Source: Cymbomonas tetramitiformis
Taxonomy: Eukaryota; Chlorophyta; Pyramimonadophyceae; Pyramimonadales; Pyramimonadaceae
Length of the DNA: 64,000 nt
Reading direction: 5' to 3'
Assembly: GCA_001247695.2 (NCBI GenBank)
Contig: LGRX02035463.1
Location: 1 to 64,000, forward strand
Shown here: positions 1 to 64,000 of the stretch, piece by piece
Layout of the letters: each line of letters begins with the position of its first letter
Position numbering within the stretch: the stretch's first letter is position 1
Program-made: the position numbers and the translations under genes
Notes under the pieces: generated by a model
The model's database searches: none
Told to the model about the DNA's origin: nothing
What the model saw: only the letters and a program-made list of their open reading frames with translations

Positions 1-20
1 GACCTGACTATGCCAATCGT

Positions 21-521
21 GTGGTATGCATACGTGCAGCGGAAGGTATCTACGCTTCATCTTTTCAAAACCGCGGGCAAAGCGAATCCACCAGTTTTCC
101 GCGCCAGTGCTCCCACGGCCACGAGTGTTGGAGAACAATAATCTACATCCATGCGCACTTTGCGGAATACTGTCAACCGATTCCCCCGAGATCCCTGCCG
201 AAGAGACAAGAGCCTTGTTCCGTATGTCGCCGTGTCCTGATTGGGAAAGGCGTCCGTCAATGCGGAGGGTGCCTTTTGCGTGTGTACTGTTCACCTGAGT
301 GTCAGCGCGGAGACTGGCAGCGGACACACCGACACGAATGCAAGGCCATCGCTGTGTCGGAATGGTGGAATATGGCGGGGCTATGGGAATATGGCGGTTA
401 TGTGTTCAAGAATTTGAGCGTACGCTGCGCTGCCCGTATGATCACGCGGGGTAATATTGGGCCGTTTTTTGCATCAGATACCCGAGCTTCGCGACCTCGT
501 GTCAGCAGTGGGACAATGTGA
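21..521 (+). CDS. MYND zinc-finger protein, C-terminal exon (partial)
   Basis: The open frame ends with a TGA at 519-521. It carries a MYND-type zinc finger at residues 66-107: CSVC, then CGGC, then YCSPEC, then W..TH..HEC, the full C-x2-C / C-x2-C / C-x3-C / H-x3-C set. MYND fingers bind proline-rich peptides and occur in SET-domain methyltransferases and many algal proteins; no SET domain is visible here. About 45 residues follow the finger with no recognisable domain. The first in-frame codon used is GTG, so the true start is probably in an upstream exon or outside the window. A second MYND exon lies at about 1815-2123. The ORF is followed about 100 bases later by the tail motif shared with two other ORFs. 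Domain call is sure; gene limits are not. Confidence 0.6.
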   Translation: MVCIRAAEGIYASSFQNRGQSESTSFPRQCSHGHECWRTIIYIHAHFAEYCQPIPPRSLPKRQEPCSVCRRVLIGKGVRQCGGCLLRVYCSPECQRGDWQRTHRHECKAIAVSEWWNMAGLWEYGGYVFKNLSVRCAARMITRGNIGPFFASDTRASRPRVSSGTM

Positions 522-564
522 ACTGTGAACCCCGATAGTGGCTGAGATAGTGGTGGTCTGCGGT

Positions 565-665
565 GAACTCATCTAAGCGGTGTACCAATGCCCAAAATAA
601 GCAGTCTGCATGGATAGTAGCGAGTGCGCTAGGGAAGGGCGTGGCGCAGCCCCCTAGATGTAAGC
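565..665 (+). repeat. Shared 3' tail, copy 1 (after MYND ORF)
   Basis: The core at 621-657 contains GCGCTAGGGAAGGGCGTGG and ends CCCCCTAG, so CTAGGG and CCCTAG can pair as a short stem. It runs into a TGTAA motif. The same core, with about 55 bases of upstream similarity (AACTCATCTAAGC, ATAAGCAGTCTGCAT), recurs at 6329-6421, and the core alone at 8887-8922, each time shortly after an ORF stop codon. It may be a 3' UTR/polyadenylation element or a transposon end. Confidence 0.7.
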
Positions 666-735
666 AACTTTTGAAATAAATTTTAGAACGTCTTGTTGAA
701 TGAGCGTATGTCGTCTCTCAGGTGGTGCTATGCGC

Positions 736-1812
736 GTACAGGGCACACTGAATATGTATGGTGCGGTGTGAGGACAGCTCCTCTGACACGCGACCATAAT
801 AAGGGGGTGTGGCCGGTAGGATGTAAGAGGCTGTTTCGGGTCGGTGCGGTGGACCGTGGGCGCATGTGGGTTGGGCACACGCAATGTATATGGTGCGGTG
901 CGAGGACACCTATTCTGACACGCGACCATAATAAGGGGGTGTGGCCGGTCGGTAGGATGTATGTGGCTGTTTCGGTTCGGTGCGGTGGACCGTGGACGCA
1001 TGTGGGTTGGGCACACCGAATATGTATGGTGCGGTGTGAGGACAGCTCCTCTGACACGCGACCATAATAAGGGGGTGTGGCCGGTAGGATGTATGTGTTT
1101 GTTTTGGGTCGGTGCGGCAGACCGTGGGCGCATGTGGGTTGGGCAAATCGAATATATATGGTGCGGTGTGAGGACAGCTCCTCTGGCACGCGACCATAAG
1201 AAGGAGGAGTGTGTGAGCGACGAGGTGCCGGTGGGTCGGGAGCAGCGTGCGCGTGGCCTGATTCAAGGCTCGCTGCGCGCCCCCTGTACCCGTGGCTACT
1301 CGTCATCATTGCATTTTCGGTCGGGGTAGCTCAGGATCCCAGCCGGTGGGTTAGGAGAGGCGTGCGCGTGTCCTTGTTATTCAAGGCTCGAGGCGCGCCC
1401 CCGGACCCGTGGCTCGGTTGAAACGGGGGGTGGTAGCTGGAATTTTTGAGGTTGTTTCGGGTTGGTGCGGCAGACCGTGGGCGTAAATGGGTAGGGCACA
1501 TTGAATACGAATGGTGCGGTGTGAGGACAACTCCTCTGACACGCGACCATATTAAGGGGGTGTGGCCGGTAGGATGTATGTGTGTGTTTTGGGTGGGTGC
1601 GGCAGACCGTGGGCGCATGTGGGTTGGGCAAATCGAATACATATGGTGCGGTGTGAGGACAGCTCCTCTGACACGCGACCATAATAAAAGGGTGTGGCCG
1701 GTGTGAATAATGTGGTTGTTTCTGGTCGGTGCGGTGGACCGTGGGCGCATGTGGGTAGGGCACACGGAATATCTATGGTGCGGTGTGAGGACAGCTCCTC
1801 TGACACGCGACC
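736..1812. repeat. 132-bp tandem array (interrupted)
   Basis: The marker GTGCGGTGTGAGGACAGC (or a close variant) starts at 761, 893, 1029, 1161, 1514, 1646 and 1778, a period of 132-136 bp. A single extra partial copy lies at 2264, inside the 5' part of the next ORF. The array is interrupted at about 1205-1445 by unrelated DNA that itself holds a roughly 50-bp duplication around GTGCGCGTG..TTCAAGGCTCG. Because 132 is a multiple of three, several frames on both strands stay open through the array and give repetitive 44-residue translations; I regard these as shadows. Confidence 0.85.
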
Positions 1813-2123
1813 GTTTGGGGTGTTACCAGGAGATTGGGTTGTCCACATTGTCATTGGGCACAACAGACTTCAATTCACCAGTGAAGCTCCCCAACGGCTG
1901 GACCGCGTGCTTGACAACAGCCGCTGTTCACGAGGCAAACAAGGATCGGTTTGGGAAGTGCTCGGTGTCAGCACACCAGTGTCTTTGCATGAATTGTGGT
2001 AAACAAGGGGCGAAGCGGTGTGGTGGCTGTCACCAAGCAGTGTATTGTTCCCATGGTTGTGCGCAAATGCACTGGAAGTCGTGCCATCGACAGGAATGTA
2101 GTAGAGTAAAGCTGAAGAAGTAG
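1813..2123 (+). CDS. MYND zinc-finger protein, C-terminal exon 2 (partial)
   Basis: The open frame continues from the end of the 132-bp array to a TAG at 2121-2123. Its last 40 residues form a MYND finger: CLCMNC, CGGC, YCSHGC, then HWKSCHRQEC, with the C-terminal basic tail VKLKK. The frame is open from 1710, but 1710-1812 is the last repeat unit, so the genuine exon probably begins near 1813. Upstream residues TTAAVHEANKDRFGKC have no recognised domain. It may be a paralogue or a second copy of the exon at 21-521. The short tail and the abutting repeat suggest a fragment or a last exon. Confidence 0.55.
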
Positions 2124-2219
2124 GCAAACCGAGCGAACCGTAATCATTGATCAAGACCAATGTGAATAAAAGTTGAATATGTACATGTGAATAATATGTT
2201 TTTATAATGAATACGAGTA

Positions 2220-5200
2220 TTGTCCATAATGAATAAGTGTATTGCAACCTATGCCCATGTTCGGTGCGGTGTGAGGACAGCTCCTCTAATACGCGACCTT
2301 ACAGTACAGGGGGGTTGTGTGGGCCAGGGGGGGCAGGAGTACGGGGACAAGCCATGGCTAAGATTGTTCCCAGGAGCGGACGCCCATTCCGTGCACACCC
2401 AAAAGTATCCGGCGAACGTAGACGTCCTGTTGGATTACCACATCAGTGCGGGTTGTTCGGCAGATGACGAGCAGTTGAATGCCATCAAGGAGTTCCGAGG
2501 AGGAGCGGCGCTCGCCGTCTACACGGCCCAGTTGGCAGACATAGAGGTCATCCTGGAATGGATAGATTGGATCAGCAAGGAGCTGTGTAGATTGTTGCGG
2601 TTACTTGAGGAATACAGCAGCGAGGAAGAGACGCTTCGGAAGGCGCAGCGCGCATTACCTCCTGACGAGCCCCTCCCTAGGGGGAGTAACCGGCAATTAA
2701 ATGAAACGGGCTTGACTATTACCGAGCTCCGGAAAAAGCTGCACGGTAACATTACGATCAACACCAAAAGTTGGAAGCTTGCACGCGAAGCTTTCGGCGA
2801 GCCCCCCCTGACCCCGGAGTTCATGAGGATGGGGGTGGAGGACCTCCAAGATTTCTGTGTTCGGCTTCGTGCCTGGTGGGATTTGGCCGTTAGCACCCAG
2901 GAACTGGTTCGTCATGAATATGAGGAGACGCTGAATCCGATTTCGAAAAGTCTACTACCGTTCTTCGTGGTGGGTGGACTGTTTTCGAGTGCGGTGGCGA
3001 AGTATAAAACCCCACCGTTGATATCCCCGCACGGCCGGGCGCAGGTCTATTGCCTATGGGAGGCTGGTGACGCGCATGGCGGCCAACCGCAGCGAGTGTT
3101 TCGTATAGTGTGGTGGTACATGCGAGATGAGATGGTGCGGCGGGGAGACTGTATCTATCGCCATTTGGGGGAGAGGACGCCGGATACAAAAGTATTCCTG
3201 CCGGCGCCTGCTGTACTCGGTCGTTGCATTGACAGCCCCAGTCAGGTCAAGCACACGGACGTTCATGCGCATTCCATGGAGGAACTGCTTGGGCTGGAAC
3301 GGGTGTATGGTGAGGCTGGAATCCGTACCTACTCCGCCCTGATGTGCCTGGATGAGCAGGGTTACACTGAGGTCTTGCCTGAAACGGTTGAGACGAAGTA
3401 CTGGCCGGAGAACGAGGATGGTGTCATGCAGCTGCCCGCGGCTTTCCAGGGCTTCCCCACCGCCTCCCCTTTCCAGCAGGCGCGCGTGGGAGGAGGGCCC
3501 GGTTGGATGACCGTGTGGCCGGCCACGCTCACCGCACACCAGGGAAAGTGCCCTGGTCAGGCCGTGCCTGGGCTGGAAGGATTATTCAGGCAGAGGTCCC
3601 TGTCCCTTTGCGTGTACCATGCGTTCTCGTACCTGGAGAAGGGTGTCATCGACCTGGACAACGCGGTGCACATCGCCTCACACGGGTTCACGGAGATGTA
3701 CGGCATGCCTATACGAATGGTGTGCATAGCATGCGGTGATGCCATCCAGTTCAAGGGCGGGTACGATCTCCTGCCAAGGGTGCACGCCTGTAAGGCTTGC
3801 ATACACCCCCTTCACGAGGGTACAGATCTGACGCAAGTGGGGCACGTGATGTGCGGCAAGTGCTTTGACTTCCGGAATGAGAGGGGAATAAGGCCACCGC
3901 TAATGGTCCACGAGAGGCACCGGGGATATGCCGCCACGCTGCAGGACTTTCAGGCGCTGGAACCGGCGGAGGCACGTGCGCGCGCGGTTGTCAACTTTGC
4001 AGACGTGGCCATGGGTGCGCGCCAGATTCTGCTCGCCTTCGGTCCGAGTGCCGACCTCTCACCGGAAGAGCGCGCCTCCCTCGGGGATGTGAAATGGAAC
4101 CTGCCTCCGGCAGAGGCACCAAGCCCGGAGCAATGCGCGGGACCCCCCCTGCAGTATGGGGAGGGGCAGGTTGTTGTGCAAGCGTCAACGGTGCAGGGGT
4201 TCCATGAACACCCGCTCTTCCAGAAGATGCAAGTGTCTTGCCCCACGATACAGTCAGTGATCAAGGCGCTTTGCGTGTCTGTACATCGAACTGCAGCCAA
4301 ACCCAGCATGGTGGCGACGGATGAAGGAGCAGCAGCTCCGGCTGCTGCTCGCGCTGACGAGCATGCGGTGCTGCTTGGCCACACACCCGCTGTTGGCGGT
4401 GGTGAGCAGCCTAAGAAGCCGCCCAAGAAGCCATATTCACGCAACCGGTCTCCAGCTGCCCAGCTCCGGCGGCAGGCGGATAGAAAGCGGAAGGCGGCGG
4501 TGCGAAGACGGCGGACGACACCCGTCAGGCAGCCTATGTTCGACGCCAACGGTTACCTAACCAGTGAACTCTTACACCAGCTTAGCTTTCCCGGCATGGA
4601 ATTGGCGAAGCTTGTGGCTTCCGTCATCACCCACAACTGGAATTGTTCACGGCCCACGCTCGCGTGTCGGTGCAGTTGCCACCTGTCCCCAAAGGATACC
4701 CCTGGCTGGCATCGGAACGTGGCCTCATTGCAGGCAGTCCCACCTTGCCTTGGGCTGGCTGCGCGTAACACTAAGGCGAGGAGTGCACCTATGCCTGCCA
4801 CTACAGCACCTCCCACCGTGCCATCGCACGTGGCAACTTCCGGCAGGAAAACATGTCGCCCTAGGAAGACGCTGGCAGCCATGGAATGCGGATTGGAGGG
4901 CCAACCGGCGACCAGTGCTGCTGCACCAATGGCTGCTCCCGCGGCCACACCGGCCCCGGAAGCACGCGTCGTCGGGGCAGCTCCGCCCTGCCCCCAAGGC
5001 CTGACGGAGGGCACCTTGGTGTATGGCAATGATGGACGGGTGCACCATGTACGGACTGCGGACATGCGATTGATGCTAGATTTTGCGTGTGACGCGCCAG
5101 GCGAGGAAGGTCGACTGATTTTTTTCACGGAGGTCAAGCAACTTCAGACCGACGGCCCGCACGTGATCGCTGAGCCGGGTGTTCTGGACGCCAGAATGCA

Positions 5201-5984
5201 GCTAACCCATGTACAACCAGCGCAACAGCAGGGCTTTGCAACCGACCACGCCCTCGAGGAATACCTGGCATCCGCTGGGCTAACGTTAAGGGATGTCCCG
5301 TTTGACGGTGATTGCTGGCTTTCCGTGGTTGCTCCGTACATCACATGTCCGGATGGACGACCCTGTCACCAAGTGCAATGGAGCGGCGTGAAGTTCTTTA
5401 CAGTCAAGCTGCGGGAGGCTTTAGTTGAGTATATTCACACAAACCCCACCTGGAGCGATGGATCTGGCCGCCGCCCGGAGTGGCTGAACGCTCCCGAATT
5501 CATCAGTGATGTGCATACAGGGAAGGCGCACAGTGACGAGCATTCGTTCCTGGTCCTGGCGAGCATGGCCAAACGGGTTCTGCAGGTGTACCGGGTATTC
5601 CCCACTCGAGAGGAAGTGGTGCGCCGGAAGTGGCCACCAGGCGTCAATCACAAGAATCTCATCATGCCCGACTGTGACAACGCGATATACGGCCAATATG
5701 CGCCCTTCAGTATGCAGTACTTCTGCCCGCCCCCTGAAGAACCACTGACGAGCAACGAACCCATCCGGATCCTGCACATGCTGGAGGTTCCGTTATACGA
5801 CCCCAAGCTTCCGGCAGATGACCAGACATGGGTAACTTACCCTGGCCACTTCATGCGGATCCTCACGGAGGAAGCGGCGGGAAAGGAAGAAGCTGAAATG
5901 GAGAGATTGCGCAAGGGAAAACGCGTGACGCGGACCGATGGTGCGCCAGCGAAGAAATCGAAGAAGCCGTCCAAGACTAACTAA
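2220..5984 (+). CDS. Large ORF with Cys cluster and OTU-like cysteine protease domain
   Basis: Uninterrupted frame of 1254 codons; the first ATG in frame is at 2229, but a copy of the 132-bp repeat lies at 2264, so the functional start may be later. Residues about 500-550 hold paired cysteines (CIAC, CKAC, then MCGKC), a probable zinc ribbon. Residues 735-770 are strongly basic (RKRKAAVRRRR) and look like a nuclear signal. Residues about 1025-1215 resemble an OTU cysteine protease: VPFDGDCWLSVV matches the D-G-x-C active-site loop (Cys about 1032), and a late YPGHF could supply the histidine. OTU enzymes remove ubiquitin. Such proteases are sometimes carried by DNA transposons, and a Tnp2-like transposase follows downstream. 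The C-terminus is lysine-rich. OTU assignment is by motif and moderate; no function is known for the first 1000 residues. Confidence 0.6.
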   Translation: MSIMNKCIATYAHVRCGVRTAPLIRDLTVQGGCVGQGGQEYGDKPWLRLFPGADAHSVHTQKYPANVDVLLDYHISAGCSADDEQLNAIKEFRGGAALAVYTAQLADIEVILEWIDWISKELCRLLRLLEEYSSEEETLRKAQRALPPDEPLPRGSNRQLNETGLTITELRKKLHGNITINTKSWKLAREAFGEPPLTPEFMRMGVEDLQDFCVRLRAWWDLAVSTQELVRHEYEETLNPISKSLLPFFVVGGLFSSAVAKYKTPPLISPHGRAQVYCLWEAGDAHGGQPQRVFRIVWWYMRDEMVRRGDCIYRHLGERTPDTKVFLPAPAVLGRCIDSPSQVKHTDVHAHSMEELLGLERVYGEAGIRTYSALMCLDEQGYTEVLPETVETKYWPENEDGVMQLPAAFQGFPTASPFQQARVGGGPGWMTVWPATLTAHQGKCPGQAVPGLEGLFRQRSLSLCVYHAFSYLEKGVIDLDNAVHIASHGFTEMYGMPIRMVCIACGDAIQFKGGYDLLPRVHACKACIHPLHEGTDLTQVGHVMCGKCFDFRNERGIRPPLMVHERHRGYAATLQDFQALEPAEARARAVVNFADVAMGARQILLAFGPSADLSPEERASLGDVKWNLPPAEAPSPEQCAGPPLQYGEGQVVVQASTVQGFHEHPLFQKMQVSCPTIQSVIKALCVSVHRTAAKPSMVATDEGAAAPAAARADEHAVLLGHTPAVGGGEQPKKPPKKPYSRNRSPAAQLRRQADRKRKAAVRRRRTTPVRQPMFDANGYLTSELLHQLSFPGMELAKLVASVITHNWNCSRPTLACRCSCHLSPKDTPGWHRNVASLQAVPPCLGLAARNTKARSAPMPATTAPPTVPSHVATSGRKTCRPRKTLAAMECGLEGQPATSAAAPMAAPAATPAPEARVVGAAPPCPQGLTEGTLVYGNDGRVHHVRTADMRLMLDFACDAPGEEGRLIFFTEVKQLQTDGPHVIAEPGVLDARMQLTHVQPAQQQGFATDHALEEYLASAGLTLRDVPFDGDCWLSVVAPYITCPDGRPCHQVQWSGVKFFTVKLREALVEYIHTNPTWSDGSGRRPEWLNAPEFISDVHTGKAHSDEHSFLVLASMAKRVLQVYRVFPTREEVVRRKWPPGVNHKNLIMPDCDNAIYGQYAPFSMQYFCPPPEEPLTSNEPIRILHMLEVPLYDPKLPADDQTWVTYPGHFMRILTEEAAGKEEAEMERLRKGKRVTRTDGAPAKKSKKPSKTN

Positions 5985-6156
5985 TCAGGTACTGCTTTGG
6001 ATCTCATCAACAATCGCTTTCTGCAATCGACATCTGCGTGATGGATTACAGCCGGTGGGTTAGGAGTGGCGTGCGCGTGTCCTTGTACACAAAACCTTAC
6101 AAATCCTAATATACTGGTTGTTGTCATGTGCAGGCAAGAGGCGCTGCTGTTCAGAG

Positions 6157-6388
6157 TTGGAGTCGAGCAGCTCCCATCGCAGCGGTAGAGTGATGTTGCA
6201 AAGCAGCGTGGCAAACTCATCTAAGCAGTAGAGCAATGTCAGAAATAAGCAGTCTGCATCGATAGTAGCGAGTTGGAGTCGAGCAGCTCCCATCGCAGCG
6301 GTAGAGTGATGTTGCAAAGCAGCGTGGCAAACTCATCTAAGCAGTAGAGCAATGTCAGAAATAAGCAGTCTGCATCGATAGGAGCGAG
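6157..6388. repeat. 116-bp tandem duplication downstream of OTU-like ORF
   Basis: A unit beginning TTGGAGTCGAGCAGCTCCC starts at 6157 and again at 6273, nearly identical over 116 bp. The second copy runs directly into the shared 3' tail core (6385-6421). At 6050-6080 there is also a short sequence (AGCCGGTGGGTTAGGAG) that recurs at 1337. Confidence 0.85.
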
Positions 6389-6430
6389 TGCGCTAGGGAA
6401 GGGCGTGGCGCAGCCCCCTAGATGTAAACT
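6329..6430 (+). repeat. Shared 3' tail, copy 2 (after OTU-like ORF)
   Basis: The 37-bp core at 6385-6421 is identical to 621-657 and is followed by TGTAAAC and a second TGTAA. Similarity to copy 1 extends upstream over the stretch with AACTCATCTAAGC and ATAAGCAGTCTGCAT. It lies about 400 bases after the stop codon of the OTU-like ORF. Confidence 0.75.
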
Positions 6431-6754
6431 ATACGTAAATGTAAATAAACAAGTATTGCGTTCCTTTGTAACCGCCTTTCCGCCTCGAGTGGCGGACCAC
6501 CTGTTTGGAGAGCCTAGCGGGCGCGTGCGCAAACCGAAGGGAGGGGGGTGTTAAGCCCAGTTTGTTATGCGGTTTTGATGTAGTTATGTGGTTGATATGT
6601 TGGTTGATATGTTTGTTGATATGTTGGTATGGTTGTTATGTTAGTTATGTGGTTGGTATGTGGTGTGTGCTGTCCGGGGAATGTGCAGGAAAAGGCAAAG
6701 GTCACGAGAACCAGGAAGGCCTCCGAGGTTCAATGCGATATTGAAACCTACATC

Positions 6755-8775
6755 ATGGCTTCTCCACCAGGCTTCGATATCGACGCCGGACTCATAATAC
6801 ACCTCAGCAAGGCGTTCAAGCGGGACCCCCCAGCGAAGCAACGGCATGCGATGATCGTGGAGAAGGTCACCACCATTTACCCCATGCTGACGCAGAGAGA
6901 GGCGACGAGAAAAGTGAACGCTCGTTTATACAATCGCCGGGCCGGCATAATGCAGCAAAAGGGAATGACGCTGGCTCGGTTTCAAGCGGATGATTTGGCA
7001 GCGTGCAAAAACTTCAACCTTCAGGCGCTGGCGTCGAAGAGGCCCCATCTCGTGATTCCACTGACACGCGCTGAAGCGCTTACCAGTCACCCCCTCCCCA
7101 TTGCGGCAGGTGGGGCGCGGGCGGAGCCCATGGCACGGAGGACGGAGGTGTCGACCCCGCCAACAAGCCCTACCACGCAGTGCGGCACGCCAACGGTGGC
7201 TGATGCGGCAGGAGAACCGGGGGGTGCACATCTGCATGGGGGGGGGCAGCAGTGTCCGGCGCACAGGCGCCCGGGGCAGAGATGACTCCGCGAACCAGCG
7301 CTAGATTCCAGCGCACGAGGCTCCGACGTGCCGCGCGCGCAACAGGCCAACGAATCAACGGGGAGCAAACCGTGGCTTCACAAGCAGCCCCAGAAGACGT
7401 TCCAGGGAGCGACTCGGCACCTGTGCGTACCAGCCCTCGGCTAAACACGCAGCATGAGAACGCGAATGACCTGCAGGTGGAGAACGATATAGCAAGTAAG
7501 TCGGCCCCTGGGACCAGTTTCCGTTGTCGGTTTGACTAGCCTGGCACCGTGTGTAGGTGGTGACGTGATGTTGACTGGTTTGCAGTTCCAGAGTGCCTTC
7601 GATTACCTGTGCGTACCAGCCCTCGGCTAAAGAACGCGTACGAGCTGCAGGTGGAGAACAATATAGCATGTAAGTCGGCCCGTGCGTGCAGTCTTTGTTG
7701 TCGATTTGACTAGCCGGGCCCTGTGGGTAGTTGGTGACGTGATATTGTATGGCTCGCAGTCAAGAGGCGCAAGCTAAGCCAGCTGTTCTTCGGGGAGGAA
7801 AGCGCCCTTGAGGGCCTGCAACGCCTGCTGCAAGACCTGCTTCCACAAGTAGAGCAGCTGGACATCGCCACCCTCGTCGCGCATGTCGCCCGAGTGCACA
7901 AGGAAACGGGGAAGCGCGTGAATATGACTGCGAAGGCCGTGTTCTTTACGGTACATATGCCTGGATTCAATCTTCTGCCTGTCAAGCATGCCAACCACTA
8001 CGAGAAACAGGCCCGTGAGACGCTGGACAAGCGCTGGACGGCCGACCTGCTAAAACACAAGGAATCGTCCGAGGCGCTTCAGGCTGCCTTTAAAGCCACC
8101 TGGAAGAAGGTATCTGCAGTGCAAAGGCGTGGCGTTCCGCGAACGGCGCGCTCCTCCAAGAGCATGGCGGAACCACCGGCGCCTGCGCGTGTACAGGGCA
8201 ACAAGCACATGAGCAAAATCTGCCCCGTCGGACGGAAGGCCCACGTTGTGCGCACCGGGATGTCCTCTAAGGACCAGAAGAAGCTCCACGTGAATCAGAA
8301 TACACAGGCGGGGGAGTTCCTGCTGGAGGACTTCTCGCATGCGGACTACGGGGAAATATACCCTGCGGATGTTCATGACTTAAATGGCACAGTGCGCGAC
8401 CTGGAGATCTTCGTTGGCATGGATTGCTTCGAGCATGACACGCCTGCAGCGTGGCGCGCGCTGGGGCACCCCCCCGTGATGCGGTGCCATTGCATCGGCG
8501 TGAAAGCGTGGGAAGACCGACCGGAGGATCCCGTCGGAGCCTTCGATTACTTTGTTTTCCACGACGACTTCTCCGTGGAGACTTTTGACTGGGACGAGCT
8601 GGTGCAAATGAATCTGGTTCGCGTCCCAGAGCTATACGTCACGGAGGACTACCGAGTGTGGTGGAAAAATCGCTCCGGTGACAACCGAGAACTTACAACC
8701 GACGAGTACCGATGCGGCTTTGGGGACGCGCGGCCGAAGCATCTGCGCACCACGTCGTTCTGGGAACGGGTGTAG
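6755..8775 (+). CDS. Spliced gene of unknown function, possible TnpA-like partner of the downstream transposase
   Basis: Exons I can support: 6755 to about 7240 (start ATG, MASPPGFDIDAG), about 7250-7495, 7586-7669 and 7760-8775. Introns 7496-7585 and 7670-7759 have GTAAGT donors and GCAG/CGCAG acceptors, and the phases agree, giving one continuous frame to the TAG at 8775. Between the first two blocks the frame changes near a run of nine G (7238-7246): either a small intron, a frameshift or a base-count error. An upstream acceptor (GTGCAG, about 6685-6690) suggests a 5' exon. The protein is basic at the N-terminus, has a Leu-rich stretch (about 7790-7850), and a C-terminal part rich in Asp, Trp and Tyr. 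I recognise no domain. The neighbouring transposase-like gene and the shared 3' tail suggest a mobile-element gene, as in two-gene CACTA elements; this is inference. Confidence 0.5.
7419..7759 (+). repeat. Tandem exon-intron duplication
   Basis: The block 7419-7585 (GTGCGTACCAGCCCTCGGCT, then GCAGGTGGAGAAC, the donor GTAAGTCGGCCC, and the acceptor) is repeated at about 7610-7759. Each copy holds the end of an exon, a donor, about 80 bases of intron and an acceptor. Both copies splice in the same phase, so the peptide (PVRTSPRL .. LQVENxIA) appears twice in the predicted protein. Confidence 0.8.
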
Positions 8776-8886
8776 TGTTGATAAATCGCCGAGACGTAGT
8801 ACGGAATTAGCGGACCCCGATCACTCATAGAACCCACACGGCAGTCGTGTGCGAACAGACGTGGGGCACATGCAATACGCACTAGG

Positions 8887-8922
8887 GAGTGCGCTAGGGA
8901 AGGGCGTGGCGCAGCCCCTTAG
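8887..8922 (+). repeat. Shared 3' tail, copy 3 (after unknown spliced gene)
   Basis: The core GAGTGCGCTAGGGAAGGGCG and following bases match copies 1 and 2 except for CCCCTTAG in place of CCCCCTAG. It lies about 115 bases after the stop at 8775. Immediately upstream CACTAGG occurs, so a partial extra CTAGGGA repeat is present here. Confidence 0.75.
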
Positions 8923-8933
8923 ACATCGTAAAC

Positions 8934-11900
8934 ATGCAAATATTTTTAATATTGAGAACCCGCAAAGTACATGCTCCAACTGCCTGTCGCAACTTGCCTC
9001 ACGGGTGGAAAGCTTCCCTCGCCGACATGATTGCTGCGGGTGCGCCTATCGTCCTCCTGTTGGCCAAGTGTTCACGGGGTGGGGATGAGGGGGGGGGAGG
9101 CAGCGCGTGCAACCTTTGTTTGCCAACAACCATGGTGGAATACTAACAATCGTCGTATTTTTGCAGGATCTTTATGCAACGTACGGCCTTAGCCTATCTG
9201 ACGTGATGGACATTGCATCGGAGTCCAAGGGCACCCGCACTAGTCTGCGATCACTCCTCCGTCGACGAGACGGAGCGCCCCCTGCAGGAGGAGGGCCATT
9301 GCTTCGGGCGGAGCATGACCGCCTCACCAAGGTGGCGAAGACAATAAACGCGGCAAGTGGCAATGTTACTTCGAGATGGCGTGTGACGAAGCTACCTACG
9401 TGGCCGGCCAGTATTGGGGCCATGCGCATGCCTGGGGAACTGTTAGGCCCCGACGAGCAATTAACGGAGAACCAGACCTCACATGGCAGCGCGGTACCAG
9501 AGAATATGTCGTTCGACCTAGAGGAGGTGCCTGACCTTCTTAAAGCAAGCGCCGATGGCTTCTCAGACGAGGAGGGACCTGACGACGCGGAGACCGCACG
9601 GCTACTGGGGCAGCTACGTCTGGAAAGTGATGCCACCGAGTATAACGAAAACATATTTGTCCAGGTACGTACGACAGCAACATTCTTGTGTGCTAAGTGT
9701 ATTGCCAGCCCACAACGGGTGTATAAAGAACTAACAATGCGGTATGGGGTTCGTACGCACGGTTTGATAAAGCAGGCCTTCCATGCCCACGGTTGCGACC
9801 AGGCGTGGCCAACAGACTACGACATGTGGGACGAGCGCACGGCCACGGAGGCAGGTCTCATGGATGAACTCTTGCGCACGGCCGAGGAAGGGCAGGACGT
9901 GGACATGCCTGAGGAAGAAAATGTCGTGGACATGCCTCCGCCGGAGAACCTGCAATGGGACATCCGCCCAGGTGAACCGCTGTTTAGTGACAATCCGGAT
10001 AATGATATAACCGTTGGTGAGGCGGTCTACTACTTCATGCAGTTGCGAATGGACCAAGGCTGGTCACGGCCAGCTTTTGACAGATTTCTGAAGGTCCTGC
10101 TCATGCTGTTGGGTGGGCCTACCCGATGTCGCTTGCCAAGCACCCTATATAGGATGCGGACTTACATGCAAGTAGAAGATCACATGGCATATGCGGTTCA
10201 TGTATGCCCGCGGTGGTGCCGACATTTCCCCCGAGAGGCAGATCCGAGGAAATGGGACCCAATGGAGGAGTGCGGTGTGGTGCTGGAGAAAGACGAAGCG
10301 GGTATCGTTGTCAAGCGCTGCAAGGAAAGACGGTTTGAGGTTGTGAAAACCGCGGACGGGGAGAAGTTGCGCCCGAAGGAGTGGTTCTATTATTTCCCGA
10401 TCGAGGATACCATCCGAAGATGGATGGAATGCCCAGAGTTTTGCAAGGCCCGTGCCCGCCGAGACGCGCGCTTACAGTGTGACTTCTGGACATCGGAACT
10501 GGCGAGAACCATAAACCGCCACGCGTCCGTTAAGGGCGCTCTCTTACAGGACGCTCCTAGGATCGAAACCCCCGTTGGAGGTGATCCTTATGTGGAATAC
10601 GCCGAGCACCACGTGATGGTGATTTCCCCCGGGGCGGATGACTGTCAAGTGTTCAACTCAGATGTTGGGTGACCCCCCCCCACACCATCTTGCACACCCC
10701 ATATATACACAAGCATGTCGTGCAACCAGCCGCCGCGGATGCAACTGGCTGAGCGCGTGCGCGGGGATGTGGAGTGCAGGTCTTACTCCATGGGTGTCGG
10801 GGTGGTCAAAAGCGAAGACCTTCATTACTCGGTACGTATGAAGATGGTGGATCTGGATGGTGGAGTGGCTACAGGTTAATCCAGGTATCCAGCGTAGCTT
10901 GTGGCTTGTGGCATTATTAGCTTATTATGGTGGCAGTAGCAAGCTTGCAAGGGGAGAGGGGAAGGAAAAGAGAGGGGAAGGGAAAGTGCGAGGAAGCGCG
11001 CCTCGTAAATGTGTGGCATCTCGGACTTTCACCGAGATCTCCAAACCAAGGGTTTGGCGCTCTGTTTTAGGTAACGCCACTTGCACTCTGCAGGAATCTG
11101 AAGCCAAATGCTATCGCATATCTTTGAGGAATGGAAGGTGGAATGGGGGTGGCACGAATGCAGATGAGGCACCGTGACAAGTTTCACAAGTACCTATGGA
11201 TGACAAAAGGGCCACGGCAGAAGATTGTTAATCCGTTGGTGGTATGGGGGCTCTTCGAAGACGAGATGCTCAGCCTGAGCAAGGGTCAGACGGTTGACGG
11301 AGCAGCTTTTGTGGTGCACGATGCGTTCCTCAAGAAATCTTACCAGCTGACCGTGATCCTGGGAATGGTGTATGCCGACTCCGTTATGCGGATAACGATG
11401 GGCAGGTTCATGGGAATTAGCAGTTACCGCGCCGATCCGTACAGTCTGTTTGAGGGAACTGTTGGTCCGGGGGGGCGAGGGATGTATTTCCGGGGCTATT
11501 TCAAGGAAGTGGAGCAGCAAGGATGGACCAACTCTAAAGGGTCAAAGAAGGTGTGGGCGGACGATGCCGACGCAATGATCACTAAGCAGATGCACGCCTC
11601 GATGGTGGCGAGCACAGAATCGGGCGCCGAACCAGCACACGCCACAGGGAGACACGGACGAGGTGCCTTGGAGCGCATTCCGTACTTTGACCCGATGCAC
11701 GCATATGCCCACCCATTCGCACATTGTGTGTTGTACGGGAATGCAAAGAGGTGCCTCAAGCTCTGGTTTGGCAAGCTGAGCAACAACACGCACCCTAGGC
11801 TGGTTCTGCCGAAAGCGATTGTTGATGAGATCCAAAGCCGGGCAGCCCTCATCCAACCGCCTCACGACATAGGCCGCCCGTACCATTGCGTGGTGAAGTA

Positions 11901-13513
11901 CTTGGGTGCGTACACGTTCAGTCTTCCCTGCTCATTATTTCAGAAAGAGGCTCAAACGCACTGATGATAGCAGCGTTTGGCGCTCTGTTTGAGCTAATGC
12001 CACGAACGAGTTGCAACCTGACGAAAACTGTCGCCAAAAAGATAGGGTTGCCAAGTGTGCCTCCATCTTTTCTGCTTTTCGATGAGAAGCTTCCATCGAA
12101 AAGAAGAAAAGATGGAGGCACACTTGGCAACCCTATCTTTTTGGCGACAGTTTTTGTGAGGTTGCAATTCGTTCGTGGCATTAGCTCAAACAGAGCGCCA
12201 AACGTTGTGCTTATCTGAAATGACTCGCGACATGTGCAGGGTACGTGAGGGTGCGGCTGTGCCTGACCTATCCATGAACAAGCGCAATGGTGTTTGTCGT
12301 TATGGGGAGTGCGTGTGCTGTTGTGTTAGTTTGTGTAAATCGTACCCGGGGAGGGGTGTTGGGGGGCAGGTATGTGGACCATGGAGGATTTCCTGAATTT
12401 CGTGGTATACTACTCACCTTGGTGTTTGGCGATCTGCTGGTCCATTGGAACATGGTCATGGAGGCTGCCTGACAACACCTGCGGCGGGCGGTGTTGCATT
12501 ACACGCGAGGGATGGTAACAGCAGATAGCCCCCTCACGGAGACGGAGGTACGGCGGGCGCGGGAGGTGGCAAAGGAGCATTTGTGGGAGCACGCCGCGAT
12601 CATGGAAGATAAGGGCCCGGCGAAGATGCTTACATTCAACATGCGTCTGGCGGTGGTGCACCTGTTCCGGCAAGAATACTATCTAGGGGATGTGGGTGCG
12701 GCCATGGAGTTCTGGGTGGAACGAGGTATTCAGCGGGCGAAAGGAATCGTGAAAGACTCTCACGTCAAGAACAAGCCTGTGGAGGCCATCATGAATGGGA
12801 CGTGCGAGAAGCTCGCCCTGGAGGCATATGTAAGCTTGCATCCAACAATGCGCTCCCTACCGGAGTTAGCCAACGAGCTTTACCCCGGCCAAGCAGCGGT
12901 CTCGGTTGGGCTTGTGGACCCAGCCGCGGAGGCTAAGACATCTCCTTGCTATTTCATGGGTACCGGCAGGCGCGTAGCTCACGACGCACCCGTCCTCGCA
13001 AGCTGCTTAGCACAACTGCAGCATTTGGTTGGCATGTTGCACCCCCGGCAGCAGGGCGCACAGGCATTATGCACGTGCGATATCATTGTGTACTTGAGGA
13101 TGTCCCTGAATCTGGAGGAATTCACGTCTTCCTTGTACACGAGGGCGGAGAAGCGAGTCTCCTACCACGTTTCCATCTCGGACACTGGCTTCGGGAACTT
13201 GCTCCCGACTGGGCTGGACTCCCTATCAGAATTCCCATATGCGAAGGTCCTTGCATACTACCTGGTGATAGACACCGAGAGCCAGCATACGGTGTGCCGT
13301 TTGGCCAGTTTGCGAGCGTACCGTCAGGTAGAAGATGAATATATGGAGAACCAAGGAATCACTGTGCTCGCCAGAAATGATTACGTAGAGCTGCTACTGC
13401 CATGCGCGCTCATCGGAACGAAGGCATTATTCGTTGAAACAAAGAGTAAAGACACGGGCGACAACCTCTACCATGCGGTGCACCTGCTGCGTGAGATCCA
13501 AGGCATTCATTAA
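8934..13513 (+). CDS. Tnp2/Transposase_21-like transposase gene (CACTA or Plavaka type), multi-exon
   Basis: Blocks of coding sequence: perhaps 8934-9077, then 9167-10666 (acceptor TTTTTGCAG preceded by TACTAAC at 9141), perhaps 10735-10831, 11164 to about 11902, a short exon near 12241-12286, and about 12380-13513. The large exon has the order typical of Tnp2-type transposases: a two-helix segment (VGEAVYYFMQLRMDQGWSRP), paired Cys (VCPRWC .. ECGVV .. C..RRFEV), then EWFYYFPIEDTIRRWM. The next has VNPLVVWGLFEDEMLSLSKG and FDPMHAYAHPFAHCV, matching the D-x-M-H region; the last has KMLTFNMRLAVVHLF and EFWVERGIQRAKG, matching the late helix with the conserved Glu-Arg. These elements move by cut-and-paste in the nucleus. 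Exon borders are approximate. An 84-codon open stretch follows at 13547-13801. Family call by pattern; superfamily not certain. Confidence 0.6.
11974..12204. mobile_element. Foldback/MITE-like palindrome inside transposase gene
   Basis: The sequence is a near-perfect inverted repeat with arms of about 110 bp: it starts CGTTTGGCGCTCTGTTTGAG and ends with its reverse complement, and the centre AGAAGCTT lies near 12088. It sits between two coding blocks of the Tnp2-like gene, probably in an intron from about 11903 to 12240. A related piece (GTTTGGCGCTCTGTTTT) lies at about 11052. Target duplication is not clear. Confidence 0.8.
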
Positions 13514-13790
13514 TCCCCTTCCGCGCTTCGTTCAGGTAATAAGAATGTGAACTTTCCTGTGGTGTCGCACGTGCCATTTTCTCCTAGGCTGCTCGAAAAA
13601 GTCACAAGCGGCAAGGGACCGTGTAAGTTACTGAGAATCTGGGGTGGGATGCGCAGCTTCCAGGCCTTCTCTCAACTGCAACAGCGAGCAGTCCCCGACG
13701 TTCCCAACGGTGCTGCAGATCTATCTACGGCAGCAGAATCATTCGCCTGTCACTCTGCACGTGCATGTCACCAAGCCACGTGGGTTATAC

Positions 13791-13821
<31 letters not shown>
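13791..13821. repeat. (TAGA)n microsatellite
   Basis: Seven to eight perfect TAGA units follow directly on the last open stretch of the Tnp2-like gene region. Confidence 0.95.
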
Positions 13822-13898
13822 TTAACTGGAAGCTGGATGGAATGGGTAGCATCCCATAGTAGTGTACGCGGTACCCAGCTGCTGACTGTTTGATTGAA

Positions 13899-13928
13899 GG
13901 GTTTTAGGGTTTAGGGTTTAGACCCTAA
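13899..13928. repeat. Short interstitial telomere-type tract
   Basis: The tract reads GGGTTTTAGGGTTTAGGG followed by TTTA and then GACCCTAAA, so a few TTTAGGG units end in one unit of the opposite strand. TTTAGGG is the plant/green-algal telomere repeat. Too short for a chromosome end; more likely a double-strand-break repair scar. Confidence 0.7.
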
Positions 13929-14125
13929 ATGTGGAACCAGTCACAATGTTACATTTGTAATTATCTTTGCGATGGGAAGCATTGTCCTGCCTACACGTGT
14001 CTTCTTAACAGCCAATTACGTGCATGCATGTGTATACAATCTTTAAATATCCAGCATATAGCTTTCTTACACGTGTGCATATCTCCTACATTCCAGCCAA
14101 TCACGTGCTTACATTTGGATAAGAT

Positions 14126-14360
14126 TCTTAAGTTTTCTTAAGTTATCCTTGAGCCATGTGGACAATATCCTCCTACCAAGAAGCTTCCACGTACTTACAT
14201 TTTCTTAAGTTTTCTTAAGTATAATTCTTAAGTATACTGTCGGCCAATAGCTAACTGCCCCGATTTAAATATGCATAGTGTGGGTTTATATCGAAAACTT
14301 AAGAAAACTTAAGAAAAACTTAAGAAAACTTAAGGAAACTTAAGAAAACTTAAGAAAGTA
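14126..14360. repeat. Clusters of CTTAAG-containing repeats in opposite orientations
   Basis: TTTTCTTAAG units occur at 14126-14146 and 14199-14236, and their complements CTTAAGAAAA occur six times at 14297-14357. The clusters can fold on each other. They lie just before the hAT transposase remnant and could be its subterminal repeats. Confidence 0.7.
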
Positions 14361-14379
14361 CTTGCAGAAGTGATTGCAG

Positions 14380-15414
14380 ATGTTCGACGTGGAGTCCCTT
14401 CAGTTAAAGATGAGCACTGACGACGTCGGATCCACTTATCGTGACTTCCAATTAGACCTGACGGATTGGCAGACCATCCAGCACGCGGTACGTTGACGTT
14501 TCTTCATGTTTGAGCCGCCTTGACTTCAGTGGTTGTGCAGTGTAGGTAAAGGGTGAAACGGCTGGTAGCATGTTGTGAAATATTTTATATCTTTTATTAG
14601 CTACAACGAATGCTCAGTGTTCGCGTGGGGATGCCTACAGCTTCCAGTTTTGCAGCCGGTGTATGACTACACCAGGATCATCCAGGGCACCAAGTATGTC
14701 ACAATGTCGTTGGTGTTACCCATGACCGCCTACCTCATCGAGTGCGAACTGGATCCCACTGTGGACTTGGTGTTGGCCGATGGATCGGTACTTCGACATT
14801 CTAGTCTAATACCTGCTGTGCGCACTGGTCGCGAGGCCATGCACGACGAGTTCGTTTAACGGTGGGTGAACGACTTGAGCATGTCCATCCTAGAGGACTG
14901 CATCGTGTCCACGCTTCTGGATCCTCGCTTTAAAAACTGGGACTTCGACGGCTGCAACATCTACGACGGTGGCAACATGACGCGTGATCGGGCCATGAGC
15001 CTTTTGAGAACTGCATGGACCAACTTCAAGCCCACCGTGGCTGCCGAGGCTGCCCGCTCACCTGCTGTGCAAGCCTCCGATCCCCGTTCATTTGGTGAGG
15101 CATCTTTCTTGAGGAAAAAAACGGGGGCTAGCACACCTGTTGTGAAGAAAGATCAGCTGGATTGCTATCTTTCCTTGCCCCAAGAAGCTAACGAGGACGG
15201 TTTTGACGTGATGGTGTGGTGGAACGAAAAAGCCAAAGACCTGCCTGATGTTTTCCGCATGGCTCTTCAGTTTTTAGGATGCCCTGCAACTACTGCGGGT
15301 GTTGAGCGGACGTTTAGTGCAGCGGGCAGAATGCATGACGACCTGCGAAAAAACACTGAGGAGGACACTTTGGAGCATATGCTCAGGGTTAGAATCAGTG
15401 ATTGCTGCGAGTGA
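14380..15414 (+). pseudogene. hAT-family transposase remnant (C-terminal half)
   Basis: Exon 14380-14487 (MFDVESLQLK .. LTDWQTIQHA) joins in phase across a GTACGT..TTGCAG intron to 14656, giving PVYDYTRIIQ and then TMSLVLPM, the usual core segment of hAT transposases. An in-frame TAA at 14857-14859 breaks the frame, which then continues unchanged (RWVNDLS .. LLDPRFKNW) to the C-terminal dimerisation region at about 15250-15414 with LGCPATTAGVERTFSAAG and DDLRKNTEEDTLEHML. The N-terminal BED finger and first catalytic Asp are not visible, so about half of a 600-700-residue protein remains. The stop codon and missing N-terminus mark it as dead. No matching terminal inverted repeats were identified. 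Confidence 0.8.
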
Positions 15415-15840
15415 GTGCTAAGTATTAATTTGACTTGCCACAGTGCATGTGTTTTCCTGCCTACCTTATTTGCTTAGTTGTAGTCTCAAACCGGTTTAAT
15501 TAGTCTTGAAACCTGTTATCATATAGGTTGTGCAGCTCCGAAATTACTAACACAATAGGTTGCCAAGCTGAACTAATTAGTATCAAATAGGTTCTCACTG
15601 GAAATAAGCATCTAACCTAATAGGTTTGAAATCTGTAAGAATACTCATCAAATAGGTTGCAGTAGTCTACTAATAGGTAACCTAATAGGTTTGGAGAATG
15701 TGCATAATTACAATCATATCGGTTGGGGGTTGTAACTAATTATAATCATATTAGTTAGAAGAATCGGCTAATTAGTTTGTAATAGGTTACGATTTTCAAA
15801 CTAATTACCATCCTTGAAGAGCATATGGCAAGCCGTTGAG
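15415..15840. other. AT-rich spacer with degenerate AATAGGTT repeats
   Basis: About 425 bases without coding potential. The motif (A)AATAGGTT and variants such as CTAATAGGTTT occur around ten times at irregular spacing between 15480 and 15790. Confidence 0.6.
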
Positions 15841-15900
15841 TATATTAAAGACGGCCGCGTGCTGGCATGATGCCTTTTGGGTTTGAAACCCAAACCCAAA

Positions 15901-16222
15901 CATGCCAAACAGCGAAGGGCTTCCCGTGAGTTCCAGCGCACGTAACTTTGCGAAATATATTGATAAGATGCATATATTTCACTTTTCTGAAGTGCAAGGT
16001 TTGCGATAGCTTGTGCGCGAAGTTAACATATCATTTCTTTGACCCAGATTTATGAGTTTGTATATCACGCTAAAATCTGTGTCAAAGAAATAGTAATACC
16101 ATTTTGTGCACAGACTTTCTTAGACCTTGTGCTTCGAATATATCAAAGATAAATATCTTGGCAATATTTCTACGCAGTTACGTGCGCTAGAACCCACGGG
16201 AAGCCCTTCGCTGTTTAGCATG
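15901..16222. mobile_element. Palindromic MITE-like element with partial second copy
   Basis: The left arm starts CATGCCAAACAGCGAAGGGC at 15901, and its complement ends at 16222 (GCCCTTCGCTGTTTAGCATG). Inner segments also pair (CATTTCTTTGAC with GTCAAAGAAATAG near 16034-16091). DNA at about 16300-16410 resembles the right arm (CCTTGTGCTTC, GCGCGCTATAACGCACGGGA, TTTGGCATGTATTGG), so a second, partial copy follows. No ORF. Confidence 0.75.
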
Positions 16223-16967
16223 TATTGGGTCTGGAAACATTCGAACCCAAGCCCAATAGATCTGCCAAAGAAATAAATTGATGGTTTTGCCAACAAGTTA
16301 TCTCAAACCTTGTGCTTCTGAGAACTGAAAGATATGTGTCTTGTAAATATTTGTGCATACTTTCGCGCGCTATAACGCACGGGAATTGCTTTTCAGTTTG
16401 GCATGTATTGGTTTTGGGTAAACTCGAACACAAACCCAATAAAGGAGTGATATCAGGGTGGGCTAAGGGTATATATATATATATACGGGTAGTAGATATT
16501 CCGCACGCACAGTTGAAAGCATAAACTGTTGGACTAAGATGGCTTAGCATAAGATAATTTGGGGTTTTATGCCACGGTGACAGTCACGGTGATAAAACGG
16601 CATGCGCGGCGGGCATGTGACACGGCTCTGTGCGGGAGGAAAGCAGGAGGCAGCCCCCCATCTTATGGTGGGGGGTTCAAGGTCTCCTCCTCCGTGACAC
16701 GTCTTCGATCCGCTGCCTTTGTTCTCCAAGGATATAGTATTCGTATACGATTATAACGTCATCGCTCATTGGTGCGATATCATTTTATCCAATCACGAAC
16801 GTCGCAGGTGCCACTTCCGGATCGGTGTATGATGACTAATTGACTATGCACGTATGCGGGCAAGTCCCTAGTACGTCTAATTCTGATATTTAAAATTTGA
16901 TAGGTTCGTTCCATAGCTGCTATCGATCGATGTCAATGATTCGCAAAATCAATCGATCAATATTGAT

Positions 16968-16998
16968 ACAGTAATCACTCACCTTTAAGAAACCCGGA
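16968..16998. repeat. Inverted repeat partner (left) flanking the big LTR element
   Basis: The stretch ending CACTCACCTTTAAGAAACCCGG is the reverse complement, with one base difference in length, of 34008-34038. The two lie on opposite sides of the gypsy retrotransposon, so the retroelement seems nested in an older element with terminal inverted repeats. DNA further out on both sides is rich in AATCGATC/GATCGATT. Confidence 0.65.
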
Positions 16999-17461
16999 GA
17001 ATTGGGGTCAGCCAGCTATTCTCACCAATCAGCGTACCCCCCCCCCGCCAGCGCCAGCGTCCTATGGAATCGCGAAGAATTAGCAATCACGATCTCTTGA
17101 TCCAGCCAGCTTATTTCTTAGCCGTAGACGGTTCACTCACCCCATCCAGCTCAGCCAGTTTCTTAAAAATCTTAAAAACCATCGCTGAGGTTGAGATTGA
17201 TATGGTTTCTAGCTAGTGTGATAATAACTTTCATGTGCCATCGATATTTCCGAAGTGCATCTTGCTAAGAACATTAAAAATGTTGTATCGCATGATAACT
17301 TTTGAAACATAAGAGTCGTGGGGGTTAAATGGATATCAGTTGAAAATGTCCCAGCCAAGTTTTCTTAACATAAGAAATTGGAAAATCGCCTAAAATTCTC
17401 TTCAGCCAGCACCCACATTTCTTATTTTCGAGTATTCCATAGCTCAAAAAAACCAGCCAGC

Positions 17462-17987
17462 TGTAACAAACGCCGGCTTCTCATGGTACCGCGCCGGGTT
17501 TGTTCAGCTGGTGACACGCATGACAGTGGTGACAGTATGACAGGCTTTGCGAAGATGACCATCTGTGAGATGCGGACTTGTCAGAGAAGATATTGTCAAT
17601 ATCAGGTTACTGAGGAATGATACGATGACGACGGCAGTGACTCCTTTGCCACTGACGTGTCAGTCAGAATGTGTTAAGCGGTAACAGTATTAAAGCTGGC
17701 ATGGAATAATGACTTTCCATTGGCCAGATGAAGATTCGAGGGCTAGAACCCGTTACAGTTTTGGAAAATGTGACAGAGTATTGAGAGATAAGTGACCTCT
17801 GACCGAAGGTCAGATCAGTGGACTCATTATTGTTTTGCCTTCGCAAGTACTAGGTGGCTGTTCGCGTGCCAGTGCTAGAGTGCTAAGACAGTTCTGCTCA
17901 CAGCTTTTGTACACACAATAATTCGTATTTTGTGATATAATATCAATTTTGACGGATATATTTTACTGCTGTTTTCATACTTTTTCA
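17462..17987 (+). repeat. 5' LTR, lacking its first 212 bp
   Basis: It starts TGTAACAAACGCCGGC and ends CATACTTTTTCA. It aligns with 33222-33744, the second part of the complete LTR, with most differences between about 17540 and 17800 and a nearly identical final 170 bases. The first part of the LTR (TGTTGGAATCTGGGC and on) is missing here. No usual tRNA-complementary primer site (TGG..) is obvious after 17987. Confidence 0.8.
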
Positions 17988-18101
17988 AAACAATAATGTC
18001 CTGCGCGGAGCGGCTTTTTATTTCAGTGTTAATCCGGAAGTGAAGGCCCTTTGGCGAGAAGTTAGCAGTAGTTGAAAGAGCGGATTCGGAAGTCAGGCGA
18101 C

Positions 18102-18825
18102 TCCAGGGGCACCCACGGTGCACTGGCGGAACCTTTTTCTTCCCTGAGCTTGGTGGTACTTGCACTGGAAGAGCTTTCAGCAACAGCGGCGACGGATCAG
18201 CTTTGAATTCACCAGACATGAGCGGCCTCCTTCTGAACAGTGATATGCTCAACACCTTTGTCTTCAGCGAATCCAGGGGCACCCCTGGTGCACTGGCCTA
18301 GCTGCTGACAGGTGTCCTTCAGTTTTTAAGCTAATCAGCACTGCATGAGCTTGGGCGGCGGCAGCGACAAAGTCAATCAGCAGTTAATGTACACCTGGAT
18401 GAGCAGCTCTCAGTGGTTCTTTCAGCTGACCACCCTGCTTGAAGTGAATCCAGGGGCACCCCTGGTGCACTGGCTTAACTGAAAGGCAGGTGTGTGTCAC
18501 CTGGGAGCTAATCAGCAGCGGCATCTGCCCTGTCTTACCGGCTAAGAGTGGATCAACAGCTGATGTGCACCTTGATGAACTATCTTCCAGTGGGCTCTCC
18601 AGCTGGCCACCTTGTCTGAAGTGAATCCAGGGACACCCCTGGTGTACTGGCTTAGCTGAAAGGCAGGTGTGCTTGGCCTGTGAGCTAATTAGCGGCGACA
18701 TCTGCTTTTATTTACCAGCGGAGAAGTGGATCAGCAGTGAATCACTGCTCTATGACTGGAACTCCAACTTACGGTTTCTTTGGCAGCTCCACTTTGTCTG
18801 ACGGTTAATCCAGGGACACCCCTGG
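18102..18825 (+). repeat. Five leader repeats (~177 bp) each with a perfect short hairpin
   Basis: The palindrome CCAGGGGCACCCCTGG (or CCAGGGACACCCCTGG) recurs at 18273, 18450, 18627 and 18810, and a diverged copy at 18102, a spacing of 171-183 bp. The flanks are also repeated (CACTGGC.TA.CTGA, GGCAGGTGTG). They lie in the untranslated leader between LTR and gag; a role in packaging, dimerisation or internal initiation is possible but not shown. Confidence 0.85.
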
Positions 18826-18971
18826 TGTACTGGCCTAAGCCTGAAGCAGAGGAAGAGCTTGCTAGAGGACTGGCAGCTGCATCAACTCTGAAGGCGACAA
18901 CTGAGTGGTTTATTCCCTGGTTTGACACAGTGACCTGGTGAATTTAGAGTTAATTACGTTTCCAGCCTGGA

Positions 18972-21900
18972 GTGCTGCTCACTACTGGAGTGACCTTCTG
19001 CTGTCTTATCACAATGTGTTGGAGAATTCTTCTATCCTTTCTACAGTGCTGGTCAACCGAGCTCGAAGCTAAATTCTTGATGAAGGGCACCAAAGAGAAA
19101 GAAGATCTCTTGATCGCCAAGCCGCAGACCAACGAGCAGGACGGTCTCACCTACGTGAAGAGCTGTCGTCGCAGGGAGGCAGCTCTCAACACCGGCAGGA
19201 GGGTGGAGGACTCCGTCGTCAGGCAGAACATCGAGGAATGCATTAAGGGCCTGCGCATCAAAGAATACCGAGATCGCGTGTCCGAGCAGCTGCGCGTCAG
19301 TCATCCTGCCCCCAACAGGGTTACTTGGGAGGACCTCGAGGTGATTGTGGAGGTGCAGGACAAGCTCAAGAACGATGCAGAGGCTTGGGCCCTCACGCTG
19401 CAGCAGGAGCTGGTTCGCAGGCTCAACTGCGTGTACTCCTGCTTTGAGGCCAGGCAGATGGGGCTTGACCTGTCTGCGCTGGTATCAGCCATGAGGCGCT
19501 CGGGTTCTGCCTCCAAGACTGGGGACAGACGCAGGGACCCCAGGAAGAAGGAGCAGGCACAGCATGGTGGCGACGACGCCAAGAAGCCTGTGAGGGAAGC
19601 GAATAATGCCGAACGTCAGAAACCTTCTTACAGCAAGGTGCCACCACCTGATGCTTCGAAGAAGTTTCAGTGTGACTGGTGCTTTACGCGCCTGCCTCAC
19701 TCCCCAGATCGCTGCTACACGGGGTGTCGTGATTCCCGGGTGACGCCCAACTTCCATAAGGACAGGCAGAACTCCAAGTGGCCAGATGAGGTTAAGAATG
19801 CCCAGATGCGTGCCTACAACATCGCACACCGCTTTGACAAGCACAAGATGGGGATCACCACCAAGGAGTGGCTTAAGCTCCCGGAGGCCAAGCAGAAGCA
19901 ACCACAGCAGCAGCAAGTGGCTGCCAGTGCCGAGGTTAAGGAGAAACTCGCCGCAGAATTGTCAGGCCTCCAGGCAGGGTCACCTCCAAAGGATGACGAG
20001 ATCGCCGATGCACAGGCTCTATCAGAGGCCAGCGATGCGGATACCGAGTACAACTCCAACTTCACCCAACAGGCAGAATACGAGGAGGATGAGCAGGACT
20101 GCCCTGCTGGGGGTGGATTGGGAGGTGGTCATGGTGTTGGCATCGATCACGCACCGAGCCTCCAGGCCAGCGCCGCTGTCGCCTTGGGCAACACTCAGCA
20201 GATGCGGGGCTTCCAGGTCAAGACGCCGGAGGAGTTCGACAGGGCCGCTCAGGTGCCTAGAGCCGTCCCTCCCGACGTGCTCAGCAGGAAGGTCCACCTG
20301 CTGGCATCGAATCTTCGCAGCTCTGTGCGTGCCTGCTCGCAGATCGCTGCCATCCTGATATCCCAGAACGCCATTGATCTCCCGAAGGACATCGAGAATC
20401 TTGTGGCACTTGAGGAGCTTCTGGGCAAGGATCCGAATGACGCAGCCGAACAGCCCGCTGAGGTCAATGAGCATGAGTTGGAAGACACTCACGCCGCAGC
20501 GACGCAAGGAGCAAGCAGGGAAGCAGACGGTCCAGGACATCGTGCAACCGAGGAGATGCCGTTGGACGAGATGCCCAGCGGGGTGGTCGACAGCGTCGCC
20601 GCTCAATGCGCAGCTGCTGCCTACGTGGACGATCTGGGGGTGGTTGACTTCAGTGACCATGGACATGTGCGAGCTGGTACCATCAAGACCTCCGCTTACG
20701 ACGCACTGAGGGCAAAGATGGCGCAGCATCTGACCGACGAGCAGGTGCTATTGATGGCTCAAGTTCAGCCCATCTGCAAGTTGCAGAATGCCACTCTATA
20801 TGAGGGGCTTGCGCTGGTGTCATCCGGTGGCGAGCTTATGCTGTACCGGGCAATCCTCATGGACACCGGCGCCAACTGTAACATCATCTCGATCTCTGTT
20901 GTGAGGCGGCTGGGTCTCACGATTTACGAAGCCACCACCGGCGCCAAGGTCACCAGATGTGACAACAGTCCCACAAAGTTCACCCATTATTGCTACGTGG
21001 ACGTCATTCTGGCAGCGGGCACGCCGCACATGACGCTTCACCGCTTGTATGCCTTCGTGACCTTCGAGGCTGAGAACTCGTGGGACCTGCTGATAGGTAC
21101 TGGGCCATTGAAGAACTCCCTGATGATTGATATCAAGCTTGGGAGTGGAGTGGCCGTATCACATGCGCCAACGATCCTGGGCATGAACGCCCAGGTGGTG
21201 CTTCCGCTGGTGGACATGACGCCACCCAAACGTCCTGACCTGCCCAGGCGCGTGGACCCGGTGGTGTGTCTGCAGTCAGAGATTTTCGCAGGATTGGAGT
21301 GTGATTGGCTGAGGCACACGCCTCTGAGCACGAGCGAGGAGAGATTCGCGGCTTCGGGGATCCAGTGTGAGCACATCGATGACCATGACGAGTCACCGGT
21401 GACGTCACAACCTTCTTCGCCGAGACTGCTTGCTGATCTCCCACGACATCGAGTCGCCACACAAGCAGAGATTCAGGAGCAATGTCGCCGTCAGACGTGC
21501 TCTCTTGAAGGCGGCCGACGTAGTAGCCTGCCGTCGCTGACGCCCGCCGTACAGGCAGCGTCGGAGCACATGCTCGAGCAGTTCTACAAGGAGCCGGACC
21601 CTTGGAAAGGTGGGCACGCTAAGTGGGTCACCGACTGGACACGGAGTCCTTCTCGGGTAAATGCTGGGGACCATCCGTCTTTGGATACCCCGCTCGATTA
21701 TCATTGGGCGGACCAGAGGCTGTATCTAGACCGGCATCACGTCGCGCGCCTCTGCCGCATCCTCCAGAATCCCGCCCAGGACATGCCGAGCAGACCCTCT
21801 CGTGAGCATGTCTGCGTGGAGTTCGCCCGCTGCCTCGAACAGAAGTGGGTGACGATGCACCAGCTGATGACCCCGAACTGGCTGCATGTGGACCAAAAGC

Positions 21901-24110
21901 TGAAGCACGACGATCAGAAGAACTGCTGGGTGCTCGATGGCGACTACATGACGAATGTACCGTCCTCGGCCAGCAAGCAGGACGTCGCCAGGCCCCGGGA
22001 GAGCAGGTCGCAGCTAGACTACAACCCAATCCAGAGGCTGCAGAGCACGCTCCAGTCGTTGCTCAAGTACCCCAGTGGTGAAGTCACTGGCACCCTTATG
22101 TGGGATTTGAGGAAGCGCGTCTTCTGTGTTCAGCCGAGCGCAGCCACACAGCAGCTCGATCTGCTGCATTGCACGTTGTCTCATGTGCGCGTGTCCAACC
22201 GTGAAGAGGTGCTGGACGAGCTCCAGCTCCCTCACTGGTACGAGAGTACGGGCGTCTGGACGTACCAGTTGCTCAGATACCTCTGCCCAGTGGACATTGA
22301 AGCTCTCTCTGATGGCATACTCCGTCAATATGCTCGACATGGCGGCGAGAGACCGCCTCTGGAGCTCGTCTTCTCGGATTCCAGCACCAAGTACTACCCA
22401 GTGGGGGATGGTCTTGGGGGGCCTGGCAGGGTGTTCTCCGAGAATGCTGCCGCCCAGGAGTACCTGCGCCTGGGGGAGATGCGGAAAATGCTCAAGTCGG
22501 TCGACACCAGGCAGCAGGGCCACCAGGCGCTCTATGCAGACGCAAAGCGCAGGCCGCCACCGTCTAACGACATGGCTCATTTACGGCTCACTAAGCGTGC
22601 CCCTGCGCGGCCACCTGTCCCTGCCGCTGTGGCGGGACCATCTAGGGCTGCCGCAGTACCGTCCCAGGCTGTAGCAGGCCCATCTCAGGCTGCCGCTGGC
22701 CCGTCTCGTGCCAGGTCCGCCAGTGACTCGCCGCCACGCTCGTCACGCGTCCGCGCCTTCCAAGCCCTCAAGCATGGGCCTACGCCATCGCCGGCATCCA
22801 GCGACGGTGAGCCCGTGGACGATTCTCGTGCGTTGTCATCTCAATTCGTTTGCGCCGCTGCCGCTCGTCCTTCTCAAGGGGAATCACCCCCTGCATCGCC
22901 TGCTGTGAGCAACGATGGTACATGGGCCAACTCGATCCGGGTCCCGCGTGATGCCCGACCACGTTCCTCGGGAGGCGCGCCGTCTACGCCTCCGAGCCCG
23001 CCGCGGGCGCGTCAGCTGTCTCAGTCCCCTACAAGGGCGCCTCCATCTCCGGCAGGGTCGGATTGGGATGCCGTGCAGATGGCCACCTCATCCGTCAGTT
23101 CGGTGGGCAGGTTTCTGACCGTGGCGGAGGTGAGCAACTTGAGGGAACGCCGCAACCTCACCGTCTTCATGGTGAAGTTTGCCGTGGCGCATGCGAACCG
23201 CTGCCGGGACCAGCGGATCGTGTATGAACTTGGCGTGTGCAACCAGGAGCGAGGTCTCAGGCTGCGGGACTATCCGGGCATCACCAGCGCAGTCGTCAAG
23301 AAGCACAACAAGACCATCACTTGCGGGCAGCGGGGCTGGCGCCTCCCTCTTGGGGGACAGACGACGTCTGCCAACCTGCTGGAGGCCATCATGTCAGCCT
23401 ATGCTGATCTGTCGCATCGTGGCTCAGGACAAACGCGTGGCGCAGGTTATGCGAGGAACGTCGAATTCTCGCTGTGCAAGTGGGTGGAGCTTGGGTCGGC
23501 GCACGTGCTGCGCTGCATGGCGCATCCAAACGCCACGCCGGTGCATTACATCTTCATGGATGATCAGCGGTGTCTGTCTTGGCGCACGGAGTTCACGAAC
23601 GATTACCTTGTGCAGGACGACCGGAAGTTCATATGCATGCAGTGGGGTTACGCAGAATCGGCCGCGCCATGGTTGCAGACGGCCCTGCGCGTCTTGGAGG
23701 CGCGCCTTCTCCCGCCACGGCCGCCCAACCGTGAGGCTCGTGTGGCCGTGAGGCCGGAGCACGTGGATACGAGCTGGGCAAGGAATGTGGACGAGGTTCG
23801 CGACCCTCCTGCGCGTCGTCAATGGCCGCCTTCCCCCGGGGCGTTCGAGCATCAGCCGATCGTAGGTGGTGCTGCGCATTCGCCTGCTCCTTCCGTTGAC
23901 CGCCATGGAACTGCTACCCATGTCGTCCCCGCGCCGAGCACGTCTAGGATGCCGGCCAGCCACGCCTCACAGCGTCCTCCTTCTCCAGCTGGCTCGAATT
24001 GGAGTGAGGCTACACAAGCGTTTCAGCACTACACAGACGAGCAGCGTGATCAGCGACGGCAAGCGCATTTTCAACAGGGCTTCCCGGGCACAGCGGGCGG
24101 GCAGCCCTGA
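18972..24110 (+). CDS. gag-pro: gag-protease polyprotein of the gypsy element
   Basis: Frame of 1712 codons; the first ATGs in frame include one at 19080 (MKGTKEKEDLL), a plausible start. Residues about 30-170 are charged and helical, like a capsid region. A zinc knuckle-like stretch lies at 19670-19725 (CDWC .. H..DRC..GC). The aspartic protease active site is at residues 629-636, ILMDTGANC with Asp about 631. After it come about 1000 residues without a known fold, including a Pro/Ser/Ala-rich region (22600-23050) and a conserved-looking block at 23090-23450. PPSPAGS occurs twice (near 23043 and 23983). The ORF ends TGA at 24108-24110, and the pol ATG overlaps this stop as TGATG, suggesting stop-start coupled re-initiation rather than frameshifting. 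Far longer than a normal gag-protease. Confidence 0.85.
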   Translation: MLLTTGVTFCCLITMCWRILLSFLQCWSTELEAKFLMKGTKEKEDLLIAKPQTNEQDGLTYVKSCRRREAALNTGRRVEDSVVRQNIEECIKGLRIKEYRDRVSEQLRVSHPAPNRVTWEDLEVIVEVQDKLKNDAEAWALTLQQELVRRLNCVYSCFEARQMGLDLSALVSAMRRSGSASKTGDRRRDPRKKEQAQHGGDDAKKPVREANNAERQKPSYSKVPPPDASKKFQCDWCFTRLPHSPDRCYTGCRDSRVTPNFHKDRQNSKWPDEVKNAQMRAYNIAHRFDKHKMGITTKEWLKLPEAKQKQPQQQQVAASAEVKEKLAAELSGLQAGSPPKDDEIADAQALSEASDADTEYNSNFTQQAEYEEDEQDCPAGGGLGGGHGVGIDHAPSLQASAAVALGNTQQMRGFQVKTPEEFDRAAQVPRAVPPDVLSRKVHLLASNLRSSVRACSQIAAILISQNAIDLPKDIENLVALEELLGKDPNDAAEQPAEVNEHELEDTHAAATQGASREADGPGHRATEEMPLDEMPSGVVDSVAAQCAAAAYVDDLGVVDFSDHGHVRAGTIKTSAYDALRAKMAQHLTDEQVLLMAQVQPICKLQNATLYEGLALVSSGGELMLYRAILMDTGANCNIISISVVRRLGLTIYEATTGAKVTRCDNSPTKFTHYCYVDVILAAGTPHMTLHRLYAFVTFEAENSWDLLIGTGPLKNSLMIDIKLGSGVAVSHAPTILGMNAQVVLPLVDMTPPKRPDLPRRVDPVVCLQSEIFAGLECDWLRHTPLSTSEERFAASGIQCEHIDDHDESPVTSQPSSPRLLADLPRHRVATQAEIQEQCRRQTCSLEGGRRSSLPSLTPAVQAASEHMLEQFYKEPDPWKGGHAKWVTDWTRSPSRVNAGDHPSLDTPLDYHWADQRLYLDRHHVARLCRILQNPAQDMPSRPSREHVCVEFARCLEQKWVTMHQLMTPNWLHVDQKLKHDDQKNCWVLDGDYMTNVPSSASKQDVARPRESRSQLDYNPIQRLQSTLQSLLKYPSGEVTGTLMWDLRKRVFCVQPSAATQQLDLLHCTLSHVRVSNREEVLDELQLPHWYESTGVWTYQLLRYLCPVDIEALSDGILRQYARHGGERPPLELVFSDSSTKYYPVGDGLGGPGRVFSENAAAQEYLRLGEMRKMLKSVDTRQQGHQALYADAKRRPPPSNDMAHLRLTKRAPARPPVPAAVAGPSRAAAVPSQAVAGPSQAAAGPSRARSASDSPPRSSRVRAFQALKHGPTPSPASSDGEPVDDSRALSSQFVCAAAARPSQGESPPASPAVSNDGTWANSIRVPRDARPRSSGGAPSTPPSPPRARQLSQSPTRAPPSPAGSDWDAVQMATSSVSSVGRFLTVAEVSNLRERRNLTVFMVKFAVAHANRCRDQRIVYELGVCNQERGLRLRDYPGITSAVVKKHNKTITCGQRGWRLPLGGQTTSANLLEAIMSAYADLSHRGSGQTRGAGYARNVEFSLCKWVELGSAHVLRCMAHPNATPVHYIFMDDQRCLSWRTEFTNDYLVQDDRKFICMQWGYAESAAPWLQTALRVLEARLLPPRPPNREARVAVRPEHVDTSWARNVDEVRDPPARRQWPPSPGAFEHQPIVGGAAHSPAPSVDRHGTATHVVPAPSTSRMPASHASQRPPSPAGSNWSEATQAFQHYTDEQRDQRRQAHFQQGFPGTAGGQP

Positions 24111-27100
24111 TGCACAACCGGCGCTGTGGCCGTGGGCTGCCGGCACGGGCAGTCCACTTGCGGCCGGAGGTCCTGCGAGCGTGTATCTCGTTTGCGGGCA
24201 GTGCAGTGATTTGGTGGTGGTTGGTACGAGGTACCGTGCCCATGGTCGCCGTCTGGGCGATGTGGGAAGCAATATCGTGGCACTTAGCATGGTGCCCTTT
24301 TCGCATTTGGTGGGGGCGCTGTGTGGCCTCACTTTTGAGCTGGCTGCCGATGTGGTGGTCGGCTGCTCGACGTTATCCCCGTCGTGCGTACTATAACGTT
24401 TGGGTCTTATGGGCCCTCGCCTGCATTTGGTACGTTGGGTTGCTTGTCGTGCGCACCACGGGCATCTATGCTGGCGTGCACCGTGTTCATGACGAAGGAT
24501 GGATGGTAGTGCCCCTACGGGCTGTGGTCATTTCCTTGGCGTGTTGGTCGCAGTGTGCAGCCGCCCTCCTGATCGCAGTCCTTGCTTGGCTTTGGGTTTG
24601 TGCCAGCGTCTTCGCGGAGGATGTGGCGTGCCATGCCCCTCATGTCCCAAGCGACCATTTGGACACGCATCACATTCGACGTGGCCATGGATGGGCTGTT
24701 CCGTCCCTACGTTGGTCTCAAGTTTTCTTGTTGGGCCGCGTGCGTCTGCCCGCTTTGCCGGCCAGGTTGGACAAACCTCGCTTTGCGGCGCGCTGGGCGC
24801 AGCTTCAACGCAATCTTCGACTTCATTGCATCGCACAGGCCACCTACGTGACGCTGGTCCTTGCGGTCGTGGTCTTCACCGCCGCTGGTGAGAGTACTCG
24901 CTTGGCGCACGGGGGGTGGAGAGTATTGGCGTGCTTCTTCGCTTCGAACTCGCCAGCAGCCGCAGTGCGTTTCAACAGAATTTTACGATTTTTTCTGCTT
25001 TTGTGCGGAATTTTGTGGGTCGCTGGCAAGCTGGCTGAGAGCGTGCCCATGTGCGATGCCATGTCGCCCACGCGCAGTGCTTGGGGTAAATCCCCCTGCA
25101 CTTCATGGGAGGCCCAGCAGTCCTCGAGGCAATGGGAGCCGGGCTGGGAAGCCAACATCGCGGAGCAGGATGAGGTCTTGCCGTACACCGTGCTGGACGA
25201 GCTTCAACCTTTGGGTGACACGACAGTGACCAAGGACGAGGCAGCGTGGCTCGACACTGAGCTCAATGCCACGTTTGGAGGACATCCTGACTTCAAGGAG
25301 GAACACTGGGAGGAAATGCGGAATGTTCTTCGCAGGTGCAAGACCACCTTTGCCAACAGCCCTCACGATCTGAAAGGCTACAAGGGCAAAGCGAAGCACA
25401 ACACGTTCTCCATCCCTTTCGTAGACGAATCCAAGGCCGCCTACCAGAGACCTAGGAAGTACAGTCCGGGCGAGCAGGAGATCATCGATATCCATTGCAA
25501 GGAACTTTTGGAGTATGGTTTCATAGAGCCAGCAGCCAAGCATTGCAGGCATGCGAGCAACGTGGTCGTAGCTGGCAAGAAGGATCACGAGACTGGCCTG
25601 TGGACTCAGACGAGGTTCTGCGTGGACCTCAGGGGTGTCAATCGGCACTCCCTCAAAGACAACACGCTGCCGCACCGACCAGAGGAGCTCTACCAGAAGG
25701 TGGCCAAAGCCAAGTTCAAGACCACTTTGGATGCCACCAAAGCTTTCCACCAGATCCCCATGGCTACAGAAGAGGACAGGAGCAAGACGGCGTTTTGGTG
25801 GAAGAATCAGCTGTACCAATACACCTCGATGCCTTTTGGTGCAGCTGGAGCTACTTCTGCGTTCGTAAGAATCATGGACTACGAGTTACGGCACTTGCAG
25901 CATTGCACGGTGGCGTACGTCGATGACGTAGTGGTCTATACGGATTCCACGCCTGAGCAGCATTTGAAGGACGTTGAGGATGTACTCCGCACCTTGGGGG
26001 ATGCTGGTATCCGTTTGCATGCAGGCAAGAGCACTTTTGGTGCAGCCACGGTGGACTTTCTGGGCTATCGTATTGGCCACAACTCCATTGGCGCGCAAGA
26101 AGCCAAATGCAAGGCCATACAAGAGCTTCCAAGCCCTCAGGACAAGACTGGGCTCCGCTCGATCTTGGGTATGATGAACTACTACAAGGGCCTGGTGGGT
26201 GAGCCAGGGGGGCCAAACTACTCTGAGATGGCCCGCCCTCTCAACGACTTGCTCAAGAAGGAGGTCACTGACATCAAGGCAGCCTGGGGGAAGCAGCAAG
26301 ATCAAGCACTCCAAGAACTTAAGGATGCCCTCTGTTCTGGGAGGTGCCTGAGGCCCATCGATTACGACAGACCTCTCATATTGTACACTGACTGGAGCAC
26401 CTATGGCATTGGCGCAGTGCTGGGCCAAAAGGACGATGACGGGAAGGAGTACATTTGTATGGCAATCAGCCGATCTCTGAGTAAAACGGAGAGACAGTAC
26501 GCCAGCTTCAAAGGTGAGATGCTCGCAGTGGTATGGGCAGTGCGCACGTTGAGGCAGTACTTGCATGGAGTCCACTTCACCTTGGTGACCGACCACTCAC
26601 CGCTCACCACCCTGATGGAGAAGGCCGATCTCCAAGGGCAACATCTACGCTGGGCAATCAGCTTGCAGGAGTTCGACTTCACGGTGCAGTACCGTCCAGG
26701 AGCTAAGAACAGCAACGCTGACGTGCCGTCTCGCTACCCACTGCCGTCCACGACAGATGAGACTGGAGCAAGGCATGAGAGGGAGAAGGTGACTGCGTTT
26801 CACGCAGGCGTGGGGGAAGTTCACACGAAGGACTTCTGTGACCACTTGTGCCTTATGTTGGCTGGGGATGCTTCCCCAGGGGAAGAGGCCACGCCAGAGG
26901 TGCAGGTTGCCAACTACTGCAGGATGGCTGCCATGGAGCAGCTTGGTACAGGACCAGTGCATCGTCTGTTCGATTTGCACTACCACGAGGAATTAGAATG
27001 CAATCATGGGAACATGTTCGACACCGACTTGCCCGAGCTGGTGACCGACTCTGGGAGGCTAGCCAGAGCAGCTTGGAAGGCGCTGAGCCTGGTTAGGCCA

Positions 27101-28638
27101 ACGCGAGGCACGCATGGCGAGGGAAGCCCTGCTGTGTACAGCAATGAGTACTTTGAAGGTGAGCGCATCCTGAAGCCCGAGAAGGTCGACACCAGGGTGC
27201 TGAGCAGCCGATTCTTCTCGCAAGCTCGGCAGGAAGGCGTGGTGTGCTACGAACCATGTGGAGGCCTATGTGCTGGGCTGGAAATGTTGCTCCGCAGTGG
27301 GATGAAGGTGGATCGCTACCTGTATCAGGACATATCCCCGAGCAGTCAGACGGTTGCCAGAGCCAGGTGTGCGGCATTGCTGAGACGATACCCTGACCTC
27401 ATCTCGCCCCATGCAATAGAGCTTGGGGCTTTACCCCAAGACCTGCGCGAGACCACCAGCGCCGACTTCATACGAGCAGGAGCTCTTCAAGGACGCCAGT
27501 GGGTCATGGTATGTGGGTTCCCATGTCAGGATCTCTCCCCTGCTGGAACACTCACAGGCCTGGATGGCAGGCACAGCAAATTATTTTATGAAGTGGTCAG
27601 GCTTCTGTCCACACTCCAGCAGCTGCAGCGGCAGAGGCCTCCAGGTTATATCCTGGGAAATGTTTCTCCGTTGTCGCACAGACCTGGAACCAAGATCAGG
27701 GACGAGGTGTTCCCGTACATTGCCAGCGTCATTGGTAGACCAGTATCCTTTGATGCAGCACAAGCAGGCGCCTACGCACATCGGTTGCGGGCGTATTGGA
27801 GCAACTTGTTCCAGAGCCACCAGTTTCGCTCCGTCATGAGCAAGGTGGTGAGACCAGAAGGACGAATTGTATCGTCAATTATATGCAAGGGCTGGCATCC
27901 CAGGCCAGTGATAAGGACAGACCGCGCGCCTCACTACGTGGTGAACGTGGTGGGAGAACCATTGAGGGCATTACCCACCATCATGGCGACGCAAGGGTCA
28001 AGAGCGTTCAGAAGAGCGAGGATGGGCACCGTGGTGCGCAACCAGGACGGCGAAGACGCCGAGGAAGAATCTCGAGAAGTTAACCTCGAAGAGAAGACGC
28101 GAGCCATGGGCTACAGCGCAAGTGAGCTACGCATGGCCGACGGCCTAAGTGACGTAGAATTGGCGAGCATTCTGGGCCTGGCCATGGATCGCAGAGCAAT
28201 GGAACTGCTGATGGCAGTCGCAGAAGCAAGCAGGAAGGGGCTTCCTCACAGCAAGGAATCCCCAGAGGCGGAGAATTCCCCAGGACAGCCCATCGCTGTA
28301 GACAACAACTGGGCAGACCACGAGAGGTCGGACCTTCAGCAGAGGGAAGCTTTGCTGGCGGAATGGGTTGAGAATTCGAACGCATACACCCAGCAGGTGG
28401 CGAAGACTATGACCCATCGCGACTGGGAGGAGAAGCTGCGGATAATGTGCTCGCAAGGGCAGAAAGGCGCAGAAGGAATTGGAGCCCAGCGACAGAAGGC
28501 TGAAACCAAGAAGAAGAAGAAGAACGAGTGGCAGCTTTACACCATGGCGCAGTATCGTCAGAGGCACGAGAACCACTTCGTGAAGGAGGGCGCGATCCCA
28601 GCAGCGCACGTGGATGTGCCTGCCTGGAGTCCGCCTAC
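24110..28638 (+). CDS. pol: pol part 1: membrane segments, reverse transcriptase, RNase H, C5-cytosine methyltransferase
   Basis: It starts at the ATG overlapping the gag stop. Residues 25-310 hold about five strongly hydrophobic segments (for example VVISLACWSQCAAALLIAVL and ILRFFLLLCGILWVAG) before the RT. RT spans about 430-730 with FCVDLRGVN, TLDATKAFHQIPM and the catalytic YVDD near 604. RNase H follows (YTDWSTYG Asp 761, then GEMLAVVWA Glu and VTDHSPL Asp). At about 1040-1260 lies a C5-cytosine methyltransferase domain: YEPCGGLCAGLEMLL (motif I region) and GFPCQDLSPAG with catalytic Cys 1139. Motif VI reads LGNVSPL: the Glu of the usual ENV is Gly 1183, probably inactivating. A lysine-rich linker follows. 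The frame runs unbroken to 28638, where a hAT element interrupts it; the frame after the insert (30316) continues the same protein. Confidence 0.9.
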
Positions 28639-30307
28639 CAAGGCATGGTATCGAAACTTTTCGACCGTATCGATAGTTTTCGATAAGTTTCGAATGAGTA
28701 TCGATCGATATGAATATGTCCGATATCAATATCAATCGATATGAATAAGTAGTGTGTGAATATCAATCGATATGAATAAGTGCGATGCTGATATCAATCG
28801 ATATGAATAAGTTCAATGTTGATATCAATCAATATGAATAAGTGCACATTTTTTTCGACTTATCGATATATTGATATATCAATATGACCTGAGTGCACAG
28901 CTGCACACATTGCAAGCAAATACACAAGGCAATGAAAAAATAATAATGAATTAGACCAAACAATGCTATCTAAAACTCTACAGTGTTAAGGCATGCCATC
29001 ATGGAATGCTCAATTGTGCCTTCTGTAAGGCCTTTCCTTAAGTCAGAATGCATGGCCCCCACCTTAGAGAAGGCGCGCTCCACACCTGCCGTGGTAGCAG
29101 GCACAGCTAGAAACTGGCGCGCCATCCTACCTACGTTCGGGAAGTCCTTGCTATGGACTTTCCACCAGGCAACGAAGCAAGTCACTGTCACGGGGCACAT
29201 CAGGCACCTCTAAATATCTAGTAAACTCGTCCTTTTCCTCTACCCCTACAACATCCTCTACGGCACCATCTTCCTCATCTGAGTCAGCAAGATATGATGC
29301 TACGGTCACAACCTGCTTGCTAGTCTTTGCTTTTTTCTTAGATGAGCTGACCTCGGCAACACCCTTGGGCTTCCAATCCATCTCGAATGCCTTACGAGCC
29401 CACTTCACGGCGGGTTTGTGAAGTCCGAATCTCCGCAGTCTATGATACGACACCCACTGTGCATAAGATATATGATGGCGTAAAATTGAAATAAGACGCT
29501 ACAACCTTGAAAAGCAAACACACCTGACTCTTCTTCTCTCTCTTTCCTTTTTTCCTTTTTCTCCTCCAAGTTTTTCTTCGCAATCTCATCCTGCTCCACT
29601 TCTGAACGAGTGCGGAAGGCTTCGATCTCGGCTTCATGACCTGGTAGATTTTTCAGTGGCTCCCACGTATCGGTGCCTTTTCCTAAACCCTTCCATTTTA
29701 TGAGCCACTGTTGCTCCCCATAACTACTTCGCGTCCCGAGAATCTGTTCTACCTCGTATTATTCCTTATCGTCACTGCCAGCGGCATCAAAGGGATTCAG
29801 TTGCGTACGTTTCACGGGCCCTTTGCCTTGCGCTAAACGGACTTCCGGCCTGCTCTTGCGTGGACGTTGACCCTGTCCGCGAGCACGACCCATGGTGGAT
29901 GGAGTTGGTCTGCTGGATGAAATGTGACGGTGCGGTTGCGGCTCATAAATTATGGCCCCCCTATGAAGCTAGGAGGTACGTATACCAGGATCTGAATATG
30001 GCTGTTCGACCAACATAAATCCAGTATTTGGGTAATCTAAGATCGATTAATCGATTTGAGTATCGATTAATCGATATGGCCAATCGCGGAACTTTAATTT
30101 TGTATGATCGATCGATATGAATAAGTGACCTGGAGGTATCAATCGATATGAATAAGTCCCCAAGGGGTATCGATCAATATGAATAAGTAGTCCAAGGGTA
30201 TCAATCAATATTCAATATTTCGATATGTACCAAATTCATATCAATAAATAAAAATTAATCGAAATATCGATAGTATCGAAAATATTGAATATCGATACCA
30301 TGCCTTG
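28639..30307 (-). mobile_element. hAT transposon inserted in gypsy pol
   Basis: The ends are CAAGGCATGGTATCGA and its exact complement TCGATACCATGCCTTG, flanked by the 8-bp direct repeat CCGCCTAC (28631-28638 and 30308-30315), the hAT hallmark. Removing the insert and one repeat keeps the pol frame. Subterminal repeats with the core ATCGATATGAATAAGT occur four to five times at 28700-28845 and three times at 30110-30190, in the same orientation at both ends. Total 1669 bp, encoding a deleted transposase on the minus strand. Confidence 0.92.
28973..29893 (-). pseudogene. Chromodomain-hAT transposase, internally deleted
   Basis: Reading the minus strand from an ATG at 29893, a basic N-terminus (MGRARGQGQRPRKSR) leads to an in-frame TAA near 29760. 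The frame goes on with YEVEQILGTR, WLIKWKGL, TWEPLKNL and EAFR, a canonical chromodomain (binds methylated histone tails). A coiled, charged segment follows, then a donor (TCAG/GTGTGT near 29520) and an acceptor near 29458. The second exon (WVSYHRLRRF .. KKKAKTSK .. EFTRYLEVPDVP) reaches the hAT C-terminus, which after a frameshift near 29200 gives FLAVPATTAGVERAFSKVGA and DLRKGLTEGTIEH. The catalytic RNase H-like centre is absent, so this is a non-autonomous deletion copy with a stop and a frameshift. The chromodomain does not show as an open frame because of the stop. Confidence 0.8.
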
Positions 30308-30315
30308 CCGCCTAC

Positions 30316-30913
30316 CAGAGAGTCAGAGATGAGGCTCCCCAGGTTGACGTGTACCACCAGGTTCGAGGACCTGATGGCCAGCGTGGCCGAGCAGCAGGCA
30401 GATCGTGACAAGCATCGAGATGTACACGATGATGCATGGTGCCTCAGATGGTTGAAGTCCAATGGTAGAGTGAGGTTGCCCGAAGAGGAAGTTCGTCGAG
30501 TAAGGAGGCGAGCAGCACGACATCGATGGGACGAGGCCACGGACGAGATCTACATGGTCACTATGTCGGGCAAGGAGGTGAGAATACCTAAGCCTGGTGA
30601 CCGTCTCGCGTTGGTTAAGGAATACCACTCCAGAACGGGACATTGGGGCATAAGGCGGACGCAGCATCTTTTGTGGCAGCGCCATTGGTGGGCCGACTTG
30701 AAGAAAGACGTGGAGGCTGTGGTCACTCAGTGTGAGACCTGTCAGCGTGTGAAGACTCATTACGCGAGAGAGGAGGCATGTTTGTCCCCCCTTGAGATCG
30801 TGTCGTTCATGTATCGCTGGTCGCTGGATCTGGCATGGCCCTCGAGGAGAGAGACCAAGTCTGGCAACAACCGAGTGCTCATCATGACCGAGCAAGCTAC
30901 ACCAGATTCATAG
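30316..30913 (+). CDS. pol: pol part 2: integrase zinc finger and start of catalytic core (frameshifted)
   Basis: This continues the frame of pol part 1 directly after the hAT insert. It contains the integrase HHCC finger (YHSRTGH .. CETCQRVK, about 30625-30750) and the first part of the catalytic core with the first Asp in RWSLDLAWPS. The frame ends at TAG 30911-30913, but the protein similarity moves to the next frame close to 30890, consistent with loss of a single base. The rest of the integrase is in the following entry. Confidence 0.85.
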
Positions 30914-32970
30914 TCTGCGTGCCCATTCCCGACAAGGAGGCGAGCACCATCGCAGCGGCATTTCGCAGTCATGTCCTGGCTGTGTTTGGTGCGCCAGCAG
31001 AATGCTTGGTGGATGGAGGTAAGGAGTTTGAAGGCGAGTTCAAGCAGTTGTGCAGAGATTGCCTGATTGACCGGCGAGTCACCTCGCCAGACTCACCAGA
31101 AGGCAATGGGCTGACCGAGCGAGTGGTACGCACTATGAAGTTCTGCTTTAAGAAGCTTGCCTTGGAGAAGGGTCTCGATTATGAGTGGGATGAGCAGCTT
31201 TGGCCACTGGTGCTGAGCTATAATGCAGCACGCCAGGAGTCCACGGGGGTGGCGCCGTTCACCATGTTGTTCGCCCAAGAGGCAGTAGTGCCGCCTGATT
31301 TGAAACGGGCACCCAGCATAGATTTTGCTGTGGAGGTCGAAGATGAGAAGGATGCCAGAGTCAAGGACCTCCTCCAGAGAGCACAGGTGGTGAGGCGACT
31401 GATGGTACACGCTGGTTGCAGCCTGGAGGTCGCGCAGCATCGTGACACATTACATTACGAAAGGAGAAGGGGTGGGGGCTACGAGCCTAGTCCACACCAG
31501 TTCAAGGTGGGCGATTTCGTCTATATCAGGCAGAAGCCCCGCAGCGGCATGGAAGTCGCGACCAAATCCGCCATCCTGAAGCTGGTCAAGATACGGCGAG
31601 ATGGTGTGGTGGTGCTTGAGGACGCCACCAAGTTAAGAGAGAAGAGCACCGTGCAGAGCATCGCGCCATGTCACCTACAGGTGAAGGATCAGTATGACTG
31701 CAGTGCAGCCGTTCCCAGTAAGCACCTAGCATGTGAAGTTTGCAGGAAGACCGATGGGGAGGCAGAGATGCTGTTGTGTGACACGTGCAACAGGGGGTAT
31801 CACTTGTGGTGTTTGACCCCAGCACTGGATGGAGTACCAGAAGGTGAGTGGCTATGCCCCATGTGCTCAGGCACGGGGAGGCAAGCCGCCAATGCCGAGG
31901 TGCAGACCCAGAAAGACGAGAGCTCTGGTGCCCTAGAGGACAAATTGGGCATGAAGGAGCAGCAATTGAATGAGAAGCTGTCGGCGGAGATGCGCCTGTT
32001 GCCAGCAGACGTGGGTCCTCGTCGGGTGGTGAAGGGAGACAAGTTCCAGCCTTGGCATGCCATTTCATCGAGAGAGATGCTGTTGAAAGAGGAGGACATG
32101 TTCTTGGGCATGCCAGATCAGATTGATTGGGGAAGGCAGGACAAGCTCTCTGAGGCTGTGCAGATCTTCATGCCAGGGCATTGGAATGAGGGGCATCGCA
32201 CGGTGCTGAGCAAGAAATATCGGGAACAGAAGGCCTTGGCAAGGCATCTGAGGGATGCACCTCTTGTGCCTGCGTTGGCTGAAGAAGAAGTTGAAAGACG
32301 AGGAGAGCTGAGACACATGACTAAGGCTCAGGTGAGAGAAGCTAGCGCGCTGCAGTGGGGGCTTGAACTGGTCATCACAGTGCCCTCTGAGGTGAGGCGT
32401 TTGGCGACAGAGGTGGACTGGAAGTCCGTCGATGGCGTGTGGGACCCATGGGCAGGCACTGGGGTCATCAGTGAGGTGATGGTGGAGCAATGGCCGCAGT
32501 TGAGATTCATGAACAATGACTGGAACTCTCAGTTGGGTTGGTCTGAGGCGCATGACGCACTTCAGCCAGGTAACTATCGTATATGGAAGGAGAAGTATGG
32601 TGTCTGTGACGCAGTGGTGACTTCGCCTTGGTTCGCAGCGCTGGATATCGCGTTTCCGTTGGCAGTAATGGCCAGTCGTGTGGTGGCATGTGTCCACGTT
32701 CCATCTTATTACTTGACAGACATGACCGAGAGCAGGGCTGCGTACTTCAGACGATTGAGTCAGACAGGACGCTTGCATGTGATTGGGCATCTGGAACATG
32801 GACCTATTGGCCGCAGGTGTATGTGGGTCTTGGTGTTCAAGAACCCATTGATCAGAGCCAGAATGTTACAAGGCGGAGAAGGTGAGGGCATTGGTATGTT
32901 CACTTTCAGTTTGGGCAAGTTCATGGCAGATGGTGATACGACCCAGTATGCTGAGCAAGCCCACATTTGA
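30835..32970 (+). CDS. pol: pol part 3: integrase core, PHD finger, amino-methyltransferase-like domain
   Basis: Coding in this frame becomes meaningful at about 30890 (YTRFIVCVPIP). Integrase supplies the second Asp (CLVDGGKEF) and Glu (SPEGNGLTERVV) of the D,D,E triad, then an SH3-like tail (FKVGDFVYIRQKP). Residues 299-347 form a PHD finger (CEVC .. LLCDTC .. YHLWCL .. WLCPMC), a reader of histone H3 tails. Residues about 520-680 look like a class I S-adenosylmethionine methyltransferase: VWDPWAGTG (Asp 537, cofactor loop), then VVTSPWF near 594 in the position of the D/N/S-P-P-Y/F/W motif of amino-methyltransferases, then a strand-rich end (CMWVLVFKN). The second Pro of that motif is Trp, so activity and N6/N4 specificity are uncertain. 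The ORF stops at 32970, just before the purine tract and LTR. Confidence 0.85.
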   Translation: MALEERDQVWQQPSAHHDRASYTRFIVCVPIPDKEASTIAAAFRSHVLAVFGAPAECLVDGGKEFEGEFKQLCRDCLIDRRVTSPDSPEGNGLTERVVRTMKFCFKKLALEKGLDYEWDEQLWPLVLSYNAARQESTGVAPFTMLFAQEAVVPPDLKRAPSIDFAVEVEDEKDARVKDLLQRAQVVRRLMVHAGCSLEVAQHRDTLHYERRRGGGYEPSPHQFKVGDFVYIRQKPRSGMEVATKSAILKLVKIRRDGVVVLEDATKLREKSTVQSIAPCHLQVKDQYDCSAAVPSKHLACEVCRKTDGEAEMLLCDTCNRGYHLWCLTPALDGVPEGEWLCPMCSGTGRQAANAEVQTQKDESSGALEDKLGMKEQQLNEKLSAEMRLLPADVGPRRVVKGDKFQPWHAISSREMLLKEEDMFLGMPDQIDWGRQDKLSEAVQIFMPGHWNEGHRTVLSKKYREQKALARHLRDAPLVPALAEEEVERRGELRHMTKAQVREASALQWGLELVITVPSEVRRLATEVDWKSVDGVWDPWAGTGVISEVMVEQWPQLRFMNNDWNSQLGWSEAHDALQPGNYRIWKEKYGVCDAVVTSPWFAALDIAFPLAVMASRVVACVHVPSYYLTDMTESRAAYFRRLSQTGRLHVIGHLEHGPIGRRCMWVLVFKNPLIRARMLQGGEGEGIGMFTFSLGKFMADGDTTQYAEQAHI

Positions 32971-32995
32971 GTCTGTGCTACTGCACGCAGCAGCT

Positions 32996-33007
32996 ACAGA
33001 TGGGGGA
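32996..33007 (+). other. Polypurine tract of the gypsy element
   Basis: A purine-rich run ending GATGGGGGA lies immediately before TGTTGGAATC at 33008. This position fixes the true start of the 3' LTR at 33008, not at the shorter block starting 33222. Confidence 0.65.
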
Positions 33008-33744
33008 TGTTGGAATCTGGGCTTGCATGTAAGAGTTCAGCGTTCGATAACAGGGTATCAGAATTTTAAAAATTTTGTAGCTCTGCGATCTTATGCTGTG
33101 TTGAGAATTGCTCGATCAGTTACCGGCACCAGTGGATATTAATGATGCTTATGATCAGTCGCGAGTGTTAAGTTCGTTCGATTCCGAGATTGTACCATCA
33201 TATGCACGCGTTTGCGACAGCTGTAACAAACGCCGGCTTCTCATGGTACCGCGCCGGGTTTGTTCAGCTGGTGACACGCATGACAGTGGTGACAGCATGA
33301 CAGGCTTTGCGAAGATGACCATCTGTGAGATGCAGACTTGCCAGAGAAGATATGGTCATATCAGGTTGACCAGGAATGATAAGATGAAGATGGCAGTGAC
33401 TCCTTTGCCGCTGACGTGTCAGTCAGAATGCGGTAACGGTAACATTGTTAGAGCTGGCATGGAATAATGACTTTCATTGGCCAGATGAAGATTTAAGGGC
33501 TAGAACCCGTTACAGTTTTGGGAAATGTGACAGGGCATTGAGATATAAGTAGACTCTGACCGAAGGTCAGGCTAGTGGACTCATTATTGTTTTGCCTTCG
33601 CAAGTACTAGGTGGCTGTTCGCGTGCCAGTGCTAGAGTGCTAAGACAGTTCTGCTCACAGCTTTTGTACACACAATAATTCGTATTTTGTGATATAATAT
33701 CAATTTTGACGGATATATTTTACTGCTGTTTTCATACTTTTTCA
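33008..33744 (+). repeat. Complete 3' LTR (737 bp)
   Basis: It runs from TGTTGGAATCTGGGC to CATACTTTTTCA. The part 33222-33744 matches the 5' LTR remnant (17462-17987). The part 33008-33219 matches 33745-33956 with about two differences. Confidence 0.8.
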
Positions 33745-33956
33745 TGTTGGAATCTGGGCTTGCATATAAGAGTTCAGCGTTCGATAACAGGGTATCAGAA
33801 TTTTAAAAATTTTGTAGCTCTACGATCTTATGCTGTGTTGAGAATTGCTCGATCAGTTACCGGCACCAGTGGATATTAATGATGCTTATGATCAGTCGCG
33901 AGTGTTAAGTTCGTTCGATTCCGAGATTGTACCATCATATGCACGCGTTTGCGACA
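33745..33956 (+). repeat. Extra copy of the first 212 bp of the LTR
   Basis: It directly abuts the 3' LTR and repeats its first part (TGTTGGAATC to TTTGCGACA), then changes to flanking DNA (CAGCTATTCTCG). Together with the 5' LTR, which lacks exactly this part, it completes one LTR. Confidence 0.85.
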
Positions 33957-34007
33957 CAGCTATTCTCGACAACTTCGGTAAAAAAAAAACTGGCTGGTTT
34001 CTTATCG

Positions 34008-34038
34008 CCGGGTTTTCTTAAAGGTGAGTGATTACTGT
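34008..34038. repeat. Inverted repeat partner (right) flanking the big LTR element
   Basis: CCGGGTTTTCTTAAAGGTGA and following bases are the reverse complement of 16968-16998. Beyond it both sides are AT-rich with ATCGATTGATATCAAT-like sequence. Confidence 0.65.
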
Positions 34039-34039
34039 A

Positions 34040-34613
34040 TGTTGCATTGAAATCAATTGATTCCGATTAATCCGAGTTTTAATCAATCGATACCGAGTTT
34101 CTGATATCGTAAAAAATGTATCGATTGATATCAATATTTTGATATATCACTATATCACTATATTAGTCCGACTGATACCTGGCCTTGCATCGCAAACCCT
34201 AAAACCTCAATGCGCGCATCGAGCGGGCATCGACCATAATTGGGAGGTCATTCAACCCTATCGGGCGGTCATCCAACCTCATCGAGGGGTCATCGAACCC
34301 TATCGTGGGAGGGGGTGGGGGGATCTGGGGGAGGCGCAACCCCCTCGGCTACCCTCGCGCGGCGGCCTTTGGGTCGCTTCGCGCTTGGGTCGGCATCGGC
34401 CTTTTGGGGGATGGCGGATGCCCGGCCCTTTCGTCGTGTCCTGCTAGCTATATATATATATATACGCGAAGTATATGAGCACAGACAGTGAGAGACACAA
34501 GGATAGACTTATAAACCGTGGAGGCACTTTATATTCGGGTTTCCGAGGCTAGTGGGGTCTAACATGCCGAGACGCTAACGAGATGATGCGAGAGGGAGAA
34601 CGTTCGGGCGAGT
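34040..34613. other. Spacer with short direct repeats
   Basis: No gene seen. At about 34245-34305 the phrase GGTCAT(C/T)CAACC.TATCG is repeated three times (about 22-bp spacing), and a (TA)n run lies at 34450-34463. Confidence 0.5.
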
Positions 34614-35519
34614 TCAGTTCGTGGTTCGACTGCTGCAGCGGGTGCAACCGAATTTTGGACAGGAATGTCCGCCGTTGATGCGCGGTTTGACGGAGGAGTC
34701 CAGGAGCGTGGCCCTCGTCCTCGCAGCCTTCAGCGCGGCGTTGAAATCCCCGATCGCGTCATGGGGGTCCACGCCCGCAGAGATACGAATGCCCAACATG
34801 TCTGCCTGTCCCTGAAAGGGGTCACCCGCCGGGATCATGCGGCGGGCAAACTCAAGCAGGACACGCTTACCGTCGCTGGGGAAGCTAGAGTGCGAGGAGT
34901 CCATCCAGTCCGCCGCGGGTGACATGGGGTCAACCATCAGCTCGAGCGTGGAGAACAACAAGCTGTTGGCCTCCACGCGGACGGGCAGTGTAGCATCGTC
35001 CAGCAGGAAAAGGGGTGCAAAGCCAATGTCCTCCGTGACAAATGCCGCCTGCAGCGCAGAAACCATCCTGGTGAACAGCGCCGATGCGTGGCACTCAGTC
35101 CCGGAAAATCGCCCGTTCTTGTCCTCGAACAACTTCTGACGAACGGACTTGGACACTTTCATGTCGAAGTGCTCCCTCTGCAGGGTACGCACCGAGGCCA
35201 GGAACGTAGCTCCTGCTGAATTGGCAGCCGGCGGCGTGGCTGGAGTGTTCGCGTGCCTCGCAGCCTCTAAATCAAAAATCGTAGACAATGCCCGTCGGCG
35301 ATTCGCCATGCTAGTGGTGGCTCGAGTGGAAGCAACCATGATGAAACGGACTGAAGGGGCGGAGTGAGGCAATGAAACGCGAGAGCGGTGGCAGTCGCAA
35401 GCGGCCAAGAAACGTGCGGGTCGCCGATACGACAACCGTGAGAGATCAAATAATTCCGGGAAGTCGTGTGGGGTAGGCGGCCGATACGCAACGGTGTGGG
35501 ATCCAACCAGAAAACGCAA
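34614..35519 (-). CDS. gag-like protein fragment
   Basis: Frame of 301 codons on the minus strand; the best start is the ATG at 35339 (MVASTRATTSMANRRR). The following 240 residues are mostly helical, with LFTRMVSALQAAFVTEDIG and SDGKRVLLEFARRMIP, of the kind seen in retrotransposon capsids where residues around a target-binding groove bring together long helices. The C-terminus has HSCPKFGCTRC, which could be the start of a zinc knuckle. I see no protease or RT next to it, so it is either a gag-only remnant or unrelated. A small LTR element lies 0.65 kb upstream on the same strand. Confidence 0.4.
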   Translation of the reverse strand: MRFLVGSHTVAYRPPTPHDFPELFDLSRLSYRRPARFLAACDCHRSRVSLPHSAPSVRFIMVASTRATTSMANRRRALSTIFDLEAARHANTPATPPAANSAGATFLASVRTLQREHFDMKVSKSVRQKLFEDKNGRFSGTECHASALFTRMVSALQAAFVTEDIGFAPLFLLDDATLPVRVEANSLLFSTLELMVDPMSPAADWMDSSHSSFPSDGKRVLLEFARRMIPAGDPFQGQADMLGIRISAGVDPHDAIGDFNAALKAARTRATLLDSSVKPRINGGHSCPKFGCTRCSSRTTN

Positions 35520-36176
35520 ACCAGTCCAACGTTAAATCCGTAAGAAAAATTCCCTCCAAGCGCTGCGGCGTGCCGTAAATCACCCCACAAAATTTAGGTC
35601 ATACCCGTGACTGCCGGCACTCTCACGCGCGGAGCGCCTCACTCCATCCCAGGCGTCCGAGCTTAGCCACTCATAGTGGCGATCCCGCAGAGAGTGGCTA
35701 AATAAAGCGTAAGTGGGGCTAAACCTGTCAGATATATAGTCCGGCTGTAATATATATCTAGTTGGAGAGATGAACCATGAGTTGAGGGTTACGATATCAG
35801 AACGGTAAAGTGTACTTGATGAAAGGAGATATATCATAAATACCTAACGGGTGTTTCCCGTCTACTGGTGACGGTCCCCAAGCCTACTATAGGAAGTGAC
35901 ATGTGACAATTTTGGGTGTCACAGTGTCAAATCCAGCATATTTTATCTTATGCAGTTTTTAGACCGACCGGATCACCACCTGTGTTTCCTGTGTTTCAGC
36001 GATATACTGTATATCCCTTATATATATATAAATATCACTCCTTTCATCAACGTGACCCACTATTCTTAGCGATTGCGGGCCGGCGGTGGTGGGGGGTAAC
36101 GGTTGGCGAATATTGTTACCGGCCCTAAATCTCCGGTTTTCTTAACCGCGCACTGGGTATTTACGGTAACACAGGT
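35520..36176. other. Spacer without recognised genes
   Basis: Short open frames only. There is a (TA)n-type run near 36020, and sequence resembling a 5' leader of the gag-like ORF. I see no supported feature. Confidence 0.4.
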
Positions 36177-37854
36177 TGATGTGAACAACAAAATATATGC
36201 AAAGGGTGGATATATTTGCGGGTCACTACAAATCAAGAAGCATGCAGTGCAAACCCTGAGGGTCACAGTCAAAGATGAGATAATAAAATAACTTGGTGGT
36301 TTTATTATCTGTCGGAACTGATGCCGGGCAAGATGCAAGTGACACCACAAGGCGAGGTGTGGCACGGGAAGAGACAGTCACCCCCAGTTATGGGGGGGCG
36401 AAAGTCTGTCTCTCCATGACACCACCTCACCCCGAAGGCGTGAGGTGTCACGATGCAAGCTAGCCAGGCCGGGGCTAGCATCCTACGGCTGGCCACAGAG
36501 GCAAAACTCTAAGAAACAAGCATCTTTTGAGACCCTAAGAGGTCTTTTTCAACCCAGCTAGAGCGGCGCTCCGCCTCGCTGGTCTCTAGATGCGTGCTCT
36601 AGGGGCTTATGGCCATGCATGTGCTGTGGGGAGGACTACTCCCACAGGCCAACCGGCGAATCTAGCCCAGCAATCGAGGGTGGACGGCGGCGTAGCTCTC
36701 GATGGTGAACGAAGTCGAGCGCCGCAAGGACGTCGTCATCCAACGCCCACGCGATGCGGTGCGACGATGTGTGGTACCAACAGAGCGAGTGCGGGGACGC
36801 GTGGACACCCCGAGGGGGGCGAAGGTGGAAAATGCGGTGTGGCTCCACTCCGCCGCACACAAGTGCGAAAGCAGAGAGGAAAAGCGGTGGGACGAGGGAT
36901 GCAACACCACCAAACACCACCAGGCAATGGTCAAGGGGCACGCAGGGTGGATGGAAGAGTGGAGGATGCTGCGGGGTGAGCACGTAGTGGTCAAAGCTCA
37001 TGTCGAAGATGTGGTTGATGGACTCGATTTTGGTGTCTGGTGCATGAGCACCACCAGACACCACCAGATCGTAGCCAGGGGTAAGTTCTCGTCGTCGAAT
37101 CACGTGCAGCGCGGAGGCAACTGCAGAAATGCGCGAACGCTGACGACACGAAGCCATGGCCGCTGCAAGCTGCAAAATCTGGAGCCCAACACTTAGGGTT
37201 CCCAAGCGAAAACGTAACTTTCGCTAAAAATAACCAAATCGAACGATGGAAAAGTCAATCTGGGGTAGATTCCCGCGGGGAAGACGGTGGTGACGTCAAA
37301 AACGTCGTGCGATAAGCCAATTTTGCTGCAGTTGAGGTTCTGCTGGCCAGAGCGCAAAGTAAAATTGTCGAGGACAAAGGTGCTCGAAAGTGTCCGGGCG
37401 TTGTAACAAGCGTACGGGTCGAGGACAGGGTACTCGAAGAATGTCCCGATGGTATAGGGGCACCGCGGGGGTGAAGATGGAAAAGCCGCGGAGGACAAGG
37501 GTGCTCGCCGCCAAATCACGAAGCCAAGGGGGCGTGTGAACCGCACAGGGTGCGGGATCAGAGAAAGCGAAACCGAACGGGTGAGCCTGCCAGTGGTGGG
37601 ACCATAACCTGATGTGAACAACAAAATATATGCAAAGGGTGGATATATTTGCGGGTCACTACAAATCAAGAAGCAGGCAGTGCAAACCCTGAGGGTCACA
37701 GTCAAAGATGAGATAATAAAATAACTTGGTGGTTTTATTATCTGTCGGAATTGATGCCGGGCAAGATGCAAGTGACACCACAAGGCGAGGTGTGACACGG
37801 GAAGAGACAGTCACCCCCAGTTATGGGGGGGCGAAAGCCTGTCTCTCCATGACA
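36177..37854 (-). mobile_element. Small LTR element (1.68 kb) with 245-bp LTRs
   Basis: Direct repeats 36177-36421 and 37610-37854 are nearly identical. Read on the minus strand they start TGTCATGGAGAGACAG and end GTTCACATCA, with TG..CA ends. On that strand a purine-rich tract (GGGGTGAGGTGG) lies directly before the copy at 36421, as expected for the 3' LTR, and the other copy is followed by GGTTATGGTCCCACC, a possible primer site. The 1.19-kb interior has open frames (36636-37205) without recognised gag or pol motifs, so this looks like a non-autonomous, TRIM-like element. Flanking bases do not form a clean target duplication, so recombination is possible. Confidence 0.65.
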
Positions 37855-38034
37855 AGTCACACCCCCTCAAATGACCCCCACCTAGTGCTATCCCTACACG
37901 CTTTTTTGCACTAGAATTAGGGTATCGAGGGTTTGGGTGGCAAGACGAGGTAGTCCAACCAAGGGGAGTAACTATAGTAGTCGCGTAGCTACGCTAGCTA
38001 CCATAGTTACGTAGCTACGCTACTACTATAGTTA

Positions 38035-38313
38035 GGCCGTTCAAACAAAATTGTCCCGCCGTCTGGCGAGCACGACCCGCCCCCCCCGCCGGCCGATTTC
38101 CGAGCGTCGATGGTAATCGGGTCACCATACTTAAGCTCCCCACCGATTTTCGAGCGTCGATGGTAATCTGGTCACCATACTTAAGGTCGGTTCTCGGTTC
38201 GGGTAACATGTCCTTTAGTATGGTGACCACATCATACCGACCGACCAGATCCCCCCCCCGCCGATTTTCGTGGAGCGGGGGGCTCCGGACAGGACAATGC
38301 TGTTTGAACGGCC
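38035..38313. mobile_element. Harbinger/Tourist-like MITE (279 bp)
   Basis: Terminal inverted repeats GGCCGTTCAAACA and TGTTTGAACGGCC, with further pairing of ATTGTCC/GGACAAT, are flanked by the 3-bp direct repeat TTA (38032-38034 and 38314-38316). A 3-bp TWA duplication is the mark of PIF/Harbinger insertions. Inside, a block with CGAGCGTCGATGGTAATC and GGTCACCATACTTAAG is tandemly duplicated. Confidence 0.8.
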
Positions 38314-38324
38314 TTACTGTTACT

Positions 38325-38390
38325 CATACATAGAAATACATACTGATACTGTAACTACAGTATCAGTATGTATGTTCTATCTATGTAACT
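38325..38390. repeat. Short palindrome
   Basis: ACATACTGATACTGTA and its complement TACAGTATCAGTATGT are separated by only a few bases. A similar palindrome (TAACTATAGTAG .. CTACTATAGTTA) lies on the other side of the MITE at 37968-38033. Function unknown. Confidence 0.7.
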
Positions 38391-38740
38391 GTTACTGATA
38401 CTCGTTACTGTTACAGTGACACTGCCTTACTCCGAACTCCCCTTCGCCCTTCGGCCTTGGTCCCACCCGATCCCGCATCCGATGGTGAATATCGATACTG
38501 TATCGCGGATTTTATCGCGTTCGATAGGAAGCCTGAACAACCAAACGGAAGCGGAATACGATAATAAGTTAGACTGAAGACTCCGAAAGGCAAGATTAGG
38601 GGCATACAACCTGCGGTTTCAGGAGAACGGATATGCTGGTGTAGGTTGGTAGCATATAATCCATTTGCTCTTCGGCCCTTCCCATTATCAGCCAGTATAC
38701 GTACGGCTGTTCAGCTGCAAGAACTCGGCACCACCTTCAC

Positions 38741-40332
38741 TATGTTTATTCCAGTGCGCGTGAACCCAGATGGATCAATCGCCGCAACTTGTGGGAACTG
38801 CGGGGACAGAAAGCCTTCAGGTGGTCGATACAACGAGGACGATGGCATTTTTTACTGTTCTACTTGCTGGGCATCTTGGGAAGTTCCCGAAGATAATCAG
38901 ACTCGGTGTGGCACTCTCCTTAAGTCTGGTCGTAAGTTTATACAACAGATGGTCAATTTCCGAAAGCCAGCAGGAGGTCGGTTTCCGAAAGTGAATTATA
39001 TCGCTTCGCATTGCGGTTGCAGAATTATGGAAATTTTTTCCATAGGTCAAATTTTCTTATCTTGGATCTCTCGTGAGAGCGCTCTCATCTAACGACAGGG
39101 CACTTTTGCTTGTGCTTTGGTTGGTTTGGCATGTTCAACGCAGTGAGCAACTTCAACCTGAGAAGAAAGAATCCCAGGCAGGAAGTGGTCTAGCTGATGT
39201 TGCACCGAAGCAAAAGGAAGTTCTCGGTAAACCAAATACTGACTTCCTCCCTTGAAGCTTTCGAACTTCCAACTTGTTTGTATTTTATTAGAAGATAACA
39301 GGTGAACGAAGGACCAATTTTCGTTGGTGCATGTTTGTTCTTCTCAGGCGTTGCGTGCCTTTAACTGCTGTTTGTCGCTGCGATCGTGCAGGCTTTGTTC
39401 CAAAGTGCGCAGGCTGCAAACAGCACGACGAGACTTGCGAGAGGGAAGAGGGTGGCAAAAAGTTCTACTGCCAAAACTGCCGCGCTGCGTGGGCAGCCCC
39501 TGAAGAGGTGATTACACTTCTTTTAACATTTGATCAAATCCCTCCTGTCAAACCTGATCTTGTTCACGGAAGCTATAGCCTTATTCTGCAATTTTCAAAG
39601 CTCATTCTTAAGGGACGCGTCCAGTGCGTTGTCAGTTGCCTGCGCGGACGCCCTGTGTTGTTAGGGTTTGCTGGTACCTGTCCTCTGAAGCCTATCTGGC
39701 TCCGCGGGCAGGGTATCCGCTGAGGACGTTTATACCTCTCAATTGGTGGCAAGCTAATCCGCCACAGTGTGCTCTGTTTCGAAGGGAGGTGTCGAGGAGC
39801 CAGGAAGCTGGAGCTACGGGGCCTCAGCGGCTGCAGCACCGGCGGCTCCGGTGGCCCCTTCTCAAGAACTGCAATCTGAGCCTGCCAAACCTAAGGAGAT
39901 CCTAGGTGAATCATCTTGCCCTTAAGCCGCGCAATAGTCTGCTTTAGTAGTTCCATGACGTGTAGCCGCCAATGGCCTTCCGTTCCGAGCGGTCCAGAGC
40001 GGCCCTCCTTGAATTTCCATCGGTGTGCGCTATTTGGAGCCTTTCATACATTCACGGCGTGAAAGAGACCCGCGTGATACGGCTTTGGAATCTTAACCAC
40101 AGCCACAGAACAGTCTTACTCGCGGCTGGATTCTTGCGCTTGCTTTGAGCGCCGTCCCACCAGCGTTCATGCAGCGCGCTCGTCTGCGCCTCACGAGTGC
40201 CTCGGTGTCATAACAGGGTTTGTTCCCAAGTGCGCTTCGTGCAAGTACAATGATCCGTCTTGCGAGAGGGACGCGGGCGATAACAAGTTCTACTGTGCGG
40301 CCTGCCGCGGCGAGTGGGCTCCGCCTGCGGAG
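38741..40332 (+). CDS. Zinc-binding module exons, N-terminal part of host gene (three repeats)
   Basis: Proposed start ATG 38741 (MFIPVRVNPDGSIAATCGNC). Exons: 38741 to about 38930, about 39143-39225, 39391-39508, about 39787-39904 and 40216-40332. Where I could check, the phases agree. Three copies of a module C-x2-C .. FYC-x2-C-x4-W appear: CGNCGD .. FYCSTCWASW, CAGCKQ .. FYCQNCRAAW and CASCKY .. FYCAACRGEW. The last two are on separate exons with the same borders and begin GFVPKCA, so the exon was duplicated. Four cysteines per module suggest a small zinc ribbon; function unknown. Exon 4 is Ala/Pro-rich. The phase at 40332 fits the next clear exon at 41074, so this may be the N-terminus of the Pumilio-type gene, but a separate gene cannot be excluded. 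Confidence 0.55.
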
Positions 40333-41073
40333 GTGCTCCGCCCCTCTCTGGCCCGCCGAGTTGCCGCCTCAATCCCGTTGACAGCTTGGCAATAATCAGG
40401 TGTCGCGTTTAGTGAGGTTTCGCGAGCCGTGGCACAGATCTCGGGCGTGGGAAGCCTTTGCTGTCGAACCTTCAGGGAAATCCCAAATCCCCTTGATCAG
40501 AAAGCCGGCGGGGCACTTCAGGGGCACCTGCAGTACGTCCGTTTGTCAGAAGGCTGGCAGGGCACCTCAGGGACATCTACAGTAAATCAGGCTGCTTGCT
40601 GGCCGGCGGGATGCTTCAGGGGCGTCTGCGGCAACTCAAGTCCTTGGCTGATCAGGCTGGCGTTTCAGTGGCACCTGCTGTATCTCAGACCCTCAGCTTG
40701 GGGGCGCTTCAGGGACATACCACAGCCCGGCACCTGCGGTAAGTCAGGGCGGCCAGGCCAGAATCCTTGCGATGAGTCAGGTCCTCTTGTGGCGGCCCAC
40801 TCTCGGGGCAGCAGAGGCCGCCTGGCGTGCTCTGCCTGTGAACTGCGCGAGGCACCACCAGATTTACCGGCTTTCGGTTGCGGCCACTACAGCACGGACC
40901 GCCTGTCTCGCCACTCCCCGTGGTCAGACACCTTTTACCCGGAGCGACACCCCTCACACTGCGGGGTATTTTACCCCGGCGCCGGCGTTTGACGCATCAA
41001 CGTTGGCCGGCGCCTCTTCCCTGAGCTAGATTCCCTCTAATCACTGCCTCCCCCCCACCCTTCGGATTTGCAG

Positions 41074-44000
41074 GGTGGAGGATCCGGAGGATCGGGGATA
41101 CCTGGCGGCACCGGCTGGGTTGCCAGGGGCGGCGCCGAGTGGGTGGACCCCAAGTTTGAGGTGCTCGACTTTATCCGGTGAGAAGACCCGGGACTGCGCC
41201 AGAGAGCTCAGCCCCGCATCCCCTTCCTCCTGTATCCACCTCGCGCCCCTGGTTCTGCCACGCCTGGGGTGCCTCTCGCGCCCCTGGTTCTGCCACGCCT
41301 GGGGCGCCTCTTGAGTCCGGAGGCTCTCAAGGAGTTTGGCATCGGCTGGACCTCGCGGGAGGAGGAGGCCTGTGAGCAGCGTGAGGCACCCGCCAGGACG
41401 GAGGCCTGTGAGGAGCCGCGAGCCCTGCCCAAGCTCACTGTTCTGCTCACCCCTGGGCTCCGCAGGGATGAAGAGGCCAAGCTTGCGAGCAACACCCTGA
41501 GCCCCTCCGAGTGCCAGTCCTGCATCGACGGCATTATGGCCAAATTGTCAGGGAAGGAGACGAGTCTGGCAGGTGGGGGCCTAGTCGCCGGCTACAACCT
41601 CTGCGGCATCGCTCCTGTTCCGCCATCCAACGGGCGGCCTAGACCGCGCTCTCACCGCTCTGCCCATACCGCGCTCTCACCGTTCTGCCGCAACTTTCTG
41701 GTAGCTTCAGAACAGCCTCAGCGCTGGGCATCAGGTCAGGGATAGACTCTCCACCTCTTTATGTATAAACACGTGGAGTGGGTCAGGAGCTCCCGACAAG
41801 CACCACAGCGCCCCTCGAGGGGTTGCAGAAGGGCCTGTGGAGGAGCTCCCGACGAGCACCACAGTCCCTCAAGGACGGCAGAGCACCTTGAGAGGGCCTC
41901 CGCCACGGCCTGCGGTTGCAGGGAACCAGCGATGCAGCAAGACAATCGAACGGGTGGTGGAGCTCGTGGATACTACGAATTTTGTGGCGCTGCTCGGGAG
42001 CTTGCTCGACTCGTTCTCGGAGCTGGCGCGCAGCCCGTACGGCTCCCACGTGCTGCAGACTGCGCTGCGCGCGGTGTGGCGCCACGTGGAGCAGTGCAAG
42101 AACCTGCCCGCAGGTCCCAAGCGCCGCCTCCGCTCCCCGCTCCGCCTTTACACCCGCCTCCCCTTCCTCCCTGCCCCATCTCGATGCGGCCCTTCCCGCA
42201 TGTCCGCAATGGGCGCTGACCGCCGCGTCATTGGCATTGGGGGCATTGGCCAGGTGGCAGCCTGCAGGAGAAGCTCGTGCGTCAGCTGCAGCGCACCGGC
42301 CGTGCTTTATGCAGCCCTCCGACCGCCGCCGGGGAGGCCGGAGGGGAGCCAAAAGCCGTCGCGGCGGGCTCCGCGGGCTCGGAGGTGGGCGCTCTCATGC
42401 AGGACGCCTGCGGCACCCACGTCGTGCGAGCCTTCGCGCTGTGCCTCTGCGGTGCGGCCGCCCCCCTCCCGCTGCTTTCTTGGCGCAGCCCTCGAGGGAT
42501 GCGCCCCGGGTGGCGTGGGACGGGATGACGGCGGTGAAGTGAACTTGAGAGCCGGAGGCGCGCAGGGTACACGCCGCCCTCCAAGTCCGCCCAGGCAAAG
42601 AAGAAGAAGCCGACCCGCGGCGCCGGAACGCAAGAGGATGCCCTCCCGAAAACCAGCACCGAGCCCGTCTCGCGGCTCACTGACTGCTTCTGCCAGCTGG
42701 TGAACCAGGTGTAGCCCTCAGCCATGCCGATGCCAGGAGGCCCTGGGACGCGCATCCTGCAGGTGGCGACTGATGAGTGCACTATGATAGCTGGGCTCAC
42801 CCACGCGGCACGATCTGGGTTCACCCACGTGGCACGATCTGGGCTCATCCACGTGGCACGAAGTGACATAGCCCTAACGGATACGCCACGCTTGGGGTTC
42901 GCGTCTTGGGTCGTTGACGAAGGTCTTGGCGGAGCGTCAGCCATGCCCGATGTGTCTCGGGCGCGGTCGATCAGAGGTGCTTGGGCCAGGCGAGGGTGGC
43001 GGTGCACAGCGGTGTTCAGGCGCTCCGCGGCGGAAGTGCGCGACGAGCTCTCCCGGTTGAGTCTTGGAGTGTTATTTGAGTGCCAGGTGTCTGCCTACGT
43101 GGCTTCCGAGGGGGTCTCCGCATGCACGGGCACGTACTCGAGCCCGCTGCTGCAGCTGCTGCTGCGCCTTGCCACGGCCCTCTCTCTGCCGCACTGCACG
43201 CAGTGAGACCCCCCTTCCGCGCCCTTGCGTGCCCAGCCCAAAGTCCTTGTCAGCCACTTTGTCGCATTCGACTTGGAAACGCCTCGTCTGCCGCCTCACA
43301 CCATTCCGCCCATTCCCTCCCTCCAACCCCTCCCGCCATTACCAATGCTTCCTCCCGCCCTCCTACCCCTCCCACCCTCCGCCTACTGCCATCTTGGAAG
43401 GGCGCGCCTTGCTTGCGCCGCAGGCCGTTGGAGCGCCCACCGCCACTCCCGCACTTGGGCATCAGGGACCTCCAGACAAGAGCTGACTCGATGCACCTGC
43501 GGCTGCGCTTCCAGGGCCGTGCTGGATGCGTTCATCACCTCGTCTGACTTAGAGGACGTTGCAGAGACGCTCATCAATTCGCAGGTCTCGCTGCTGTTTC
43601 ATCTGCGCCTCCCAGGCAGTGGCGGCCACATCGTGTCCAAACTGCTGCATGCTTCCTATAGGCTCACAAGCAACGGAGTCTCGGCTCCGTAGCTGCTCCG
43701 GGGGCCGCGTTTTCGGTGACTTTTCCGAGGGCTATCTCTAGTTTCGGTGGAAACTGAAGGGCGTGCGTAAAAGGGGGGGGTCAGTAGCATAGAACAGGCT
43801 TTTGCTGGCCAGCCGCCCAATGGAACGCAGATGGGGGGGGATAATGGAGTGCAGAGGGGTTGAATATGCGGGGAGGTGGGGTGTGGGCAGGCCGGGAGCC
43901 GGCTAATGGAGGCGGTGCTGGAGACCGCTCCGGATGCAATCATGGACCTCCTGGTGAAGAGGTATTAGCCCCCTTTCAGCCCGTGCCCAAGCTGACTCTT

Positions 44001-46830
44001 GCGCATATGCCACGTTTCTACCCTGACCGCCTCCTGCCTACATTTCGAGCTTAAGGGTTTTACCCAAAATTCTGCAGGGGGGCGGCGGCGGGGGGAGGGG
44101 CTTGGCTGTGGTGCAGTGAGGTGGGTGGATGTTGAGGGGGATGCGCATCTTGCGGCAGGTACTTCATGCCGCGGGTGAATGGCTGGAGCGGGGGAAGCAA
44201 GCACCAGTACCGCCCGACGCCGCTGTTTGGCCCGTTCGTGCTCCAGAAGCTCATGGAGTGCGTGCATGACCCGACTCTGACGCAAAGCCTCCTCGGCCCA
44301 GAGTGCGCTCCCCTGGATCCCCCCCCTACCCCCTCCCCACCAATCGGGGATGAAAAGTCATACTCCTTTAAAGAGGACGCGCTGCGGCCTGCGGCTGCTG
44401 GATATCTAGCTGGAGGGATCCGACGGCTCACGCTGATGCAGGGGGCGGAGGCTCTCAGTGTTCACGGAGATTGTCGGAGCAGGATAGGGCAAGCCGTCTG
44501 ACGGCCCGGATTGTAATGCGGAGCGGCTTCAGCAAGCCGTCCGACGGCCCGGATTGTAATGCGGAGCGGCTTCAGCAAGCTGTCCGACGGCCCGGATTGT
44601 AATGCGGAGCGGCTTCAGCAAGCCGTCCGACAGGCCGGATTGTAATGCGGAGCGGCTTCAGCAAGCCGTCCGACGGCCTGGATCGTAATGCGGAGCGGCT
44701 TCAGCAAGCCGTCCGACGGCCTGGATCGTAATGCGGAGCGGCTTCAGCAAGCGGCGCTGCGATTGATGCATGGACGCAGCTCGCTGCTGGGTGCTGAGGT
44801 ACACTGTGGGGAGAGGCATACACGGCACAGGTGATAGCGATGAGGGCCGGCGGGGGGGGGCGCTCGGGGCTGCAGGGGAGTGGACCTCGCGGCATGCCTC
44901 AAGGGGCGCCACAACGCCACCGCCGTGATGCTGGCGGCAAAGTGCGTGGAGGCGAGCGCGCGGGTCGGGGTGGCCGGGGAGCATGTCGGCAAAACGGTGC
45001 TCGAGGCGCTGGCCATTCCCGTGGGGGGGCTAGCCCTGCGGGTATGGCCGGTGCTGCTCGCGCTAGACCCCGGCGCTCGGCTACTCGAGGGAGCCGCTGC
45101 AGTGGCGGCTGCCGCAGGAGCCAGCTTCGGCAAGGGTGGCAAGGGTGGCAAGGGTGGCAAGGGTGGACAAGGCAAAGGCGGCGAGGCTGAAATGGTGAGT
45201 CCCGGATGATCTTCGCCCCCGCAGCCCTCCGCTCCCTCTGACTCTCCTGACCCTCCGCAGCCCTCTGCCCTCTGACCCCTCCATCCTCTGACTCTTCGAC
45301 CCTCCGCAGCCCTCTGACCCTCCATCCCTCTGACTCTTCTGACCCTCCGCAGCCCTCTGACCCCTCCATCTCTCTGTCTCTTCTGACCCTCCGCAGCCCT
45401 CTGACCCCTCCATCCCTCTTGTCCCTCGCATTCTTGCGGGCTGGAACGAGCTGAAGGCATGCCGTTACCGATTGGCGGAATGCCGATTTGTAAAAAGCAG
45501 CGCGTGCGCTTTATGGACACGCTGATTGACGCGGGGCCTTGACGTGCTGCACCTGCTGGGGAGCATCTTGGGCAGGGAGGCGAAGGAAAGCAATACGCGT
45601 CAGAGGGGGGGGCGGCGGAGTGGGGGTGCGGAATGCGGAGCACCCCAGCTGGGGGCTCGCTGCTCTCAGCGCTGGTGCAGCTGCCTTATAGTGCTGTGCA
45701 GCCGGTCGCGGACGGCTTGCTTGAACTAGCGCGGACCTCCCCCAAGCGCGCCACTATCGCCCCCGTGCCCAGCCTCGCCCGATCCTTCCTCAGAAGTCAG
45801 GTTCTTTTTTCTCTCACCATGAACACGGTGTTCTGATGCGGGGCGGCGCGAGAAGAGGGAGGTTGATGGAGGTGGGCGGTCCACCTGGCGCGACGCGGCG
45901 GAGCGCAACCAGAGCACAGCGCACGCTCTCGCTGTGGCGCGCCGTCTCCGCGGTGCGTGGGCGAGGCGGCGGTGCCAACGGAGCACAGGGGCGTCGTGTG
46001 GACCAGCCGCGCACGTTGACTTGGGGCGGAGATGCTGGGTGGCGGGTGCTCGGGCAGATCCTCCCCTGGATGGCCATGGACCGAACTTGTAGCCGAGCTC
46101 TGGAGGTGAGCCCAATTGCTGTGGCCCCGGGGGTGGCGACGCGTCCATCTCTCGGCACCGAGTGTGGGGTCATTTACGCTGCTGAGTGCGGGGGATGCGC
46201 GCCAGGCCGCCATGAAGCCCTCGAGCCAGCTCCCCGCGCGGGTCAAGCTGGAGGCCGTGAAGAACCTCGTGGCGGTGCCCAAAGCCTTGGAGAGATGCAG
46301 CCTGCACCCTGCCGGCGGGTACGGTGCTGCGACCCATTCATAACGGCCGCCGCCCCATGGTCCAAAGCACTCCCCCCTTCTGCTCCCTGTCTGCTCCCTG
46401 CCACTCGCGCTCAGCCCTCCTCCCTGCCACTCGCGCTCAGCCCTCCTCCCTGCCACTCGCGCTCAGCCCTCCTCCAGCTTCCCGCCCTGCTCGCTCTGCC
46501 AGCTCTGCCTCGCAGGCACCTATCCGGGGCATGGGGGATGAGAGGAACGTGCGGAGGGGGGCTTGCTCTGTCGGGCAGGTATGTGCTGTCTGCGATGTGG
46601 AATGCGGCCGAGGGGGAGGACCCGGAGGTGAGGCACTGCATGGCGCGGAAGATGAAGTCCGACGAGCTACAGCTGCGCTCGCGGAACGCCGCTTTGTGGC
46701 ACAAGTGTGACCTCGACCTCTGGCAGGACGAATACGGCGCCCTGCACGAGGAGGAGCCTGACGCTGCAGTGCACGAAGACAAGCCTGACGCTGCAGCCCT
46801 TGGCACCTCTTCCCCACAAGACCAGATCAA
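41074..46830 (+). CDS. NOP9: Pumilio-repeat nucleolar protein, NOP9/APUM23-like (multi-exon)
   Basis: Exons I support: 41074-41177 (GGGSGGSG .. EWVDPKFEVLDFIR), 41466-41572, 41922-42113 (FSELARSPYGSHVLQTAL), 42254 to about 42450 (LMQDACGTHVVRAFALCLCG), about 42570-42700, 43019-43201, about 43518-43690, 43891-43962 (GSRLMEAVLETAPDAIMDLL), 44159-44301 (FGPFVLQKLMECV), about 44876-45194 (VGKTVLEALA), about 45640-45760, about 46180-46317 and 46580-46830 (RYVLSAMWNAAEGE .. LWHKCDLDLW). The first four join in phase. The repeated pattern of a helix, GSHVLQ or GTHVVR, and a second helix is that of Puf repeats, and the last exon resembles the C-terminus of NOP9/APUM23, which binds 18S pre-rRNA and is needed for small-subunit maturation in the nucleolus. 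Exon borders are approximate, and some exons between 45.5 and 46.3 kb are uncertain. Confidence 0.65.
44485..44757 (+). repeat. 43-bp minisatellite, six units, in intron
   Basis: Units with GGATTGTAATGCGGAGCGGC start at 44508, 44551, 44594 and 44637, and with GGATCG at 44680 and 44723, an exact 43-bp period. The period is not a multiple of three and the array lies between two Puf exons. Confidence 0.9.
45240..45425 (+). repeat. ~45-bp pyrimidine-rich minisatellite in intron
   Basis: About four units of CTGACCCTCCGCAGCCCTCT with CCCCTCCATC. Each contains a pyrimidine tract plus CCGCAG, a good imitation of a 3' splice site. Similar short reiterations (CTGCCACTCGCGCTCAGCCC) occur at 46390-46480, and CGCCCCTGGTTCTGCCACGC is repeated at 41245-41305. 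Confidence 0.8.
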
Positions 46831-46979
46831 GGTCAGCCCCCCCCTCCCTGCAGGCCCTCCAGCCTGAGGTACCTCCCTCAGTGCTCACGTGTGCTCGCCT
46901 GCCAGTAAGGAAGGAAGGAGGACTGCGCACCGTGTTGCACCCGCTTTGTGGGAGCACCCGACTAGACACCTATTCACCG

Positions 46980-47420
46980 GAACCTCTGACATGGAGCGCC
47001 TAGAAATTCGGCAAGAAGTCACCCAAGGGAGTAAATCCGTAGCACCCTATGCGGCACTTTCAATGAGGGTCCCATCGTGGGAGGTTTGGGGGGGTCCATC
47101 CTTACAGCATGACGCAACGGAGGGCGCGGAGGAACATGACGAGGCGGAGGGCGATGGGAAGAAAAAGAAAAAGAAGTGGACACGCGAGGAGCGCGAGGAG
47201 CAGGAGAGGAAGAAGGAGAAGAAGAAGGGCGAGCCGGCTGCGGGAATCCAAAAGAAGGCACGTCGCAGGCTCGAGATTGAGATGCGGAGCTTTGTTGGAA
47301 AGGACGAGAGAGGGCCAGTGTTTCAGCAGACATACGTTTGCATGAAGGCGGGTGGAAGTTCAAAGGTTGTAGCTGAAGATGCGTGCACCACCAGCTGCAG
47401 GCCCGCATCTGCCGCGCGCC
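46980..47420 (+). CDS. Lysine/glutamate-rich exon(s), probably same host gene
   Basis: The frame open at 46889-47545 has a strongly charged stretch between about 47110 and 47290 (EEHDEAEGDGKKKKKKWT, REEREEQERKKEKKK) and then RRRLEIEMRSFVGKDERG. It looks like a nucleolar-type basic/acidic region and lies between the last Puf exon and the basic C-terminal exon. Splice borders are not resolved. It could alternatively be a small separate gene. Confidence 0.45.
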
Positions 47421-47504
47421 AGCGTCCTCCAAAAGTCCCTCGCAGCATTGTAGGTGTCGTGGAAGCTGTGACACTGGCTGCCAGGAGGGCTGTCTTCAGG
47501 GCAT

Positions 47505-48003
47505 GCAGAGCGGTAGGGTTGCCGTCAGGGGGTGCAGAGCGGTAGGGTTGCCTTCAAGGGGTGCAGAGCGGTAGGGTTGCCTTCATGGGGTGCAGAGCGG
47601 TAGGGTTGCCTCATGGGGTGCAGAGCGGTAGGGTTGCCTCAAGGGGTGCAGAGCGGTAGGGTTGCCTTCAAGGGGTGCAGAGCGGTAGGGTTGCCTTCAT
47701 GGGGTGCAGAGCAGGGTTGCCTTCATGGGGTGCAGAGCGGTAGGGTTGCCTTCAAGGGGTGCAGAGCGGTAGGGGTTGCCTTCAAGGGGTGCAGAGCGGT
47801 AGGGTTGCCTTCATGGGGTGCAGAGCGGTAGGGTTGCCTTCAAGGGGTGCAGAGCGGTGGGTTGCCTTCAAGGGGTGCGGAGCGGTAGGGTTGCCATCAA
47901 GAGCCGCGGCAGAGCGGTAGGGTTGCCTTCAAGGGGTGCAGAGCGGTAGGGTTGCCTCAAGGGGTGCAGAGCGGTGTGACTGCCTTCAAGGGGTGCAGAG
48001 CGG
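47505..48003 (+). repeat. 29-bp minisatellite, about 17 units
   Basis: Unit GCAGAGCGGTAGGGTTGCC followed by TTCAAGGGGT, repeated at 29-bp spacing (for example 47534, 47563) with small deletions. G-rich on the plus strand. It lies between two lysine-rich coding blocks and is probably intronic. Confidence 0.92.
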
Positions 48004-48169
48004 TGCCATGCGTAGGGCTGCTGATGGAGGGCGGAAAGCAATGTCGCATATAGGGCTGTCTCTAGGGGGTAAGGCATGCTATCATCGCTGTAAGCGTTTT
48101 CTTTTGCATTTTATGTGGCACGGTGATATGAGCACGTTATGCGGCATGGTAATATGTGCCGGTGGCTGT

Positions 48170-48875
48170 AGCTGGCTTGGCAGCGTGTGGTGACACCAAA
48201 CTCGTGGATGTGGCACAGGGCGACCCGGAGAGCTCTGATGAGGATGACGCAGTCCACATCAAAAGCAAATCCGAAAAAAAGAAAAGAAAAGGCAAGGGCG
48301 ATATAGAGGATGAGTTGGCTCAGAAGAAGGGGGGAGATTCTAAGTCCAAAGCACTGGAGAAGGGCGACGGGCTTGTTGAGGGGGAGGAGACTGAGAAGAA
48401 GAAGCAGAAGAAGGATAAAAAGAGGAAAAGAGATAACTTAGGCAAGTCTGAATTAGAGGGTGAAAAGGATGGTGCAGAAAGCAGTAAGGAGAAGATGGCG
48501 AAGAAGCGAGAGGCAGATCCTGAGGAAACTGCGGACAGCAAGGGTGGAGAAAGGAACGGAAATAGTAAGGGGAAGAAGGAGAAGAAAGAGAAGAAGGAGA
48601 AGAAGAAGGAAAAAAGTGGGAAGACAAAGGCTGATCAGGATTGCGAGGTAGATGGCAATAAGGAGAAGGGAACTACGGGAATGAAAAGGACTGCTGCTGC
48701 TTCCAATGATTCTGGGGATGAAACTGAGGGCAAGTTAGATCAAGCACCAAGGCAGAAAAAAAATAAGAACCTGGAGCAGGCAACTGGGGATCAGGAGGTA
48801 GATGAGCCCCCAGCTTTCTTCTTATTCTCAGCCTCAAAAAAAGCAGCATTAGCGCCCCCCAAGTCGAAACTCTGA
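48170..48875 (+). CDS. Lysine-rich C-terminal exon (nucleolar-type tail)
   Basis: Open frame from a probable acceptor near 48160 to the TGA at 48873-48875. The protein is almost entirely Lys, Glu, Asp and Ser (SEKKKRKGKGDIEDE, EKKKQKKDKKRKRDN, KKEKKEKKEKKKEKSGKT) with acidic patches such as SSDEDD at the start, and ends PPAFFLFSASKKAALAPPKS. Such tails are common in nucleolar ribosome-biogenesis proteins and fit the Puf-type gene upstream. No enzyme domain is present. Whether it belongs to the same transcript needs cDNA. Confidence 0.6.
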
Positions 48876-50027
48876 TGAATGCATTCAGTAATGGCTTTGG
48901 CCATGTGTATGCCGCATGCGTGTTGGTATTGTTGATTGGTTTTTTAAAAATGAATTGTGGTTGGCTGCGGATGCTGATTTGGTGTTGAGAATAACTTGTT
49001 TGACTCCTCATTTGCAATTCCTGATTGTGGGACAATTCGTTGGATGCTAACGGGGGGCTTCCCGCCTTTAGTCATTGGTCGCTGATCTCATTACTTTCGT
49101 CGATAAATGAAGACTGAGCGGTATTATTATTGTGTTGCTAGAGGGTTTGGGCCTTGGGGTTAGGCTGGCAGTATCCCCACCTAGCATCACAAGCCTATAG
49201 TTTCAATCTCTGGATAAAACCCCGCGGCTATTTCGACAATTAAACATTCGATGACGATGGTACCATGAAATAAAATATACCTACTTATTACAGAAGTTAA
49301 ATATCATTAGCGGTGGAATTTGCTCAGCTTTTAGTGCGTAATGTAACCTGGTTGGTTATGGAAATTGGGTGGGAAGCTGATTAGGCACATCTTGTTGATG
49401 CGGTATGCGAAAGGTTGTGCAAAATGATGAACACGTTTTTGCGAAAGTTATTCAATGTTTTGTGTTGTGGACTTTTAATGACATTTTGTTTACTGGTTGA
49501 AATGGGTATATTTAATGACAGAAACCACCAGCAGGGTAAACATCAGTATGCACATCCCTCTCATTCGCTGCGGCCTGCGTGTTTGTGTTGGTGGGTTTAG
49601 CAATCGATGTTATCGTGAGGGTTCGCAATGTTGCCACGTTCGCAGTCGAACGATATGCGATGGCTTGGGTCGTACTCCTGGATTGTATTGGTTGGACAGA
49701 GGAACGGTTTTGGTTGTCAGCGATTCCACTGGCAGTTTGCAAGATTCTGCGAGTTGTGTCATTTTATTGCTCGAAACACAGTGGCGGGCGTATGGCGTCT
49801 GCTTGCTTGCAGCGATTCTGCGGCGACGTGCAGAGAATTTGTGAGACAAGTGCCAAGTCTGCAAGCGAGCGCTTACCGGCGTCGTTTCGCATAAATCTTC
49901 TCAACATCGCGATATTGTTGCAGTCGAGTGGATTAGCGTCGCGTGTATTTTCTGCCATCATCAGTGCGTCCATGTTGGATTCCGGTTATATCCTATAGCA
50001 TATGTATATATATATATAGGGATAAGT
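48876..50027. other. Intergenic DNA, no supported gene
   Basis: AT-rich. Open frames such as 49579-49998 (139 codons, with hydrophobic stretches) have no recognised domain and no clear start context, and overlap frames on the other strand. TATATATATA occurs at about 50003. Nothing else is supported. Confidence 0.4.
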
Positions 50028-50285
50028 CTACATCGGGGGCCGACATTTCATTTAAATCCACATCGGGGGCCGACGTCTCATTTTAATCCACATCGGGGGC
50101 GATGCTTCATTTTAATCCACATCGGGGCAGACACTTCATTTTAATCCACATCGGGGGCAGACACTTCATTTTAATCCACATCGGGGGTAGACATGTCATT
50201 TTAATCTACATCGGGGGCTGACATGTCATTTTAATCTACATCGGGGGCCGACATCTCATTTTAATCCACATCGGGTGTAGACATC
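50028..50285. repeat. ~30-bp tandem array, nine units
   Basis: Units of ACATCGGGGGCCGACATYTC followed by ATTTTAATCC recur nine times with small changes. The array ends exactly where the LTR of the next element begins (TGTGGGAGGC at 50286), so the element may have inserted at the array edge or been captured there. Confidence 0.88.
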
Positions 50286-50800
50286 TGTGGGAGGCAGCTG
50301 TAACCCTCCTCACATAACAGACACTGTAACTACTTGTGATGGGACTCATATAAAGCAAGGTTTTATATTATGCTTTATAAGGTCATAGTGAGCTATGTCA
50401 CTCTTAGGATCTATGTCCTGACTTACTACATATACTTGCAGGTAAGAATTAGGTATTATTTGACTTTTGCCATGCGGCTGTTTTACTCTAGAAATCTCAA
50501 CTGTTTCTTTGGCCTTGGCCATTACTTATTCACTCAGCTCTCTGAGGTAATCCTAGTCAGCATGGCCAAGTCTCATCAACCTATCATATGCTTGTACTAC
50601 ATTATCATGCAGTATGATGTGCCAGTATTCTACATGTCACATTATTACACAGTACAGTGGTACTGTGTACTCCCATATAAGGGGGGTCTCTTCCTCAACA
50701 GGGGTCTCGGGCGCTAATGCTGTAAGGCGCGTATGACACTTCTGGCATGTATGACATTGCTGAGTCATCCGCGCATGACACCGTGTGTTGTCCTAGCACA
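50286..50800 (-). repeat. 3' LTR of second gypsy element (single copy)
   Basis: On the minus strand it starts TGTGCTAGGACAACACACGG directly after a G-rich purine tract and ends at the TG complement at 50286 (CTCCCACA). No second copy is in the window, as the element is 5'-truncated. The left limit is inferred from TG..CA ends and the edge of the tandem array. Confidence 0.6.
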
Positions 50801-50855
50801 ACTCCCCCCCCCTTCAGGTGGGAAGCGTCCTCGCTTGTGCTTAGATGCACAGTCG

Positions 50856-52755
50856 TTAGGCTGATTCGGAGCCCATGGTGTCCCACTCGCTGTCGTCGGA
50901 CATCACTGGTGGCGGCGTAGGGCTGTACTCCGGCATCAAGGTCACAGGCTCCTCGTCAACTTCTTCCGGATTAGCGCAGACTCTTTCATCGTTGAGATCT
51001 GTCTCATTTTCATCTCTCCAGAGCAGCTCCGCTAGGTATTCACACACCGCTGCGATTGCCCCCACGGGCTGTTCCGCCGGTAGAGAGCTGAATAATTGTT
51101 TAAGCAAGGCTGCGGGGATGCCATACACGTGCGTGCCATCCAGCTCCCATACCTGGCCTAGGGTCGCCCGACTCTCTGCTGGTGGAGCCGCTCTGCGCCA
51201 TCTTCTCGTGTCGACCATAACGGCGTTTGAAGTCGCAGGGGTTTTCGGGGTCGCAAGACTTCAGGGTGGTGATAGGCGCGTTGGTCCAGAAGTGGGTGGG
51301 GTTCTTGTAGGGCATACCATACTTACAATACGTAGCCAGATGCGGAGGTGGCAACCCTTGCATGCATCGGCGAGTGTGTAACCCATGAGGAGCTCGGCCA
51401 CGCGGGTTCTCGATGAAGTAGAAGCTCGGCTGGAGGTACTCGATGATCTCCAGCGTTCTCCGCACTTGCCTGTCAGCACCACGCAAGTTTCGTAGCCCTA
51501 CCGTTTTGGCTTGGCTGTACTCTGTGCATGGAGGGCTCGCCCAAATGACGTCAAAGTGCTTGGGCGAGAACTGCCGATAGTCCCAGTGCAGGATGTTTTC
51601 GCAGTGAGTGGGCTTCCATCGGTTCTGGATGTCCACCGAGACTACTTCACACCCAGGAAACTGCTTGCTGAACTGTCGTTCGACGGAGCCCGTGCCACAA
51701 AACAACACCAAGATCCGTATTGGGCGTCGAGACGGCTGTAGGCGTGCTGCTCCTCGTCCAGGTCCTTGGGATGGCATGAAACTAGTGGGCGACACCGTCG
51801 CGAATGTGCCCACCTCGTCGTCGGCTCGTTCTTCCGGGATCCACGCCATTCCGTCCGCCTGTAGCTCTTCAGGATCCGTCAACCATATCGCTCCTGCTGA
51901 CTCCTCGCGTTTGCGAGTGACTCTGCTCTTTTCACGTTCTTGCCTCTTGGCCTCGACCTTCTCGAACTCCTGAAGAGCGCGGTTAGGTATCCCTTTTCGG
52001 CCAACTCCATCGAACTCGAGGTCCTCGCGAGTTTTCCATTCATTCTCGGAGCGCGGCATACCTACCCATTTGACCATGTACTCCGTCCATGTCCGCCCGC
52101 TACGTCTCCTCGTGCGTGACCTCTCAATGCACTCCACCGCCATCTCCTTACGACCGCTTACGTCCACAGGGGGAGGCGGAATCTCCGCACTTCTGTCCGC
52201 GAACTTGTCCTGGCCCGACTCCACTGGGGTGAGTCTATCCACGGTGAAGACGTCGTGCACCTTCCACTGTGGTGGTAGCTTCAGGCGGTAAGCCGCGGGG
52301 GCCCCTCGGTCCTCGGGGGCGAGCTCCATCTGCCAATCGTTGTGGAAGGCCTCCAGTACCTCCATCGGGCCCAGGCGCTTCTTCAGCAACTTCTTGTGTA
52401 GGCCCCGATCCCCGGGCTGGGTGAGATGCGTGGCGTCCACCCACACCATGCCACCTATTGCGTACCGGCGAGCGCGATGGCGAGCGTCATACTGGGCCAC
52501 TTGCTGCTGCTGAGCTACCAGCAACCTATCGCGAGCAGTCTGCAACTGCTGAACAAACTGCCGGACGGTCTCGTGGGCCGTGCCTTTCTTCACGACGTCC
52601 CCTCTCCCCCTTGGCGCGGCCCCTACGAGAGGCCAATGCAGCTTCTATGAAGAAGTCGAGCTGCGACGCCGGGGCATGCCCATAGCAAAGCTCGAAGGGT
52701 GTGAATCCAGTAACCGCGGACCTGGAGTCGTTAATGGCGTACTCCACCGGGGTGC
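50856..52755 (-). CDS. pol: Integrase end, chromodomain and C5-cytosine methyltransferase of second gypsy element
   Basis: Reading the minus strand from the LINE edge: PVEYAINDSR and GFTPFELCYGHAP (end of integrase core; frame 52526-52755), then the frame from 52593 (RYAIGGMVWVDATHL, the SH3-like part), a chromodomain at 52010-52140 (YMVKWVGMPRSENEWKTRED), and a C5-cytosine methyltransferase with ILVLFCGTGSVERQF (cofactor loop), IWASPPCTEYS (catalytic Cys, near 51530) and FYFIENPRG (Glu motif VI, intact, near 51410). A frameshift near 51200 moves the end of the methyltransferase to another frame (VWELDGTHVYGIPAALLKQL) that stops at 50856. Chromodomains target chromovirus integration to methylated histones; a C-terminal cytosine methyltransferase is unusual. 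Key catalytic residues are kept but the frame is broken. Confidence 0.82.
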
Positions 52756-53525
52756 GATAATAATAAAACATTTACGCTAGCAAAGGGGACAAAGTCCTGA
52801 GAGTGCGGTATCCCTGCAAAGCAGGCTAGTGAAAACACCAGGGGCTACTCCCTCTACTATAGCGCGCCCACAGAGGGGCTCAACCCACCTTTCAGCAGGG
52901 TGACATCTAGAGAAAAGGCTAAGTGCTAAGCAAAAAACTCTAGAAGATGGAGAAGCAGCCATGGCCGGGTGGGTGGAGGGGTGGCTGAATCTTAGCGGTG
53001 GGGAAGGAAGTCGAAGAATTAAGGGGGTATTTGGCTGGAGACGTTGAGGAAGGGGGTCGTGTGGGGTGGGAGGGGGGGTGGAGGGGAGGGGGGAGGGCCC
53101 CTCCCCTAGGGGACGGGGAACCATCTTGTATTGCAAGGCTTTTGAAAATTACTGCAGAAGGGTTTGAAGAAAGTCGTTTGATTGCTGCACAGCTTCTGTT
53201 TCTGTCATAGTCTCACTGCTCGAGATGTCAACTGTATGCGGGTCAGTGTTTAAGGTGGTAGTGGTGTTTAACATAAACACGTCTCGCCTATTTTTGGTGT
53301 GTTGCCTACAGATTCTTGAAAGTTTTTTGAGGAGAGGTTTAATCTTGCCACGGGGAACACCTATCGTGTTGAGGACATTACCAAAAAGAGGAGGGAGGTA
53401 TCCCATGAGTGTAAGTACTTTGGGCCATTTCACGGTGCTAATAAAGGGCTTTGAGTTTGCGTTGGTGATTGTCGTGTCATGGTGACCACCATAATAATGC
53501 TCAGCATCACTCTGATGATAGGGAC
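52756..53525 (-). other. LINE 3' region
   Basis: About 770 bp between the LINE ORF stop and its 3' end. It contains GC-rich and G-run DNA (53040-53110 on the plus strand) and the open stretch 53149-53525, which could be 3' coding after a frameshift or UTR. Confidence 0.4.
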
Positions 53526-56275
53526 TTAGGGAGGGTCTTGAGTGGGCCATGGGCAAAGCGAGGAAGGAAGTACTTTGTCGCCTTCGTTCATAACTTCATT
53601 CCAAATATCAGGGCTGACTCCTGTGTATTCTAGCCTCTTCTCCGTGACTCTGGACTTAGGAAGGACATTGAGGAACCATCTGGCAATCTTTTTCTGTGTA
53701 GGTCTCCAATCAAAGGCTGGTTGAGTATCACTGGGTGCGCTGTCTATAGCTATGATAACGACATCCGAAAAGTCATCCTTATAGCATCCGCCACCCGGAA
53801 GAACGTAGGGGTCATCACCCGTCCAATACCCATGTGGGATAAATAGAATAGTGTTATGCGGGAATCTGAAAACAAGTTTAAAACCTTTGTCGAACCATCT
53901 CTTTTGGTTTTTGGGAGACAGCGGAAAAATCCATGTTCCTGAAAATCCGGGGACGGTGTTGGCCGCTTTATGTCCCATTTCCAAGGTAGTCATAATAACC
54001 GCCGATGATTTTCCCTTTTCTTTCCCATCAAAGGGGGGATTTCCATAAACGATTCTGCCGATGCCTGTTATCGGATCCACGTAGGCATCCCAAGCGAGAC
54101 CATCAAAGCCAATTTTCCCATGATTGCAGAAGGGCCTGAGAGCTTTCTTCATTCTTGTGGTGGGTATGCATCTTCTCGAGTGAATTCTAGGGTGGGCATT
54201 TAGTGGGTTGGAGAAAAGTTCACAGCCGTTTTTGTCAAGGTTCCTGTCATCCACCAAAATATCTAAGAGGCTTCTTCTGATTGCATAGCAGTTTTTAGGA
54301 TCCCCCGATTCAAACTTACATGCATTGAGTGCTTCGTGAATATCGTGTGCCCTATTCGAGTACTCCGCAAGTGAGCATGGTACTGCTTTGTTGGAAAGGC
54401 GGTGCCAGGCCAAAAGTTTCCAAAACTCTTTCTTCTGGACATATTGGAGTTCAGGATATTTAATTGTCCCCGTGACATGGTCCACTTCAGGTTTAGCGGC
54501 CACAGCAATGGTATTCTTTTTTGAACTTGATGGTCGGTACATGCTAGCTTCCGGGAGAGCGTGTAAGTATAATTCCTCCTTCATTTCCTGTCTAAGGTCA
54601 GCAAGTGGAAAAAGTTTCGATGGCTCAGTTTTGATGTATGTGGTACCCTTTCCAGGGTTTAGTAGTTTGGGCTTTTTTGAGATTTCTTCAGCAATGATTT
54701 TCCTTAGTTCGCCATCTTGGGTTGTTCTAAGACTATGCAAGCTATTATTATGTCCTGAGCATTCAAGTTGGATGTGTTCGAAGGTGCATTTTGTATTCTG
54801 TTGGCAGTAGGGGCAGTTTTCAGTCCCGATTTTCCCCAGTTTAAATAAACGTGCTGGAGAGGCTTGGAGACCCAGGAGTTCTCTGCTTCTAGAAGCGGTG
54901 AAAGCTTTAGGTGTTATTTTGGAAATATCTTTAGTGGGGGCGGTGTTATTCTCGTTGAGCATTCTCAAGTACTTCCCTTGAGACTGTAGAGTTCTCCAAT
55001 TATGATAGTGTGAGAGACGTTGAATTCTTCTAATGTGACTACGAATATCGCCTAAGATAGGGACCTCAAAAAAGAATAACGAGAAGGGTAGTTCCTCGGC
55101 AGGGTCGTAGCGGGAGATGTCTAGACAGCCCCCCTCTGAATGAGGCTCTTTTAGCAGTACGGTCCACTCTGTCATGGACTTTGTCATTATTGTGACCCCT
55201 TATCCATTTGAGGATGATTTTGCTGTGGTCTCCTTCACTGTAAAAACCAAGTTCTTCTAACAGTAGGCGAACAGCTTGCACATCTCTGCGAGTAGCTTCA
55301 CGTAATTTGTCCCGAGCACTCATGGATCTGCCATCCTTTGTTACAGCAGATATTGCTGCCATGGAGTCAATGGCATGTACCATTGGAGTAATAGATTTGA
55401 GGAGTTTCTCTTTTTGTTCTGTGAGTAGAAATCGCAGTCCCGCAATCTCAGCAGATGTGCTACTCGGCTTTTGGATATCTTCCTTGATAGTAAGCCCCGA
55501 TGCGGAGAAAGTTCTTGAGGGGGGGATATTCATCTTCCGAACAAGTGGCATCCCGTTGTCAAAGTTTTTTATGGCATATGCTGCACCACTGCATGCTGTT
55601 TTCTTTCCTGCAAATAGAGAACCATCGCTTGCCATATCATAATCTTCCATTTGTTTGCTCTTTTCGGCGTTGAGGGTGGATTCTTCTTCCGAGTCGCTAG
55701 GGCAGCTGTATTCACTTTCTTCCTCCGCAGTTTTATTTTTCATTCTGGCAATAATGGTCTCATACTGTCTATCTGAGATGTAATCATAGTGTGAGTTAAT
55801 ATCACTGACTGTAGCAAGGACAGAAGAGGGCGGGTCCATATGGTCATTATATTCGAAAATAGAACCTGCTGGAATTAGGATGCAACCGTCATTGGTGATG
55901 CTATATTCAAAGTCGTATTGAAAACTGTTGGTACCTTCGATTCTGATAAAGACATTAGGGTTTATGGCATTGTTACTGTATTCTGTATATTGTATTGACA
56001 TGGCCTCTAAGTCAATATTGGTAATGTGAATAAGAGAGATGGAATTTCGGTCACCATTTCCTTTCCAATGAAATTCACCCGTGTCGGGAGGTACTATGTT
56101 GTCTCTATATTGTTTCTTGACATATCTGGCCTGTGGGTCCAAATCTACCGGGTTTTGAAGCATTTCCTTTTCAATTTCGGTTAGCCATCCAGGAGGTCTA
56201 TTACCGCTCAGCCTAAAGAAACCTTTACTTTCTTTGTAAAGGTTTGTTTGAATGAATTTGAAGGTTTCTTTGTAT
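53526..56275 (-). pseudogene. LINE ORF2 C-terminal part: RNase H, zinc motif, Dam-like N6-adenine methyltransferase domain
   Basis: Two overlapping frames (56275-55120 and 55187-53526) joined by a frameshift at a run of six G near 55130. The first has RNase H with MASDGSLFAG, AEIAGLRFLL, AIDSMAAISA and RVDRTAKR, that is D, E, D and D. The second has the LINE zinc motif CPYCQQ .. FEHIQLEC and then, at about residues 350-480, DGLAWDAYVDP, RIVYGNPPFDGK (near 54040), WIFPLSPKNQKRWFDKG and FRFPHNTILFIPHG. This order, with N-P-P-F, is that of phage/prokaryotic Dam-type DNA N6-adenine methyltransferases (PF05869-like). I know of no standard LINE with this domain. Another open frame (53149-53556, minus) may continue the protein. 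RT and endonuclease are lost by truncation. Confidence 0.75.
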
Positions 56276-57414
56276 GGGGTGCACCATAAATCCCAGTCTG
56301 TCTGGTTTGCGTCAACGTAGGCGCGCAACCTGCGCTCCACCGTGTGGTTTGTGTGCTCCGCTTGGCCGTCCCCTTGTGGATGGTACGGCGTAGTGGAGGC
56401 CACCTGCACCCCCATAAGGCGATGCAACTCCATATGAAAGGCGTCACGGAAGCGAGAGTCCCTGTCACAAATGATCTTCATAGGAGCACCGTGCAGTCGC
56501 CAAACATGGTCGAAGTACATTCGTGCCACTTGCTCAGCGGAACTGTCAGAGTACAGCATGGGGACCACGTGCACCATCTTGGACAACTTGTCCGTGAACG
56601 TGGCGAAGGCGTCGTAGCCCCGCTCCGTGCGCGGCAGACCTGTGACGAAGTCAATGCTCACCACCTGCCACAGCCTGACCGGGACCTGGAGGGGGTTCAG
56701 CTGGCCATCCGGATAGCTGTTCCTCGGGCGGGTCTGCTGGCATATCAAGCACGAGCGGGTCCAGTCGGTGACGTCTTTGTTCATGCGGGGCCACCAGAAC
56801 CGCCGCACTATCCGAGCAAGAGTCTTATCTCGCCCGGTGTGTCCCGCCGCGGGAGACTCGTGCGCTTCACGCATGACTATCTCTCGAAGGGGAGAGTCGG
56901 ACGACAACACCAGCTGGTAGCGTCCCTCCGCGATGCGCCAGATCATGTCGTCAACCATGCGGAAGGTGTCCGTGCGCTGGTGCGGGGCGGCTAAAAGCTC
57001 TTCCTTTAACATCGTGAGGTAAGGGCTACGTTCGTACTCCGCGCGTAGTGCTTTTACGAACTGGCATGCCTTCAGTGGTCCTTTGGCTGCGCGCGCCTTG
57101 GCCGCTGGCCCCGTCGTGACCATAGGCTCGCTTGCACCTTGAGCTGCGGGCGCACGGGCACTCTTCGCTCGAGGCCGAGTCCGGCTGGCCGCTGGCGCCC
57201 ACACCAGCAGCACGGGCCACCGCAGCGCTGGTCGGCCTCCATCTGGTGACTCAAACAAGCATGTAGGGTGACCCTTGGCATCCTTGAGGTCGAACACCTT
57301 GACCACGTGCAGGCCGTACTTGGGCTGGATAAGGGTGCGCCAGGACGCGTCATAGTCCGGCAGTAGGAACATCGCCGACGTGTTCTCTGGGTCGGCGCGC
57401 CACTCAGCCAACAT
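56276..57414 (-). CDS. pol: Integrase N-terminal and core region of second gypsy element (split by LINE)
   Basis: From the minus-strand frame opening at 57414: about 130 residues without a recognised domain (FLLPDYDASWRTLIQPKYG), then the HHCC finger (HESPAAGH .. CLICQQTRP), a catalytic Asp in SIDFVTGLP (about residue 254), the second in ICDRDSRF (about 317) and the Glu in GDGQAEHTNH (about 350). The sequence reaches WDLWCTP and then changes abruptly to LINE sequence at 56275; the computed frame runs on by chance into the LINE. RNase H and RT are not present upstream. Catalytic residues are intact. Confidence 0.85.
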
Positions 57415-57589
57415 GTTCTTGAAACTTCTTGCGACTTCTTAATGCCATTTTCATTGATTATGCAATTTATAGTGCAAGCCCGTCCACCTAGCCGTGCTAC
57501 ATGCCATAAGTCCTTTATGTTTTCAATAGAATATTCTTTTGTGCGTTTCCGCTTTTTTACTAAGTGTTGGCTCTTTACTTTCCATTTTA

Positions 57590-57681
57590 GATCGGTTGTT
57601 TTGGAGCGAAGCGAGATGGAGAAAATCGACCGCCTCGAGTACAACGTCAACTTCAAGCATCCCGTCAAGCGTTCTAGATGA
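57590..57681 (+). CDS. Possible last exon of a host gene
   Basis: After a pyrimidine-rich acceptor (CTTTACTTTCCATTTTAG, ending about 57590) an open stretch reads SVVLERSEMEKIDRLEYNVN and ends HPVKRSR with TGA at 57679-57681. Codon use looks coding and differs from the AT-rich flanks. No family recognised. It lies next to the truncated end of the second gypsy element, so its upstream exons may be lost or displaced. Confidence 0.3.
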
Positions 57682-57703
57682 ATGCATTGATTTTAGGTTG
57701 GCA

Positions 57704-57788
57704 TGTTGTAAATAGAAAGTGCACGAGTAGAACATTATTTTGCGTATTGTAAATAGAAAGTGCACGAGTAGAACATTACTTTGTGTAT
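57704..57788. repeat. ~42-bp tandem duplication
   Basis: GTAAATAGAAAGTGCACGAG and the following TAGAACATTA..TTTTG.GTATT occur twice in direct succession. Confidence 0.85.
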
Positions 57789-58012
57789 TCGTTGGTATGA
57801 TAAAGCTTGACGTAGTCCCATTCGTATTCCTTTCTGCCTAGCTAGATACATGTTAATCGTAGTAAAGATGCTCGAGTGTTCCCTACTATTCTTATTTTGT
57901 TTATCTCGCATAGCATACGCATAGTGGAAACATAGTGAACACACTGCATGTTGCAAATGTGCAATATGTATGCTATAGAGCTACAGTATATATCCAACAT
58001 AGGCAACTTTTA

Positions 58013-58455
58013 TTTCAATACATATGCAATAGGTCCACAATATATATACAACATATTGAATTTGCATGTTCAATACGTATGCAATAGGTCCGCAGTATGT
58101 ATCCAACATACTGAATGTTCCGTTTCAATACATATGCAATAGGTCCGCAATATATATACAACATATTGAATTTGCATGTTCAATACGTATGCAATAGGTC
58201 CGCAGTATGTATCCAACATACTGAATGTTCCGTTTCAATACATATTCAATAGGTCCGCAATATATATACAACATATTGAATTTACATGTTCAATACGTAT
58301 GCAATATGTCCGCAGTATGTATCCAACATACTGAATGTTCCGTTTCAATACATATTCAATAGGTCCACAATATATATACAACATATTGAATTTACATGTT
58401 CAATACGTATGCAGTAGGTCCGCAGTGTGTATCCAACATATTGAATGTTGACTTA
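58013..58455. repeat. 110-bp AT-rich satellite, four units
   Basis: Units with CATATGCAATAGGTCC (or CATATTCAATAGGTCC) start at 58021, 58131, 58241 and 58351, an exact 110-bp period, with internal half-repeats (TGCAATAGGTCCGCA, ATACAACATATTGAAT). Related degenerate sequence (CAATATGT..CAATATG) continues to about 58770. Confidence 0.9.
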
Positions 58456-58789
58456 CAATATGTATACAATATGTATACAATATGTGGGCAATATGTCTGC
58501 AACATGCCTTCATAGTGTTTGCGACATGCATGGTGCATGTCTCCAACCCTATACTACACATATGTTGAAGGCATATTGAAATAACTCTCTGCATCAGAAC
58601 TTCAATATGTCTCCAATACGTGAGGGCTCACTTCAATACTATGTTGAACACATGTTGGAGCGCTTGCAGGCATATTGCACACATATTGTAACATTTTGTA
58701 TTGTATTGAACATGTATTGTCAATACGCGTGCAATATGCCTGCAATATGTGTTCAATACGATGTATTGCACGCGTCCAGAAACGTAGGG

Positions 58790-59960
58790 AATGGTCACAT
58801 CGGTGGCAGTCACGATTGCTTAGATTGTGAGTCCCTCGGACGATCACGTCATTGTCGTTGCTATTGGCGGTCCGCTTTTAATCTTTTTGGTAGTATGCCA
58901 TTTCATGACGGAAATCAGAAGATTCGACAACTGTTGCGTGAAGTACGAATGAATATGTGTGATTTGGATTCTGGTCGTTTTGGCCGTTCTTAATGTCGTT
59001 GTGATCTATATAACTGCGATCTGTACGTCACGATCGGTTTGATCGCACTGGCCGCTTTACTTACTCACGGTGGCATTCTGGTCGTTACGACCGTTCTGAC
59101 GCCTCTATTCGTTATGGCCGTAATCATAGCGGGGCTGCTCGACTTACTGTGGTTGTAATGGTCACATCGGTGGCAGTTATGTTTGCTTAGTTCACGGGTC
59201 CCACAGGCGATCGCGTCATTGTCGTTGCCATTGGCGGTCCGCTTTTAGTCTCTTTGGTATTATGCCCTTTTATGACGAACATCGGAAGATTCGACAACTG
59301 TTGCGTGAAGCTGGTCATTCTGGCCGTTCTTAATGTCGTAACGATTGACATAACAGCGATCTGTACGTCGCGATCGGTGTGATCGCACTGGCCGCTTTAC
59401 TCACCGTGGCGTTCTTGGTCGTCACGACCGTTCTGACGCTTCTAGTCGGTATGGCCGTAATCATAGCGGGGCAGCTCGACTTACTGTGGTTGTAATGGTC
59501 ACAGCGGTGGCAGTTATGTATGCTTTGCGGGTCCCGCAGATCGCGTCATTGTCGTTGCTATTGGCGGTCCGCTTTTAGTCTCTCTGGTGTTATGACATTT
59601 TATGCCGACATCGGAATATTCGACAACTGTTGCGTGAAGAAGTACCAATAAATATGTGTTACCTGGATTCTGGCCGTTCTGGGCGTTCTTAATGTCGTCG
59701 AGACCGATATAACAGCGATCTGTACGTCACGATCGGTGTGATCGTACTGGCCGCTTTACTTATTGTACTCACGGTGGCGTTCTGGTCGTTACGACCGTTC
59801 CGACGCTTCCAGTCGTTCTGGCCGGTATTGTAGCGGGGCTGCTGGACTTAGTGTAGTTGTGATGGCCACAGTTGTGGCAGTTGTGTATGCTTTGCGGGTC
59901 CCGCAGATCGCGCGTCATTGTCGTTGCTATTGGTGGTCCGCTTTTAGTCTTTTTGGTACT
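58790..59960. repeat. Satellite of 330-370-bp units, four copies
   Basis: TTGTCGTTGCTATTGGCGG followed by TCCGCTTTTA recurs at about 58852, 59219, 59549 and 59920. Other shared blocks are GACAACTGTTGCGTGAAG, CTGTACGTCACGATCGG and TGGTCGTTACGACCGTTCTG. The last contains the palindrome GTCGTTACGAC. Confidence 0.85.
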
Positions 59961-59980
59961 AGGCGGATCGATCTCAAAAA

Positions 59981-60366
59981 GAGATCTCCACTAGGCCATC
60001 TGACCGTAGAATCATGTGCGCGACAGTGCTTCGCTTTTTGCATCCCAACATGCCATGCCATAACGCGTGGGTGGCGTCGCGGTAAATGTACGCGACTGCA
60101 GTGGCACTGTCATCGTTAGCGTCTGGCGATCGTGAGATCGGAAGTTCGTGTGTGTCGCCCGTTGGGATTCGCGCTTTGCTGATTAAGTAAGGTAAGTAAG
60201 GTAAGTAAGGTAATTTGGCCAGGTTCCAAATCATAAGGAGCAGAGGTTTATGACATTTTACTACGGAAATCGGAAGATTTGACAAATGTTGCGTGAAGAA
60301 AACCCCTGATGCTCTTTATGTGCTCTTTTTGCTCAACGGAAAATTTACCGTAAATAGTCAATCAAT

Positions 60367-60405
<39 letters not shown>

Positions 60406-60607
60406 AACTCGAATTCCAACGGGCGACACAGTTGTACTTTTGATATCACGATCGTCAGACGCTAACGATAACAGCGCCATTGCATTCGCGTATATTTGCT
60501 GCGACGCCATCCACGCGTTATGGCATTTGGCATGGCATGTTATGACGCAAAAAGCGACGCACTGTCGTGCACATGATCCTACGGTCAGATGGCCTAGTGG
60601 AGATCTA
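59981..60607. mobile_element. Foldback element with ~205-bp arms and (AGC)12 in the loop
   Basis: The left arm (59981-60183, GAGATCTCCACTAGGCCATC ..) is the reverse complement of the right arm (60396-60607, .. GATGGCCTAGTGGAGATC), with several differences. The central part holds a GTAAG/GTAAG-type repeat (60186-60212) and twelve perfect AGC triplets (60368-60403). No coding sequence. Confidence 0.85.
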
Positions 60608-62715
60608 TTTTTGAGCTCTACTGGAAATCGGAGGTGACAGGTATGTATGCATCGCGTCCCTTGGCTGTTCTAGCTGTGCTGTTAAACTTATCTGTTTAGG
60701 CCACATCGGTGGTGCAACGGTGTATGCATAAATCAGAAGAGTTGACAACTGTCTCATGAAGAGGTAATTATGACGAAGAAATATGAACATGAAGAAGTAG
60801 GACTCCGATTCTGTAAAACTGCGACGGTTCGCCAATTAGGTTTACCGTATAATAATCGAAAGGTTTGCATCAGTTTTCAAAGGCTGCAAGTCATCGTTTG
60901 ATCAAAGTAATTACTCACCCCGAGTTGGAGTATGTATATCGGCCTGCGTATCTATTCAGATATATAGCAGATTCTGAAATGGCAAGTATATCTAAAATCA
61001 GATTATCACTGGCAGACAAAGACGCATATATTGTGCTCCACCAACACTGAAATTGCTACCAGCGCGTTCTTTGCTGGCAATATCATCGCATGCTACTACG
61101 GATATATGCACGATACCAACAGGAGATTCCTTGCATTTCATTCTCGTTAATTATTTCATTAAGAAATCGATGGTTTTTCAAAAACGAATATTCATTTTTT
61201 CCCCGGAGCGGCGCCTCGCGGCGGGCGATTTGGCTCGCTCCGCTCGCGCTCCGCTACGCCCGCACTCGCGCTCTGCTCGCACTAGCAGTTGCCGCCGCCT
61301 TTGCCAACTATCACAAAAGTAGGGATGAACCCCCGGATAATTATCTAACCCAAAACCGTTGTGTTCATGAACATCATGAAATTTAAGAGCCGATGCGCAC
61401 CATCCGCGCGTGAGGTCGCGACTTCGACGATGTATCCGGCTTGGAAAGACATTTCCAACGATACCCAAAAATCATGTGCGGAAGGTGCGCAATCTGGTAT
61501 GATTATCTAGAAATGTTGCTTTTTGGGTCAGGTTTTGATCCTGTTCCCCCTGTTAGTCACTTCCAAAGTCAGATCGGAATGGGAGATTAAAATCTAGCGC
61601 CTTAAACCGTTCTCAAAGGCGCCCGAGTGAGCGATGTGATACGATACTTTTGTCCGTATACGGTCCATCGATATCGAGGCCATACTGCACGATTCCATCT
61701 TAAATCGGTATTCTATTGGCATACGACTGATTGTCGATGTCGCAGGCGGCTTGCGAAGCGAGGTGTAGCAAGCAGTCGGGATTTTTTGTGATATTGTATA
61801 TGTGCGTGGATATGACGTTTTCCACGTCTCAGATATGCGGAAACTGCCCGAAATTGAAATGGGCCATCTGAAGCATGCCTAGGTTTCATTATCACTTTTA
61901 CGTGGGAGTTTGGATGATAGAGAATCGTCGAAGATACGTATGTGCCCCATGCCCTATAAATGCTACAGACCTCCTAAACTGACTTATAGCGTTAGAAATG
62001 GCGTATTGTGCGTGGGGGTGTTTCTTTTAATCCTGCGAATATGAATGTGTTATAAGTAGCAATTCTCAGGTAATTTCGGGTCTTTACACGTTTCTTGAAA
62101 TTTCCAAAACCCAATGTAAAGGGTGCGCACTGATCCTAGCCATAATAAGCCGCGCGGTATACAAAAGCTGGAAATTTACCATTACAGCCCTCAGCATTTC
62201 AGAGACGTGGAATCCGTCATATATATTTTGCATCGACCCCCGGGACATTGAAATATTTATACGAAGGCCGCGCACATAATATCCAACGTATTGATATCAT
62301 CAACAAATAACACCTGAGGCACGAGTCTTGTTCTATCAACTGGCGCACGCCAGCATCAATCACAATGTCATGCAAGTCACCGTTGCACGTGACTGTAAAA
62401 AACATCGTGATGCCGCTACTCTGTCAGGCCATGGAATATATAACATACAACGACACAAGGTATATATATATATATCATTGTGCCAATTCATGCTGAGTAC
62501 AAACAGCGTTTCTCATGGCACAAATTGGTGCATCAGTGTACTAGATATGGAATACCGATTCGTTTTGAGACTTGCAATGTCAGTTTTGGCAACTGAGTAT
62601 CAAGTGCGCCAAGGCCTAGAGTATACGATAAACTCGATTCATTTCACATACGTTGTGCATCTGGCGCAATATCCATAATATCAATACATCGAATTTGAGT
62701 GAAAAATCGCGGTCT
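60608..62715. other. Intergenic DNA, no supported gene
   Basis: Open frames are short and overlap on both strands. A GC-rich pocket at 61200-61295 contains repeated CGCTC/GCGCTC words (GCTCGCTCCGCTCGCGCTCC) in otherwise AT-rich DNA, and (TA)n occurs at 62462-62474. I see no RNA gene. Confidence 0.4.
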
Positions 62716-64000
62716 TCACACACAATTCGGCGGTCTGCAAACTGGACAACCATCGCAGTTTGCACATGGCCTACCAGGTTGGCAATCTGGGCACAGAGGG
62801 CAACCGCAATCCTGCCCTTTCCTTACTCCACAGAAAGTTGAGCCTTGGAATGCACAGCCGCAGGACCGATGAGGCCCGAGACAAACGTAGCAGAAATGGT
62901 GACCACAAGATGGGCACCCGGTGCCTGGTTTGATGTGATGGCACGCATGCCCTCGGTAGTGAATGATACCCTGAGAGCACTTGGGGCATTGTTTTCCCTG
63001 ATCAAGCAACCTTTGTGTGGCTGCATCAACCTCTTCCCCCCGATGCTCAGCACAAGTCATCCCGTTGTGCCAGCGGCAAGCACAGTCCAAGCAAACGCGC
63101 TTGCTGCAAAAAGGATTTCTACACCGAACACCCTGAGGGAAGTTCCTTTCTTCATTTGGAGGAATGACGATCGGATAGTCTGGGCTCTTGCAGCAAGGGC
63201 ATATGAAAAACTCGCCGACGGTCTTGTAGAGGTGAAATTTGGTAAATTTGCTCAAAATTGAGCTTTCCACAAATAAAGACTCCACGATGTCAGGTTTCAA
63301 CACGACGTCGCAATTGTCGATTGGATGGTTCGGACATTTGATTGGAAAGTTGTTGACGTCTTCCATCTTGGCATTGAGTGTCGCTTTCATGCAGCTATGG
63401 CACATGTGATCCGCGTGTTGGCATCCCGTGAAGGCCATCAGAGTCGTGCATGTATTGAAGCACGTGTTGCACTCGCCATGTGTCAAAGTGACACCAGTGC
63501 TGCCTGTTAAGCTCATAACCATCTCTGGCATAAAACGAATGTAATCGTCCATAGACTCAATCTGGCTTGCATTTAAAGACTGGAGGTGAGGGGAAATTTG
63601 ATGTGTGCTGGTTGTTGTCGCAGTCGCCGGCGCGCCGCTGGTGGTTGCACGTGGTGTTTGCCGTGTGCCACTTGTCGTCACAGTCGCCGGTATTCCGCTG
63701 GTAATTGCACGTGGTGTTTGCTGTGTGCCGCTTGTCGTCGCAGTCGCCGGTGTTCCGCTGGTGGTTGCGCACGGTGTTTGCCGTGTGTCGGGTTGTGATG
63801 TTAATATTGAGGCCAAAATGTAGAGTAGGCCAACAGCAAGCCAACTGGCCACATAGCCTGTCCCCCCACCAACTTGCGACCATGCTGCCCCTGCGCCTTG
63901 GAGTGTTGCCTGCAGTGTAATCGTCACCAACTTTTGAACAATTAGGTACAGCATCTCTGCTCCGCTCCTCATCCCCTCCAGCACATAGCCCGCGCCCCTG
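62716..64000 (-). CDS. RBR-type (RING-IBR-RING) E3 ubiquitin ligase with N-terminal membrane segment, 5' partial
   Basis: Minus-strand frame of at least 422 codons, open to the window edge; the first in-frame ATG is at about 63972 (MRSGAEML). It may start there or further upstream. A hydrophobic segment (YVASWLAVGLLYILASIL) is followed by a Thr/Ser/Pro-rich region made of three 60-bp repeats (TTSGTPATA, TTSGIPATV, TTSGAPATA). RING1: CNTCFNTC .. CQHADHMCHSC. IBR: CPCCKS .. CRNPFCSKRVCLDCACRW. RING2: CPKCSQGIIHYRGHACHH, then CPSCGHHFCYVC, where the Cys of GHAC is the likely ubiquitin-accepting residue. The end is very Cys-rich (CGCPLCPDCQPGRPC .. CDGCPVC). RBR ligases pass ubiquitin through that Cys. 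The membrane segment and Cys-rich tail are unusual for ariadne-type members. Intronless in this window. Confidence 0.82.
   Translation of the reverse strand, partial: RGAGYVLEGMRSGAEMLYLIVQKLVTITLQATLQGAGAAWSQVGGGTGYVASWLAVGLLYILASILTSQPDTRQTPCATTSGTPATATTSGTQQTPRAITSGIPATVTTSGTRQTPRATTSGAPATATTTSTHQISPHLQSLNASQIESMDDYIRFMPEMVMSLTGSTGVTLTHGECNTCFNTCTTLMAFTGCQHADHMCHSCMKATLNAKMEDVNNFPIKCPNHPIDNCDVVLKPDIVESLFVESSILSKFTKFHLYKTVGEFFICPCCKSPDYPIVIPPNEERNFPQGVRCRNPFCSKRVCLDCACRWHNGMTCAEHRGEEVDAATQRLLDQGKQCPKCSQGIIHYRGHACHHIKPGTGCPSCGHHFCYVCLGPHRSCGCAFQGSTFCGVRKGQDCGCPLCPDCQPGRPCANCDGCPVCRPPNCV
63610..63790 (-). repeat. 60-bp in-frame coding repeat in the RBR gene
   Basis: Three successive 60-bp units (marker GTCGCCGG at about 63624, 63684 and 63744 on the plus strand) encode 20-residue Thr/Ser/Ala/Pro repeats between the membrane segment and RING1; a likely length-polymorphic, O-glycosylated or disordered linker. 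Confidence 0.85.

Follow-up and report, generated by a model that had tools for sequence, protein, structure and literature searches.

Two lineages are known to have retroelements that carry a cytosine methyltransferase, which poses the puzzle of why an element should bring along its own silencing enzyme. The closest known element to the one described here is KnitGypsy-Dnmt3 of Klebsormidium nitens (de Mendoza et al. 2018, PMC5890265), and the available part of that paper bears out the precedent in Klebsormidium that the original prediction had named. In the same partial text, the enzymes of SymbioDIRS-Dnmt3 show de novo CpG methylation in yeast, which is a precedent for activity; the yeast tests included a K. 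nitens enzyme, with activity reported there for SymbioDIRS-Dnmt3 and human DNMT3A only, and the methyltransferase domain of DIRS/PAT elements is given as a Dam-like adenine type (PMC5890265). Some DNMT3s are stated to reside in retrotransposons in PMC12344493, whose available sections leave Cymbomonas unmentioned, and those of PMC11244446 and PMC9998398 hold nothing bearing on the combination of DNMT3, PHD and second methyltransferase-like domain (MT2) considered here.

The window, a stretch of 64,000 nucleotides from Cymbomonas tetramitiformis, contains a Ty3/Gypsy-type retrotransposon with split direct repeats; its family is very abundant and was active recently, and this copy is damaged. 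Its pol carries in order RT, RNase H, a DNMT3-like C5-methyltransferase, a DDE integrase, a PHD finger and MT2, which is amino-type DNA-methyltransferase-like. That one pol combines the C5-methyltransferase, the PHD finger and a chemically different second DNA-methyltransferase-like domain, and that other copies and distant relatives do so too, is supported by sequence comparison. The original prediction had placed one gypsy element at 17458-33956; the element is real and single, but its true limits are 17462-33956, the first four positions being a target-site duplication, and the private insert listed in Table 1 is foreign to it.

Table 1. Features of the element, in window positions.
Feature	Position	Strand	Basis
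Target-site duplication, left (CAGC)	17458..17461		sequence reading
Repeat A1, 5' terminal, begins TGTAACA	17462..17987	+	94% to A2
ORF1: gag and aspartic-protease region	18954..24110	+	DTG motif by inspection; Asp_protease_2 weak, 0.03
pol, first part: hydrophobic N-terminal stretch, RT, RNase H, C5-methyltransferase	24050..28744	+	ORFs, Pfam
RT	25646-26074	+	Pfam
RNase H	26285-26674	+	Pfam
DNMT3-like C5-cytosine methyltransferase	27233..28235	+	PF00145 1.6e-7, DNMT3A 1.7e-5; limits by inspection
C5 motifs	YEPCGGLCAG 27248, GFPCQ 27515, GNVSP 27656, HRLRAY 27779	+	sequence reading
Private insert, hAT-like	28639..30307	-	8-bp duplication CCGCCTAC, terminal inverted repeat
pol, integrase zinc-binding part	30248..30913 (H2C2 30599-30757)	+	PF17921 3.4e-17
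pol, last part: integrase core, linker, PHD, MT2	30796..32970	+	ORFs, Pfam
Integrase core rve	30898-31098	+	Pfam
PHD finger	31732..31866	+	PF00628 2.1e-12
MT2, amino-type DNA-methyltransferase-like	about 32374-32850	+	via relatives; motifs of Cymbomonas copies
MT2 motifs	DPWAGTG 32437, NNDW 32512, TSPWF 32620	+	sequence reading
Purine-rich tract AGATGGGGGA, possible polypurine tract	32998..33007	+	inspection
Repeat B1	33008..33219	+	2 differences in 213 to B2
Repeat A2	33222..33744	+	repeat comparison
Repeat B2, 3' terminal, finishes GCGACA	33745..33956	+	repeat comparison
Target-site duplication, right (CAGC)	33957..33960		sequence reading

The pol order of protease, RT, RNase H and integrase is that of Ty3/Gypsy (Metaviridae), with a weak protease match (0.03-0.04). 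Pfam matched the window ORFs with RT_RNaseH (7.4e-33), RVT_1 (1.5e-22), Integrase_H2C2 (3.4e-17) and rve (4.2e-4). When a profile was built mostly from full-length relatives and their pieces, with the window represented by its PHD-MT2 part only, the nearest solved relative was Ty3 RT/RNase H 7q5b (8.9e-123), and foamy-virus integrase was matched at 9.7e-29. The ends depart from the simple LTR-internal-LTR arrangement of Ty3/Gypsy, being split direct repeats in the DIRS-like layout A1-int-B1-A2-B2, and the element is a deviant Gypsy in that feature. The family is large, with 1,334 junctions of repeats B and A in the genome and 0 in the control.

The window copy has several defects: the gag start is missing (ORF1 lacks its N-terminal part, while uninterrupted copies have about 1980 aa), the insert separates C5 from integrase, the reading frame is broken in integrase near 30.9 kb, which splits pol, and C5 motif VI reads GNV. 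The first part of pol overlaps ORF1 in a different frame. The insert is unmatched in all 10 other copies; on its minus strand, the translations give one reading that we take to be a hAT-type C-terminus and another that resembles a chromodomain. Integrase has D and E motifs of catalytic type in 19 of 19 copies. No tyrosine recombinase was found in ORF1 or pol (Pfam, E up to 1), and no chromodomain in pol (Pfam), where the PHD finger sits after integrase instead.

The HMM searches proposed with the original prediction matched PF00145 and PF00628 in the window ORFs, and both the C5-methyltransferase between RNase H and integrase and the PHD finger after integrase stand as predicted. The former had been placed at 27240-27880; PF00145 indeed aligned there, at 27503-27691, but the whole domain is longer. 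Its nearest solved relatives are DNMT3A, and it has the DNMT3-class motifs I, IV (PCQ), VI and VIII, where motif VI is ENV in 10 of 11 copies and GNV in the window. The PHD finger is, by its sequence, of histone-reader type, the nearest solved PHDs being those of CHD4, KMT2C, WSTF, KMT2D and ATXR5.

The methyltransferase-like domain predicted after integrase was recovered through its relatives, which match DNA-methyltransferase profiles, but the window's own MT2 gave no match in Pfam, PDB, NCBIfam or PADLOC and insignificant ones only in PHROGs (0.11, 0.27). Fifteen aligned family members were each scanned singly, with a listing limit of E 10 for PHROGs and Pfam and 1 for PADLOC. PHROG_799 and phrog_11619, both annotated "DNA methyltransferase", were each matched by 7 of the 15 (best 2.2e-7 and 7.9e-4, respectively), and PF02086, the D12 N6-adenine methylase, by 5 (best 2.3e-4). 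Five also matched PADLOC mad2 (best 2.6e-6), presumably a DNA methyltransferase; besides methyltransferases, PADLOC listed a type I specificity subunit for one member (0.0039). The matches span chiefly the 70-90 or so residues between motif I and motif IV, and the D12 score in full-length relatives is 12.9-17.5 bits against a curated cut-off of 22. Nothing significant came from NCBIfam for the family (best 0.056, malonyl-ACP O-methyltransferase). Four Cymbomonas fragments of the domain are named 'Methyltransferase' in UniRef (P0112, P0113, P0116, P0118). A PDB profile search with MT2 returned only a ribosomal protein (7.9e-4) and NDUFV2 (0.99), which were judged spurious. Searching phages by tblastn with a single MT2 segment yielded matches at E=3 only, in 8 Listeria phage records, and these are not evidence; the gene beneath them is annotated as a DNA methyltransferase in 2 records and as a hypothetical protein in 6. 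Viral contigs searched with MT2 and the C5 domain yielded 48 and 1 pattern matches, respectively, with zero confirmed.

Motif I of MT2, DPWAGTG, fits the D12-class pattern, while motif IV, SPWF, departs from [DNS]PP[YFW], the usual form of that motif. The motif I glycine, an ALQP element and the motif IV proline are conserved columns of the 15-sequence alignment, and each of the six motifs checked is kept without change by 19 of 19 Cymbomonas copies. Judging from sequence families and motifs, on which its presumed methyltransferase fold rests, MT2 is related to the amino DNA methyltransferases (N6-adenine/N4-cytosine type). Its activity should not be assumed, because motif IV reads SPWF and both motif patterns are gone in 6 of the 11 distant relatives that have all five domains.

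Ten further copies from the same genome, chosen for an open frame of 2413-2415 aa (29 of the 62 listed matches lie in a frame of this kind), all have C5, integrase, PHD and MT2 at 97-100% amino-acid identity. Pooled pN/pS values, taken from gap-free full-length domain matches only, are 0.049 for MT2, 0.077 for the integrase core and 0.079 for PHD (19 copies each), and 0.126 for the C5 domain (11 copies), so that MT2 has the lowest value of the four domains tested. The copies used have no stops, partly by choice, since most were top matches or open frames. The DNMT3-type domain, PHD and MT2 are all under purifying selection in the Cymbomonas genome.

The order RT-C5-IN-PHD-MT2 recurs in 11 of 123 retrieved proteins, none of them named Cymbomonas. 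Nine of these are firm, with MT2 significant (3.1e-15 to 5.8e-108) against a profile whose seeds exclude them. Both motif patterns are retained in only three of the 11 (P0065, P0070, P0073), so the complete set of domains with an MT2 that looks intact is not a general feature; in P0083 and P0085, motif I is retained together with SPFF. In an alignment of 41 MT2 sequences, which includes truncated ones, both patterns are kept by 20, and relatives such as P0066, P0082, P0084 and P0090 have a degenerate domain or none. With near-duplicates removed (first-domain distance up to 0.25), RT, C5 and integrase give concordant distances (Mantel r 0.55-0.75), while those of MT2, unlike C5, do not track RT (r 0.05) or integrase (r 0.12). 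Given the relatives in Haematococcus and Chromochloris (P0084, P0090), the DNMT3-Gypsy lineage seems to extend beyond a single species.

The B-A-B arrangement was found at all 18 fully read 3' ends. A 4-bp target duplication lies outside A1 and B2 in 10 of the 11 copies with both ends in hand, a count that left out one-end copies (C20187, C21876, C24579, C2047, C25446 and others) and the tandem copies C23734 and C8678; Ty3/Gypsy target duplications range over 4-6 bp, which the length fits. The sole exception, C19701, has a left flank identical to that of C8722 and may be a recombinant. Insertion was recent, because A1 and A2 differ by one base in 2 of the 5 copies compared. The evidence from CpG decay is mixed, which counts against self-methylation to that extent, with a transition excess of 1.9x in A and the 5' leader and 1.1x in B, and CpG o/e of 0.80, 0.40 and 1.32.

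We give an even chance to the account as a whole, namely that a Gypsy-type element uses DNMT3 and MT2 to mark its cDNA or new copy while PHD picks the sites. Reverse transcription would produce cDNA with a junction of B and A (ACA-GC-TGT) as the integrase substrate, and its insertion would give A1-int-B1-A2-B2. DNMT3 and MT2, fused to RT and integrase, could work on the cDNA just made or on the newly inserted copy, which would thereby enter chromatin pre-marked, for protection from nucleases or silencing, or as mimicry of host DNA. PHD, at the position of the chromovirus chromodomain, might anchor integrase at a particular state of the histone H3 tail and in this way direct the choice of insertion site. 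The element may then read a histone mark and write its own epigenetic marks, as the original prediction proposed. A more specific version, which we regard as rather unlikely, is that an ancient green-algal lineage, with all these functions in one polyprotein, marks its own cDNA with both 5mC (DNMT3) and 6mA or 4mC (MT2) and selects chromatin through PHD, with copies pre-marked and possibly an activating adenine mark offsetting cytosine silencing.

Two other readings concern the role of MT2. The domain could be a methyltransferase fold that is no enzyme, or an enzyme in some lineages only, and help the integrase complex to bind DNA or protein, with DNMT3 as the sole active writer. We hold this to be a real possibility, somewhat short of even: SPWF lacks the second proline of the usual motif, and the motif losses and degenerate or absent domains among the relatives point the same way, but the unchanged motifs and lowest pN/pS in Cymbomonas, together with the conserved family columns, speak against it. 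Pol products are expected to assemble with genomic RNA, and MT2 might methylate RNA, either the element transcript or a cap-adjacent base. The weak NCBIfam matches do include the RNA methyltransferase Trm14 (2 of 15 members, best 0.058), but the best family matches, PHROG_799 and mad2, are to DNA methyltransferases, and we consider this improbable.

The remaining alternatives concern the class of the element and the origin of its extra domains. Its end layout and the methyltransferase domains known in DIRS elements (PMC4157794, in the part available) could indicate a DIRS-order element with a superficial likeness to Gypsy. This is very unlikely, given the DDE-type integrase with its zinc-binding domain and the Ty3 and foamy-virus matches of the relatives; DIRS membership was rejected, as far as tested, on the lack of a tyrosine recombinase and the presence of target duplications. 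Retroelements do capture host sequence, and the extra domains might be chance captures without function for the element. We attach almost no credence to this, as the identical order in the 11 proteins and pN/pS of 0.05-0.13 argue against it; chance or separate insertion was rejected on the other copies, the distant relatives and the selection.

The Cymbomonas element bears on the puzzle of the self-carried silencing enzyme, since strong selection also maintains a second DNA-methyltransferase-like domain and a histone-reader-type finger in its pol. The family has more than a thousand repeat junctions in a single genome, as well as relatives in other algae, and makes the question testable, namely which marks are placed on cDNA and new copies, and whether they help or hinder the element. 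Split-repeat ends, a DDE integrase and 4-bp duplications call for a replication model unlike that of standard LTR or DIRS elements.

When compared with known systems, KnitGypsy-Dnmt3 also joins a Gypsy-type pol to a DNMT3-type C5-methyltransferase, its repeats are described as DIRS-like, to which by description the Cymbomonas layout is alike, and its DNMT is likewise under purifying selection, with Ka/Ks below 0.2 (PMC5890265, available text). The hosts differ, Cymbomonas being a prasinophyte and Klebsormidium a charophyte. The Cymbomonas element has PHD and MT2, while PHD is absent from the main text on KnitGypsy-Dnmt3, whose figure may show more domains; the measured 4-bp target duplications are a further difference. 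SymbioDIRS-Dnmt3 shares a DNMT3 in pol and the split repeats A-coding-B-A-B but, according to the same source (PMC5890265), encodes a tyrosine recombinase, whereas the Cymbomonas element has a DDE integrase and Ty3-type RT. DIRS/PAT elements share split direct repeats and an amino-type methyltransferase domain, and differ in having another integration enzyme, one methyltransferase and no PHD described in the available part of PMC4157794. Finally, the Chlamyvir-like chromoviruses of Cymbomonas are also Ty3/Gypsy elements with a chromatin-reader domain in pol, which in the available account (PMC10675990) is a chromodomain, in contrast to the PHD finger of the DNMT3/MT2 element.

The PHD element, a Ty3/Gypsy-type retrotransposon with split direct repeats in the layout A1-int-B1-A2-B2, has a pol frame that overlaps ORF1 in a different frame and carries reverse transcriptase (RT), RNase H, a C5-methyltransferase (C5), integrase, a PHD finger and a second methyltransferase-like domain (MT2). 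In the window copy, ORF1 contains an aspartic protease with a weak Pfam match. Elsewhere in the 851.7 Mb assembly, in which the window contig is C25274, a copy free of interruption, C25352 (loci L009 and L010), has an ORF1 of 1978 aa and pol domains that share one frame, with Pfam matches to RVT_1 (1.9e-22), RT_RNaseH (9.6e-33), DNA_methylase (2.5e-9), Integrase_H2C2 (4.9e-16), rve (3.5e-7) and PHD (1.6e-11). Neither a tyrosine recombinase nor a chromodomain was found by Pfam (E up to 1) in the window ORFs or in this copy. Public records list proteins of this element under Cymbomonas tetramitiformis, and one of them, P0047, is 100% identical to the element C5 region searched (356 aa); the host is accordingly that prasinophyte green alga or a strain very close to it. 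By inspection, hydrophobic, membrane-like stretches lie between protease and RT (24050-25000), and comparable stretches precede the RT or C5 domain in the retrieved proteins P0082, P0084 and P0095. The 5' leader contains, at 18250-18850, imperfectly repeated tandem units, each about 180 bp long and with the motif GAATCCAGGGGCACCCCTGGTGCACTGGC, which are about 75% alike and are found in other copies too.

Coordinates of the PHD element repeats and of neighbouring elements in the window
Feature	Position	Strand	Remarks
Target-site duplication	17458-17461 and 33957-33960		CAGC, 4 bp
Repeat A1	17462-17987		
Repeat B1	33008-33219		
Repeat A2	33222-33744		
Repeat B2	33745-33956		
hAT-like insert in PHD element	28639-30307	minus (coding readings)	8-bp duplication CCGCCTAC; 31-bp subterminal repeats
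Second methyltransferase retroelement	51100-57438	minus	domain matches

From the sequences compared, this domain set is not a chance assembly. C5, integrase, PHD and MT2 are present at 97-100% identity in all 10 other copies fetched, which were selected for their frame of 2413-2415 aa, and none of them has the 1.7 kb insert seen in the window copy. The 62 genome matches listed for the C-terminal ORF, the window among them, are 95-100% identical; 61 are stop-free and 29 hold the frame of 2413-2415 aa. Over 19 copies per domain, pooled pairwise pN/pS was 0.049 (MT2), 0.077 (integrase core) and 0.079 (PHD), and over 11 copies it was 0.126 for C5; none of these domains contained a stop. The figures are descriptive because pairs are non-independent and the copies are mostly top matches or open frames. 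We do not think that copy choice by itself would account for the low nonsynonymous share; the ratios against the more diverged copy L032 were 0.040 (MT2), 0.064 (integrase) and 0.081 (PHD). Together with the same domain order in distant relatives, these results speak against an origin of the domains by chance or by separate insertion.

The predicted C5-cytosine methyltransferase was confirmed by the DNA_methylase match in C25352 and by DNMT3A structures, the closest solved relatives of the window domain (1.7e-5), HaeIII and HhaI methylases being much weaker. Motifs I, IV, VI and VIII were all found; motif VI reads GNV in the window copy alone among 11 copies and ENV in the others, and EN[VTSA] occurs in 41/41 aligned C5 sequences. 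At the catalytic cysteine the same alignment has PCQ in 22 sequences and ECQ in 18; Glu-Cys-Gln for Pro-Cys-Gln is unusual in C5-methyltransferases. The PHD finger was recovered too, by its match in C25352 and by its closest solved relatives, all PHDs (CHD4, KMT2C, WSTF, KMT2D and ATXR5). Gly, not Trp, directly precedes its YH pair, the residue at which H3K4me3 cages have Trp. This might suit the reading of unmodified H3K4, as done by the ADD domain of DNMT3.

For the second methyltransferase-like domain, support for the claim comes from its relatives, several of which match DNA-methyltransferase families; the window MT2 on its own had no match in Pfam or PDB. MT2 relatives have in common DP[WF]xG (motif I), an ND-x-NP element, DALQP, SPWF (motif IV) and RRCxWLxVF. 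When 15 family members were scanned singly (E up to 10 for PHROGs and PF02086, up to 1 for PADLOC), two DNA methyltransferase families, PHROG_799 (best 2.2e-7) and phrog_11619 (best 7.9e-4), were each matched by 7, and PF02086 (best 2.3e-4) and PADLOC mad2 (best 2.6e-6), which we take to be a methyltransferase, by 5 each. At E up to 0.01, four of six full-length relatives match PHROG_799 in the correct place over about 70-90 residues and the other two, P0028 and P0083, do not; P0022 residues 317-386 gave 3.7e-7. Four Cymbomonas MT2 fragments bear the UniRef name Methyltransferase. We conclude that MT2 probably derives from amino-type DNA methyltransferases, its catalytic activity being putative because SPWF departs from the usual motif IV consensus. 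When 5.8 billion proteins were searched with a profile, considering only lengths close to the domain's own, 22 matched, every one a Cymbomonas, EukProt or metagenome record, with no clear free-standing cellular parent among them.

Relatives at about 27-47% identity were found in metagenomes, EukProt, Haematococcus lacustris, Tetrabaena socialis and Chromochloris zofingiensis (assigned from the record code Chrzof). Among 123 proteins examined, RT, C5, integrase and PHD occur together in 19, and all five domains in identical order in 11, records without organism name. A profile seeded from other proteins finds MT2 significant in 9 of these 11; for P0069 and P0075 the call depends on the iterated profile alone. 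Both MT2 motif patterns are kept in only three of the 11, two others keep motif I with SPFF for motif IV, and six have neither; in P0062, P0066, P0082, P0084 and P0090 MT2 is degenerate or missing. By Mantel tests, C5 distances agree with those of integrase (r 0.75, p 0.0002, n 27) and RT (r 0.60), and MT2 distances with those of PHD (0.44) and C5 (0.35), with no agreement with RT (0.05) or integrase (0.12). C5-integrase-PHD is therefore an old unit, and MT2 is old as well, having decayed or evolved loosely in many relatives. Across the Cymbomonas copies that were read, by contrast, MT2 is strictly preserved.

Allowing up to 2 mismatches, the genome contains 1,334 B|A junctions (control 0), a number that is not a tally of intact copies, each junction being a 3' end, tandem join or fragment. 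All 18 fully read 3' ends have the order B-A-B, B2 of locus L016 having an internal deletion. Of 11 copies with both ends, all except C19701 have a perfect 4-bp target duplication (TATC, TGAT, CCTG, CAGC, AGTA, AGCG, CGCT, CTGT, CCGA and GAAC). The B1|A2 joint, ACA-GC-TGT, looks like a circle junction carrying two extra bases, the outer ends being TGT... and ...ACA, and a purine tract lies immediately ahead of B1. In our model, reverse transcription would give a product with B-A repeats at its bounds, its ends would be joined to each other, and integrase would open a single B|A joint to leave A-int-B-A-B. In C23734 and C8678, tandem arrays are seen in which adjacent copies have one B-A unit in common. 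A1 and A2 differ at 1/527 and 1/526 positions in two copies and at 29, 39 and 42 (5-8%) in three others, for which B1 and B2 show at most 2 differences where measured (L016 not among them). Such divergence, noted in the window (17462-17987 against 33222-33744) and at loci L015-L018, is contrary to the usual expectation of one template for both repeats, and perhaps stems from recombination.

The CpG signs of methylation are mixed, the 5' leader looking depleted and B not. Observed/expected CpG is 0.80 in A, 0.40 in the leader and 1.32 in B (whole window 0.87), and the CpG transition excess is 1.9x, 1.9x and 1.1x, respectively.

The second methyltransferase retroelement, with other sequence breaking into it at about 53.5-55.2 kb, has an integrase (H2C2 2.5e-22), then SH3, a chromodomain (4.6e-7) and a phage-type C5-methyltransferase (PF00145 1e-5, PHROG_757 8e-16), which looks to have been acquired independently of the PHD element's DNMT3. 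Within the PHD element, the insert has readings that we presume to be hAT C-terminus-like and chromodomain-like (YEVEQILG...WLIKWKG), and it would be a chromodomain-bearing hAT if both hold. Directly upstream of the element, a reading at 14860-15414 resembles what we take, by its motif, to be a hAT-type transposase C-terminus.

In the open-licence literature, as far as its text was available, we found no paper describing the PHD or two-methyltransferase combination, and none with 'split direct repeats' and 'DDE integrase' together. Passages of PMC12344493, which surveyed the DNMTs of eukaryotes in 2025, again place some DNMT3s in retrotransposons of streptophytes and dinoflagellates, with no mention of Cymbomonas. 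LTR elements are given as 15.3% in PMC10675990 (2023). For KnitGypsy-Dnmt3, De Mendoza et al. 2018 (PMC5890265) describe repeats like those of DIRS elements together with Gypsy domains, and PHD is absent from their main text. On Cymbomonas scaffolds of >10,000-fold coverage, Burns et al. 2015 (PMC5741210) reported sequences for a chromodomain, for RNase H and for a cytosine methyltransferase, and their chromodomain and cytosine methyltransferase agree with the content of the second methyltransferase retroelement.
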